From Styela clava (lineage: Eukaryota; Chordata; Ascidiacea; Stolidobranchia; Styelidae): 64,000 nucleotides of DNA. A program made the position numbers and the translations under genes. This document shows positions 1 to 64,000 of this stretch, piece by piece; within the stretch, counting starts at the first letter, position 1, and each line of letters begins with the position of its first letter. Where the stretch lies: the NCBI RefSeq assembly GCF_964204865.1, contig NC_135260.1, positions 8,742,001 through 8,806,000 on the forward strand, written 5' to 3'. The notes beneath the pieces were generated by a model, which saw only the letters and a program-made list of their open reading frames with translations, ran no database searches and was not told where the DNA came from.

Positions 1-314
1 ATTTAGAATCTATCTAAAGTCTACTGTAAAGCACGTAAGTCTACGGAACGTATCGAAATTGTGTTTTGTCATATTCGCATGTAAGAATTTCAGAACTTTG
101 TCGTTTTTTTTGGCTTAATAAACGCTCAGAATAAAAGTCGATTGGCATGAGAGCCAGCTTACATCCAAAACAACCATAGAGTAGACCGACATTCGCTTTT
201 GTATTGTGAACAAATATGAGAGGAAAAATATTTTTCTAAAATTGCTTAGCAGCTACCTGCTTTGCATCCAGGCAAAATACGACTTAAGTTCATGAGCACA
301 TTGTTCCAATACAA

Positions 315-428
315 TCATAAAGTGCTTTTTGCGTTCATATTATGACGTTGGGACTCATCAGATTCAACTAGAAACCGTCGCCTATTACTTGGATTTGCCG
401 AATCGCTAATACCGGATTCGTCACCTAC
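315..428 (-). CDS. Candidate terminal coding exon, unknown gene (weak)
   Basis: On the minus strand a good splice acceptor (pyrimidine-rich tract ending TTTCTAG) is followed by 37 open codons and a TGA at 315-317. The peptide is hydrophilic, rich in Ser, Asp, Glu and Arg. I do not recognise it and could not find a convincing upstream exon between it and BRD8. It could equally be a chance open frame. Confidence 0.2.
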   Translation of the reverse strand, partial: VGDESGISDSANPSNRRRFLVESDESQRHNMNAKSTL

Positions 429-1128
429 CTAGAAAGAAATAACACAATTCTTTTTGATGGAAAGAGTGTGGCCAGCTCTTATTACGGTGCGCCAAACGTC
501 GAATAGGCCAATAGGGTAATGTAATTTGCCATGCAATTTTGTCATTCTGGTCGAAGCTAATAAATTACCAGTTTTTATAACATAAAAGAAAACATGATAA
601 ACAAAACCGAAGAAATAAAGGAACAGAAATTCGCGGGAAGTTCCAAGACACGCTCTCTACCCTATAGGTGTATTTTTTAGAGCAGCAAATGGAAGTTTGA
701 TATTCTGGCCGGTGTATGATCGATTTGGAATATATAAAAAAAAATATATTAATAATATTAGTATTATTCAAAAGTCTTCACAATTTTAAATTATGTAATT
801 AGAATTTTTATAACTCCCCCCAATAACATATCACATAGGTATTTGAATACCTATTCTGACTTCCTATAATCACTTACACAAGGAAGCAGAAAGAGCAATC
901 ATTTCTTTCTTTTTCGTGAACGATACCCAAGCGCTTTTCGCACAAATGGTGCGTTGAAGCTTTCTTCTGTAACGGAGATTTGCGTAATTACCGTAAACAT
1001 TTGCACTCATGCTTGTTGATAACATCGTATGATTTGTTTGTATGCACTGATTGTTAATTATATATTTTGCTTCAAGATTGCTTTATTTGTAAACAAAAAA
1101 GCTGTGCCAGAAGCTCAAACTCAAAGCT
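429..1128. other. Intergenic region upstream of BRD8
   Basis: AT-rich sequence with no recognisable coding or RNA gene. The BRD8 promoter must lie here. An A/T-only stretch near 1055-1070 is the only TATA-like signal close to the start codon. Short open frames here show no family resemblance. Confidence 0.4.
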
Positions 1129-2868
1129 ATGGGGGCTGAAGGCAGTTGGTCTACAAAGGAACAGTTAGCAATAGCTTCGTACGTTCTTCGTAGTGGAGAG
1201 CAGCAATGGTTGGGTGTTGGACGATTACTGGAGCAGTTCGCTGAACCCGGAAAAACCTGCGAATGGTTCAGACCTGAGAAATGCGCAGAGCAATACGATG
1301 CTTTGCTACAAAAATTTGGGGAAGTTAACAACAACACTGCAGCATTTGCCAAATCACCGGAAGAGATTATAGTATCTCGACTTACAGATCTTAGAATCGA
1401 TGAATTGAATACACAGCTTCTGAGAGAGGACAATGAATACTTGGAACTTGAAAAGCAGATTCAACTTCTTGATTCGGGCGCGCTTGACGACAAGCTAGAC
1501 AATTTACTGAATGATTACGAAAATAGTCTAAATGACTCCGATGTCTTGAAGGAGGAGAACGAAAGTGGTCAGGTTAATACGGATTTTGTTAATAATACAG
1601 ATGCTGAATCAGTTGATCAGCAGATTGCGGAAGAAGTCCGTCTTCAAATCGAAAAGTTACAGGAGTCTTCTCCAACGAAACCTGAAAGCGAAGCTCTGGA
1701 ATTAACTAAGGATTTGGATGTAATCGAACATGAAAGCAAATTCAATGAAAACAGTGAGAATGTGATATTTGAAGAAGATGCTGTATCATCAGAAAGTACT
1801 CTGGTTGACAGCTGTGAATCAAGTTCCGACTCTAAAGGTACACCGGTATTTGGCGATGCAGGTATTCCCATCGAAAACAAGCCGAATATGATTGATTCAG
1901 GAGAGCCAGTGATTGAATATACCGAAACCAGAGCAGAGAAGGTCGCAAAAAAGAAAGATTCTCCGACAAGTGATGCCGAAGAATATGAGGTTAGAAACAA
2001 AAACACGACTGATAATAAGGACAACGCAAAAACAGATTTTACACTGGAATCGATTGATATAAATTTAACTGTAGGATTGGAAGAATCACGCAGCAGTTTA
2101 GTCGATGGCGTGAAGAACGATGATCAAAGTGCCGGCCCCAACTCCACGATTGATGATTTTTCGTATGCGGAATTGATCGAAGAAAATGAATCAATCTGTA
2201 ATGAAGTACCAGACGACATGGAAGTAGATCAACAGAGTAAGACAGAACCAGAGAAATCTCCAGCTAAGCCGACAGAAACTGTCGCGGCTGCATCCGATAC
2301 AGATGTCACGGAAGCTTATCGTGACATCGAATACGATGCCGATGAAAGCGCCAACTGGAAAGCCTGGAAAAAGTCGATTATGATATTATGGAAAGTGATT
2401 GTTAGTCACAGATACGCGAGTTTGTTTATGCAACCGGTTACAGACGACATTGCACCTAATTATTCAACCACTGTTTATAGAACCACAGATTTATCTACCA
2501 TCAAAAAGAACATCGAAATCGGTATTATTCAGACTACCAGTGAATTCCAACGTGACCTAATGCTTATGTTCCAAAACGCGATAATGTACAATAATAAAGA
2601 GCACGACGTGTACAAAATGGCCACTGAAATGCAGATGGACGTCATGGACCAGGTGGCTCAATTTCTAGCCACTCAAATCATGGTCGATACCGAGCCTAAT
2701 AAGAGTGGTCGAAGACATTCGAAAGTTATACCACCTGGCGACCACGTTTTCGCAACATCTGACATGCTTCTCTCAGTTCTTGTCGGAGAAGCAAGATCTA
2801 AACGTGTTGCAGCAATCGAAGGCGAGGCAAGGTTTATGCGCAAGAAGCAACCATCGCACGAGACGTGA
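1129..2868 (+). CDS. BRD8: Bromodomain-containing protein 8 (NuA4/TIP60 complex subunit)
   Basis: 579-residue single-exon gene. The N-terminus (about 5-66) carries the BRD8-specific SANT-like segment, with Trp7, a SYVLRSGEQQW motif and the FAEPGKTCEWF motif. A short coiled coil follows (about 95-125), then a long acidic, Ser/Glu-rich low-complexity region (about 130-405). The bromodomain runs from about 410 to 518, with FMQPVTDDIAP, DLSTIKKNIE and the MYN motif whose Asn488 is expected to bind acetyl-lysine. The C-terminal LLSVLVGEARSKR block is also typical of the family. In vertebrates BRD8 is a subunit of the TIP60/NuA4 histone acetyltransferase complex in the nucleus. The protein is about half the length of human BRD8, the loss being in the disordered middle. 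The first ATG is chosen because the family motif starts seven residues later. Absence of introns is unusual for this gene. Confidence 0.93.
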   Translation: MGAEGSWSTKEQLAIASYVLRSGEQQWLGVGRLLEQFAEPGKTCEWFRPEKCAEQYDALLQKFGEVNNNTAAFAKSPEEIIVSRLTDLRIDELNTQLLREDNEYLELEKQIQLLDSGALDDKLDNLLNDYENSLNDSDVLKEENESGQVNTDFVNNTDAESVDQQIAEEVRLQIEKLQESSPTKPESEALELTKDLDVIEHESKFNENSENVIFEEDAVSSESTLVDSCESSSDSKGTPVFGDAGIPIENKPNMIDSGEPVIEYTETRAEKVAKKKDSPTSDAEEYEVRNKNTTDNKDNAKTDFTLESIDINLTVGLEESRSSLVDGVKNDDQSAGPNSTIDDFSYAELIEENESICNEVPDDMEVDQQSKTEPEKSPAKPTETVAAASDTDVTEAYRDIEYDADESANWKAWKKSIMILWKVIVSHRYASLFMQPVTDDIAPNYSTTVYRTTDLSTIKKNIEIGIIQTTSEFQRDLMLMFQNAIMYNNKEHDVYKMATEMQMDVMDQVAQFLATQIMVDTEPNKSGRRHSKVIPPGDHVFATSDMLLSVLVGEARSKRVAAIEGEARFMRKKQPSHET

Positions 2869-2883
2869 ACCTGCCATTTTCGA

Positions 2884-2916
2884 AATAAATACGTTTCCAT
2901 TCAAGCAAACAATAAA
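2884..2916 (+). terminator. Two BRD8 polyadenylation signals
   Basis: Canonical AATAAA hexamers occur at 2884-2889 and 2911-2916, 16 and 43 bases after the BRD8 stop codon. This implies a very short 3' UTR. Confidence 0.6.
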
Positions 2917-3805
2917 CTCGGTCGACACTTAACTGCTAGTATTTCACTTTCATGACTATTTAACTTATTTTTTCCAATGCTTTCGTTTTTCCTCTAGTAT
3001 TAGATTTGTGATTCTGAGAACATCACTTTCCGAATCCTTCTTATGAATCTTTGCTAGTTCATTTAATTACGTACATCCGACACGGGTAGACAATGAGCCA
3101 AAGACGATCTTTATCTGTCGATCCCTGCCATATTAGTTGAATTGAAATGCAAAAAAATTGGCATGTTTGATATTTTATTTTCATGCTTGGTCTTCAAATC
3201 TATAATTGTCAAGTGCAAACACACCGGATGGTAGTGCGAACCAACAACTGAGCTTGATAGCGCGTACAGGGTCAAATTAATATACTGTTATGAGCAAATG
3301 TGATGCAACAAGCAAGCGTAGGAAATATGTATCTTAGCAAACTGTCGAAGAAGACATGGAGAGTGTTCAAAACTCCATTCGGATCATACATCATAAAAAA
3401 AGCGAGAAAATTGTTGTACATCTACTCGAAAAATGGCATTGTATATTTATATATATATCAGGGATTGATTGGGGCAAGTCTAGTCACAAGCGCCCAAGAT
3501 CATAAACTGCATCAAATCGTGCTTAAAATAGAAAATTAATAGAACAAATACTCTATCTAAACCAGCAATTTTTCTCAATAAATAATGAAATATACATATA
3601 TAACAGAAAGCCGCAATAAGCTGCACAATTCCTCGGAACCAGTTTTAAAAAATTGAAGTCTTGTTATTAGACGAACTTTCCAGTGCCATTAAATTCATAT
3701 TGTATAATTTCAACCAAATTATATTGCAAACAGACAAATCACATGTAAAGGGCTTGTGGTCTGACAGAATTAACTTTGTCGGTTTTGCTCGTCATGACAA
3801 AACTT
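2917..3805. other. BRD8/agmatinase convergent intergenic region
   Basis: Separates the 3' ends of BRD8 (+) and the agmatinase gene (-). It includes a 79-codon open frame at 3300-3539 (+) that I do not recognise and do not call. No repeat structure stands out. Confidence 0.4.
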
Positions 3806-6800
3806 TCAGTCGTGGTATTTAACTCCGGGAAGTACGCAAAGCATTTCAAACAGAAGGTTAGCGGCGGTGAGTGCAGTAGTTCCTGGAAAAAAAATGAAAA
3901 CACTATTAGTCCAATGAGCGAGATTTCCATCAATAATGACAGCTCTCGCAATTTGAATCATATGAATACGATTCTTGAGTTTAATCTATATATCTAATTC
4001 CAAGGCAAACAAGAGAGATAGCGTTAGTAGATCATGTGATTTGAAGATAACCCGTAAAAATGAATAAACTGACAACTGCGGCATAATCTTTTATCAAAAT
4101 TTCGAGAATATAGATGAACAGTTTTAAAACGCATGTTCTTTCTCAAAAATCAGATATTGGAATATTTCACTGTATAGGTAAAATGTTGGATTTATCTATA
4201 GACAAGCCAATTCGCGAAGTCGAGACCTTCCAAGTTTATTTCGACTCCATAATCAGCATAACAGACGATGAAGTAGTTGATAAAAAACAACTAAATAAAA
4301 ACTGATTGTAGAGTCAGGAGAGAAAACAAAACCTTAATTAAGGTTTATAGCGTACAAAATTTAGATTGAAGGGTTTTGTCACAAGGAGTGGTTCGTGTTC
4401 GCTCACCTAAAATATTTACTCAATTCACACACACTCCCACAACCACAGAGATATAATAAAATACGTAAAACTCGAGAAACTGTAGATAAAACAAAAAATA
4501 ATAATGAAAAAATTAATACACTGAAAATTGTTTGTCACCTTCAACGCTTTGATATTACCAGGATGTTACCTGGTAAACTGCTTACATGTAGCATATATAT
4601 ACATAGTCTACCATCATATATATATCATATGCACAACACGCCACCAGAACCACATATAAGACAGAATCATTACTGAAAAGTCCAATGCTACTACCTGTTG
4701 TATCGTAGGGCGGAGAGACTTCAACCAAATCTGCACCGACTATGTTGAGTCCACGACAACCCTGTATAATTTCCATGCCCTGGTGTGACGTCAGACCCCC
4801 TATTTCTGGTGTACCAGTTCCAGGAGCAAAACTTGGATCAAGACCGTCTATATCAAAACTGTAGAAAGGATTGTTAGTTTACTTTCAGTTTCTACACATA
4901 ATAGGAATATTATAATTGGTTATCGTAACAATTTTGTGAACGATGCATAAGCCACATTTTATCGAAGCAAAAATAGTAATATGGTATTCGAAAACTACAC
5001 AAAACGTTTGCTTGCAAAAAGAGTCTGCAAAACAAGATATTGGGCATGAAAAGGGCTTATTGATTCTTTTACTAAACTAAATTAATGTTAGCGATGGTGG
5101 TATATATTTACGTTGTTGTCGCTACTGGGAGAAAAGAATGGGATAAACATTTTCAAATTTCCAATAGATGATAGTGATAATAATAATCTCTTGTTTTTTA
5201 TCCAAACCTCGATATTCTTTGTAAATAGTACAATGGAGGCTTGTCGCATGCATTCAATAAAAAACGTTTATATCTTTTCAAATATCTTGAAGTTTGTGAG
5301 AGAATTCGAAATTTTTCGCAAATTATTTTGCAGTTTTTTCATACATTACCTCAAATATGTGGGAGTATCTCCAATGGTCTCTCTGATTTCAGCCATAAGA
5401 GGTTTCATCGACTTAAACCAACATTCTTTTGCATGAACTATTCTGAATCCCTGAAGTAAAATAATATTACAAATAATGAGTATTTCATTATGTTTTTTAT
5501 AATTTTTAAATGAATTTCATAAATTATAGCAACCATTCCGCATTAGTAGGAAAAAGAATAAAATGAATATTGGTTTTAAATTTCAATTCCACTACTGTCT
5601 ACATATAGCTCAGTTGTACAACGAAACTAGCTGACATGACCTAATACCAATTGCCGATGATAGAAATGTTGTGTTGGATGGCACGCTAGAGTGTTGTGTA
5701 TCTCAAAGTATTGCATTGAAAAATTACTAAAAGATATTTTGGGTAGCTGAAACTAACTTTTTGCAATTGATAATCATAATCGTCCATTCCAGCCCCCACT
5801 GAACCGCGAATCCCGATTTGGACGACTTTTTTGCAATCTAACAAATTTTCGTCCATTGCTCTTTTAAAGGGGGTACCATGAGCTAATTTTTCTCCGCCAA
5901 ACGAGTCAGCGCAGTCCGAATGTGCGTCGATGTGTACCATGGCTACTGGACCATATCTGAAAAAAGTTCATAAATTAGGATCATTGTAAAAATTAATTGG
6001 GATATTAAAATGAATCGATGACATAACCTACTTTAAATATTCACCTGAATATTAATTCAAATTCACTCATTCCTAACACGCAAATTCAAACTGCCAAAAA
6101 CGATTACTGGTTGCTTGCCTACGGTCTTGTTCAAAGCGAATGTGTATGACATGGCAAGTAAAATTTCGTTTGGGTCCCCATGATAAAGAAAAAAACCTTC
6201 CAAGATTAAAAAAAATTAAATTTTAAATTTAGTTTGGAATAAAGATGAATATGCTGAATAGCGTTCGCCATCGAGAGCTATTTTGATGCCTTATAGGCAT
6301 AGTTGCCATATCGTGCTCATTTCTAAGATTTGTGCTTATTTTCTAGACTGCGTCTTATAATGTAACGATGTGCTTATTTCTAAGAAAAGTGCTTATTTTT
6401 GAGTTGCGTGTTTATTTTGTCTTGGAAACTTGGATGACTCGTTCTTCTTTTGCGTACAAAGCAATTTAAACAATGAGAAGCGTAACCAAGTTTGTCATTG
6501 CTTTTTTGCCTTTTCCTTGTCTTAACAGTAGAGATGACACATCATGCGTAAATTTGCGCCTATATTACTCTTGCTGCGTATAACAAAATCACGTTTCATA
6601 TGTTCGTATGTATATTTGTCATTTTATCATAGTGTGTGTTTTTTTTTGAGTGCAAATGTGTCGAAATTTATAAATATACAACTACTTTGTGTTTACTTGG
6701 CAAGAAAAGTAATGACGGTGCAAGCGATCAACCTTTAGCACGCAAACCACAAAGAAACAATTCCAGATTTTATGCTTACCACTCGCATATCGAGCCAGCT

Positions 6801-9800
6801 GTGTAATTGACAAGCGCTGATTTTCAATTCAATAACTCGAGCCAGCTTTAGTTTACGAATTCCCACTTGCACTCCTTTGAAAATCGACATAACGCGCTTT
6901 ACATCAGACATAATCAGGATTGCCATATCGTGCTATTTCTAAGATATGTGCTTATTTTCTAGACCGCGTCTTATAAAGTAACGATGTGCTCATTTCTAAG
7001 AAAAGTGCTTATTTTGGAGTTGCGTGCTTATTTTGTCTTAGAAACGTGGATGACTCGTTCTCCTTTTGCGAACAAAGCAATTTAAACAATGAGTAAGCGT
7101 AGCAATGAGTACAGTTTCGAATATGAAATAGAATTTGTTAATAACTACTACTATTGCGACATCGAGAAAACGGGGCAATCGGTGCGCACAAAACTACCAC
7201 AAAACATGAGCATTGCAGGAAACCAAAGTAAGACTTTAGATCAGCTGTCGGCCACCTGCGGGTCATATCCGGCCCGCGTACAAAAATATTGTGAATTGAC
7301 TAGTGTTATGGTTAGCTGAGGCAACTAGCGAAGTTAAATAATGTGCTTGTCAGTCTAAAATTAAATTTTAATCTGGTTTTCTAACTTTTTGGTCGGCAAT
7401 ATATGCTAAAAATATAGGCATCAGAGAAAACTAAAAATAGAATGCGGCTTCTATTAGCCTAGAATGTCTATGCCTGATAACTATGTGTTTGCACAATAAA
7501 AATGTTTGTTTCGTATCGCACTGTTTACCTATTCTTGGCCATATTGTGGCCCGCGAACAATGCAAAAATAATTTTGTGGCCCGCAGAGCGGACAACCTTG
7601 GACCACCCTGGTCTAGAACTTCAATTTCTAATCTGTATAAATAATGTGGTTCATCAGCCACCCGTTCAGTTTTTAACTTTTTCGAAAAAATATGTGCCCG
7701 CCAAGATTTGTAACACTTGATTTTGGCCCGCTAGCGACAAAAAGTTGCCTCTGCTTGTAGTGTTCGTTTATCCTCGGTCCATGCATGTTCAGAACTTCCT
7801 CGCAATCGCGCCTATGCAAGTTGCGGTTGTGCGACAAGTTTGTCATTGCTTTTTTGCCTTTTCCTTGTCTTAACAGTAGAGATGACACATCATGCGTAAA
7901 TTTGCGCCTATATTACTCTTGCTGCGTATAACAAAATCACATGTCATTCATAGGCAGGGCTGCCATCGATATCAACCCAAAAATAAGGACATCAGGGAAA
8001 TATAGAAATAGAATAACAAAAATCGAAATATAATAAACAAAATGTATATTCATGCCAGTGCAGCCAGTGTCTAATCATACTTCGCACTAAAAAGGATTTG
8101 CTCCAGCAGTTCTTTATTCTAAGAAACGATCCTTTCCATTTCACTTTTAAGTTGTATTTTGATTCAAGTTACACGAACTGATTTTGACCGGTAGACTACT
8201 GTTTTGTCATTGTGTCAATTAATTTGATGTTATTTCGTAATGAATGCATGTAGCAATCAATGAGGTTGTAGAATATCATTTCTCGCTAATCAATCATTTG
8301 AATTGACCAATCTAAGTGTCTGGTATAAGAACCTCTACCCATAAAATAGGACACCTGTCAAAATAGGGACGTTTCTCAGAAATAAGGACAAAAACAATTT
8401 CTAAGACAAAGACCCTCGAAATAAGAACAAATCTTAGAAATATGCTTGATTTCTCCCAAGTGCATCTACACAAGAGGTGGACTGCCAAGCAAGTGCAGTG
8501 TAACGAATGACGAAGCAAAAATCAATTCAAATTGACATTCTGGTTTTTATTCGACACTTGGCGTTTTAGCTTGCGTGGTATGTTGAGGAATGGTTGGTAA
8601 TGACATCTAGATTCTAGAATAATATGACGCAATCCTAAATATCAATGTGATTGCAGCATTACGCAATTTATATTTGCTGAGTTTTGAAATCAAGTGCCAC
8701 TTGATTTCGAAAGTCACAGATGACGCAATGTTACATATCGGTAAGCGTGATAGAAGCGTCTAATGATAGACAAAGTACACAAGAATGAAAAACAATAACA
8801 TATAATATCTTAACTTACTTCTCGCCTATCGCTTGTAATATTGGGTATGATATCAAATGATCTCCACCTAAAAAAATTTCAGGACAAACGAATTTATTAG
8901 AAAACGATTGAAAATGACCATGTTGTGTGTATATGCAGGTTAATTGTAAGATTAATATTTACCCAGGAAGCCACTCCCGTGCGGGTTAATTATTGAAGCC
9001 CCAGTCTATATCTCACTAATACACAGCTCCTTTAATATTTAAAATTAAATATAAAAGACATGTAATAATATATTCGCAACAATATAGTATTAATAAGTAT
9101 GCAATATCATTTTATACTTATCATAGTTACCTAGAGTTAATGGTCTGCAACCATTTTTAACGATTTCTCTGTACTGTTCTCTTATGTCGTCCACACATTT
9201 TTCCAAATGAAAAAGATTCACTTTCACGTCACCGATGTCTGCGACCTGAAAAAATAATATCGCGAATTCTTTAAAATTTTTACGGATAATAAATAAATGA
9301 ATATAAACGAACATAGTTTATAAATTGAGCTATACATACCTGAAGAGAAGAAAATGGGTCCGCTCTTGTTTCGTAATTATATTTGCGAACGATTGCTGAT
9401 TCGACTCGTATGTGCCTGGGACCAAACCTTGGTATAAAACAATCGTTAGATACAGTTTATAGCGTAAATGTTACAATACCAAAAGCAAAACTCATCATGA
9501 CTCAAGTTACAATTTACAAACTATTTCTAGTTTTATCTTATTTTTGTAAAATGAGATTTCTAATATTTTTGTGCAAGATAAAATCTAGTGTTGTATGTTT
9601 GTACCTCGTTCCCGATCTGTTGGATGTTGCATGATCAATTGGTACCCCAACAAAACAAGCATCAAGGCCGTCTGTATTCGTTGCAATTGGTAATCTCATC
9701 ATACTTGCGATACCTGCAACGAGTTCATTCACAATTCACATCGTAACGAGTGATGGGTAAACAGTGCTGAGATTATTTAAAATGCTCTTTTGCACCGATC

Positions 9801-12800
9801 GAACTAATCAACAACAGATTCCCTCATTTTAGAAAACATGTATATATATCACTACATATGCTGAATTAACATAACACGCACAAAAATTTAATCTATAATG
9901 CTAGTTGTCATATCTGCGGTGCACGTAGCCTATTTGCTCCGGTCGCCTATAACATCTTAAACCTCTGGATCCCACCACTGGTGATAATATTTTAAGTTAA
10001 TTTATAAAAGTAAAGTAGAAAATATAAAGTGATTTGTACAGTTAAATTTCATAAATTAATTTAAATTGGATTTATATATATGTATAACAAGTTGGAAGAA
10101 TGCACAAATTCAACTTGGTAACATATTGTGACGAGCGTAACGTGAATTTCTTACAGATTTTCAAGGCGAATCATTACAAAAATTCAACTTGTCATGATAC
10201 AACATTTTCATCATCTTCCGAGTGGTATCGATAACAAAATGTATGTACACAACCAAAGATATACATATGCCACTTACTCATATACATATACAGCCATTCG
10301 AATGATGTACATATACAGCCTTATTTCTGAAATCATATCAGCGATAATTTTTGTTCAATTAGCGAAGCATCACAGCAATTGTACCTTTATACACTTTGCA
10401 TTTTGATAGTATATGGTTGCGCAATTTCGGTTACAAAAATGTTTTCACAATGATGATTCGCACATACCGCAATAGCCAATTTATGATGCCATGGTACTCC
10501 ATAAAAATGGCCATTTCTATTACGAAGAATGTGTTAGTAACAGCGATGACATTAGAATTATTTCTTAAACTAACTATTATTTGACCTTAGCTAGTATATT
10601 TGCGACAAACTCTTCAGACCAAGTTTATTGCGCGCTATGATTACACATGGTACATTCTGTTTAATTTGTGGAGCGTCACGAACTCATTTTCGTAGGATGC
10701 AGATAAATTTGATAACGAGATGTGATATTGTGCTTTCACATTGAATCGGTTATTTGTTTCGGATATGGCAAGAGAGGTATAACAAAAGATAAGTAAATGT
10801 ATAACTTGTTTTGAGCCAAGGATCATTCCGCGGCCGTCTCGTCATGATATGTGCGGTTAACGATATATACGTGCAGAGTTAGGCATCGTGGTCAGTGGCG
10901 TCTCTTGGGTGTGGCAGCCATGGCTCGCCATTTTCAGACTTTGCCATGGGCGCCATTTTACGTAAATACGCCACTGCTCGTGGTACTTGAGTATCCGTGT
11001 ACAACTACAGTCATTCTATGATATCACAAAAACCCACTAGTCCTACAAAACTGCTATGCGCACGAATTTTGTAAACGAAAGAGCATAACCACTTTCTATC
11101 TAACACAGTGTTTCCCGACCTTTTTGGTCGCGGACTATTTTCTCACCGGCGAACACCTTTGCCAACTCACCGTGCGTTTATTGCAACCGTACTCTGTGTG
11201 AAGAAGTGTTAAAACCAACAACAACAAAATTTTAACGAATTTCAAAATCGGAAATTCGCCGCAATTACGCCTTTGTTAAAAGAGCCGACTTTTTTAGTGT
11301 ATAACTGCCCTTTTCTGTCGCACAATATTCAATCCATGATAACGACAAGAACTTGAAATGTCTTTCTATTTTAATTTATTTGTGTTCATGGTCACTCGCG
11401 GTTAGGGTTTTGTTTTTTATCAATTCTAAAAAAACACCGTGTTTTAAAACAAGGGCTTGTTTTAAATCAATTTTTTTCTGTATTTTTTGTATTTTTTATT
11501 GAAATACCCCTTGCATCGCCGCGAAACTACGCCAAAACGTTACATTCTGGCAGCTGCACACGCAGCCGGAATTATAATTTCAAAAATATAGGTAACATTT
11601 TTTATTTTGACTTTTACTTCTATTGCGTACATTTATCGCCACGTCCACCAAAGTCATAAGATTTTACCCGGAATGTTTAGCCGAGATATCAGAGGGACGT
11701 TTTGAGTAAGAAAAATCATGAAAATAAGCTCACGAGCCTACTACATAAGCAATTAGATCAAGTGCAGTCCTTCGGCAAAACGAGTGGGTTGCGATAATGA
11801 AGAATATGCTTATATCGGCGGTAATCTACTGATATAAACGATGAGACACCCTAGCCTAGCTTTTGTTAATTGTAAGAGTCCTCTGATGCAAAGACGCCAC
11901 AACTAATCTGTTATGACGCCATAATATGAATTTCGAGTTCATGTATTGACATTTTTCTCATAAAATGATGGCATTATTAAGGTTAATACTGTTCGGTTAA
12001 TTTACGATTAGCATACTTTGTTTTTATGGTCGTAGTGATAGAGTTTTTCAAGGTTACACAAACTCATTTATTCGATCGCACTCCAATTTTCGCAAGGTGG
12101 TTTCATCGCAGCAGGGTCATTCACATAATGGCTTATCGGCTGCGTCTTACTGCGCCAACCACTGAACCACAACTCGAGAGGGTGTGCATAGGTCTCTATC
12201 GATATTTGTGGCGTTTTGAACGATTAATTGCAAATAGGAAGCGCTTGGCAAGTTTTAACATCCATTTTTTTTCAACCTATTTAATACAAAAAAATCAAAT
12301 AGTACAGCCATTTTGAACAAAACAGGCAAAAAAAAATTGATTTAAAACAATTGTTTTAAAACAATTCTTTTTGAACAAATCATTACTCGCGGTTGCATCG
12401 ACTTATGACAGGAGGAAAGCATTACTTCCAGACTTGTCCGTGGGAAACGTCCCATGGGATGGGATGGAACAGCACACATTTGTATTTTCTATGGGACACG
12501 AAAACCGTATGATTTTCAGGGAAATGATGGTAAAACATTTCGTTATGGATTTCGTGCCCATATATTTGAGCATAGCATTCTTGTTAGTTTTAAAAAGCAA
12601 AAATATATTCAGCATTAACAATATACTTCGTGAAAGGGCTGATGATCACATGTATAATAGTTATGAATATAAAGTTAACAAAGTCCGTAAATTTTGTTGT
12701 TTTGCATGTTTCTTCGTACATGTTGTCCTATTTAGTAGACGCTAAATCTAATTTTTTTTCATTGAATTGTGTTACAATGGGAATCCCATAGGATGGGACA

Positions 12801-15224
12801 GGCATAATTGCTATGGGATGAGATGGAAATGGGACAGAAAAATATGACCCATGGACAAGCCTGATTACTTCTTTAAAATGCCACGGCATCTGCGAACATA
12901 ATAATGTGAGAATATATTGCCCGATTATTACTTATCGATTTTAATCGGTAAGTATGTTGACAGGTATTTGTCTGTTAGATGCACGTGATATTTCACGAAA
13001 GTAAGATTGTATCTGCTGCAGATTTTGCATGTGCATTCATCATATCATATTGTGTGTGTGTGTGCGTAACATTGCTCTGTCTGCGATGTTGAGGGTTTAG
13101 GTATTTTGGTTACACGCCGCTTCGACATCGCCTGAATGGAATCGTTGTATAAAGCCAATTCGGATATAATCGGAACCATCCTTCGTATTTTCGGTGGTAA
13201 ATTGGGTATTGGCTGAAAACTGATCAAAACAATCCAGTTCTGTGTGTTTCAGCAGGATAAATTATTCAGAATGTGGCAAACCAATAAAGAACAATTTACG
13301 AGAATAAGTCATGAAAAAATCGTACTCCACAAAAATTGTCTAGTAAAATATTGAACGTGCGGAATATCGATAAGTCGGCGGTCTCCGTTCGCTATCTCGT
13401 ATTTAGTTTTAATACATATTTTTTGCGATCTTGCGAATTTGTTAACGCCGTTAGAAAAATCCTACTATCTGCTATAAATTTCCAGAAATTACAACTTAAT
13501 TTAGTACTTAATAAAACTATAATTAAAGTATCTTTGTGAATCAACGAAAAAAAATATTCATCGACATGCTTTAATATTAATTTAATTGTGATCATTTTAA
13601 TCTGCGATTGTGTTGACGAAATAAAAGCAATAAATACTACTTTGACAATCCGTGGACACAAAAATTCGTGGTAAAGTGCCTGATTATATTTTGTTTTGAT
13701 TCGTATTTTGGGGAATTCGACAAATCTGAGCTTGAGCTGTTCGTACAACACTTACGGCGCTCGTACTGTACGCACCAATGTGGAGGCAGTGAAGCAAAAA
13801 ATCCTATAGAGAACATGCGCTGATACGTATACGACGGTAGCACCCGAAATTATGCGATTTTCAATGTCTAAAAAAGCGTTTTTAATCGGTCGCGGACCAT
13901 CATAAACCAAAACTCATGATGTTCTTGGTTTTATTTCTGATTATTTTGTATTGCCGCTTTTTAATTTAGACGGCACCCTTGACACCTACCAGAAAAAAAA
14001 AATATTCCTCGTTGTTCGAGCTTGCGAGAAACACCATTTAAGTATCTATCTATCCACGCATGTGCCGACTCTTGTTTTTGTCGGAAATCCGCAAGTGAGT
14101 TGTGAAATCCAATCGTTTGAATAGACGACGCGCAAGTGACCTGTCGCGTCACCTGTTACCAAATTTTCGAATAGTAAATTGCTATTCTGATAGTTGAATG
14201 TTCGAATATATGTCCAGCCCGACTCATTATCCAGTAAATATTGACTTGATTGATGCTATGTGAATAAACTTGCTTTTTATGTTTTATGTAAATTATAACG
14301 TAAATTGTAATTTGGCTGATGGTTAAGTTTCGCAAAAACGTTTGCGTCTCGCAGAGAATTTCTGGCTCGTTGCGGACTCATTCAAACGCTCCGCCGACTC
14401 ATTTGAGACCGCGGACTCGGGTTAGGAAACACTGAATTCTATCAAATGCAAAGTGTATAATGCTTCGATGATTGAACAAAAGGCAACGCTCCGATTTCAA
14501 ACACACGACTGCTGTATATACATATGATATTGGTAACATATGCGATTGACAATTGTATCCTCACATAAAGATATACATAGGTGTGGTATGGTTAGAAATT
14601 AATAACTGGGCAGGTAAAATACAGTGTTACTACAAAACCTTTCCATATAATAAAGGACCGCGTTGTTAGATGAAAATGCTGATGTAAGTTTGTTCCTCAC
14701 CTGCAGGGCGGGCCAGGTCGCTGCCATGCAACGGTTCATTAAATTTTTTGTTGTTTCTGCTGCATGTTTTGATGGTTCTTTTGGTGAGTGGCGTCGCTGT
14801 GATTTCTTTCACATCGATTTTCAAAAGTACTTGGTTGTAGCGGAATCCTATGTAGTGTAAGAATGATCATACATTTATCACGTATAGCGGTTAAAATATG
14901 TCATATTTCACAATTTATGTTACTCAATATACGTACCGATAAACTAGACTATCGAATATTAGGATAATGTGTACAACCCAACTATATATATTTTTAGGCA
15001 CGTGTACAAATTCGTTTTAATAAGTATAATAACCAAAAAATGATTTATTATCACATAATTGTGATAATTTGCAGTGAGCTCTGTCGAAGTTCTCCCTAAT
15101 ATCGAATAATACAACTACAGTTGAAAATTATATATTTTCCGAATATTCCAGTCCAAACATGGCCCAGAAATAAAACAAATTTACCTTTCCCAAAACAAAG
15201 CCTTGCTGTAGAAAATATCGACAT
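3806..15224 (-). CDS. AGMAT: Agmatinase (ureohydrolase, arginase family), 9 coding exons
   Basis: Coding exons in order: 15185-15224, 9605-9713, 9340-9427, 9131-9245, 8819-8867, 5758-5956, 5350-5450, 4695-4858, 3806-3882. All introns are GT-AG, phases agree at every junction, and the joined length (942 nt) gives 313 residues. The family hydrolyses agmatine or related guanidino compounds to putrescine and urea with a binuclear Mn centre. All six expected ligands are present: His121 (GGDH), Asp144, His146 and Asp148 (HIDAHSD), and Asp236 and Asp238 (SFDIDGLDP). The C-terminal SPPYD block is also typical. The first exon encodes only 13 residues ([13 protein letters not shown]), a possible short mitochondrial presequence; it is the least certain exon but fits the phase exactly. 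The gene spans 11.4 kb because introns 1 and 5 hold transposon-derived repeats. Human AGMAT is about 40 residues longer, mainly at the N-terminus. Confidence 0.92.
4240..4460. repeat. Dispersed repeat in the last agmatinase intron (copy 1)
   Basis: About 220 bp that is similar, in the same orientation, to 24950-25170. Shared blocks include TTTATTTCGACT, CGTAATCAGCAT-like, AAAAACTGATT, TCACCTAAAATATTT and a run of CACAC. The family is unidentified. Confidence 0.55.
6298..8480. repeat. Composite DNA-transposon remnants in agmatinase intron 5
   Basis: Two direct copies of a block of about 180 bp lie at 6298-6480 and 6915-7099, built from GTGCTTATTTCTAAGA-type motifs. A second block of about 105 bp is repeated directly at 6489-6600 and 7836-7940. 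Inverted versions of the first motif (AAATAAGGACA, TCTTAGAAAT) occur at 7960-8000 and 8335-8455. The pattern is that of an inverted-repeat DNA element broken and duplicated by later insertions. No transposase frame survives. Confidence 0.6.
7231..7612. mobile_element. hAT-like element fragment
   Basis: Contains GCGGGCCACAA / TTGTGGCCCGC motifs and ends with CCAAGGTTG/CAACCTTGG next to CCACCCTG, typical of short hAT non-autonomous elements. The 7430-7612 part is similar, in reverse orientation, to 22455-22600. No target-site duplication could be read. Confidence 0.5.
11106..14434. mobile_element. hAT-like element in agmatinase intron 1 (decayed)
   Basis: About 3.3 kb bounded by inverted ends CAGTGTTTCCCGACC and GGTTAGGAAACACTG. 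The interior is about 70% similar by eye to the element at 39208-41352, sharing CGC(A)ATTACGCC, AAAAGAGCCG, TTGCCGCTTTT and AAAAGCGTTTTTA blocks. No intact transposase is left; the longest frames (about 120 codons) are unrecognisable. A clean 8-bp target duplication is not visible. Another element is nested inside. Confidence 0.6.
12429..12863. mobile_element. Nested hAT-like MITE with perfect 8-bp TSD
   Basis: A 435-bp element with inverted ends CAGACTTGTCC / GGACAAGCCTG and internal CCCATGGGATGGGA and GGGACAGAAAAATATG motifs. It is flanked by the identical 8-bp duplication ATTACTTC (12421-12428 and 12864-12871). It inserted into the older element at 11106-14434. Confidence 0.88.
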
Positions 15225-15660
15225 GGTATCTGGTAATGACAATACTCCGATATATGTATACTAACACAATAATTTAGGATTGACACGTATGGATACCTGA
15301 AAATAACAAAGCAACATTAAAAAAATAGCTAAACTAAAAAGACGAACATGACTAAGTTCCTAGCGACATAATTGTCTGACAATAAATGATTGAAGCGAAT
15401 GTCATTGTTAATTTAGCATAGGTGATATCCGTTTCAACATTGAACGATCAAATTACTTTCAACGAAACAAGTACGTAATAATATTCACTGCATTGGGTAA
15501 TTAGATCCTGTCGCACAGCAATAAGCGTGTACCTTACTACAACAATGCTCGATTTTGCAATACTATCAACTACTGGATGCGAGCACTTATATACCACTTT
15601 ACAAAGTGACTATAAACGTTATAATCGATTGTGTGACGTCACACCCGCCATTTTGTGTCC
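15225..15660 (-). promoter_or_regulatory. Putative agmatinase 5' region: splice acceptor, CRE and YY1-type site
   Basis: Upstream of the agmatinase ATG, a TTATTTTCAG acceptor ends at 15297, so the leader segment 15225-15296 is probably a spliced or trans-spliced 5' UTR. Further upstream a full palindromic CRE (TGACGTCA, 15634-15641) sits beside AAAATGGCGG (15645-15654, minus strand), a YY1-type core. The pair is suggestive of a core promoter; no expression evidence is available here. Confidence 0.4.
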
Positions 15661-17097
15661 AGAAATCTATCGCTATAAGATTCCTAACTGATTGAAACCT
15701 GCGATCGTTGAACAGTTGAATAAAAAAAATAATGCTCAATAATTCGGACCAAACTTTCGCAGCGGCAAAACGATTGAACTTTCTTCTGAAAAATTACTTG
15801 GTTGCATATGTTTCTCAGATAACTCGGCTCGGCGGTATGGTCGGCATATACAAAGTTAAGGTTAAAGCTATCCAACTTCACTCCATAAATCAACACCCAA
15901 TTAGACCAAAAATATTAAACAAAGAGATACCCTTTCTATTATAAAAATTCCTGATGTAAGTATCGCTACTTGCACAGAGATTATTTTAACAAACTGGCAG
16001 ATCTACAATACAAATTACACTACAGAAACTTGCAACTATTAGTACGGTACATGACATGATATTAAAATATGCGTATCGCAAATTTTCAACAGGGTTTACA
16101 TTGTCATATCAATAAAAATATACTATATGCATGGAATGAAGGATAACGGCATATGTCAAGTTTACAAGAACATCTAATAATCTGGAGTGTATAAAATAAT
16201 ATATTATCTATTTGACTTGAGCTCTTGCTGCAGTTTCACTAGCATACTGTTTTTCAATAATTTTATTTGAAAACCAGTCCGTTGCGTGAATATTTACCCG
16301 CAAATTGAGAAAACGTTTCAAAATGTCAAAATCTACATTGTGGCAAGATGGGAAATTAAATTCCAAGCAGTCAACTTTATCTGTCAGAAAAGTAACTGGT
16401 GAACATATATTATAAAAGGTATTAATATTGGATCGAAATATAGTTTATACTTCGCGCGAAAATACGATTGCTTTTTTGGATGGGTGGCATGAATATTGGG
16501 TAAAACTATCAATATTCAATATTTTATCATGTGTGTAGGACCGAAAAAGAGTTAGTAACGATCGTGGTCATTTACTGGGATTGGCACCTTTTATAGAAAC
16601 AAACAAATAATTTGAATCCCGCGTCTTTATAGGGTTCCGCCAGAAACATCAAGGCTAATTTTTCTCTGTTAGATATCATTAAAATTACAATTAAGTTTTA
16701 TCAACAAAACGTGGGAGACATGATAGCGACGCTAGATCACCTAGCAAATATTTTACGTTATCCGACGCAAAAGAATCGAAATAACACTGTAACACCAGTC
16801 GCGGCGACTGGTCTTTAAATCTTGTACGTTAGAAAGTACAACTTGTACGCCTCGATGAAATTCATTAGGCCGCACAATGTGCTAGCCATGCGATCTTTAC
16901 ATTCTATAATTTTTGGAGCAACTGTTGCAACAGCTCGTTAATTCAAGAAAAACTGAGAAAATCCTTGAGAAAATTCGGGCATTTCATTAGCTTCTGGAAT
17001 GATTCACCTAGGCTTTAAACGTTCGGCATGGTGTGAACAGGTATCACAATACGAGTTCAAATAATACCTGCTTTAAACATATGATTTAGGTTTAGGT
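15661..17097. other. Intergenic, nothing recognised
   Basis: AT-rich unique-looking DNA. The 70-codon opposing frames near 15684-15944 overlap each other and resemble nothing known. No repeats, RNA genes or transposon ends were seen. Confidence 0.35.
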
Positions 17098-17339
17098 GGA
17101 TCAACTGAAGAATCTCATCTAACCCTAACCCTACCAAATAATAAGTCCAGGTCAAATAAAGGATCAACTGGTATTCACCAGGTCAAATAAGGGATCAACT
17201 GGTATTATCGGCTTAGGTGGGTTGGGGGAGGGGGATATTCTTCAGTTGGGAAACGGGATCAACTGAAGAATCTCCACCCCAACTAAAGAATCCTCCCCAC
17301 CCCCAGGTGAGTCCGAAGGGGAGATTATTCAGTTGATCC
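17098..17339. mobile_element. Small inverted-repeat element (MITE-like)
   Basis: A 242-bp stretch starts GGATCAACTGAAGAATCTC and ends with its inverse GAGATTATTCAGTTGATCC. Inside are two tandem copies of a 34-bp unit (AGGTCAAATAA...GGATCAACTGGTATT) and G-rich and C-rich tracts. It includes a short AACCCTAACCCTA run that is not a telomere. Confidence 0.55.
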
Positions 17340-17750
17340 CTTTGGGTAATGACGTTTCACACTTGCGAGGGAAAGCGATAACTGTTTTTCATAAGGAACG
17401 CAGGGCTGCTACGTTACAACATAATTGCACAACAAAGTAATTAAAGAACGTCGTTGTTAACTCAAGTTGGCGCAGCGGACATGTGAAGAATTGGAGAACA
17501 TTGAATAAAATAGCTTATACAAGTCTACTGATGCACGATAAATTCTATCTAATGATACCATTCGAAAGCTATCTTTAACCTCCGCAAATGTGACGATATC
17601 ATATCAGGTTAAATCAAGAACAAATCGTAGTTTTTATTATTTAATTCAAAAGCTTTCCGGAAAAATTTCACGCTTTTCAGTTTGGCCGATTTTAGTACGA
17701 TAATCGCGAGATTTTATCTCCATCTCATAATTATAATTAGTCTCCTACAT

Positions 17751-19252
17751 CAGTGGTTCCCAACCTTTCTACCATGGCGGACTGGTAAAATTAAACAAAA
17801 TGTAATCGCGGACCGGCAAAACATTTCACATGAGGAAAAACTATCAAATAATGTGCCGGCCAAAAATTGAAATGGTTAGTACATAAAATAATACCATATA
17901 TTTGCATAATAAAATGCAGTGCTGGCCACCCATTATTCGTAAAAAAGGCACACATCTCACATAAAAAACATGTACATTCTAAATCATGTACAAACACAAT
18001 TACCACCAATTCCAGTAAGACTTTTGCTATTGTTCCGTTTCCAATACAGGATTGCAAACGAGGCATTAATAAAGGTTTTGCAACACGCAACTCTGCAGCG
18101 GCTCACAGTCGATTAATTTGCTTCGTTTTAATTTGAGCTAGAAGTAACTGGTTGAAAATTCGGACAACTGTTTGAGAGCTCAAGAATGAATTATGACAAT
18201 GATTATTTTATAAATCTGGACTGTAAAGTAGAGGTTTTATCATATCAATCCCTTAGCAGTTAATCGACGCACCAAACAAAATGAATTTATATTACACTGT
18301 CGTTGCTAACTTGGCGCCAGGCTCAAAATCCTGCTGTGCATAACTCAGAAAAGATCTCACCGGCCCATGCTTTTGTTACACGCTTTGTGACCACCTGCAG
18401 GGTCGCAACTAGAGCTGGGCATTTCGAATCGAATACTAAATTATTCGAATCGGTTCAGAGCTAAATTTCGAATCGCCGCCATCTTGTTTTCTTCTTTTCG
18501 CCAATGGTCGAGGTGAATTCCCCAATTTTTTTTTCATTGAAATCATATTTTTTCAACGCAATTCTAACATATGACTATTTTCTGTAGTGAGTTATTGATA
18601 AAACGTATTTGTTACTGTGTGTGAACGCTCAGTAATCTATTTGAGTGATGTATTCTATGTCTTCAGTAATTCATTTGTTAAGAGGACCAATTACTATGGA
18701 AAAGTCGCTTACAAATATATATATCCCAGTATATATTCGAGATTCGATTCGAAAAAATTATTTGATTCGATTCTGAAATCACAAGGTATTCGAAAATGCC
18801 CATCCCTAGTCGCAACAAGTTCATATCTCGCTGGGTGTCAAGATGAAGCTCTGGAATTGTATACTGTTCTTGAGAGTTTTCTGGTTGAAACAGAAAAATA
18901 TTCGTAACCTTTCATTTGGATGGTAATATTAATCAAGAAATGCAGTAATGCTGATTTTCATGTTTCTGAATCTTGCTAGATTTGACGAAGCGCTTTCGCG
19001 ATGAATCGGAACCGAAAAAGCGAAAAGTTTGATTACTCAAGATTACTTTGATGACGCCGCCGGGCCATTAATACCGCAATTATCAAATAATAATATGACG
19101 ACGGAGGAGAAATAATAATAAAGAAAAGAAGAAAAAATAAACCAAGGTAACTTCGTCTTCGGTAAAGCGATTGAGACGGTAGAAAAACAACAAAATGAAA
19201 TTTCTCGCGGACCGGCAAAAAAGCTTCGCGGACCGGCGGTTGGGAACCGCTG
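17751..19252. mobile_element. hAT-like element, 1.5 kb, non-autonomous
   Basis: Inverted ends CAGTGGTTCCCAACC and GGTTGGGAACCGCTG are followed inward by GCGGACCGGCAAAA repeats. Flanking 8-bp duplications TCCTACAT (17743-17750) and TCCTAGAT (19253-19260) differ at one base, as expected for an ageing hAT insertion. No transposase frame remains. A further element is nested at 18410-18808. Confidence 0.85.
18410..18808. mobile_element. Nested hAT-like MITE with perfect 8-bp TSD
   Basis: 399 bp with ends TAGAGCTGGGCATTTCGAAT and its imperfect inverse, ending TGCCCATCCCTA. It is rich in ATTCGAAT motifs. It is flanked by identical GTCGCAAC duplications at 18402-18409 and 18809-18816, and lies inside the element at 17751-19252, so it is younger. 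Confidence 0.88.
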
Positions 19253-20673
19253 TCCTAGATTGTCTCTCAAACAATATAAAACTTATCTGAATATAATATA
19301 AAGTTCGTGAGATATGAGGTTTCAAAATCGCATAACTCATGATAATAAGATAACTATCGCAACTTTCACGAAACCGCACGATTACAGTATTATTCCACTA
19401 GGCAAATAGCAAAAGAAAAATACTGAAATTACTCGAATAAAATGCAAAACAGTAACAAATCTCCAAACAAATTGACGAACGAAACCTCCTGACGAAGCTA
19501 AAACAAACCGATGCTGCCCCGTTCCTGTTGATTCGCCGGACACAAAATGGCGTCCGATATGCATCATTGCGCTCCGTGTCTTCCCTTGGTTTATAGTCAC
19601 TTTGCCACTTTACAACTGTACACTCGGACTAATTTAGTTGTCGTGCAAATCTGAGCGGTCAGGTCAAGAAATTGGACGATGTGCATAACGAGAGTCGACA
19701 AATTCAAAAACTGAACGTATATATAAATTTGTGCAATCATTGCGTAGCGAAGCATAATTAAACTATACCTCCTACACTTCTGGCTTAGCTACCTAGTAGC
19801 CGGAACTTAAAAATACTAAACTGCTTGCAACAGTTACGTTTTGGTACAACTATTGAATGTCTTATTATGCTGTAAATTAATGTTCACCGTTACAATGATA
19901 ACAGGAAATATCTACGTATTTGCAATCTATCAGAGATACTTCGTCAATGACTAACAAGCACTTACTTTTGAAAAGAACTAGTCGTCTTAAATAATCTTAC
20001 CTGTTAAATTTGCCAAACAAAGTCGCGATACCTCATATAAATTCGAACATATTACTGACAAAGGTGTTGCATCCACCACTGACATGCTGAGTTACGCAAG
20101 TAAATCTGATGGTGCTAACGGTAAGGCAAGAGATACCGAGTGGTACGGGAACAGCCTAGGAAATGGGAATTCCCGATACGGAAGTTTCACGTTCAACATT
20201 TCACGTTATAGTAAGACGAAGTCCAGCTGGTTGTGCATGCCTTATTGACAACTTCTTCCCTTTGCAATCTTGCGCAACAATCTATTATACTAGAGTTAGA
20301 CTACGCCTCAAGCGATATCCTATAGCACGTTATTGTGAGTCATTATTGAAAGTTACATCATTGTATCACTGATGACGCCCTCAGATCAAGCGACCAATAG
20401 CATGTTTGATGTGCCCGAATGCCTCGGAATGACGTAAAGTATTGTTTGAAACTATAATTTGATATTTCCTAATAACAACATGGATTGCACGAGTCAAAGA
20501 CACGCACGCGTTTTCGTACTCGAATTTGGCTAAAGCGTAACCGCCCGGGCATGGAAACCTAGGCTAAAATAATAGGGCAAATGTGTGTGATTGCTATCGG
20601 GTATATCCAACACCTCAGCATGGTGGGCTAATATCCACTAAAGCGTGGACTTGTTAATTTAAAAAAAGCTTTA
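19253..20673. other. Intergenic, nothing recognised
   Basis: No supported coding sequence. An AAAATGGCGTC motif near 19545 and a TATATA near 19718 are isolated. Short open frames on both strands have no family resemblance. Confidence 0.35.
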
Positions 20674-21272
20674 ATTGTAACACTCCACTCGTCAATATTT
20701 TGGATTGTGATGCTGCCGTTTGCACTGCCATGTTAACATTGAGTCTGGTTGCTTATTTGAAATATCAATCAACCAATCATTTATTTGGGACACTTTAAAA
20801 CTGTGGTATGTAATTTATTGATAGTTTTTGTAATTGTAACACTCCACTCGTCAATATTTTGGATTGTGATGCTGCCCTTTACACTGCCATGTTACCATTG
20901 TGCCTGGTTGCTTATTTGAAACACACTTTGAAACTGTGGTCTGTAATTTATTGATAGCTCTTGTGATTGTAACACACCAAACACCACTCGTCAAAATTTT
21001 GGATTGTGATGCTGCCCTTTACACTGCCATGTTAACATTGTGTCTGGTTGCTTATTTGAAATACACTATAAAAATGTGGTCTGCAATTTATTGGAAATTC
21101 TTTGTGTGAAGCGCTATGATAATAATATTTATTATGTACCTCACCAGGAATGATTTTCGCTAAACGTGAACTTCAAAGAACTATCAATAAATTACAGACC
21201 ACAGTTTTACAGTGTATTTCAAATAAGCAACCGGAAATGAATCTTATATTTGGTAAGGTACATAATAATTAT

Positions 21273-21475
21273 GGTGACCGTACATTTGAACCCATGTACA
21301 TTTGAACCCATGCGTATTTTCACGGGTTCAATTTATATGCGGGTGCTAAAACCCATGGGTTAGGGTTAGTATGGGTTTAACTATCCGTGAAACAAAAAAA
21401 ATTCCATAGGTGCAATAGCATACAGATGCAATTGTCATGGGTTCAAATGTACGTGGGTTCAAATGTAATGGAACC
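21273..21475. mobile_element. 203-bp MITE with 9-bp TSD
   Basis: Inverted ends (GGTGACCGTACATTTGAACC at the left, an inverse ending GGAACC at the right) enclose CATGGGTTC/GAACCCATG motifs. It is flanked by identical 9-bp AATAATTAT duplications at 21264-21272 and 21476-21484. A 9-bp duplication is typical of Mutator-like elements, but the family is not established here. Confidence 0.82.
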
Positions 21476-21541
21476 AATAATTATCATAGCGCTTCACACA
21501 AAGAACTATCAATAAATTACAGACCACAGTTTTAGAGTGTA

Positions 21542-22240
21542 GGGGAAGGTGGGGCACGTTGGGACATGGGGCACAGTGGAAAATCAGCTCTCACACTGAT
21601 TCTATATCCGCAATCATGTCCGCGGTTCGATGTTTCAATCCGCCCTTCGGTGAGTTACAACGCCCCCACAAACGGTCAACGAACGGGTAGAACGGCGCAA
21701 GCTATGAGGTGAAATTGGTGTTCGACAGTGTTTGATGCAATATGTGCTTAGAGACCTAGAGATGCGTTATATTTTGTGTAATATTATGGTTTTTTTTGAC
21801 CCATGGCCCAATATGGAATATATTCGAGAATCAATAATATTTCCAGATTTAGATTCGAAGAAGGAAATAATCAAATTTGTTTGCGAATTTTTTTTAAAAA
21901 TAACTATTTAAGTTGAACATTGATTTTAAAAATATTAAATCTTCAAATTTGAAGTCTCTCTGTTCTTTAGACGATTATGCTGATTAGTTGCTCATTTTTA
22001 AGGGCATACTTCGTTGAATTATGACAGACTGACCCATTGTGCCCCAGGGTCTGTCCGAATGTGCCCCACAAGTGGGGTACAGTGGGACACTTGACAGACG
22101 TTTTTCAAAGAATTTTGATAGTAAGAAGTGTGTCGCAAACCCCTCTACGCATTAGTCCCGCAAACTTAAGTAAATATGCAGAATTAACGGTTCAAAATAT
22201 GCAAAAGAAAAAAAGTGTCCCAACCTTCCCCACTTTCCCC
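21542..22240. mobile_element. 699-bp DNA element flanked by TA
   Basis: Inverted ends GGGGAAGGTGGGGCACGTT and GTGTCCCAACCTTCCCCACTTTCCCC (quoted in part: CCCCACTTTCCCC) are bounded by TA on each side. The flanking repeat exists uninterrupted elsewhere in the array (CAGTGTATTTCAAATAAGC), so the insertion point and TA duplication are read directly. A TA target suggests a Tc1/mariner-type mobiliser. No transposase is present. Confidence 0.82.
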
Positions 22241-22454
22241 TATTTCAAATAAGCAACCAGACACATCGTTAACGTGGTTACAGCCAGTCATTATATGTGG
22301 TTGAATCTGCGCTTTCGGTGCGGAACATCTAGTTTTACATATTCCTACATAGATCTAGCCTCCCGGAAACTATTAATTTGGCCTCATTGATCATTGGTGA
22401 AAAAGTTGAGAAAAGACTAGCAGATGAAAAATATCTCTGTTTGACTAACTATGT

Positions 22455-22600
22455 CAGGGTGGTCCAAGGTTGTCGGCCTCGCGGACCACACTATTATCTT
22501 CGTATTGTTCGCGGGCCACAATAGTGTCAGGAATAGGTAAACAGTGCAATACAAACTCAACGCTTTTATTGTCCAAACACATTGATTATTATTTGTCAGT
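22455..22600. mobile_element. hAT-like terminus fragment
   Basis: Starts CAGGGTGGTCCAAGGTTGTC and continues with TTCGCGGGCCACAATA. It is closely similar to the inverse of 7430-7612, in the agmatinase intron. The other end is missing or not recognisable. Confidence 0.55.
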
Positions 22601-24949
22601 TATCAAGCAAAAACCACCAAAAAACGTTCAAAAATCTTACTATATCTACATTTAGTGTAAGATTCCAAACTCTTCATAACGAAGAAAGTGTCATAAGGAA
22701 AAAATACCGTTTTAGATAGTTACCGACAAAATTTGCAGAAAGCATTGTGGTATTCGTATTTCCCTCTCATATCCGGTTAAAAATCTGTTTGAATTGGTCA
22801 GCTTTCTTTTTTACAAAATTCATGTTCACAAAATAACTGCAGATTGAATTGATTACCGAATTTTACCAAATTAGAGATACAGGAGGGTAATTACTAAATT
22901 TTCTGACATATAGGCAGCATTTTTGTAATACTGTTTGGCTGGTTGCGAAAAAAAACGGCAGGAAATATATTGTTCAGCAATAACATTTATATTTAGTTAT
23001 CAGGCATATCAGCCAACCCAGGCTGATAGATTCCTCATTCGATTTTTAGTTTTCTATGAAGCCTATTTTGTTAGCATATATTCCCGACCAAAAAATAGAA
23101 AGCCATATAAGAATTTAGACTAGCCAAGCACAATATTTTATGATTTATTAGCTTTGTACAGTTCCTTCGTTGAATCATCGCTAATGCAAAGATCATCTTA
23201 TACAAATTTAAATTTATCATGCTGAACGGTGATTACAATAAATTCCACACAATAGCGTCTACGAAATTGACCCGCATTTTATACTAGACTCTATTGTTCC
23301 CGTTTCTTTTGTCGCATACAATTTATGATTAACAACTCGAGTGTAAACAAAGAATTTCTACATATGTCATTTATTGTTTACCTTTTTTGAACCTAATCGT
23401 GGTTCCACCCAATGTTGGTTTTTGGCAAGTTTTACTTGTTTCGTACAATCTATTGTAAAAACACACAAAAATGCGATTTATACTTGGGACGTGAACGTGC
23501 CATAAATTGACTATTGTACCTATCGTCGTGGTGCCGTACCTCTTTGTCCTGTGTATTGTACAAGACTTTTGTTTGTATATTCCATGTGTGTTGTCCTACT
23601 ATAACGCAGCAGTCCTAAACTGCAGCTATACTTGTTGGGGTGCTTGTCGCACATCTGTGTCCTAGGCCAGTAAGGTCTTGAACATGTATCCCGTCTCTGT
23701 TATACCGTTTAACTTTTATGCAGATACTGATACATTTTCGAGGCAAATAAGCATACTGTACATACATTAATTAGCATGCATGAAAAACAACAAAATGATA
23801 GAACATGGCACACAGACGGCTCGGAGTCGCACAAGAGTACAAATCGGATATTAAACTTCAATGAAAACATGAACGCAAATAGTTATTCTAACCGTTATTT
23901 GTTGCAATCAAAGCCATAATGGTTGAGGCAACAAAAAAAGTGGAAAGATCCATATTTAATGATATCCTTGCGATGTAGATGTCTGTATATACATATTGAC
24001 AACTTAGCTAAATAAGTCCATGATGTAGCTATGGGAAAAGTATATTAAAAGTGAAGTTTTCATATAAATATAGCGGAACACACGCAGCGCGTGGTCGGTC
24101 GGTAATCTCAAACGCCAGGCGTGTTACGCTTTAATGCTTTTTCATTAGTTAGATAAAGACGGTTGAATGGGATCAAGCGTCATTTGAATGGCCTCCTGTA
24201 AATTGAATCCCAAATCCATCAGTGGGTAGGTTTTAATAATGAGCAAAACCCCAGAATAGGTTGTTTTGGTATAATATCAGCAGTTGGTCTATAATCATTT
24301 AACTATCACGCGACTAAATCACAATTCTGTAGTCTCATCTGTTCACGAACTGCGCAGGGTGCAGTAAAATGCCGCAATTCTAAGCAGCTAAATAATATTC
24401 CAGTATACCAGTATTTACCATGGAAACTGTTCATTCTCCCCCTGAAATTAACATGTCGGCGATGTTATCAGAACCATGAATTAGAAGCTGATAATACCCT
24501 GATAAAAGTGATTAATCTACAGTAGGCTACACGCACGAGACGTGATAATGTTTTTACGAAGAACAAAATTGTTTAATGCCGCAATCATAGTTATATAATT
24601 AAAATAGTTAGTAACCATTCTTCTGTGTTAATTTTTGAATCTAGTTGTGATAATTATCGTGTTTGCAACACTAGTGCTTATCTCCTATTGTTAACCGCAA
24701 TGGCGTTCAGCGTTTAAAGTTGTTTTCATCTGCTTAGCGGTATTGCTTGAAGTTATGTTGATAAATGGAAGTCCAAATGAATCGCGTGCAGATTTCTACT
24801 TGAATTAGTTTGTCTCCATTACTAGATATAAAACATAACATCAGGATTCCATGACTCGGCGAAAGCGACATTGAAGCCTCATTTACTTCAAATATGATTG
24901 TAGTAGTATATATTGACGGTACTACTGACAGACATAATTATAATAATAA
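22601..24949. other. Intergenic, nothing recognised
   Basis: About 2.3 kb of AT-rich sequence with only short open frames. No conserved motif, RNA gene or transposon terminus was identified. It may be old, fully decayed repeat or true intergenic DNA. Confidence 0.35.
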
Positions 24950-25170
24950 GTTTATTTCGACTGCGTAATCAGCATGACAATAAAATGATTGGTAAAAATA
25001 AATGAATAAAAACTGATTATGAAATCAGGAGAGCGAACAAAATCTTAGATAAGGTTTAAAACGTACAGAATGTATATAAGACAGAAAGTTTTTTCCAAGA
25101 AGAAGCGGTACGTGTTCACTCACCTAAAATATTTGAAATATTTCACACTCGCACCTACACACACAACCAT
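24950..25170. repeat. Dispersed repeat (copy 2)
   Basis: Matches 4240-4460 in the same orientation, including TTTATTTCGACT, AATCAGCAT, AATAAAAACTGATTATG, GTGTTCACTCACCTAAAATA and ACACACAACCA blocks. Confidence 0.55.
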
Positions 25171-25535
25171 ACAGAAGTTATAAAGTAAGAAGAACATGAT
25201 AAATTACATACTGGTAGTTAAAAAAATAAATAAAAATTACTTGCCACACCATATTAATAAATTTATAATGTTTTCCACTGCCGATTTGATCGATTTTATA
25301 AATGGGAGTGAACAGTAAAGATGAACTTTAATGAAAAATATATTGCCATGCTGAATATAGATGGGGTCAATTGCCAAAAATTCCCAACCAAAGTTGCTAG
25401 GATTGGGTGCATGAAGAGGTGGGCTAGAGTTAGACCACTTAATTCCCTAAACTAGATCCTATTATTGCCAAATTATAGTCCAGATTGTAATAAGTATTTT
25501 AGGGTACCAGTAACAGTATAAGTAAGTATAATTAA

Positions 25536-27722
25536 TAGACCTTAGTCATTTAAAACCCATCCTACGCGCAAAAATAAAAGTGATGTAAAGATTTTTTTTA
25601 ACATTAGCTCTTATGGGAAATGTGATCACCAGAGCAGAAATTTGTATTTTTTGGGATTTTCTAGATATTTTTCATCGTATATGTGTGTAGTTTTGAGGAC
25701 AGAATATTTTTTTTTCACATTATTTTTGATATTTTTATCATGATAAACATGGTCAAGATATTTGATAATCGTTCATCAAAATTTTAATGATCGCGGTGTT
25801 TCCGATTACGTCATTATCACTAGACCATGAGATTCTGCCAACTCGCCGTGCTCTGTGGGATATGCGCTGCAAATGTCGCTTTGGGTACGGTACCGTTACT
25901 GGAAGCGTTTAACCGTAAATATATAGGTTTAACATTGACAATCTATAATCCATACCATTTCTATCACGTTTGTTTACTGGTTTTACGCATTTATACCTGT
26001 ACCGCTAGCAATCATTTACTGAAGGCATGCTTACGTGTTATTTAAACTACCGGTACCGTACCAAGGTTGCAAGAGGTGAAAACTAAATTATTTAGTAAAT
26101 ACTGGAATAGGCCTTCGAACAAAAATGTTGGCCAGCCTGCCAATAGGCAGGATAAGTTGTACGGTACCGGTATACAAAAAAGATGACCAACCTATAATGG
26201 TACAATACCGGTCTCCTAACTAGGTTAAAAAACATGACTGGATACCAGAGAGAGATTTATTTCATCAACCAGAATACAAGCATTGAATCAATAAAAATTA
26301 TATACAAAACACACAGTTATTCGGTATAGACTGGGGAGCGATACGACCATCACAGTCAGCTCGCCCCAGCCCCACATGTTCGCTATCGAGATTAACAGTT
26401 AATTAAGATGTTTGAACAATTTAACAAAAACTCCTTGGAGGAAGGGTTGACTAAGTTACGGAATATTTTTGGATTCGGTTAAACATGTAGTCCATTATTA
26501 AACCACTGCTTTTTTTTTAGATTTTCACTTAGTGGACACTTAGCTAGTACGATAGTTAATTTATGAAAAAAAAATTATCAATTAATAACAAATCAGTAGA
26601 AGTCAGATCGGGTATTTAAACATGTGATGATTGAAGTGAGAAAAAAATTTGAATTCACGTTTAGGCTATCACATTAAACAACAATGGAAGCTTCAAATGC
26701 TAATGGCATTAATGAAAAGAATATGCGAAATGAAGACTGAAGTTTCCATCTGAGACATTGGAAGACGCTAAAACCTTATAGACTTGATAGTGTGGAAAGC
26801 CTTCTCACAATGCGGTCATAATGGGACATATATTTATAATATCATTATACAGGCTTTAAGTTGAACTATATGTTCAATTAAAATATCTATCTTTGCGAAT
26901 AAATGCTGAAAACCATTTATTTCAATCTGCTGAGTGATTAGGGCCAGAAATTTGCTGTAGAGACCATCACCAGAAAGAATTCAATTTCAAGAAAATTGAA
27001 AGCAAAACTGCCTCAAGTAAATTTTCATTCCTTTAATTAAAAAATCACACCCATGAATGGGGAGAATGAAAAATTTGATGCACTCATATTTTTAATTTTA
27101 AGCAATGACATGTGGTGTTGTTTAGAGAGAAATTCTGAGCTCAAAAATATGAAGTGGCCTCTCATGGTCTAAATCCAGCCCTGAACATCACCAATTTTGG
27201 GATAGGTACATGGTGTCAACAAGACTCAACATATGAACTGAGTTAGGCAATTGGATTTTGAAAGGTGTACCAGAAATGTACATAGTTGCATGGAATTCAT
27301 GAAATATATAACATCCAATAAAAACCAAAATAGGTCTTTCGTTGAACGCCAGTTGTGGTCCCGGTACCGGTTTTCCAGTATTCTGTTATCACAAGCAGTT
27401 TCCACAGAGCACGGCGCGCTGGCAGAATCTCATGGTCTAGTGAGAATGACGTCATCGGAAACACCGCGATCATTAAAATTTTAATGAACGATTATCAAAT
27501 ATCTCGATCATGTTTATCATGATAAAAATATCAAAAATAATGTAAAAAATATTCTATTCTCAAAACTACACACGTATACGATGAAACATATCTAGAAAAT
27601 CCCAAAAAATGCAAATTTCTGCTCTGGTGATCACATTTCCCATAAGAGCTAATGTTAAAAAAAATTTTTTTACATCACTTTTATTTTTGCGCGTAGGATG
27701 GGTTTTAAATGACTAAGGTCTA
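25536..27722. mobile_element. TTAA-flanked element with about 320-bp terminal inverted repeats
   Basis: Left arm 25536-25858 and right arm 27402-27722 are nearly perfect inverse copies (starting TAGACCTTAGTCATTTAAAA, ending with its complement). Both ends abut TTAA (25532-25535 and 27723-27726), the target duplication of piggyBac and Kolobok transposons. The 1.5 kb interior has no transposase frame, so it is non-autonomous. The arms would read as long foldback RNA if transcribed. The small open frame at 25827-26045 reads out of the left arm and is not supported as a gene. Confidence 0.9.
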
Positions 27723-28280
27723 TTAAGGTAGGACGATAGGGTATAGGACTATGTTCGTTACCAAGGTTATAAGTAAGGGTGTTTTTCATATTCATACTTA
27801 GATATTGACTTCTGCAAGGATAAAGGAATTAGTATTGTTATTTCACAGGATCTTTTTGAATATTTTGACGCAATTGATGTCAATTCAAATTTATCATGGA
27901 TGATACATCAGCCTGCGAATTTTGTTGACGTAGACACTATTTATATTCAATAAGCTAGCTGTTGAATTGATCATCACGAAACGACCTGAAAAACAGAAAA
28001 TAAATCTGCGAGTAGAATATTCGAGGTTTACATATTAGGAAACAACACTACCCTACACTTTTGTTGAGAAGAAATTATTATTTTGAGTAGATATTGATCA
28101 TTAGTTATTTATCTTTACAACGCTAGTTGGAAGACCTGAGTTGAATTCTGATTGGGACACAGGGTAAATGTCTCGAAAACCATGCAAACCCTCTCAAACC
28201 ACACCAACCATTCGTATGTTGGCCTTCACGATAACTTCACAGCAGAACTTTAACCTAGGATAAAATTTTAGGACCTCCTG

Positions 28281-28684
28281 TAATACCTTATGAGGGATAT
28301 AGACGGTATAGTTTAGCTGCTGTACCTATTATTGTAATTAGGCGACCAGTCGAGATATATTGAATTCTCCCCTTCGTTTTAATTTGCTGTGGTATTCTAT
28401 GATTTGTCTTGTGTGTATACAAAATTTGGTACTCCTGAAGTATGCGCACCAAGATGGCGCACAGCCTGAACTCAGGTTGTGTACCAGGTTCGGGTTCAGG
28501 TTGTGCGACATCTTGGTGCGGATACTTCAAGAGTACCAAATTTTGTATACACACAAGACAAATCATAGAATACCACAGCAAATTAAAACGAAGGGGAGAA
28601 TTCAATATATCTCGACTGGTCGCCTAATTACAATAATAGGTACAGCAGCTAAACTATACCGTCTATATCCCTCATAAGGTATTA
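28281..28684. repeat. 404-bp near-perfect palindrome
   Basis: The sequence is an inverted repeat centred at 28482/28483 with arms of about 190 bp, starting TAATACCTTATGAG and ending CTCATAAGGTATTA. Both strands give the same open frame (105 codons each), which is a consequence of symmetry and not two genes. The centre holds GAAGTATGCGCACCAAGATG and its inverse, also found in decayed form at 59084-59180. Arm identity implies recent origin or conversion. Confidence 0.9.
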
Positions 28685-29745
28685 CACCACCCAAATAGAA
28701 ACAAAGTCCATGCATGGGTAATGTCAAAAATCCAATATTGAACAAAAAGAGAACATGCGCATGCAGATGTCAGAATGTGAACAGCCATTTGAAGAAAATA
28801 TTATGATACGCATGCTACAGAACCCGACACGCCAACATTAGATGTAGAACCATATATTTACGGTAGAACAGATGGGGAGAGATTAACTGCCCGCTCAACA
28901 ACATTCGTGGGTAGAATCAGCGCTGAATTAACCATTAAAAATATAAGCGCGTGATTAGGGCACCAAGCAAAGAGGGGCACACCAGAAATTTTATAGCAGA
29001 ATTTTATATAGTTTATCGGTGTTTAATAAAACATTACGAGTTCACCAGACAACTCAAACTTCAAAATGTTCGCTTATTTTTCGTCTCCAAGTTACATATC
29101 AACCTTCTTCATTAAAAATAAACCTGAAACTTTTTTATTGGACACGAAAGGGGCATATGAGTCGTTTTCTTCAATGCGGGAAATACAACTGTAATTCTCG
29201 GGAATTAATTTTAAAATAACTGAAGGCAACTCTCGTTGTTTATTAAATTTGAAGTATATAAACTCGCGATATTTCGATCACTTTTGGGTTTTCTCCGACT
29301 TGCGGCCCGCGGTCCTTCAACCTTGAGGTAGACTACTGGGTACCGGTAAAATTCCAAACTACAGTGGTTGTGACTGGTATCTTTTGGTACTTCGATTCAC
29401 GCTGAGATTGAACGCATGAATCTTCATTGTCACACTCCTTCAGGATTAGAGCTCAACCAATATATCGCCCCGATATTGCGTGTTTGCCGATATCATATCG
29501 GCAGTAAACGGCCTATAGCCTATATATCGGTTATTTAAAAAACCTAAAAATCTTCTTAAAAGTTATTTTATTTACTGTTGGTTGTGATTATGTTTAATGG
29601 ATAATACACTTATGTGGTTCCCTTTTTTTTATTTTAAATTACACATAAGGAGGCACCAAAGTCTTCATTGCTTAGGGCACCAAAGGGGCATGATCCGTCC
29701 CATGGTACAATGTAGAACGTATGTGCAGATCAAATAAATATAGAT
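28685..29745. repeat. Fragments of hAT-like ends
   Basis: Isolated pieces include CTTGCGGCCCGCGGTCC...CAACCTTG near 29298-29330 and a TAGAGCTCAACCAATATATCG terminus near 29447 with ATATCGGCAGTAAACGG. Motifs near 28920-28975 and 29645-29690 (ACCATTAA..., GGGCACCAA) recur at 58620-58680. No complete element can be bounded. Confidence 0.45.
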
Positions 29746-30591
29746 CAGGGTGGTCCGGGGTTACGAAGTTGAAGGGCCGCAAAAACTTTTGAGCATGTCT
29801 CGCGGGCCGCAGTCGAAGAAAAAAAAGTGATCAAAACATTGCGAGTTTACTCACTTCAAATATACTTAAAAATGAGAGTCTACCGTTCTAATCAGTTTTT
29901 TAAGAAAGATATATAAAGCCTTTATTTTTTTTTTAATTGCTTCCCAAGAAATACCGTGGTATTTTCGGTATCTTTTCTTGTGTTTGGTCTTGTAATGTCG
30001 CCTAAAATTATATTCTTTCGTGACAGATATTGCTTAAAAACACACCAGACACTGTGGTTTAACGTTGTTGTGGATTAGGAAATACGTTTCCTCTCAGTTT
30101 ACCTCGTTCATCTTTTTCACACTCACTGTATGATGAATTGTTATATTTGACTAATTTTATTACTTGTAGCGTTAGAAGGCTTGGTGCTATCGTCAAAGAA
30201 GAAACAAGTCCGTCTAAGTTGGGACTGCGCACCTAGCTAAAAATAACTTGATCGCGCGGCGCTAAGTCATCTCTGCTGTCACCTGGCCAACGCTTGAAAA
30301 TGGAGGAGTGTTTTTATCAAAATAGAGGCACGAAGCGCCTCTTTGAATGAGAACTTACTTTACGCGAGGTCAAGGTACGAAGTTCACTCATCTGACCGGC
30401 TTGTTCCTGTCTGCACAAGACAGTTTGTTCTCCTTGTACCGATCACTTCATTCCCATGGCATAGATACAACATTGAAATTCCGTGATTTTAACAATCTTC
30501 AATCCCGACATCGGGAAAAGGGCAATTGTCAGTTGGAATAGTTTAAGAATAATTCAAAATTGTTTAGCGGACCGCAGTTTGACCCACCCTG
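29746..30591. mobile_element. hAT-like element, 846 bp, perfect 8-bp TSD
   Basis: Ends CAGGGTGGTCCGGGG and GTTTGACCCACCCTG, with GGGCCGC / GCGGACCGC subterminal motifs, flanked by identical ATATAGAT duplications (29738-29745 and 30592-30599). No transposase frame. Confidence 0.88.
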
Positions 30592-30599
30592 ATATAGAT

Positions 30600-32612
30600 G
30601 ATTGCTAATGTCCATGAATGCAAATATATGAGGGTGGAAATATGCGTCGAAACAAAAAAAAACGGTTCATAAATGATCAAGATGCGATAAACCAATACTG
30701 GACGTCAGCGAAACCCTTCATAATAAAGTCATTCAACAAAATGTACATTAATTTAATACAATTTATTTGTACTAAGTGCTTTATCTCCGCACCACCTATA
30801 CCTTTGACATTTGCGCGCAAGGCGGTGCGATCGTTTTGTACACGATAAGAAAAAAAGCACAAGCCCGATTTCGCGAAGAAAATTCTTATTAGTGGCGAAT
30901 ACTTAATCAACTTCAACTCACCGTCCTGGATCGATGCTCTATAAACTTCCAGGTTCAGATCTCCGTCTAGAAAACTGGACCTCAATAGTGCTATATCAAA
31001 AGTGTGCAAGATTTTTTGTCGGTGGGCCATATAAAATAAACAACTTCAGACATCTAACCGGGCCACACAAAAAATTTAGCGGGAAAGGCGGGAACCACTT
31101 AGCCTTACAACGATAAAAGCACCAGGCAAAAATACGGTGGAAGATTTAACGCAATGACAAGTGCAAAAAAACATGCATTTTTATCCATGTAAGCACCTTT
31201 TCAAACATAAACTGTCGCATTAGAGGTTGATGCTTGGAGAAAAATCTGAGAATTGATAATTGCCACATTGAATGGCTTGGCGGGCCGGGTTATCGCCCGC
31301 CCGTTGCACAGTCTCGTGATATATTCGCTCCTATGGGGGATCGAACGTCCAGTTCGCTGACGCTAAATATACGACTGTCTTGTACATTTAGGTGGTTCGG
31401 TTTAGCTAGTGATTTGATTATAACACCATTTCTCACGCAAAACAGTTTTGATAAATAGTTACGAGTTAGTATATTAGGAAACTGTCTGCAACTTTTGTAC
31501 CAATAAATTTTGCATAAACACGCAATAACTGACCTTTATGAAAACGAAACAGACGTAGCCGATTGTACAATTGCTGGAAATAGAGTTCTGCAAAACACCT
31601 CTATGACTATCAGGCACAAATGGCCGATATTTGCTTCATTTTCCTGATTTATCGTCCAGTATCTTATTAATAAACTACCTATATTCAAATACTCTTTAAA
31701 ATGAACGAACTCGTATCAATAAAATGTAACATACAAAAATAAATGAAACATTTGCAAAGAAAAACAAAACTGAACTAAACAGTGGTAAACCTTTAAAGCA
31801 TTATAAAAAGTAACAGTGATTCTCTTACTGCCAGTAAAAACAACAAAACAATTCAATGCACAGAATATTGTTCCCTCGATCTAGCATCAATATATAGCAG
31901 CTCAAATTTCCTCTAAGATATGTGCAGTTTTTAGGTAAGGACTGTAAGACAATATGATGAATATGTGACAATGTAGTGCTGAAAACTTGATTAGGATAAA
32001 CTTTACATCTACAATTATTAGTTACTGTTTGAAGAAGTTAATCAATCAGAATTCAGTAGTAAAAAATAGATAACATATATATCAGAAAATTAGTGGTTAA
32101 AAGAAAATGCAAATGCGCTATGTCACTGTTCTTATGAAAGAATCATGTCAATCATATCACTTGATGTATTTTATGATTAGTGTTGGGCAGTAGTGTAAAG
32201 AGACCTTCTAACTAAATCAACAATTGATCATCATCAAAAAATAACTTCCCTAAAATGAAAACAATACAGAAAGGCTAGAATGTTACAAGTGAGACCATCA
32301 GTAACATGGAAATGTGACAAGAATCCTGTAAGGAATGAGGAAATTTCATAAGCCTTGGATATTCTGAATCAGAAATGAATAGATTGTCATAATTTTTTTC
32401 ACATTTTGAACAGAGATTTGTATGGACAAACAGTAAAAAGAATTTCAGACCTAATGCTTAATCTTGAAGTAGTTACACTTACTTTATCAAACAAATACAC
32501 TTACTTTATCAAACAAATAGCATGTGCAAACTTGAGCTATGGAGTAATATTGTACACAGTTATTTCCTAGAATTTGGAAAATCGCCAAGATATAAATCAT
32601 CTTGTCTCAATC
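30600..32612. other. Intergenic and fukutin 3' flank
   Basis: 30618-31300 has hAT-like shards (GTGGGCCATATAA near 31022, ACCGGGCCACAC near 31058, GGCGGGCCGGG near 31278). 31300-32612 is AT-rich and includes the fukutin 3' UTR, with a tandem 22-bp duplication (CACTTACTTTATCAAACAAAT) at about 32478-32520. No gene is called. Confidence 0.4.
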
Positions 32613-34067
32613 TCACAGATCTACTTTGACCTTTGGTTGATTACGTACTCTGTCATAAACTTGAATCACTTCATTCCACTCACTTTTTTCCCAATATCCG
32701 TTGTCTTCTACATTTGGCGGTGATGAGTACCAGACCCAATCTTTTACTGGTTTATCCCAATCTTCTCCATAATTAGCCTCAATGTAGGATCTAGTCTCGC
32801 ATGGTACTCGAAATTTATCTTCAAGATGTTCTGTCCAGCACAATGAAAATTTTGGAAATTTGTATTTAAATTTTGCTCCATCATAGGCTCTGGTGCCACC
32901 ATTCCATACAGAGTCAGACTCTTGATAAAAAAAGAAAATATCCAGTTTCACATCTTTTTCATCAATAAATGAAAGCTCATAACTGTCTTGTATTCTTCCA
33001 AAAACATGCTTAAGCATCAATCCTTCACGTTCCATTGCAGGAATAATTTCATTATGATAATCGTGAATCCAGATGCCAATGTCCACATCAACACCGTGAG
33101 GAATAATGCCACATTCTCTATACCATCCAAGCAATGTTCCACTACTGAGCCAAAATGGAATTCCTAATTTATTTAATACTTTCTTTGCTCGGATAAGTAA
33201 CTTCTTAGCATCAGATTGATATACATATTCCTCCTGTGTCGCAATTACAGGATATTCATCCCTGTACTTTTTAGCTCTTTCATGGTCACATTCAATAAAT
33301 CTGGCTTCTTTGTATTCTTTGAGAAAACTCTTAATATTGTAAGGTACAATAAATTCATGCTTATCTATTTTTGTAGCAACTCCAGTCAAGTGATGTGACA
33401 TTTCATACGCTTGAGCATATCTTGGGAAAACTGCACCATTCAACGTTCTCCAGTCAATAGTAAGTTGTGGTTTTAGTTCATTCACCATGTTGAACCAATC
33501 TGAATCAGTCACAGGTCCAGCCCAATAATAATTTCCATGTCGTTCATGCAATATGGTAATATGAATGACATGATCGTTTCTGGCAAGCCACAAATATGTT
33601 GGAATTTTTATCACTTCTTTCGCATCATGCAGTCTCGGATCTGGAACCATTGATAAATGGGTGGCGAATCCAAATTTCTGCAAACGATCTATTATCTTAT
33701 CCTTTTCTGGGATAAACTTTCTCGCCAAGATGGCAAATGTAAGAAGGTTATTGCCATCTGGATGATGCTTGCAAAGAATGCGACAGGTGTATGCAGGATC
33801 ATGCCAAATTTCCCTGCGAGGCTTGAAAACATGAGGAAGTATCTCAACATCAAAGATAATTAGGGGTACATTCCATGTCTGGAATGGTCCCGATAGCAAG
33901 TACAAATTATGCCACTGATTCTTAACATACGGCTCTACTTGTTTAGGCCTTTTGTAATACCACACACCCAAGTATGACACAGATACAGCAATAACTGCAA
34001 GCACAAGTGTTCGAATTCGCACAGATGAAAGTTTTTCTGTGACATCCTTATACATAATAGACAACAC
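32613..34067 (-). CDS. FKTN: Fukutin (ribitol-5-phosphate transferase), intronless
   Basis: 484 residues in one open frame. A short cytosolic N-terminus is followed by a membrane anchor (about 19-38, LVLAVIAVSVSYLGVWYY), giving a type II Golgi topology. The C-terminal LicD/nucleotidyltransferase-like domain has GTLLGWYRECGIIPHG, the DVD metal-binding motif (Asp327, Asp329), VKLDIFFFY, FPKFSLCWTE, YIEANYG and SPPNV, all fukutin signatures. In vertebrates fukutin adds ribitol-5-phosphate from CDP-ribitol to the core M3 glycan of alpha-dystroglycan. Length is close to human fukutin (461). A second ATG four codons downstream is an alternative start. Vertebrate FKTN has many introns, so a single-exon version is notable. 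It lies downstream of the FBXO25/32 gene on the same strand, 3.4 kb away. Confidence 0.94.
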   Translation of the reverse strand: MLSIMYKDVTEKLSSVRIRTLVLAVIAVSVSYLGVWYYKRPKQVEPYVKNQWHNLYLLSGPFQTWNVPLIIFDVEILPHVFKPRREIWHDPAYTCRILCKHHPDGNNLLTFAILARKFIPEKDKIIDRLQKFGFATHLSMVPDPRLHDAKEVIKIPTYLWLARNDHVIHITILHERHGNYYWAGPVTDSDWFNMVNELKPQLTIDWRTLNGAVFPRYAQAYEMSHHLTGVATKIDKHEFIVPYNIKSFLKEYKEARFIECDHERAKKYRDEYPVIATQEEYVYQSDAKKLLIRAKKVLNKLGIPFWLSSGTLLGWYRECGIIPHGVDVDIGIWIHDYHNEIIPAMEREGLMLKHVFGRIQDSYELSFIDEKDVKLDIFFFYQESDSVWNGGTRAYDGAKFKYKFPKFSLCWTEHLEDKFRVPCETRSYIEANYGEDWDKPVKDWVWYSSPPNVEDNGYWEKSEWNEVIQVYDRVRNQPKVKVDL

Positions 34068-34184
34068 TAATTGCCAGATATATAATTATTGAATTACGAT
34101 ACCAATAACAATAATACTGAGAAGCTTGAAAATAGGAAATATAAAAGGTCGATGTATTGAATAGCCTACCGTACCTGTACAAAT

Positions 34185-34360
34185 GGCAGAACTGGTTATA
34201 CCAGTACTGTACAGTACGGTACGGTACCGTACCGCAGCATATATCAGCATGGAATTCCACTATAAAGATTATTAAAATGAGTTATCATCATGAAAATCGC
34301 GGAACTATCAACCACCTTACCAGCATATAGCGGTACCGGTACCGTACCGTACAAAGCCTC
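34185..34360. repeat. GGTACC-rich simple repeats upstream of fukutin
   Basis: Alternating GGTACCG/TACGGTAC blocks occur at about 34199-34234 and 34329-34352. Similar islands recur at 26040-26200, 50135-50240 and 52170-52190. Confidence 0.6.
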
Positions 34361-34459
34361 TGCCACTAATGCAAAAATATGAGATTTGAGAAAAACGGAC
34401 GCTTAAGTCTGCATGCAGACATGTGACAAGTCCTAACCTAACACTTTAACACAGCCTAC

Positions 34460-35220
34460 TACCTGTACTAATACCTCCAGTACTAGACTACTGTACTACC
34501 AATTTCTCCTCATTCCTGTTTTTTCGTGAAATTCCCTTTTGTTGCCGTATTTTAGGTTTGGCAGTTTCCCTGCCATTCCCACTTTTTAGTGCACTTCCCT
34601 CTGTTCCCCGCATTTTAGCGTTACCCTGGTCACCTGGTGACGCGCGGCATTTAAAATAAAAAGTGTGATTATCATCAAATAAAATTTTAGATTTTTTTGG
34701 AAATGAACTATCCAACATACGGTTCCATTATTCCTGCACCCACGTACCATACATTGGGCCTTACTACTTGCTACAGCGCGAAACACCGCAAAGAGCGCGA
34801 AACAGCGCAAAACAGGAGACGCAGTTATTACCACCTCCCGCCACGAAGTAACAAGTTAACTATGAAAGAACCATGGATTTATGGCGCTATTTCTGGTATA
34901 TTTACAAGGTTATGTACCGAATTCTAGGTCATCATGCAAAATTTTTCTACTTTTTTTTTATCTAACCCTGAAGCCAAATCAATCAAATCTGTATACATAT
35001 AGAAAATGTTCTAAATTACGGTACCCAAAATGTGTCACCAGCGGGGGCAGACCTGCCATTACAGCCTACATGCATTGGTTTGTGTTTTTTGCTGCCGTGG
35101 TACCCCAACTCAAAAAAGGTGCCCTAACTCATTGCAAATTTTTTTTTTCTGCTTTTGCGCTGTTTCCCTATTTTTTCCGCTGTTTCCCTCTGCTTTGCGC
35201 TGTATTCAGTAAGTAGTGAG
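34460..35220. repeat. Inverted-repeat element with CGCGAAACACCGC motifs
   Basis: Motifs CTTACTACTTGCTACAGCGCGAAACACCGC near 34758 (shown in part: ACAGCGCGAAACACCGC) reappear inverted near 35150-35218 (GCGCTGTATTCAGTAAGTAG). TTCCCTGCCATTCCC and TTTCCCTCTGC tracts lie near each end. It is probably a non-autonomous DNA element. A fragment of the same family interrupts the array before IQCB1 at about 52845. Confidence 0.5.
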
Positions 35221-35241
35221 ACCGCCGTACATTTACACCCA

Positions 35242-35609
35242 CCATGTTTCCCCGAAAATAAGACCTACGCTGAAAATAAGACCTAGCTTCAATATAAGCC
35301 CTCCCCTAAAAATAAGACCTAGTCAATAACGCGAATTTTTTTTTGATCTGGTCGATAGCAAGAAATCTCTTCTACACGTTGTAAATGATGTAATCTATGT
35401 TTTGCAGTTATTCTAAATAAAAACGTGTTACTTATAAATACCGTAAATGAATATCGGTTTTCATTTTTTGCACATTTAAAAATCTCGTGATTCTCTAATT
35501 TGTAATTTTGATAAATAAAAATATAAGACATCCCCCGAAAATAATCCCTAGTGTTATTTTTCGGAAGAAAATTGAAATCAGACCCAGTCTTATTTACGGG
35601 GAAGCACGG
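35242..35609. mobile_element. Non-autonomous DNA element with CCCCGAAAATAAGAC ends
   Basis: The left end CCATGTTTCCCCGAAAATAA and right end TTATTTACGGGGAAGCACGG are inverted copies with a few mismatches. Internal AAAATAAGACCTA repeats (three near 35260-35325) are typical of a widespread hAT-related MITE family. A clean target duplication is not evident. Confidence 0.65.
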
Positions 35610-37485
35610 TACATACTTTTGCACCCACGGACATTTGTACTCATGTACCCGCGTATTTTTTGGAATGTTCGTGATTTGTTTGCTATAAACGCTACTCACT
35701 ACAACTTTGACATGGATCCAAAATTCAGACGTAGACAACACGAGCGCCGTATCCCCGTTTGTAAATAACAACGGCCAGTTACAATAAGTGACTAAGGAGA
35801 CAGATTGTTGTGATTTTTTCTCATCTGCTTCAGTCCGACCGAGAACAGATAGATGTAACTACAACAGTTGGCGCAACAGGATTGTTCTCTATAATTTAAT
35901 TCAATACAATTTTTTTTACGTTCGAAAAAATCGAACAACACACATAGCGACCATGGCCGCTGACTCGACAGATGGACCTTGAATTATCCTGTAATTTGTC
36001 GAACGTTTGCGGTACGAATTCGGGTGTCCACCCGCGCAGATTTGGCTTTGAACTTTTGGTATTCGTTTCCTTGGATTGTGTGTAATTTCATACACACGAT
36101 GAATAACACCCAGAGCGATAACTCCATCCTGGTGAAGGTCGCAAAACCTCATAGTGAGTGTACGAGACTTTCGTTCTATAGTACCATTGCTGGATGGATA
36201 CATGGAAAGGGTAAATAGACATGACCCCGGTAATTGCTTATCTCACTTAAGCCCCTACAAATTTTGAGTCATTTTACAATGTTTCATCAACATATTGTAC
36301 AAAACAAATCACAGTATTTACAAATAAAATTGCAGTGGATGATATAGCAAAATAACTCATAATAATGGCAATATATTGTAAAGGATTGGATGCTCTGAAG
36401 TAGGCTGAATAAAGCAAGAAAAAAAAGGGAAATACCGACAAGTTCCTTCTCAGTATGATCTGTGCAGAAAGTGAAATAACAATAATGCTTTCAAAATCCC
36501 AATAACATTATGATATAGATTTTCACCAACTTGCTTGGGTTTTATGATGAAATTCTCTGTATGCCAATTTTAAATTTGCAATTCATAAAATTTCAAGACT
36601 TGATACAGTTTTTCAGACAATGAAAATGCAAGCTATAGAAAATGACATATGATATCGTTTCATGTCAACTTTAGTTTTTAGCGGTGTTGGTAGTAAAACC
36701 ATAATATAAATTGTTAGGGCTTTAATTATTTCATTGTTCACTCAGAAATGCACTGCAGAATGAATTTCATTTACCTCAACATGATAGTGTACTTTAATGA
36801 TATGGTATACCTAGCATATATAGGTGAGCATATGTGTTACATATTACATGTCAGATTAAAATAAGCGAATATTAGTCATATAACTGTAGAAAAGTTAGTA
36901 AAGAAACATAATAAAAGTGCAAAATTCTATGAAAACCAGTTGGCTGACGACAGTGTGTTTCCGTAACACTATATTTCAAACATATGAGAAAATATTGAAG
37001 CAACATGATAGAAATAGCTTCATTTCGAAATAACAGTTGGTAAATTTATAAAGCTTGCAGCGCATTCACAATGCTTGCGCAATAAAATAACAATGAATCG
37101 ACAAGATAGGAAGAAAGGGCAATATAGGACAATAAAAGAAAAAAGAATCGAATTTACTGCAATAAAAAAGGAACTTCTTGTTGTGTGTTCATATTATGAC
37201 AAATTAGTCACTATAAAAGCATACAATAACAATTCATGTCATTTTTACCATTGAGTAAAAATAAAAAATAGTTTTTCTACTCCAAATACTAGTAAGTGTT
37301 TATTTTCATTTTAAAAGTTCTTATTTTGTTTAATTAATAAAGTTATTCCAAGGAGAGCACATAACATTTTGACTTTAATGTACATGACAGGTTCACCATG
37401 CATAAAAAAATGTGTCAAACATTATATGAAGCAATTTTTACAAGAGCAGCAAAGATAATAACAAAATACAACAGCAGCAAAAGCT
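35610..37485. other. Intergenic and FBXO25/32 3' flank
   Basis: 35610-36230 has GCACCCACGG / GTACCCGCG motifs reminiscent of the 21273 MITE, but no bounded element. From about 36230 onward the DNA is AT-rich and unique. On the minus strand AATAAA occurs near 37298, about 190 bases past the F-box gene stop, a plausible polyadenylation signal. Confidence 0.4.
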
Positions 37486-40400
37486 TCAAAGAAGAGAAAT
37501 TAATTGTTTTGGATGGATAGGCATATAAGTAGTCTCTGATACATTTCCAACACATGGGTGGCCGGATTCCTGAAACAAAATGAGAATATGAACTGTGATG
37601 TGTTTGTTTGTGCAAACATACAGATTCAGAAAGAATAATGAAATAAAGCACTCTCCCGCTACAACTCAATTTGCTACTAACAGTTTTTAAAAAAAAATTT
37701 CATACCCTCCAAAATACAGTATAGCATCGTTTGCAAAGCAGAAGAGGATCTGCGAAGGTTTCTTGTATTTCAAATCTCCTGTAAGTCAGAAAAAATATAT
37801 GGATCAACATTTCCATTATATATTTAAAATTATTAATTGAATAATGAAACTTTGAAGTATAGACATATCTCATTTTTATACAAAAAGATTTTTAGTAACA
37901 GATTATATTTGTCATATTTGAACGAAGAATTTAAACACAATTGTTCGATCACTTGTATCATTTTAAATAAAAATTAATTTGCTTTGATAAAATTTTATAA
38001 ACCTAAATATGATAATGAATTTGTGTTTTCTGCTATTTAACCAGAACTGCTTGATAATAGTGCAATAATTTCCCTTTGTAATGTTTTATCAAAAGCGTGG
38101 AATAATGATTTAAAGAATATCTTCGCTGCCAATAAAATATTTAATTCTACTTCGCAATATATTATGATTCAATGAAGCTAACAGAAAAAGCAAGACCTAC
38201 TTCAGCATAAAATGATATTTTATTCTCCAAGTTAACTCCACATCATTTCCACTGAGAGATCCTTTCAGCCTCCTCCGCTCCAACACTGCCTCGCACTCTT
38301 CAAGTTGATTCTGCAGAAAGTTATTTATGTTCACTATCATTTTAGGGGATATATTGAAACCAATTATTTGAAATGATTGAGAAAGACCACGGTATGGTAT
38401 TCCTCGACACTAATGACAAAAATGACCCAATATCATCTACTTACCATTTTCAGTTAATAGTTTTCGTAAATGACAAATTAAATAAAATTGAAAATAGCTT
38501 ACAGATTTTGAAATAATAAAAAAAAATGCTCAAATCAACTTCTAACTTTTTACCCAACTAACATATATTAATCACTCGTCTATATCAATTTTAAAATTCC
38601 TAAAATTAAAATTTAAAATATTAGGTAAATATTGAAGTATAATCTTTGTTTTATGGTTGGTTGGAATCAAGCATTAACATATACTGCTCCTTTCCATCTG
38701 TCTTTTGTATAAGATGCGCTGTAAGCGCTGATTACAAAGGTACCATAACAAGAATCAAAAGTGTTATAGTCAGTGGCTGGCTCAAAAGTGTGATACAAAT
38801 GCATCTCTTTTTAACCACTCAATATAATAGCGCATGATTGCCACCAGGTATATTCATATTGATGATGATATTCATGTCGATGATTTGAAACGTCGGCAAA
38901 TTACATCGTTTTACTATACACCGGTCGTGCTTTATTTATCACTCAGTATCATGTTTCGTATTCTCACCTTTGAAAAATGATTGAAGCATATGCTCCTCCA
39001 AACATCTGATTCTTTGCAAAGATGATTGAGAGTCTTGTTAACATGAGACAAGCTCTCAATATCTTCATGATCATCAAGCATCCTTATAATATTGCGTTGA
39101 ACACATACTGGAAGATCAGGTATTGATAACTGTAGGTCAATTCTCTAAAATTGAAATAATGGAATGACATGAAAGTAAAGCTTGTAACATAATTTAAACC
39201 CTGTGAATGGCGGACACTTTCCATCATTTTGGGGGGGCGAACTTGGATCGCCTACCGAAAAACACCGCGCCGTGTATCGTCACGTAACAATAACCTGTCG
39301 ATGTCGTTCTCTAAGTATTAGCATGTCAGTTTGCTACTCATATATCGATTACCTAGGCTGCTTTGCTCGGACACGAAACTTGCGCGTCACTGAACCAATT
39401 TCTTGAATTCCGCGAGAATTAGCCCACGGCTCTTGCTAACATACAGAAAATAACAAATTTGAGGAGTCGTATTAGGTTATTGTTTCAATTCCTAGTTCTG
39501 CATAAAGCGCACTAACGCCGTTTCGTGAAATTAGAAATGCAAAACAAAGTAACAAGCTATTGTGCGAATTTTTTTCCTAAATTTTACCAAGGAATTATCA
39601 TTTGACTAGTAGAATTGCCATTATTGCCGATTTATTAAATCATCATTTGAACTCGAAATAACATTCAGGATTCACGCAATGACTTTGCAGGGTTTTTATT
39701 TATAATTTAATACGAAAATAAACAGGCACAAGTTCAGGCGCGCAGCCAGGATTTTTAAAAAAAAGGCGGGGTCAAAGTCGGAACTTCCCACTGCCGTCTG
39801 CAACAAGCACCGCGATTACGCGCTCAATAAAAGAGCCGCCTATTTGAGCGTATAATGATTTTTCTGTCGATCCATGACAGCCACAAGATTCTAAAATGTC
39901 CTTATATATTAAATTGTGTGCAACCTAACTCGCGGTTGCGACTTCTTACATCAAAATAAAAATATTACTAAACTTAAAGTACCACGGCGATATGTGGACA
40001 TAAAAATATGAGATAAGCTGCCTGATGTATTTAATTTTGATACGTATTTTTGCAATCTTCCGAACTCGTTATCGTCGTTACAAAAATCTCGATATCTGAT
40101 ATAAAATCCGATATAGTACAATTTTAATTCATACAATGAAAATAATTATAAGGTATACTAGTAAATCAAAAATACAAATACACCGCCTCGAAATCCACGC
40201 GGAACAGTCGCCGCGATTACGCCACTTGTTAATAGAGCCGACTTCATCAACGAAAAATGATTTTTCACTTGTGCAAAGTAATCAATCAAAGACCGATACG
40301 GGCATATTCAAAATGTCTTAATTTATCAATTTAATTGTCTTCAATTTAAACTGCGGTTGAGTCGACAAAACAAGGGCCACTCTAAAACACGACGGAAAAA

Positions 40401-43400
40401 ACCTTTCGAAAAATCCGTAAATTTTTTGTCAATTCTCACGTAGTAAAAGTTATTTCAGTACAATAAAAATACATAAATAAATACAAAAAGTGATCGAATA
40501 TACTTTAATTATCTTATATATCATCACAAACCGTGGAAAAGTCGCGTTCTCAGCTTTGTTTAATGTTAACACGAAAATTTTCGACGTCAATTTTTAAGTA
40601 ATGGATAAAAAGGCAAATCCCGCTCACAATTGACCGTGTTTCGATTTAAGTAACGAAATATTTTTAAAGGTCAAGCAAACATAATTTGTGCCGCTGGCAC
40701 ACGAAATTTTGCGATTTTCGATGCCTAGAAAAGCGTTTTTAGACTGTCGCGGGCCTCAAAACTTATATTGTTTACAGTTTTATTTTTAGTATTTTATATT
40801 GCCGCTTTTCAACTTTTCGACAAAGTAAATGCTTTGATCTTTGCCCGCAAATTATGCTGGGCCTTGCACGAAATCCTTAACGTAAAAAGATACGTCCCGC
40901 GGCGAAAATTGTTTAAAACAACTTTAGATCTAGTTAATTTTTTAGCGATAATAATTAATTGTTGTAATGAAACACAGTTTGCCTCTTTCATTTCTTTGGC
41001 AAGTGCCAACAATAACACTATTGAAAGATTTTGACAATGAGAAAATCATATTAAATTGTACAAAAATGAGTTAGTTGTGCAAAACCGTGGCGCGTGATCG
41101 GCGGTGCGTTTGAAGACGGAGTATTACCCGTGCGGGCGCGCATGTTTCACGAAAATGTGAGGTGCTCCGAAGGCGCATTATTGTAAGAAAACAGTTATAA
41201 TATCGGTAACTATTAACCGTTTAATGGCGCTTGACTATCGCACTTTTCGGAAATGATAATTTTGTAGGGCGGAAACAACATGTATTAAATTTTTTTGCGA
41301 AATTATTGGGGGGGCGACCGCCCCCCCTCGCCCCCCCGGGTGTCCGCCCCTGCCTGTGATATACAATTGCAATATAATATAAATAACACTTGGATCATAC
41401 AGCAGTGATAATGCATGACTTATAAATCAACCACAGATCAAATTATTATATAATTTGTATATAATTATATAATTTATAAAATATAATTATATTTCAAAAT
41501 CATTATACAGAAAGTATTTCATTTAGTAAAAAATAAAAACCAAGTTGAATAAAAAAAAAAGGAAGCAAATATAAAAAGACAATATAAGAAGTATAACTAC
41601 ATACTGGTGAGATTGTCAATTGATTGAGTCGAGATGTCCAGTCTCTAACTTTCTCAACTTCTGCAAACCAGGCCAATTTTGAACCGACAAAATAATTTTT
41701 CTCCATGAGACTACGGAAAACAACAGCAACAATCCTTTTCATTTGTCGAATTCTTTCACTTGTTTCAATCACTAAAAATTATTGAATATATTCTTAGTGC
41801 AATAAACAAGTGATCAAGTGAATGTGTTGATCATTTTTCTGAAAGTTCAAAAAATTGATAATTTTTACAACACACTCAGCAGCAATGATATGCAAACCAA
41901 CATGTCTTGTATACTTTTGATCAACATCTTTGTGCATAGATTTGATTAGGTTATTTAGTGCATAGTATAAAATTGTCTAAATCAATGGCTGTATAAATGG
42001 CAGCCTGAGCAATCTCTTGCCTGAAATGAATACGAAAATCGACGTCTGAAATTGAACAAGTGTATATTTTTAATTCTTACCTCGCTGAATCAAAGTTTCA
42101 ACAAGAATGAACAGGTGTTTTCTGGATGTCACGCTGAGAGTTGACAATTTCTTTTTTACAATAAGCTCCGTCAAACAAATAACATACTTAAATCTTCCCT
42201 GCTGCCAGACAGAACCAGACAAATGCAGTCGGCGCAGAAGTTCACCAAGAGTCGAATATCCATGACACTGAACATCGTACAACAGAATTTAGAATAAATG
42301 AAATCAAGAACAACTTTTTATTCTAACATTTACCATTTTTTATTCAGTACGCAAGTATCTACCTATCCACATAATGACATAACCATATTCCGAGCCAATA
42401 TAAAATTAGGTAATACACATATCAAAATCCATTGTATTTGCCCTATTTTCAAATGCACCTTCGAACGATTGTTTTATATTACCGTATATAAAGCATTGCT
42501 AAGATAGATATTTATATGTTACTGACACTGAGCTTTTCCCCAAGCTCGGTTGGCCTTCCAACTTATATGTAAATGTATGCAAATATGTTTATTATCAATC
42601 ACAAAGTTGAATTTATTTATAGAATTAATGATATAATTACTCCTGTCATAAAAAGAAATCCATCAATCAGTCACCACATAAATTATAGTTTTAGGGTCTA
42701 ATCAATGCCATAAAGGTTAAGTTCATTTATTACACACTTGGCATAATCGTGGTGATCAATATTTCTCAGTACAGTATAGTACCTTAGAGTTTCATATCAT
42801 CAATCAGAACATACAAAATTATGAGCAGGAGAAGATTTAACTATCCAAATATAGTCTGTTCAGCAGACACATATGCAAATCATTGTATTTTGATCGACAT
42901 TTAATTTTGTAATATCGAAAAATTAATGATAAACATTGATTGGATCATTTATAAATCATTAAATGAGTCTGTTCAAGTAAGTGAAATGGCATAAATGAAA
43001 ATATTATGAACTACGGTAATATTATAAATCTACAATTTCTTATATAAAATATGAATAATTTAGATGTATTCAGTTCATCTTGAATATTCGCAAAACATTT
43101 TGTGAGAAGAAGAAAACATGTATCTTCATTCAAAATTTCTTTTTTATTGAGAATGAAAATAAAATAAAAATTTTGAAGGATTATAAAATTTAATTATTTG
43201 CCAATAATGTTAACTTAATATATACCTCTTTACTTCCCTCTGATGAAATTTGTAGCCAAGTAACACTTTCTTTAGCACTGCATTTCGAAACTGAAAAAAA
43301 CAAATAAATAGCTGTGGTTATTGGGAGATTCGCACTTTGTATGTGATGAATGGAATGTTGTGTATATAAGTATTGTAAATCTCATTTACACTTGCAAATA

Positions 43401-44111
43401 TTTTATGTGTTTTATTTGAAAAGACCACTTTTACATGAGGAATTAAAAAGAAAAGGCTATATACAAATTTATATACCCAGTAATCCATTCAGATTATACA
43501 TTTTCTTTTTCTGAATATAAAGCTTTCATATATCCCAAAACTGTATGCAGAATGTGAATGAGTTAAAATACTCAAATTTTTAAATAAATATACCAGGAGC
43601 AGCTGAAAGATATGAATACAAGCGCTTGTAAGCTTTTTGTTGTTTGCTTCTTAAAAACATTTCGATTGTCTTCTTGACTTGATTTCTGAAAAAATGTATA
43701 TTTATACATCTTGGAGCATATATATATGAATGAGCTAAGTACTTTCAAATCGTAAAATATGGATAACTTAACGAACTAATAACGAAAGACTTTATTTCGC
43801 AAATCCGCTATGAGATCATAAAAATCATGAGGAATTAGAGGTCAAATATATGCAGATATATAATAGCAAATAGCCAGAACAAATCATCTTGAGATATTTT
43901 GAAATGTATCAGTATCAATTGTTACAACAATCATTTGTCTTGTTTCATAAATAAAAAGGCATACAGATAACTTTCGATGCTATAGTAGAGAAAATTTAAC
44001 TTACATGTGAATAGAATCAACTATAACTTCTGATTGTGTAACATCTTCTTGCCATCCCCCTGGTCCCTTGATCCACCTCAACCCAGCACCACCCCAAAGT
44101 GACACTGCCAT
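37486..44111 (-). CDS. FBXO25/FBXO32: F-box only protein 25/32 (atrogin-like), 9 exons
   Basis: Coding exons: 44005-44111, 43594-43685, 43226-43290, 42081-42267, 41605-41771, 38968-39144, 38201-38310, 37706-37778, 37486-37569. All splice sites are GT-AG and phases agree; total 353 residues, against about 355 and 367 in the two vertebrate paralogues. The N-terminus LRWIKGPGGW matches the family NW(V/I)K..DGW motif. Exon 4 has HGYSTLGE and FKYVICLTELI; exon 5 has YFVGSKLAW; exon 6 holds the F-box-like LSIPDLPVCVQRNII. Exon 8 has LLLCKRCYTVFW, and exon 9 has SGHPC with the terminal PKQLISLL. The family provides substrate-binding subunits of SCF ubiquitin ligases, with FBXO32 known for muscle atrophy. 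The sequence is about equally like both paralogues, as expected for a lineage that split before their duplication. Intron 5 holds a hAT-like element and intron 6 a Penelope 3' end. Confidence 0.93.
38830..38945 (+). mobile_element. Penelope-like element 3' end with decayed hammerhead
   Basis: About 60 bp from 38886 (GAAACGTCGGCAAATTACAT...CTATACACCGGTCGTGCTTT) closely match the inverse of 46250-46310, the end of the Penelope-like insert. Upstream, TTGATGA (38859-38865) stands where a hammerhead would have CTGATGA. Only the terminus is present, on the opposite strand to its host F-box gene, in intron 6. Confidence 0.7.
39208..41352. mobile_element. hAT-like element in FBXO25/32 intron 5
   Basis: The right end is GTGTCCGCCCCTG and the left begins TGGCGGACAC, an imperfect inverse. 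Next to the ends are G-tracts (39229-39237) and a C/G-rich hairpin (41304-41340, GGGGGGGCG...CGCCCCCCC). Flanking 8-mers CCTGTGAA (39200-39207) and CCTGTGAT (41353-41360) match at seven positions. The interior is related to 11106-14434. An 88-codon frame at 40768-41034 is not a recognisable transposase. Confidence 0.8.
41440..41500. repeat. AT-only low-complexity tract
   Basis: Alternating TATAATTATATAATTTATAA-type sequence in intron 5 of the F-box gene, between the hAT-like element and exon 5. Confidence 0.6.
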
Positions 44112-46225
44112 ATACGTATTTCTTGAAATTGTTCAAATAATAATAAAATGATTAACTAATATCTGAATATTAAAATAAGGTACTTATTAGCACATATAAA
44201 ACATTGATTGGCAATAGATAGAAGAGTGGTATTTGGGTGTATAAAGGTGTTTTAGTCAAAAAGGCTATTTTCATGTAAATGCTGAAATGACAAGAAAACT
44301 AAATTTAAAAGAAAATGTTGATAACAAAAGTGCAAAGAATACTCCTGTTATAATATTGTTCCATATATTATAGCTAGATAATCTAGTTTTTCAGTTTTTC
44401 AATTTTGTATAAGCAATACCAAATCAGAATAATCTCTGTCATAAGCATCATAAAAAAAATGTCAGACTTGTTTTTCAATCATTAATATACTGATATATAC
44501 AAATGGTTAACTTTGGTCTAATAGCGATAAAATGTTTAACTTACTGACTTAGCTTAAAAATCTTTAGATTCAATATGCCAGTATTCTTCACTTTCCAGAT
44601 TTCTGACTTTGTTTAATGGACAATTTTTCTATGTTGGTCAAGTTTATTGATGAAGAGATTTATGCAATTTTATAATTTGAACAGCATTTTATTAAAGCAT
44701 GTTGAGAAGCCATCGTAAGGTTGTAAAGCCATCAATTTCACATATTTTCTACTGCTTTGTCAAGCAGACAAGGATTTTTTTCATACAACATTACATGCAA
44801 TGTCTGAATTTTGAGAAGCTGAACTTTAATATAAGAATATGCTGAAATGTTGGCAGGGTAAACACGTTCGATCGATGGTGGTAAACAGGTCGAGGACCAA
44901 ATATTTTTGGAGGCTTCACGGAATACGGTACACAAGATATACAGAGATAAGACGCTACTGTCTGACTGCAGAACTGTAACCCAAACCAGTAAATCCGGTA
45001 CCGTAAATCCTGGTTACTCAGTCCAGCAGGCACTTTCCTGATAGAACATCCCCGGAATATATCGATTTCCATAAAAACAGGTGGCGTAGATCAATAAATT
45101 ACGCTGCCACATATTGTTTCCAACCTATATCCCGTATATTCAACGGTGAATTGCAACACCAGTCGTACACAAAGACTTCTGAGCAAAACGTAACACATGC
45201 AGCATGTCTTTGTTTACCAAGTCATATGTTTGTGCATGTGACTATACTGATAACCAATCATCAACACGGTAGGCGGGGCGTTACACTCTGTGAGCACGAA
45301 TCGGAACCAACACACCTTCGCAACACCCCACACATACGCCGTTTAAAATCTCTTTGTCTAATGACTTTTGCTTTGTTTGTCACCTTGTGATGCATTAGAA
45401 ATGTTTTAGTTCACATTACCTTTTCGTCATATTCTCACGAGGTTTATGGTATTTTATACCCTAAAATAAGTGTTAAAATTTCTTGCCGATAAGGTTAATG
45501 TTGTTTTGAGCCAACTTATTTTACCTGTTTATAGTATCAATACTGTACACAAATTTTAATGAATAAGTGAATGATTTACCAAATGGATTTTTGTGTGATT
45601 CAACTTCGCGACAACCATTCTAGTGAAATTTGTTACAATAAATGCGATGATATATTTTCACATATCAATTAAATTAATCAAACTGTATTGTGCTTTATGA
45701 ACCGAAAAATTCTTGTTTAGTAGAGCCAATGTCATTGCTCAGACAGATCTTCAAGCGTGGTCGTAAACATTACCTCGTTTTCGCGTTTTTGAACTCTATT
45801 CGTTAGTTTTCACTTGTGTTTCGGAAACTTGAATATAAATCAGATAATTCAATGATCACTCTGTCTTCCTCGGAGTTTTAATTTAATTGCAGTAATAAAA
45901 AATTAGGGTAGAAATAGCTGTGATGGACTGGGCTAAAATTTATTACCGGTACTTTTAAAAAAACAGATTGTCGTATGCGATGAATCATAATGATGGTTCG
46001 AAACACATACCCCATTTTACAGGCGCCAACTCGCAAAATCACTCTTAAAATACCCCTGAAAATTTTGCAATGGTAAAGTATAGAAAGAATTTCATGGGAG
46101 TCAAAGTGACTCCGGTGTGAGGATAAAAAGACTCTGGTCAGCGAGGGCAATAAAATTTCAAAATAGCCATTAGAGATATGGCTAGGGATACGGCAGGTAG
46201 TACGGGAGCGGTAGCTTTGGCGGGC
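44112..46225. other. Region upstream of FBXO25/32
   Basis: Contains the promoter and perhaps a non-coding first exon of the F-box gene: an AG acceptor (ATTTCAAG) sits eleven bases before the ATG. No other coding sequence is supported; the 65-135-codon minus frames at 44738-45072 and 45878-46285 lack family resemblance. The latter part runs into the palindromic element. Confidence 0.4.
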
Positions 46226-46298
46226 TGACGGACAACTCACCAGAGACAAGTCAAAGATAAATAAAGCACAACCGGTGTATAGCAAAACGATATAATTT

Positions 46299-46340
46299 GC
46301 CGACGTTTCGAATTTCTATTCAGAAAAACTTCATCAGGGC
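46299..46340 (-). ncRNA. Hammerhead ribozyme motif of Penelope element
   Basis: On the minus strand the conserved core is complete. Stem I GCC is followed by CTGATGA, a stem II hairpin (TTTCT/AGAAA closed by GAAT, with two U-U mismatches), GAAAC, the cleavage triplet GTC and stem I' GGC. Stem III is minimal, as in Penelope hammerheads, which may act as dimers. Location 3' of the GIY-YIG remnant fits the known position in such elements. Confidence 0.8.
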
Positions 46341-46487
46341 ATGATATGAAGAGTAAGTACACTATCATATATATATAGAGTAAAAAAATAAAAAAGATAG
46401 TAAAAATTAAACGGCGTGAAAAACTGAAAAAGGGACAATATCATAATAGATCCGGGTGAATAAGCGCAAGTTCAAACAATTACGCGA

Positions 46488-46649
46488 CTATCTAAACAAT
46501 GATTTATATACATGCGGGAACAATGTAGTATCTTTATCGTTCATTGAATTTTTCTCTTTGTTGATATGATAAGATTCGAGAAATAGTCTTTTTCTGTAGT
46601 GAATTTCATGTTCCAATATCCTGCTGTTATCCCAATCAATGCTGTGTGC
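46488..46649 (-). pseudogene. Penelope GIY-YIG endonuclease C-terminal remnant
   Basis: The minus frame from 46649 to the stop at 46488 reads AHSIDWDNSRILEHE, then RKRLFLESYHINKEKNSMN and a final PHVYKSLF. The HxIDWDN...IL..E....R...E...I....N..N pattern is the C-terminal signature of Penelope-like element proteins, downstream of their GIY-YIG endonuclease. Everything upstream, including the reverse transcriptase, is lost. Confidence 0.82.
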
Positions 46650-47888
46650 AGAGACAACTCGACTACCTAGAGGCCTGGTGAGTTGTCCGTCTTTTGGCAT
46701 TTTCTACGGTGGTGTTTTTTGTCTATAGAAATGCGTTTTTGGTAATTTTAGTGCTCAAATGTTGAGAAAATACATAAATATGCTCTAGAAAGCATTTTTA
46801 TTTGTATAAGTGGCTTATTTTGATCATGTTGTATGATACAAACACAGTCTACAGACGAAATTGGAGTACGGTAACGTTAGCGAAGTTAGACTGTTGACTT
46901 ATAGGACTGTGTTCGTTTAATTTTTCGAACTTTATTGGTATTAAATGAGCACCTTTAAATATATTAAAACCTTTATACTTCACAGTAACACTCAAATAGT
47001 TATAAATGTGAGCTCAGTAGTCTATGGTTGCAGTAGTCTAAACTCGCCTACGGCAGACGCCCGAGAGGCCGTCAACTCACCAGTCGAGCAAACGCTCTGC
47101 GACGTGACGTCATCGATGCTCGAGGTGAAGACAACTCGACTACCGAGCAACGAGAGGCAGACAACTCACCAAGTCGAGCAATCGCTCTGCGATATCGATG
47201 CTCGAGGAGAAGACATTGCGCCATGACAAAAAGAAAACAAAATCTTCTATCCATTAAATTTCCCCATAACGTTTAGTATTCAAATATCACATTAAATTCA
47301 TTAATCGTAACAAAAAGTAAACATCTTTTATACATTCTTCGGCCCAGTTTCTTTGCCAGGCACAGCGACAGTGCCTATCTGTTCCTGGTTTTCTTCTGCA
47401 AAAAGAAATTCCAACTCTATGACTGAAACCTTGCCGTGGTGAGTTGGCTTACAACTAATATCAGTCGGCACTAAGTAAATGCTATGCAACTCTTGAGTCT
47501 GCGTTTTGCAAAGCAATGTCTTCTCCTCGAGCATCGATATCGCAGAGCGATTGCTCGACTGGTGAGTTGTCTGCCTCTCGTTGCTCGGTAGTCGAGTTAT
47601 CTTCACCTCGAGCATCGATGACGTCCGCTCGCAGAGCGTTTGCTCGACTGGTGCGTTGACGGCCTGTCGGGCGACTGCCGTAGGCGAGTTTACACTACTG
47701 CAACCATATACTACTGAGCTCACATTCATAAATATTTAAGTGTTACTGTGAAGTATAAATGTTTTAATATATTTAAAGGTGCTCATTCAAAACATTTAAT
47801 ACCAATAAAGTTCGAAAAATTAAACGAACTCAGTCCTGTAAGTCAACAGTCTAACTTCGCTAACGTTACTCCAATTTCGTCTGTAGAC

Positions 47889-48233
47889 AGGACAGGATAG
47901 GATTTACGTATTTATCCCGAGGGAGAGGAAAGCCGATAAGACGGCTTATCCATATGGCGAACCACGGCCTCTCGTCTGGTTACCATTTCAAGTCGGGTAT
48001 GGGATTAGTTTTACTGTATTGTTTGTTTTCGGAAGCATGGACTTGGTGGTGGAGGAAGCCGTAACCGACCAGCGGTTACGTGAACCACCCAACGACGGCG
48101 AGGAGTCCAGCAATCCTCTCGCACATAACCATCCCTGTATGGGATTCGAACCTGCGAACCCACGCAGAGTAGTTAGAGGTGCGGTGGCGAGCGTATTCCT
48201 AACGCTTAGCCCGTTGAGCCACACCGCCGCGCC
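47889..48233 (-). mobile_element. tRNA-derived SINE
   Basis: On the minus strand the head starts GGCGCGGCGGTG. It has an internal RNA polymerase III promoter: box A TGGCTCAACGG (48211-48221) and box B GGTTCGAATCC (48142-48152). A tRNA-unrelated body follows, with a tail containing GGATAAGCCGTCTTATCGGC. The tail matches 63849-63938. It interrupts the right arm of the palindrome. Confidence 0.85.
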
Positions 48234-48531
48234 TATTCATACAACATGATCAAAATAAGCCACTTATACAAATAAAAATGCTTTCTAGAGCATATTTATG
48301 TATTTTTCTCAACATTTGAGCACTAAAAATATCAAAAACGCATTTCTATAGACATAAAACACCACCGTAGAAAATGCCAAAAGACGGACGACTCACCAGG
48401 CCTCTAGGTAGTCGAATTGTCTCTGGTGAGTTGTCCGTGTAGTCGAGTTTTCCGCCTCCCGCTTTGGCGTACGGTACTGGCGTAAGAGAGCTCAAAAATG
48501 TCGAAGAATGATAAATTTGAGGAATATAGTC

Positions 48532-50086
48532 CAACTGTGGGCAAACCGCGGCTCACGAGCCGCATGAGGCCCGTCCGAGTTTTCTGCGGCTCTTCTCGCT
48601 AACATTTAATATTATCCAAATGTAACTTAAGAGAAACTGTAGTGTAACATTTTTTTAAATTTATTTAGCGGTAGAAGCAATTTTCATCAATGATTAGGAC
48701 AAATTATGTTTTAGTATGAAAATCGTTGTGTCGTGGAATTTTAAATCAGTCAAGCAACAAATCTTACGTCACAATGGTCAAATTGTATGTTGCTGCGTTG
48801 GCTGCATCCTGCATTGTAGCTTGATTGTGGTTAGTCTCAGTTAAAGTGCGATATGTTCACAAGTAAGGAGCGAAAATACGAAGATGAAAACAGAGTTGTC
48901 AAGTCAGAATGGAAGAAGAATACGCATTTATTCGTCAAGAAAATAAATCTTTGTGATTGAACTCTCATATGGCTGCTAATTCATAATAAAGTCAGCAATG
49001 TTGATCGGCACCGTGGAACGAAAAGAAAAATGGTAAAACAACAAAAAGAATCAAGTCAAAAATTATGGATACAAAATAATGCTAATGAATTTGATTATGG
49101 AGAAAAATGTACAAAATGGTTTTTCAAAAAATTAAAGGAAAAACATGAAAAGTGCACAATAGAAAAAATGAAAGATAAGAACGGCAATTCCTTCAATAAC
49201 TTGAAGGAAAAGTTGGAAATAGGGAAGGAATACACAAATTTATATAAAAAAAACGTGAAACAAACAAAAAAGAGCAATTACTATTTCTAAACGCCTTGGA
49301 AAAAAGCCTAATGATGAGGGTGCAATTGAGATGAACTCTAAAATAACTATGGAATAATCTAAAACAACTATGAACTAAGGATATATGACATTATTACATA
49401 AAATCACAGATTCAGTAGTTTTGGTACGAGATATAGTTTCTGAAGCGGAAAGAGGCAATAGTAAATCATTTTTGGTATCGTTGGATTTTGAAAAAGCATT
49501 CGATTCTGTCGATCTGCAGTATAAGTATGAAGTATTAAAAAAAATTGGTTTCAAAAATAAAATAATTAGTGTAGTAAAGGCAATGCAAAAAAATGAAAAA
49601 CTGTATTATCATCAATGGTGGAATAAGTGAAAGCTTTACTATTAAAAGAGGGGTCAGACAAGGTGAACCAGTAAGTTTATATTTATTTATAATAGCAATT
49701 GAGCCATTAATAATATCAATACAAAGAAACCAGAAAATAGAAGGAATAATGATACCTGGGAATATTGAAATAAAAGAAATAAGAGATTTACCGACAATAT
49801 AACATTAACACTGAATAAGAAAACATCATTGGAAATGGCTATGGAAACAATAGAAAAATTTGAACAAGCAACAGCCAACAGCAATGAAATTGAACAAAAC
49901 AAAAATCATGAAATTGGGATTACAAGAAACACTGAGCGCTTTGAACATGAATGAAGTTGAACAAATGGCAGAATGGAGAAAAGAATGGACAAAAGATATG
50001 GGAGGATATGATTTACTGGACATACCGTACCTGTATTTATGAAATATTCATGATTATAAAAATAAAAAAAATTTTGCCCACCCCTG
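48532..50086. mobile_element. hAT-like element ends around a LINE fragment
   Basis: Left end CAACTGTGGGCAAACCGCGG with GCGGCTC hairpins, right end TTTTGCCCACCCCTG, an imperfect inverse. The 8-mers outside do not match, so the two ends may not belong to one insertion. A decayed LINE lies between them. Confidence 0.5.
49030..50042 (+). pseudogene. Non-LTR retrotransposon (L1/Tx1-like) reverse transcriptase fragment
   Basis: Broken by frameshifts into overlapping pieces. 49030-49290 matches the region before the RT (EKCTKWFFKKLKEKHEKCTI, then KDKNGN). 49385-49628 has RT motif A (SLDFEKAFDSV). 49593-49802 has motif B (KRGVRQGEPVSLYLFIIAIE). The catalytic YADD position then reads FTDN in a third frame, followed by a K(M)LNKTK(I)MKLG block. 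No ORF1, endonuclease or poly-A tail is visible. Long dead. Confidence 0.8.
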
Positions 50087-50129
50087 GCAATATACGATGG
50101 TAATTATATTGGATGGTGACAATTAATAC

Positions 50130-50245
50130 TGTACCGGTACCGTACCTAGGGCTAGGTATAATATTTTTTTTACATAAGTTACTTGTTTCAACACATATTA
50201 GGTACTAAAAAAAGTGAATCAAGCAAACATACCGGTATCGTACAT
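50130..50245. repeat. GGTACCG simple-repeat island
   Basis: Short stretches such as CCGGTACCGTACC near 50131-50146 and ACCGGTATCGTAC near 50231. Confidence 0.5.
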
Positions 50246-50780
50246 TACAGTATTGAATGTACCGATTTCAGATGACTAACGGTTACGATTTTTTTTAACC
50301 GTTAACTGACATCTCAGGTACAAATCATCTTCATACCGTACAATTTCTTCAAGTATGATTACGTCATCGCAAATTTATCTCTTGTGGCATTTAATTCAAA
50401 AGAATATTACTAACTGTGTGGGTAAGGACTCAATAAATGTGAAAAATAATGGCAGTACCAAGATTGCTGATTATGGAAATTTGACAATGATGAATTCAGA
50501 ATCGGTTTTCGGTCAATTTCCAAATATATTGTTCACGATTTCATTGCGAAATTGGATATTCAATGTCGTACAACAAGTGTGCAGTTGATGCCGTTTTTCT
50601 TTATATGATATATATCTCGAAGTAAAATTTGCATGTCGAACACTGAAAATTTGTCACATAAATGACATTCAACAATGGAATCGGGTTTTCTAAAATACTT
50701 CCACGTGCCCGAACCACGCTGCCTATCTCTTGCAGCAGATTATGAAACTATCTCGATGCGTGAATAATTAGGCTTCCCGC
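50246..50780. other. Intergenic, nothing recognised
   Basis: Includes a 77-codon frame (50355-50588, +) without family resemblance. No repeats resolved. Confidence 0.35.
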
Positions 50781-51969
50781 TAGGGTTGGATTATCCGGAT
50801 AGCGGTTAACCGGATATCCGGTTAACCAAGAGTTATTTTGCTATCTGATATCCGGATATTATTGTGACGGTTAACCGGATAATAGAGCGGTATAAATAAT
50901 GCATATGCGCATTAGCGATTTTTATATGTTTTGTTGAGTGGCGACTGACATCTCCCAGAGCATATAATAACAACTTTTTCCACTCTAATCTGCCTATATT
51001 TTAGCTTTCCGTAGAATGGTGGAGTGAACTTCACTATTACATCACAAAACACGCAGAACAAATATGATTATTGCGCTAATTAGAAGAGCTCATTCGCTTT
51101 ATAAAATTAGAATTGAAGTGGAGGTACAGTTTAAGCAAGACTAACTTAAACTAATTCAGTTGAATAGTATTGGTTGGGTGGGTGTGAGTTTGTTGCTTTT
51201 TTGTCGGGTGTGGCTTTTAGTTGTTGCGTGTATTGAAAGAACGCATTTCATCATGAAGTAAACCAGTATGAATTTCGAGGACTTATTTCACAATACTTCC
51301 GATTCCATGTAATCTGTGTAGCATTTCAAAATTTTGGGTACACGACTAAATATTATGTGCTTGCTTTTAACTTTGGTATATATGTTTTTTCAAATTTCCA
51401 TGTATCAATCGAATCAATAAATATACCAGCCGAAATAAATCTATTCTAAACTAATTGAACTTAAAAGCTTAAAGAAATGGTCATCGTGAGTCTGCGATAC
51501 TAAAATTTAGTACGAGTCAAAATTTAAAGAAAATATGCTCTAGACACAAAAAAACTTCCAAAAAATTTAACAATGAAAAAAAAGGAATAATATAAATTTT
51601 TACATAGTATTTGAATATGAGAAAATAACGTAGCAGTCGAGGGACAGACAATTAGGACACAGTATTTAAAAAAATGTTTCATTATATTATTCAGCTGTAC
51701 TTTTGTACGATTAGAGCTTGAATTTTTATTTATTGACACATGCAACATCAAAATGCACAATCATTTTTATTCGAGAAAAATAATACATATGTACGTATTT
51801 ACAATAGAACTGTGTGGTGGTTTCTAGTCAATTCGCCGCAAAAATCTTGTGAAATCGGTTCTCTGAAATTAGCGGTAACTATCCGGTTAACCGAATAGTT
51901 AAAATACGAAATACCCGGATATATCCGTTATCCGGATAGTATGAATTTTAGGTATCCGAACTAACCCTA
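50781..51969. mobile_element. hAT-like element with TTAACCGGATA-rich ends
   Basis: 1189 bp. The ends TAGGGTTGGATTATCCGGAT and (inverse) ...CCGAACTAACCCTA are followed inward by repeated GGTTAACCGGATAT motifs. Flanking 8-mers CTTCCCGC (50773-50780) and GTTCCCGC (51970-51977) match at seven positions. No transposase. A relic of a related element lies at 52262-52333. Confidence 0.8.
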
Positions 51970-52139
51970 GTTCCCGCTGCTTGTCAGCAGGGAACCTATT
52001 GTTTTCCTGTGTTTTATTATTATTTATTTATTATTATTATTTTTTCAAATTGGTCCTACAAACTTGAAATTCATCTCAAATGTGCAGAAGTTCTCAGCTA
52101 GCAATAAAATGCAAATTTTTTTTACGCGGGAAGCCTGTT

Positions 52140-52333
52140 AAAGCTGCAGGCAGCTCTAGTTTTAATAAGCGATACCGGTACCGGGATAAAAACACGCGAA
52201 ATTGCTTTATAAGCATTGTGACGTAACAAGCTGAAATTATAAATTATTACGTCAAACGTCACGCGGCGGTTAACCGGTTAATTATACCCGGTTAACGGTT
52301 AAAGTGTTTTCCCTGAAATTCCCAGCCCTAACC
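52140..52333. repeat. Relic of a second TTAACCGG element and a GGTACC patch
   Basis: A GATACCGGTACCGGGA patch near 52170 is followed by GGCGGTTAACCGGTTAATT, CCCGGTTAACGGTTAA and CCCAGCCCTAAC, one terminus of an element akin to 50781-51969. Confidence 0.55.
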
Positions 52334-52733
52334 GGTACTGATGTACGGTATGCACTACTTTTATTGCAAACTCCACTCCAAAACTGACTACATATATAAT
52401 ATATAGACGTTAAGGTTTTAAGCATTGTGATACTGTGATATAACGTTGTTACACCGGGACCCGTGTTTGCGAGTAGTGTATACAGATATAGCATAGCTGT
52501 GTGTGTCGATGTGAAAACACACAATAAAGTGGAAACATATTTGTGCTGTCATTTTATTTCCGGTACCGGTACTGAAAACAGTTCTCAGGGAATCAAAATC
52601 GGGCAATGCAGTCATGAACAGGTTTTTCAGTATTCCGACATTGAATCATTATTTGGAGAAGGATGCTTTTTAAACGAACGTCTGAACGTTATTAAAAGTC
52701 TGGGAGTACATGAGTGCTAAATTGAATCTTGTT

Positions 52734-53389
52734 GGGATTCAATTTAACATTTTATTATGTATGATTATTTCTGTATTTTCTTTGGTTTTAGATTTGTAAT
52801 AACTGAATAATGGCTGAACATGCTGAAAATGGGGTTTAAGGGGGTCTTACTACTTACTGAATACAGCGCGAAACACCGCAAAACAGCGCAAAATAGGTTC
52901 AAGGGGTTCAATTTACCATTTTATTATGTATGATTATTTCTGTATTTTCTTTGGTTTTAGATTTGTAATAACTGAATAATGGCTGAACATGCTGAAAATG
53001 AGGTTCAATTTACCATTTTATTATGTATGATTATTCCTGTATTTTCTATGGTTTACTTTTAGATTTGTAATAACTGAATAATGGCTGAACATGCTGAAAA
53101 TGGGGTTCAATTTACCATTTTATTATGTATGATTATTTCTGTATTTTCTTTGGTTTTAGATTTGTAATAACTGAATAATGGCTGAACATCTGAAAATGGG
53201 GTTCAAGGGGTTCAATTTACCATTTTATTATGTATGATCATTTCTGTAGTTTCTTTGGTTTTAGATTTGTAATGTAACTGAATAATGGCTGAACATGCTG
53301 AAAATGGGGTTCAATTTACCATTTTATTATGTATGATTATTTCTGTATTTTCTTTGGTTTTAGATTTGTAATAACTGAATACTGGAATA
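52734..53389 (+). repeat. Tandem array of the IQCB1 start region
   Basis: Five upstream copies of a unit of about 100 bp precede the real start. Each carries a pyrimidine tract ending TTTTAG, then ATTTGTAATAACTGAATA, then ATG and GCTGAACATGCTGAAAA. The ATGs lie at 52810, 52979, 53081, 53178 and 53285; spacing is 97-107 bp except the first (169 bp), which holds a small CGCGAAACACCGC insertion. The real IQCB1 ATG at 53390 is the sixth. Each upstream ATG opens only a short frame (9 to 28 codons). Confidence 0.92.
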
Positions 53390-55240
53390 ATGTCTGAACA
53401 TGCTGAAATTGTAAAACTTGCTTCATCTGTCTCAGAAGCCAAGGATAATGATATTCCAGTTCATCTTATTAAAATCAGGGCACTCCTAAATCAATATCCC
53501 GAATTCAGCAAAGAGAGGCAGTCACTGAAACAGGATATATTGGAGTATGATCTACTATCGTGGTGTTCTGTTGTTCTCAAATTTGACTTCATGAAAATGA
53601 AGGATGGGTTTCGCACAGCTGTTTCAATAATTGATATCCTATTTGAATGTTGCATTGGACTAAATCTCAATGAATCTCGAGAATTTTTAGAGGAGGCCTT
53701 ACCTGATTCCATTCAAAGTGCTCTCCTTATTGCATGGCAAATTCAGCAGAGGTTTATGGAGCAACATAAATTATATGGTGCTATCAAATATGGGGTACAT
53801 GCTGAAGAACTAGCAACTCTTAAAACTCAATATCAAACAATAACTGAAGCGATAATTAAAGTTACAACATCACATACATCTTTAGTTGACATATTGCTGA
53901 AGTCGGACAACCTGATTAGGTTACTCATTGAAGAAGGGCTTGAAGTTGAGATGATGGTAAACACAGCACTCAGCATGGTGTTGAGAGGCATTAGGATGAA
54001 TCCATTAGCTGTTAAACAAATGCCATCTGTCGCATTGAATCATCTGCTCGATGAGCTTATCTATAAAGTTACAACTTCAAGTAGTGATGAGTTGGCAGCA
54101 TTAACAGTAAAAATAATAGTTGCCATGGTTGATGCAGATTCTGAAATTGCAAATAAATTATCAGTGAGATTCAAAGGATTGAAAGCTCTAATGACAAGGT
54201 GGCTTGGTCATGGTTTTGATCGGATATTACAGAATTTAATTGCAGTGTTGGATGCCGGAAATGCTCAAATTGCTGAATTGGCGAGAAGAACACATGCAGT
54301 TAAAACTATTTGGGCTGCTTATAAGGGCTGGAAAATCAGATCAAGAGTTGGAAAGTTGCATAAAGTTGTTCCATCGCTTCAGAGTTCATTTCGAAGGAAA
54401 CGTCAAAAAAAACTTGAGTATGCATTGAGGGAAAAGTTGGAAAACGAACAAAGACATGCTGCAGAGATGAAAAGAAAACAATCTGTGCGTTCAACTCGAG
54501 AAAAGCAATTACAAATGCTGGAAATTGTTCCTGCTAATAAAGTGAATAGCCATATTCAAAAAGAAGAAGAAAAGGCCGCTGTTAAAATTCAAACGATATG
54601 GCGGGGGGCATCCCAGCGAAAGCAGTTTGCAAATAAACAATACATTCATCATGCCAGTAAGGCAGCAATTGTGATTCAACGTGCTGTAAGAAAGTTTCTT
54701 GCCAGAAGACAAAGCATGAAGAAAGGCATATCACAGCCTTTGACTGTGCAAACCAAGCTAACTAAGGAAAAGAGGGAGGAATTGCAAATGAAAATTGACC
54801 AGAAGCAGGCAGTGCGTGGCACGAAAGAGACCTCCCTTTCCGAGGCCAAAGAAATTCATGAGAAAACTCAACAAATGTTGTTAGCTTATCATGCAAAAAA
54901 TGTACAGAAAATGAAATATGACGATCCAAAATTACAAGCACTGTTGGCAAAATTAAAAACAGAGCAAGAACTTCTTCAAAACATACCAAGTCTTCATGAG
55001 GCAACATCAGATTTTGTTGATAGTTTGGCATTCAACTCCAATGTTGTTATAGTTGCTGCTGAAAACGAACACAAAAGAACTTTGAGGGAATTGACCTCAC
55101 AGTGGTGGCAAAAATTATCACTGAAAACTGGTGAAAATCTCAATCCATTTGACGACAAAAGTAAACCAGTGAGCGAGGCAGAAATGCAGGAGATTGAAGA
55201 GTTTTTGAATCCAACATTAAATCAGGATGTTTTGTTTTGA
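53390..55240 (+). CDS. IQCB1: IQ calmodulin-binding protein B1 / nephrocystin-5, intronless
   Basis: 616 residues in one exon. The N-terminal half (1-300) is helical and repeat-like and matches the family, with a KQDILEYDLLSWC block. Three IQ motifs follow: about 303-322 (AVKTIWAAYKGWKIRSR), 396-415 (AAVKIQTIWRGASQRKQF) and 425-445 (AAIVIQRAVRKFLARRQ). Between them are QSSFRRKR and STREKQLQMLEIV, both IQCB1 hallmarks. The C-terminus has a coiled-coil segment, PSLHEA and QWWQKL, as in the human protein (598 residues). In vertebrates nephrocystin-5 binds calmodulin and CEP290 and acts at the centrosome and ciliary base; its loss causes Senior-Loken ciliopathy. The ATG at 53390 is chosen because it is the only one of six array copies that continues into the open frame. 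The UPF0561 gene follows on the same strand after 874 bp. Confidence 0.94.
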   Translation: MSEHAEIVKLASSVSEAKDNDIPVHLIKIRALLNQYPEFSKERQSLKQDILEYDLLSWCSVVLKFDFMKMKDGFRTAVSIIDILFECCIGLNLNESREFLEEALPDSIQSALLIAWQIQQRFMEQHKLYGAIKYGVHAEELATLKTQYQTITEAIIKVTTSHTSLVDILLKSDNLIRLLIEEGLEVEMMVNTALSMVLRGIRMNPLAVKQMPSVALNHLLDELIYKVTTSSSDELAALTVKIIVAMVDADSEIANKLSVRFKGLKALMTRWLGHGFDRILQNLIAVLDAGNAQIAELARRTHAVKTIWAAYKGWKIRSRVGKLHKVVPSLQSSFRRKRQKKLEYALREKLENEQRHAAEMKRKQSVRSTREKQLQMLEIVPANKVNSHIQKEEEKAAVKIQTIWRGASQRKQFANKQYIHHASKAAIVIQRAVRKFLARRQSMKKGISQPLTVQTKLTKEKREELQMKIDQKQAVRGTKETSLSEAKEIHEKTQQMLLAYHAKNVQKMKYDDPKLQALLAKLKTEQELLQNIPSLHEATSDFVDSLAFNSNVVIVAAENEHKRTLRELTSQWWQKLSLKTGENLNPFDDKSKPVSEAEMQEIEEFLNPTLNQDVLF

Positions 55241-56114
55241 TTTGCACTTTAATCAGAAGTTTAGTAAGTAATATAGCAGTAATTAGCATTCCATTGCGAA
55301 CACAACTGTCAATTGATCATGAAAGTTTTCTAATGTGTTAATTCTGCACTTTTCAATATTTTGCAATTTGATTACATCGATGAGCGTTACTTTGCTGGAA
55401 ATCAGGGAAATAACCATTGCTCTATTTTTCAAAGTAGATGACTCTGCTAAATGACTGATGACAATCTGTTTTGATGTATTCAAACAAATAATTTTTACGG
55501 TCGCATTTATCACTGTTTTTTGTATTTAAGTCGATGTGGTGAAACGAAAGTAGCTTATGACCTATTTTTCACAAGTGAACTTTTTTGATCTTCCATTCAA
55601 ATGGGCCAGGGGCCATATTTTCGTCTAGGACCTAGACCCTAGGTTTTAAAGATTCACCTGATTTAGTTTTGCATTTAGGTAGTGCCTAGTGTAGTGTCCA
55701 TTTTTAGGTTTGAATGTACAGATTTGAAAATTACAAAAAATGTGATTCTTCACGACTTTAAATGTGACATAAGCAGCGATAAAAAGAGAAAAGTAGAAAA
55801 TGATCAATACTGATTGCAAGTCTGTTACCGGTACATTTTGGGTAAATATTTTGTATTGCCTTTTATGTTTTTGTACGTAGAAATGGGAAAGTCCAAAATT
55901 TTATACAATTTTTTTTACATCAATGGGTTGGGTTTTCTTCGATTGGTACATCTGTAATTTTCGTTTTGTTAATTTATAGTTTATATTTTCTTTCCAAATA
56001 TTCTTTCATATATTTTTCTACTTGCACACATTTTCAACTAGTATATGACTATTTATTTTTAGCATTACAATCATATATGATTCTGATATACGACATATCT
56101 AAGATATATATATC
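55241..56114 (+). other. IQCB1 3' flank and UPF0561 gene 5' region
   Basis: Unique AT-rich sequence. A GGGCCAGGGGCCATATTTTCG patch with CTAGGACCTAGACCCTAGG lies near 55600-55645. An ATATATATATC run stands directly before the next ATG. No repeats or other genes were seen. Confidence 0.4.
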
Positions 56115-57263
56115 ATGGATAAAAATAGCCCAGGATTGGATATGAAACATGGATTTATTCATCATATCAGAAGAAATCAAATGAAAAGGTCAATTTCATT
56201 TTTAATTTGAATTATTAGAAGTTACATATAAAAACACACCTAGTGGTTGTTTGAGATTTCATAATGTTGAAAACGACAAAAATTATGGGATAATCAAATA
56301 TTAATGTGTACTCCCAATACAGATTCATTTTATCCCAGAAGTTATTTTGAAATAGAATAACAATAATTTTCCGCTCTTTCTTAACAGGGATGAGTATGAT
56401 AGAAAGATCAAATCAGATTCCTATAAACCAAAAATGGACAAAAGTGATTCTCAAAAATATCCTGACAAGAAAGTGAGTTTGCCTTTTTAGTATTCCAGGT
56501 TCCTAAAAGCAAGTTCGTGAAGCAAATGAATTTACACTAAATGTTATTTGAAAAAACACTTCTGCCAACAACACTTCTGCCAACAAGAATTTGTTGGTGA
56601 CCATCTCTGAATGATGATTGTAAGATTGCAATCATGATTATATAGATGACACATAGGTGCGCATTTTATAAATGGAAGAAGTATTTTAACTCCGAAGCCA
56701 ATCTTGGATAAAATCTATTCATTACTTTTGATATGGTCATGGAAATACGTTTATAAACGTCCTGGCGCCGGTGGGGATTTTTATCGAAGAAAGTTGCATT
56801 TAATGTTAAAAAACGGTTCGGTGAAAGCCAGGATAATAATGCACTCAAAAATCACCATTCAGAAAAGCATCAGTTTCAAATACTCAATTTGAACTACCGG
56901 TACATCTTGTGTCGTAATGTTTTAGTTTATTTAATGCATTCAGCAGCATGTTAGTAGTTTTGATCATAGTGTTGATTATTTCTTAAACAGGTTTATCGAC
57001 CCAAACCTGCTAGGAGCAATCATCGTGATCAAGCAGAAACACTTGATGTACCTCATAAGATAAATGGAACTGGGAAGCTTCTTTATTATCTGGAATATAC
57101 AGACAATGGGGGCTGGGTTCACAAAGTATCTGTTCATCGTGATGACAATCCCAAAGAATTAGCAAAGCGCCTCGCTGTAGCTGCTAAAATTCCAAATGAT
57201 CTTCTTGAAACATTGGAGTGGAAAATCCAGCAAGATATTGCCAAGCGTGACACGAATCAGTGA
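56115..57263 (+). CDS. C2orf68: UPF0561 family protein (C2orf68-type), 3 exons
   Basis: Exons 56115-56188, 56388-56472 and 56991-57263; phases agree and the product is 143 residues. The first exon has the family signature LDMKHGFIHHIRRNQMKR, continuing into exon 2 with DEYDRKIK. Exon 3 holds the conserved C-terminal part, with LLYYLEYTDNGG, HRDDNPKELAKRLA and IQQDIAKR. Function is unknown in any organism, and the name follows human C2orf68. The first donor (AG/GTCAAT) is weak but preserves the Arg codon at the junction; the others are standard. The human protein is somewhat longer (about 166), the difference lying in the basic linker encoded by exon 2. Confidence 0.9.
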
Positions 57264-57869
57264 TGAAAAACTATCCGCCCCTTATGTCACCATTTTGATC
57301 TGATTTCCAAGTGTTATTATTGTGCCTAATTGATTGATTGCAGTCAATTTCAGAACATTATTGAAGGGCTAGTTGCACTGTGCCATAACGTATTGATTGT
57401 ATGCTAAATTTGATACTGGTGACCTCCATTCAATATATTAAAAAAGACCAGATGACTTCAAATCAATTAAAATATTTTTTGACCCATTCTCACTTAGTTG
57501 TTTATGACGTATGTTTTTTCATGCTTCCAGTATTTGTAAGTCTTTAGATTAATATTTAATGATCTTGACCCAAACTGAACTATGTATATAATTGACACAA
57601 CAGGTGATTTTGAAACTACCAGAATAGTTGGAACTGCTCAATTTCTATATTTTTTTTCACTGTGAAGCTGCTTTCATTTGTATTTACCTATATGATTTTA
57701 TTACATTATAATTTTGCGTGGGATGTGCTTGCAAAGGCTATATATATATATGGTCATTAACTTGTTCAACCAATTTCGTATTTTGTAACATGAATTTTAT
57801 ATTTTAGGAATTTCCGCAGATCTCGAGAGTTTTCTATTTATACTAAAAAGGAAGCACTACTAAGAAGTA
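57264..57869. other. 3' flank of the UPF0561 gene
   Basis: AT-rich 3' UTR-like DNA. An ATTAAA variant polyadenylation hexamer lies near 57467. A short TATATATATA run at about 57740-57751. No other feature. Confidence 0.4.
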
Positions 57870-58815
57870 CCTTATTTTACGGAACATAAGGCGCACTTTG
57901 AATTCTTTATTTTTCTCAAAATTGATCGCGCACCTAATCCTATCTCTTATGTATGGATAAGGTGTGCTTTTATTGCCTACACTCAAAACCACTGAAGCCA
58001 TTTGATGAGCGATCGGGCTTTTTGAATTTAGGCAAAATGCTATTAAACATTTTACTGCGCACTAACACGAATGTATTTCTGACATAGATGTATAACAAGG
58101 AAAGCTGGTTAAGGTAGTCATGCGTAACCCCAACTGATAGAGACATTTTACAACTGACGCTTTTTAACAAGTGTTGCAGTTGCGGTTAAACGTTACTCAA
58201 AACATTTAACGACTAACGCATTTTCACATTATCGAAGTTACGAGATGCAATTTAAATGTGAAACGACTAGCGCTTTGCAGCAGCTCATTAATCTTCAGTC
58301 GTTAAATGTTTTAAGAAGCGTTTCGCATAACTTCAATATTCAAAAAGCGTCAGTCGTATGACGTTTAAATAGCATTTCACCATAACTTCCTTGTTAAAAA
58401 AAAAATGTCCGTAATTGATTGTGTAAATTGCATTTCGCCGTAACTTCGATACAATTAAAAGCGTCAGTCGTTGAACGTTCAGATGTCACTTCCCCGTAAT
58501 CGTTAATATTCGATTTCACACTGAAGTTGTTAGTTTATGGGTTACGACGCGAGACTTAGCCTTGTTGTCTTATGCTGACGAGTTTGTAGGCGTATAATAC
58601 TGTAAGGGTGTTGTTGCCAGGGATGAATTGACCATTAAGAAATATAAAGACGTGTTTAGGGCACCAAAGAAATTACATAGGCGAGTTCTCATTGTGCACA
58701 ATATGATTGCAGATGCAGTAAAATTCGGACATTTGAGCACTTTTTTAAATTCTTCTCGGCCGCAAAATTTAACCCTAAATTCCGGAATTTTCCGGACGGT
58801 ATGGCAACCCTAATG
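57870..58815. repeat. Composite repeat: AAGGCGCAC element and decayed tandem array
   Basis: 57870-57965 has TTTACGGAACATAAGGCGCAC and an inverse-like GGATAAGGTGTGC. 58150-58530 is a degenerate tandem array with a period near 80 bp, built from AGCGTCAGTCGT, AACGTTTAAATAGCATTTC and CCGTAACTTCGATA. 58620-58812 ends GGAATTTTCCGGACGG...GGCAACCCTA, a DNA-transposon terminus. Motifs at 58640-58680 recur at 28930-28980. Confidence 0.55.
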
Positions 58816-59083
58816 TAAAGTGTATTGATATCATTGCTGTATAATTATTTTCATAAAACTCCCTTGATGCATTCTGTTACCATCCACTTCTTATTTGAGG
58901 TTAATAACTGCTTTGGTTGGAAACTCGTGATTCATTTCGTCCTGAATTCAGATTATTATATTGTACAAAGTGTACATCAAACTCTTCTAATGGCAATTGA
59001 TAATATTTTGGTCTATTCCTACTAAATCAACCAAATTCATATCTTATCGATCATAATCTTGCTAACATTTCTAATTATTTTTG

Positions 59084-59180
59084 GGACCTCCTGAAGTATG
59101 CGCACCAGTACCAACCAGTATGTGTGTACCTGTTATGATTCAGGTTGTGAGACATCTTGGAACGCATACTTCTGGAGCAC
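59084..59180. repeat. Small hairpin related to the 28.3 kb palindrome
   Basis: GGACCTCCTGAAGTATGCGC at one side and GAACGCATACTTCTGGAGC at the other form an imperfect inverted repeat. The sequence matches the centre of 28281-28684. Confidence 0.65.
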
Positions 59181-59776
59181 CTATTTTTGTATATGCCACC
59201 TACATGCAATATTAGGTTTGATGCTATACTATCTTAGTTACCTAAAACTGCTCAGTTTGGAATGCAATTTATATTAGAGGGCCCTTATAATCTAATCCCT
59301 TATATGAACCATGTGTTTCACAGTGGAAAATATTTTTTCTGCTTGCAATAATGAAATGGATGTATAGATTTGGCAATTTTTGCTGCTTTCATCTCCAAAG
59401 TGTTCATTTTACACATCCAATAATATATTGCAAAAATAGATATGGATTCTGGATTATCCTGATTTAGTTTGTCCCAGCTTTGTCAAAACTTATTAATAAT
59501 TCACATTGGTTTAAATTCGTATATGTCTATTACTGTTGGGTGGGTCTAATTATTGTATAGAGTTACAATGCCGCACTGCTAGATTCTCATTTCAATGCTT
59601 GTGATGTGCGGATTGATCAGATTTATCTGGTGCTCAGTTCTTATTTTATTTTATTTAATCAAGTATAAATATGTTATACCTATAAATAAATTTATCATCT
59701 ATTTGAACAATTTCCCTACACTAACAAGAGTCTAGCTAGACCAAAGCGTGTATATAATATGGTCTAGAGTCTAGAC
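59181..59776. other. Intergenic, nothing recognised
   Basis: AT-rich DNA with no open frame above about 60 codons and no repeat termini. Confidence 0.35.
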
Positions 59777-60080
59777 CACTGGTTCTCAACCAGTGGGCTA
59801 TGGCCCACAGAAAGATTTCCAGGTGGGCCACAGAGCTATTGAAAATTGCTTATTTCATTCGTGTCACTATCGTTGACATTGATTGTAGTACTAATGATTT
59901 ATGATGCTGTTTTCAGGAGTGGTAATTTTCATTCTAATTAATAAAGGGAAAGTGTCAATTCTCGCAGAAAGATCTTGATTTTACTTGTTTTTTTTTCCTT
60001 GCAACAAAAAGGTATTTGGCCACAAGAATATTTTTGGCAACAAGAATGGGCCACGAATGAAAAAAGGTTGTGAACCACTG
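59777..60080. mobile_element. hAT-like MITE, 304 bp
   Basis: Ends CACTGGTTCTCAACC and GGTTGTGAACCACTG, with GTGGGCCACAG and AATGGGCCACG subterminal motifs. Flanking 8-mers GTCTAGAC (59769-59776) and GACTAGAC (60081-60088) differ at one base. Confidence 0.82.
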
Positions 60081-61230
60081 GACTAGACCAATCTTAATTC
60101 ATCCACTTTCTAATCAGGTTTTGTTTTGTACATAGTGTACAGAGTTTCTTATAAACCGAGAGTGTGTTAAAAAAGAACCTGTTTCTAAGTCTAGCCGACA
60201 TATATAAGTAGGTTACGCCACTTTCCATCACAGTGTCGTCAGTCAACACACTACGAACCTTAAGCTGTCGTCGAAGTGCAGCTTTCTGTCGTTAGCGTTA
60301 CGGTACCCGCTCTTGTCATTTCGTACCGTACCGTGAAACCGGCTAACTTCGGATGATTTCACTATATTTTGAACAATATCTCCGCCGCATGTTGTTCAAC
60401 TGAAGCCAAATTTGGAATATAATACATTGTGGCTATTCTCGTCTTGATAAAGTCGGTTCCATATCCATCAAAGCCTTTTTTCATTGAAATTATTGTCTTT
60501 ATTCGTCTATTCTAAAATTATCTAACTTAGGATGGCCACTTTTCTCTTTGCGTCAACTCGTGAGAGAGAAATGTCTGCGTAAGCAATGACGCGTGACAAC
60601 GTCGCCGAATAGACCTTACGCCGCCACGACCTGTTTTGCGTGTTGCATACTGACGTTTGTACGTGACGTTACTCTTGCCGCTTCGCGAAGCTTAACTATT
60701 TATTCTTGTGTCCGTTATTATAACTCGTATATATTTCACTAACTACTCTTTATTTATTGCAAAATGCTAGTTCGTTCTTTTATGATCGTTTATTTTCAAT
60801 GCAAGAAAAGGAGTAACAAAACAAAAAAACAAAACGGAGGAATTGAAAGTACCTAACACTGGTGTAGGTTGAAATTGAAATGCAATATGGAACAAGTAAA
60901 GAATAAACAAAAATTAGACAATTAAAAATAAACGGATGAATCGAATGAAACACTGGCAAAAGTAAAAATTGAAATCAAAAAGCAATATGGAACAAGTAAG
61001 GTATGAACAAAAATTCGACAGTTAAAAATAAACAGATGAATTGAAGGAAACGCTGGCAAAATCAAGAATTGTAATCATTTCCACATGGGTTAGACGGGTC
61101 TTTGCAACAGTTCTTGTGGAACCAATGTGTTTCGCTGCAGCTTTCGCAACCGACCCATTCATCCTCAATTTCCGTACTTCCATTTGGATCATTCCATAAT
61201 CCACAAGCAGAGCAGGTTTCGTCTTGATTA
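60081..61230. other. Flank of the pogo-like transposase
   Basis: No coding sequence supported. Contains a GGTACC patch near 60301-60330 and two similar blocks of about 80 bp in direct orientation (60860-60940 and 60965-61050, GAAATG/CAAAAAGCAATATGGAACAAGTAA...), a local duplication. A 70-codon minus frame (61022-61234) lies downstream of the transposase and is not recognised. Confidence 0.4.
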
Positions 61231-62588
61231 TCACTTTTCTGATTTTCTCAGAGCTCCCCGTTGATCGGCTCGGCAGAGGTTCCTGCCCGGTGTGACTTTC
61301 GATCCTCGCTTTCGTTTCACTTGACTTGTGCTTGTTGAATGTAAAGATTTTAAATAATTAATGAGAGTAGACGTAGCCTGGTCGTTCATTACCTGTCTAT
61401 TGACGTCTGAAGAATGAAATTCGTGAGGTGGTAGTTTAGACAACACCGCAGTGGGGTTAAACGGGTGGATCCCACAAACTCGGAATCCCGATTTCAGATT
61501 TTGGGCAGATGTTTCGGCCGATTTTTGAAAAAGTTTTTTTAATAACAAAGGGAAATGTTCTTTCGGGAAACCACGAATTCGTGATTCTGCTCTCCAGTCG
61601 GCTACTATTTTTCGCCACTTTGCTTTGAGTGGGGAAAAAAATGAACAATCGAGAGGCTGGAGTATATGAGTGCTGTTGGGTGGCAGGCACGTAAAATAAA
61701 CATTGTGTTCATCCGCTAATTCAACAACCTCCATGGTTAAGTGCGATGACAAATTATCACCTACGAGCATTTTGTCGCCGTCTAGTTTGCCACAATACGG
61801 GAGAAATACCTTTTTGAACCAGCGGATGAAGGTTCTGGTGTCAAACCATCCGCTGGTGTTGCGTCGTATATTGTCCCTTCAGGCCCATCGGTGGTCCAAT
61901 CAATTGTCCAATACTCGTAGATGTTTAGTGCGGAATAGACAGCCATAGGGGGCAAAAGGCTTCCAGCGGCAGATCCACAAAACATGATAGATATCGAGCT
62001 TTTTGAGAAATCTCGAATCATCTCAACTCTATTTGTACCGGTTGGAACTAATGAACGTTTTCTGCCCGGATCGTCACGAAGATTCGTTTCATCGTAGTTG
62101 AAGATGTTCGTTGCAGGTAAACGCATCACTATTTCTTTACTCTCGTTGAAGTAATTCACTATTTCCTCTGACCCCACGGCTGCACGTGCTCTTTTAATGT
62201 TTGAGGCAACTCTTTTGGATAACCGCTGCCTTTTGCAAAAATTATCCACCCACATCGGGCCGGGTTTGTTGTTGGGGAACGTAGGAGAGCTTATTCCCAT
62301 TGCATCCAAATAATTTTTGACAATGTTGCACATGTCCTCCGGTCCAATGGGATATCCCCAACGTGCAATGATTTCGAGGCTATTAGCAAATCGCTTCTCC
62401 TCTTCATTGGTTAAACCAGTCGGGCGACCAATACTTTTAGTGTGAGTCTTCTTCATTTTGTCGAATAATGTCGACCTTTTCACGGCATTGCGTTTAGCTG
62501 CTTTCGCATACGACATCCCTGCTCTAACATCAGCCATAGCCTTTTGCAAGTCCTCGCTATTGCAGGAGTTGTAAGTTCGCTTTGGCAT
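61231..62588 (-). pseudogene. pogo/Tigger-like DDE transposase, one frameshift
   Basis: The first frame (62588-61782) starts MPKRTYNS with a psq/HTH-type DNA-binding region and a GRPTGLTNEEEKRFA block, then the DDE core with FNYDETNLRDDPGRK (Asp166). The second frame (ending 61231) continues with GDNLSSHL, CLPPNSTHILQPLD and RVCGIHPFNP, all of the pogo/Tigger superfamily. The frames overlap near 61855; reading through shows the family GWFDTRTFIRWFKK segment in the shifted frame, so one base appears lost. With that exception no stop interrupts about 450 codons, suggesting recent activity. Flanking inverted ends were not found. Confidence 0.87.
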
Positions 62589-63848
62589 CGTATTGATAGA
62601 TCAGATTTAATGTGTTCACAGGTAGATAGATAAAGTCAAATGACAATAAACGGATAAAAACGGCAAAAAGAAACTTCGCCACTTTTTTTCATTTTGCGCC
62701 TCACCTGTATGTGGTCCAACCTCCTGCTGTGTGCATCTATGTAGAGTTCTACGCTCACCTGTTAAAGATATTATTATCATCTGCCGATCGTAAACAGACA
62801 TATCTAATCATTATGATCGTATAGATACATGTTTCAGGCCTAACGTATTACCAATTGCTACGGTATCTATCGGTGTCGGAGGAAGTATGCAAAAACAAAA
62901 ATCGACAAATTTCATATGCATTAAGCGTATGCATACCCATATTTTTAAATAAACAAAATATGACTGAGACGATAGTGATGTTTTTGTAGGAATTAGTGAC
63001 TAGGATCATGGATAAGCATAATTTTTAAATTTCACAAAACTGGACGCCGCGATGTCTGGCGTTCAAATGTCGCAGCGAGTAACGCACGAGCTACGCAAAG
63101 TGACGTCGGCTACGAAGAGAGAGAAAGGGATTTGCGTCGTTGACGTCACGCTGTACGTAATCATCAAAACGTCGATATTTTGATGTAATTTTTAAATCTT
63201 TTTTTTTTTTTTTTTTTTTTTTATTGCATTTCATAAAATAAAACAATATTGCAATATAATTGCAATAAACAGTATCAATCAATAAATAATACATCACAGT
63301 AATACATAACAATATCATGGCAAATCATTTAGATTTTGATAAATTATTGCAGTAAACAATATTAATAAATAAATTTTAAATCAAAATAATCGATTTCACT
63401 CGAATCTCGTACGACACCTTGTGATCACTGTATTTTTTTGTATACATTGTGTACGCTATCTAGCGCTTGGCGGTGATTTGACGAAGGTAGCGTCTGTAGA
63501 AGTCACGATTTGAGCCGCTCGAAAAAACGGTGTCATTCTTTTGGTAAAATATGATTTTTTGAATGATAAAAAATCAAATCGAGCGATTGGAGGCTACGGC
63601 AGATTCAGATATGTAAGGCCTTACTATAGAAACCGACAGAAGCGCAATACGACGAAATTTAGTTGAGATATGAATGATTGCTTGGTTGAAAAAAGTAAAT
63701 CCACACAGTAAGTTTCGATTGAATTTCTCAGTCTTAATCCGGACACAGAAATCAAAGGCTGCACACAATTTGCGGTCTCCCTAAAACCAGGCACTTGCGA
63801 ATTCAGGCACTTTTTCAGGCACCATTTCAGGCACTTTGATATTTTTTA
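62589..63848. other. Intergenic, low-complexity and unrecognised
   Basis: Upstream side of the transposase pseudogene. It includes a run of 24 T (63199-63222), an A/T-rich stretch after it, and TGACGTCA-like sites near 63101 and 63142. No gene or complete transposon end was seen. Confidence 0.4.
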
Positions 63849-63938
63849 TTTTAGGGATACAGGGATAGGGATATAATTTACATATTTATCCAGGGGGAGA
63901 GGAAAGCCGATAAGACAGCTTATCCATATGGTGAACCA
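63849..63938 (-). mobile_element. SINE 3' tail (second copy, partial)
   Basis: GGAGAGGAAAGCCGATAAGA followed by CAGCTTATCCATATGGTGAACCA matches 47894-47965, the tail of the tRNA-derived SINE, in the same orientation. The tRNA-like head is absent, either truncated or diverged. Confidence 0.7.
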
Positions 63939-64000
63939 ACCATTTTTACCGTACGTCATTGGGGTTTCCAATTTTCCTGACAAGATAATTAGATTTTAAA

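Follow-up and report, generated by a model that had tools for sequence, protein, structure and literature searches.

Introduction

Tandem repeats in front of a coding region are known from human DDX3Y. Its minisatellite MSY2 comprises tandem units of ~100 nt upstream of the start codon and is located within an alternatively spliced 5' untranslated part of the transcript. Its authors propose translational control (PMC3039753). The array described below has both the unit length and the position before a start codon in common with MSY2. In contrast to this array, MSY2 lies 885 nt upstream, a transcription start site is found there in testis, and copies of an acceptor or a start codon are not part of the repeat as described (PMC3039753).

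A second group of related systems is provided by alternative trans-splice acceptors in Ciona and Schistosoma, where several acceptors precede one coding region (PMC11155486, PMC5832876). Three acceptors were found in the outron of the Schistosoma transcript Smp_079840 (PMC5832876), and mapping in Ciona yielded 56,126 acceptor sites (PMC11155486). There, the acceptors are not described as tandem copies each accompanied by a start codon. Furthermore, they concern trans-splicing, which would be only one possibility for the array presented here.

In leaders controlled by upstream open reading frames (uORFs), upstream ATGs and short ORFs precede the gene. The same would apply to our array if it is kept in the mRNA. 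Unlike in those leaders, the uORFs of the array derive from duplicates of the start of the gene itself and would be lost from an mRNA spliced at the last acceptor. The 5' leader of Ciona htt is likewise a short leader with upstream ORFs and a splice at its 5' end, but two unrelated uORFs, demonstrated trans-splicing and no repeat are reported for it (PMC1636649). All components of the array, i.e. minisatellite leader, alternative acceptors and uORFs, are known. It is a variant of these systems and does not represent a new kind.

Six copies of a gene start

The window (the whole 64-kb stretch of DNA that was analysed) contains at 52733-53408 six head-to-tail copies of a ~96-bp unit, computed directly with TRF, a direct-repeat search and an exact 15-mer. 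Each unit consists, in this order, of GGGGTTCAATTTACC, a T-rich tract, TTTTAG, the leader ATTTGTAATAACTGAATA, an ATG and the following codons as far as CTGAAA:

52733-52828, + strand: U1, left-most copy, with the unduplicated left flank; AG ends at 52791, decoy ATG at 52810, ORF of 9 codons
52837-52896, + strand: dispersed-repeat piece between U1 and U2, ~82% like 34756-34805 (+) and 35173-35229 (-)
52902-52997, + strand: U2, equal to the consensus over the core; AG ends at 52960, decoy ATG at 52979, ORF of 27 codons
52999-53099, + strand: U3, two substitutions, 5 additional bp before TTTTAG; AG ends at 53062, decoy ATG at 53081, ORF of 28 codons
53101-53195, + strand: U4, 1 bp missing after the ATG; AG ends at 53159, decoy ATG at 53178, ORF of 19 codons
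53206-53303, + strand: U5, two substitutions, 2 additional bp in the leader; AG ends at 53264, decoy ATG at 53285, ORF of 28 codons
53305-53408, + strand: U6, the gene copy, leader longer by 8 bp, ATGTCT instead of ATGGCT; AG ends at 53363, start codon at 53390
53390-55240, + strand: IQCB1-like gene, 616 codons, a single open frame without introns; IQ motif PF00612

TRF called an array at 52903-53385 (period 97, 4.8 copies, score 773), and the direct-repeat search recovered all six copies. Together, both results exclude a chance origin. This means, the locus is a minisatellite-like tandem repeat in which a single unit recurs head to tail. An exact 15-mer, TTTTAGATTTGTAAT, was located six times on the + strand of the window (starting at 52786, 52955, 53057, 53154, 53259 and 53358) and not once on the - strand.

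The initial annotation had reported six ATGs at distances of 97-107 bp and once 169 bp. These spacings were reproduced: The unit ATGs at 52810, 52979, 53081, 53178, 53285 and 53390 are 169, 102, 97, 107 and 105 bp apart. Only the last ATG was said to enter the gene, and indeed the sixth one opens the 616-codon IQCB1-like frame. The nearly identical ATG context held for all six copies, except that the gene copy reads ATGTCT vs. ATGGCT in the other five. A leader and about seven codons had been assigned to each unit. About seven codons are in fact common with the gene, but the decoy ORFs extend to 9-28 codons. Between TTTTAG and ATG, the leader measures 18 nt in four of the six copies, 20 nt in U5 and 26 nt in U6.

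The IQCB1-like gene and its neighbourhood

We take the frame 53390-55240 to encode IQCB1 (NPHP5). Pfam revealed one family, the IQ motif (PF00612), and identity to two stretches of human IQCB1 amounts to 34% over 117 and 41% over 143 residues. IQ motif and human similarity thus both agree with IQCB1. A PDB search yielded no match for the protein, so the name, already given in the initial annotation, is provisional. The first 1001 bp of the gene have one matching place in the 376.6-Mb assembly. A search of the genome contigs for IQCB1 relatives gave 20 pattern matches, none of which was confirmed.

Downstream of IQCB1, a UPF0561 gene begins at 56115 on the + strand (PF10573, E 2e-14; exons joined by eye). 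Agmatinase-like exons with ordinary introns and an arginase family match are located at 4585-5967 on the - strand (ORFs assigned by eye). Neither Rfam matches nor tRNAs were found in the 64-kb window. Two further long one-exon frames encode a bromodomain protein, presumably BRD8-like (1129-2868), and a fukutin N-terminal/LicD protein (32616-34085). Both are intronless like IQCB1, though the agmatinase-like gene has introns.

The window also harbours remains of mobile and inverted elements. At 49379-49799, upstream of the array, reverse-transcriptase-like letters in two frames (RVT_1 in two members; position read by eye) represent retrotransposon debris. Two adjacent - strand ORFs at 61231-62588 with DDE_1 and HTH_psq correspond to a pogo-like transposase in pieces. 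Inverted arms were observed at 46649-48425 (46847-47219 with 47513-47888, 92%; 46649-46836 with 48237-48425, 97%), and the inverted copies 25532-25858 and 27402-27726 are 94% alike over 329 bp.

Origin and growth of the array

The derivation of the units from the gene's own start was computed directly. The array is a young tandem duplication of the 5' end of the IQCB1-like gene because its copies differ by few private changes. In alignments read by eye, the core of each copy equals the consensus apart from such changes: one substitution in U1, none in U2, and in U6 one substitution and 8 additional bp. The changes particular to U6, the translated copy, are a leader longer by 8 bp and a T instead of G following the start codon. 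Across 89 core sites, any two copies other than U4 are separated by 1-4 substitutions, with 0-2 indels in addition. Comparisons involving U4 give 4-6 differences, as no gap was opened for the 1-bp deletion close to its end. The two unduplicated ends of the array are formed by the left flank of U1 and, at the gene itself, the right flank of U6.

At the junctions between copies, CTGAAA is joined to ATGGGGTT. A doubled GGGGTTCAA is present in the linkers after U1 and U4 and absent from the other linkers. Such unequal linkers speak for growth in several steps. Within the 169-bp interval between the first two unit ATGs lies a ~57-bp fragment of a dispersed repeat that is present twice more in the window. 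This fragment is ~82% like each end of a ~470-bp stretch (34756-35229), the two ends being inverted relative to each other. The stretch is MITE-like with similar inverted ends (ACAGCGCGAAACACCGC...), and a third copy of its end is located inside the IQCB1 array.

An assembly artefact, in which the assembler multiplied or merged copies, is very unlikely, as private changes in five of the six copies and a foreign piece in one linker are unlike the mechanical duplication of one copy.

Tandem arrays with a period of at least 60 were detected by TRF at three loci in the 64-kb window and in seven rows from 200 kb of samples (7500 positions of these were N). Two of the sample rows had at least four copies, and both were long satellites. 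Since tandem duplications occur frequently in this genome, one could have hit a gene start by accident. Separately, the small contigs G000:C379 and C378 were seen to carry a short tandem satellite that is open in several frames and is not mitochondrial. What is unusual about the IQCB1 array is its content: Each of the six copies carries an intact predicted acceptor together with an intact start. As the array is so young, intact sites are no proof of selection.

Candidate acceptor and donor sites

Candidate acceptors were scored with a simple, untrained matrix. The resemblance of each unit to a 3' splice site, proposed in the initial annotation, was borne out: All six copies carry an acceptor-like site of good score (4.67, 4.67, 3.91, 4.67, 3.27 and 4.67 for U1 to U6 with this simple matrix). 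By the same matrix, the scores of the six unit AGs are equalled or exceeded by 1.3-2.6% of the window's AGs (6141 in total, counted on both strands), and they are the only + strand AGs in the top 5% within 52400-53420. Comparison acceptors taken as real cis sites in two neighbouring genes scored 0.09, 2.67, 4.13 and 8.2. An equal or better acceptor within 30 nt was found for 46 of the 2453 other ATGs in the window. The acceptor of the gene copy U6 is no better than the decoy acceptors.

Top-7% donors within 51800-53420 are located at 51875, 52343 and 52348 only. Between 52349 and 53420, donor scoring revealed none at this cut, which is strict, as two of five presumed-real donors (scores 0.26 and 0.36) fall below it. 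A cis donor near the array may therefore exist. A 33-nt intron inside each unit (from TTAT/GTATGA to TTTTAG) was considered and rejected due to its poor donor score (-1.28) and very short length.

Start codons and upstream ORFs

The region 52710-53334 contains 29 ATGs, all before the gene's own start, and no ATG is present in 53334-53389. As computed from the sequence, splicing at acceptors 1 to 6 would leave 26, 21, 15, 10, 6 and 0 ATGs, respectively, upstream of the gene start. If kept in the mRNA, the upstream ATGs would act as uORFs, in agreement with the initial annotation; the decoy ORFs comprise 9, 27, 28, 19 and 28 codons. All six unit ATGs have an A at -3, and position +4 is G in the five decoys and T in the gene. 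Judged by these positions, the decoy starts are predicted to be in a better context than the real ATG.

In the leaders of U1 to U5, all three frames are stopped just before the ATG, and one of the stops overlaps it (TAATG). Consequently, upstream ORFs end at the next start. In the U6 leader, one frame is unstopped, and a 22-codon uORF (53329-53397) overlaps the gene start. Based on the upstream ATG counts, the uORF beginning at 53329 and the ATG-free stretch that follows, the gene is probably translated efficiently only from transcripts that begin downstream of 53333 or are spliced at the sixth acceptor. No other functional conclusion from the sequence is as firm as this one.

Cis- or trans-splicing

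The partner of the six acceptors could be provided in cis or in trans. The assembly was searched with a 16-mer of the Ciona leader, allowing at most one mismatch, which gave 28 + 105 places (controls 17 + 27). The first 100 of the 133 were examined, and among these listed matches there was no Ciona-type leader gene; the two exact matches among them are not followed by GT. ATTCTATTTGCATAAG, which has one mismatch to the Ciona leader and is repeated dozens of times on contig C3, was considered as a spliced leader array. It was rejected since it forms the spacer between tRNA genes of an array and lacks a donor: G000:C3:24907000-24914600 contains nine copies together with 20 tRNA matches, and TTGATG or a similar sequence follows the 16-mer.

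In 264 kb (the window plus 20 samples), one of 11 ORFs of at least 200 aa has an acceptor this strong within 60 nt of its ATG, and this is IQCB1 itself. Acceptor-marked gene starts are hence not general in this sample. In T as well as in G+T content, the array exceeds all other stretches of its length in the window (1 of 1268 segments of 629 bp reaches its values). Partly, this reflects a T-tract counted six times, and the repeated T-tract alone may suffice. According to published reports, Ciona outrons are rich in U and G+U, about half of the Ciona genes are trans-spliced (PMC11155486), and single-exon genes are common in Ciona operons (PMC2760879). An operon with an upstream host gene was considered here, too. 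It was discarded, as a Pfam scan of 61 ORFs of at least 60 aa chosen from 44741-63845 returned only RVT_1 (two members) and two weak matches.

Functional interpretation

In our best explanation, to which we give an even chance, the output of IQCB1 is lowered by competing acceptors with decoy starts. Competition among the six acceptors, tuned expression and variable copy number, as put forward in the initial annotation, would be possible. A segment of ~96 bp, which begins ~25 bp before the T-rich tract and ends with codon 7 of IQCB1, would have been duplicated head to tail recently and in several steps, yielding an array of six. We infer that a pre-mRNA might begin upstream of or in the array and be spliced at one of the six nearly equal acceptors, with either a far upstream exon or a spliced leader donated by a separate RNA as its partner. 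Use of the last acceptor would generate an mRNA with a 26-nt gene-derived leader and without upstream ATG, from which the protein could be synthesized. Splicing at one of the other five or no splicing would retain the decoy ATGs in their better context along with short ORFs, and this mRNA would be poorly translated. The array would thereby lower IQCB1 output, and its copy number could set the level. Among the observations that speak against this explanation are the poorer +4 base in the gene copy and its acceptor, which scores no better than those of the decoys.

The main rival is a neutral passenger, which we regard as possible but somewhat unlikely. In this view, the duplication did take place, but the five upstream copies are irrelevant, since transcripts either begin within 53334-53389 or are invariably spliced at the last acceptor. 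The occurrence of other arrays with a period of at least 60 in the window and the samples is consistent with this alternative, as is the lack of ATGs in 53334-53389. The T-rich tract and acceptor are identical in U1, U2, U4 and U6, and selection is not needed to explain this in a young array. However, a transcript start downstream of the acceptor would leave the strong site located 26 nt before the ATG without an explanation.

A more far-reaching form of acceptor competition would be a copy-number rheostat. Each unit would add an equal acceptor and a decoy start, and both the share of the last acceptor and the amount of protein would fall stepwise and vary between individuals. This appears doubtful, and in a spliced-leader animal a later splice could rescue the decoy-spliced RNA. 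Likewise doubtful is an unspliced long leader, in which the whole array is kept in the mRNA, at least five uORFs repress and ribosomes reinitiate at the gene. The stops in all three frames just before the ATGs of U1 to U5 and the TAATG overlap would suit reinitiation. By contrast, with 29 ATGs before the gene and the 22-codon uORF (53329-53397) across its start, hardly any protein would be expected from such an mRNA.

Alternatively, the repeats might act as DNA, i.e. as promoter or enhancer minisatellite providing start sites or factor binding, like MSY2 before DDX3Y. In MSY2, three to four copies of the ~100-nt unit precede the start codon, and the second repeat contains the start of one testis transcript (PMC3039753). 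Yet at its distance of 885 nt, MSY2 is not described as duplicating the acceptor and start of its gene, and we consider such a function of the IQCB1 array improbable.

Perspectives

Should transcripts use the six sites, the array would provide a natural series of identical acceptors, each with its own start codon. It would allow testing how position by itself guides the spliceosome when acceptors are equivalent. Furthermore, it would show how a single tandem duplication over a gene start becomes graded control of translation. If the sites are unused, the array would illustrate how duplications of this type remain harmless thanks to an intact last copy.
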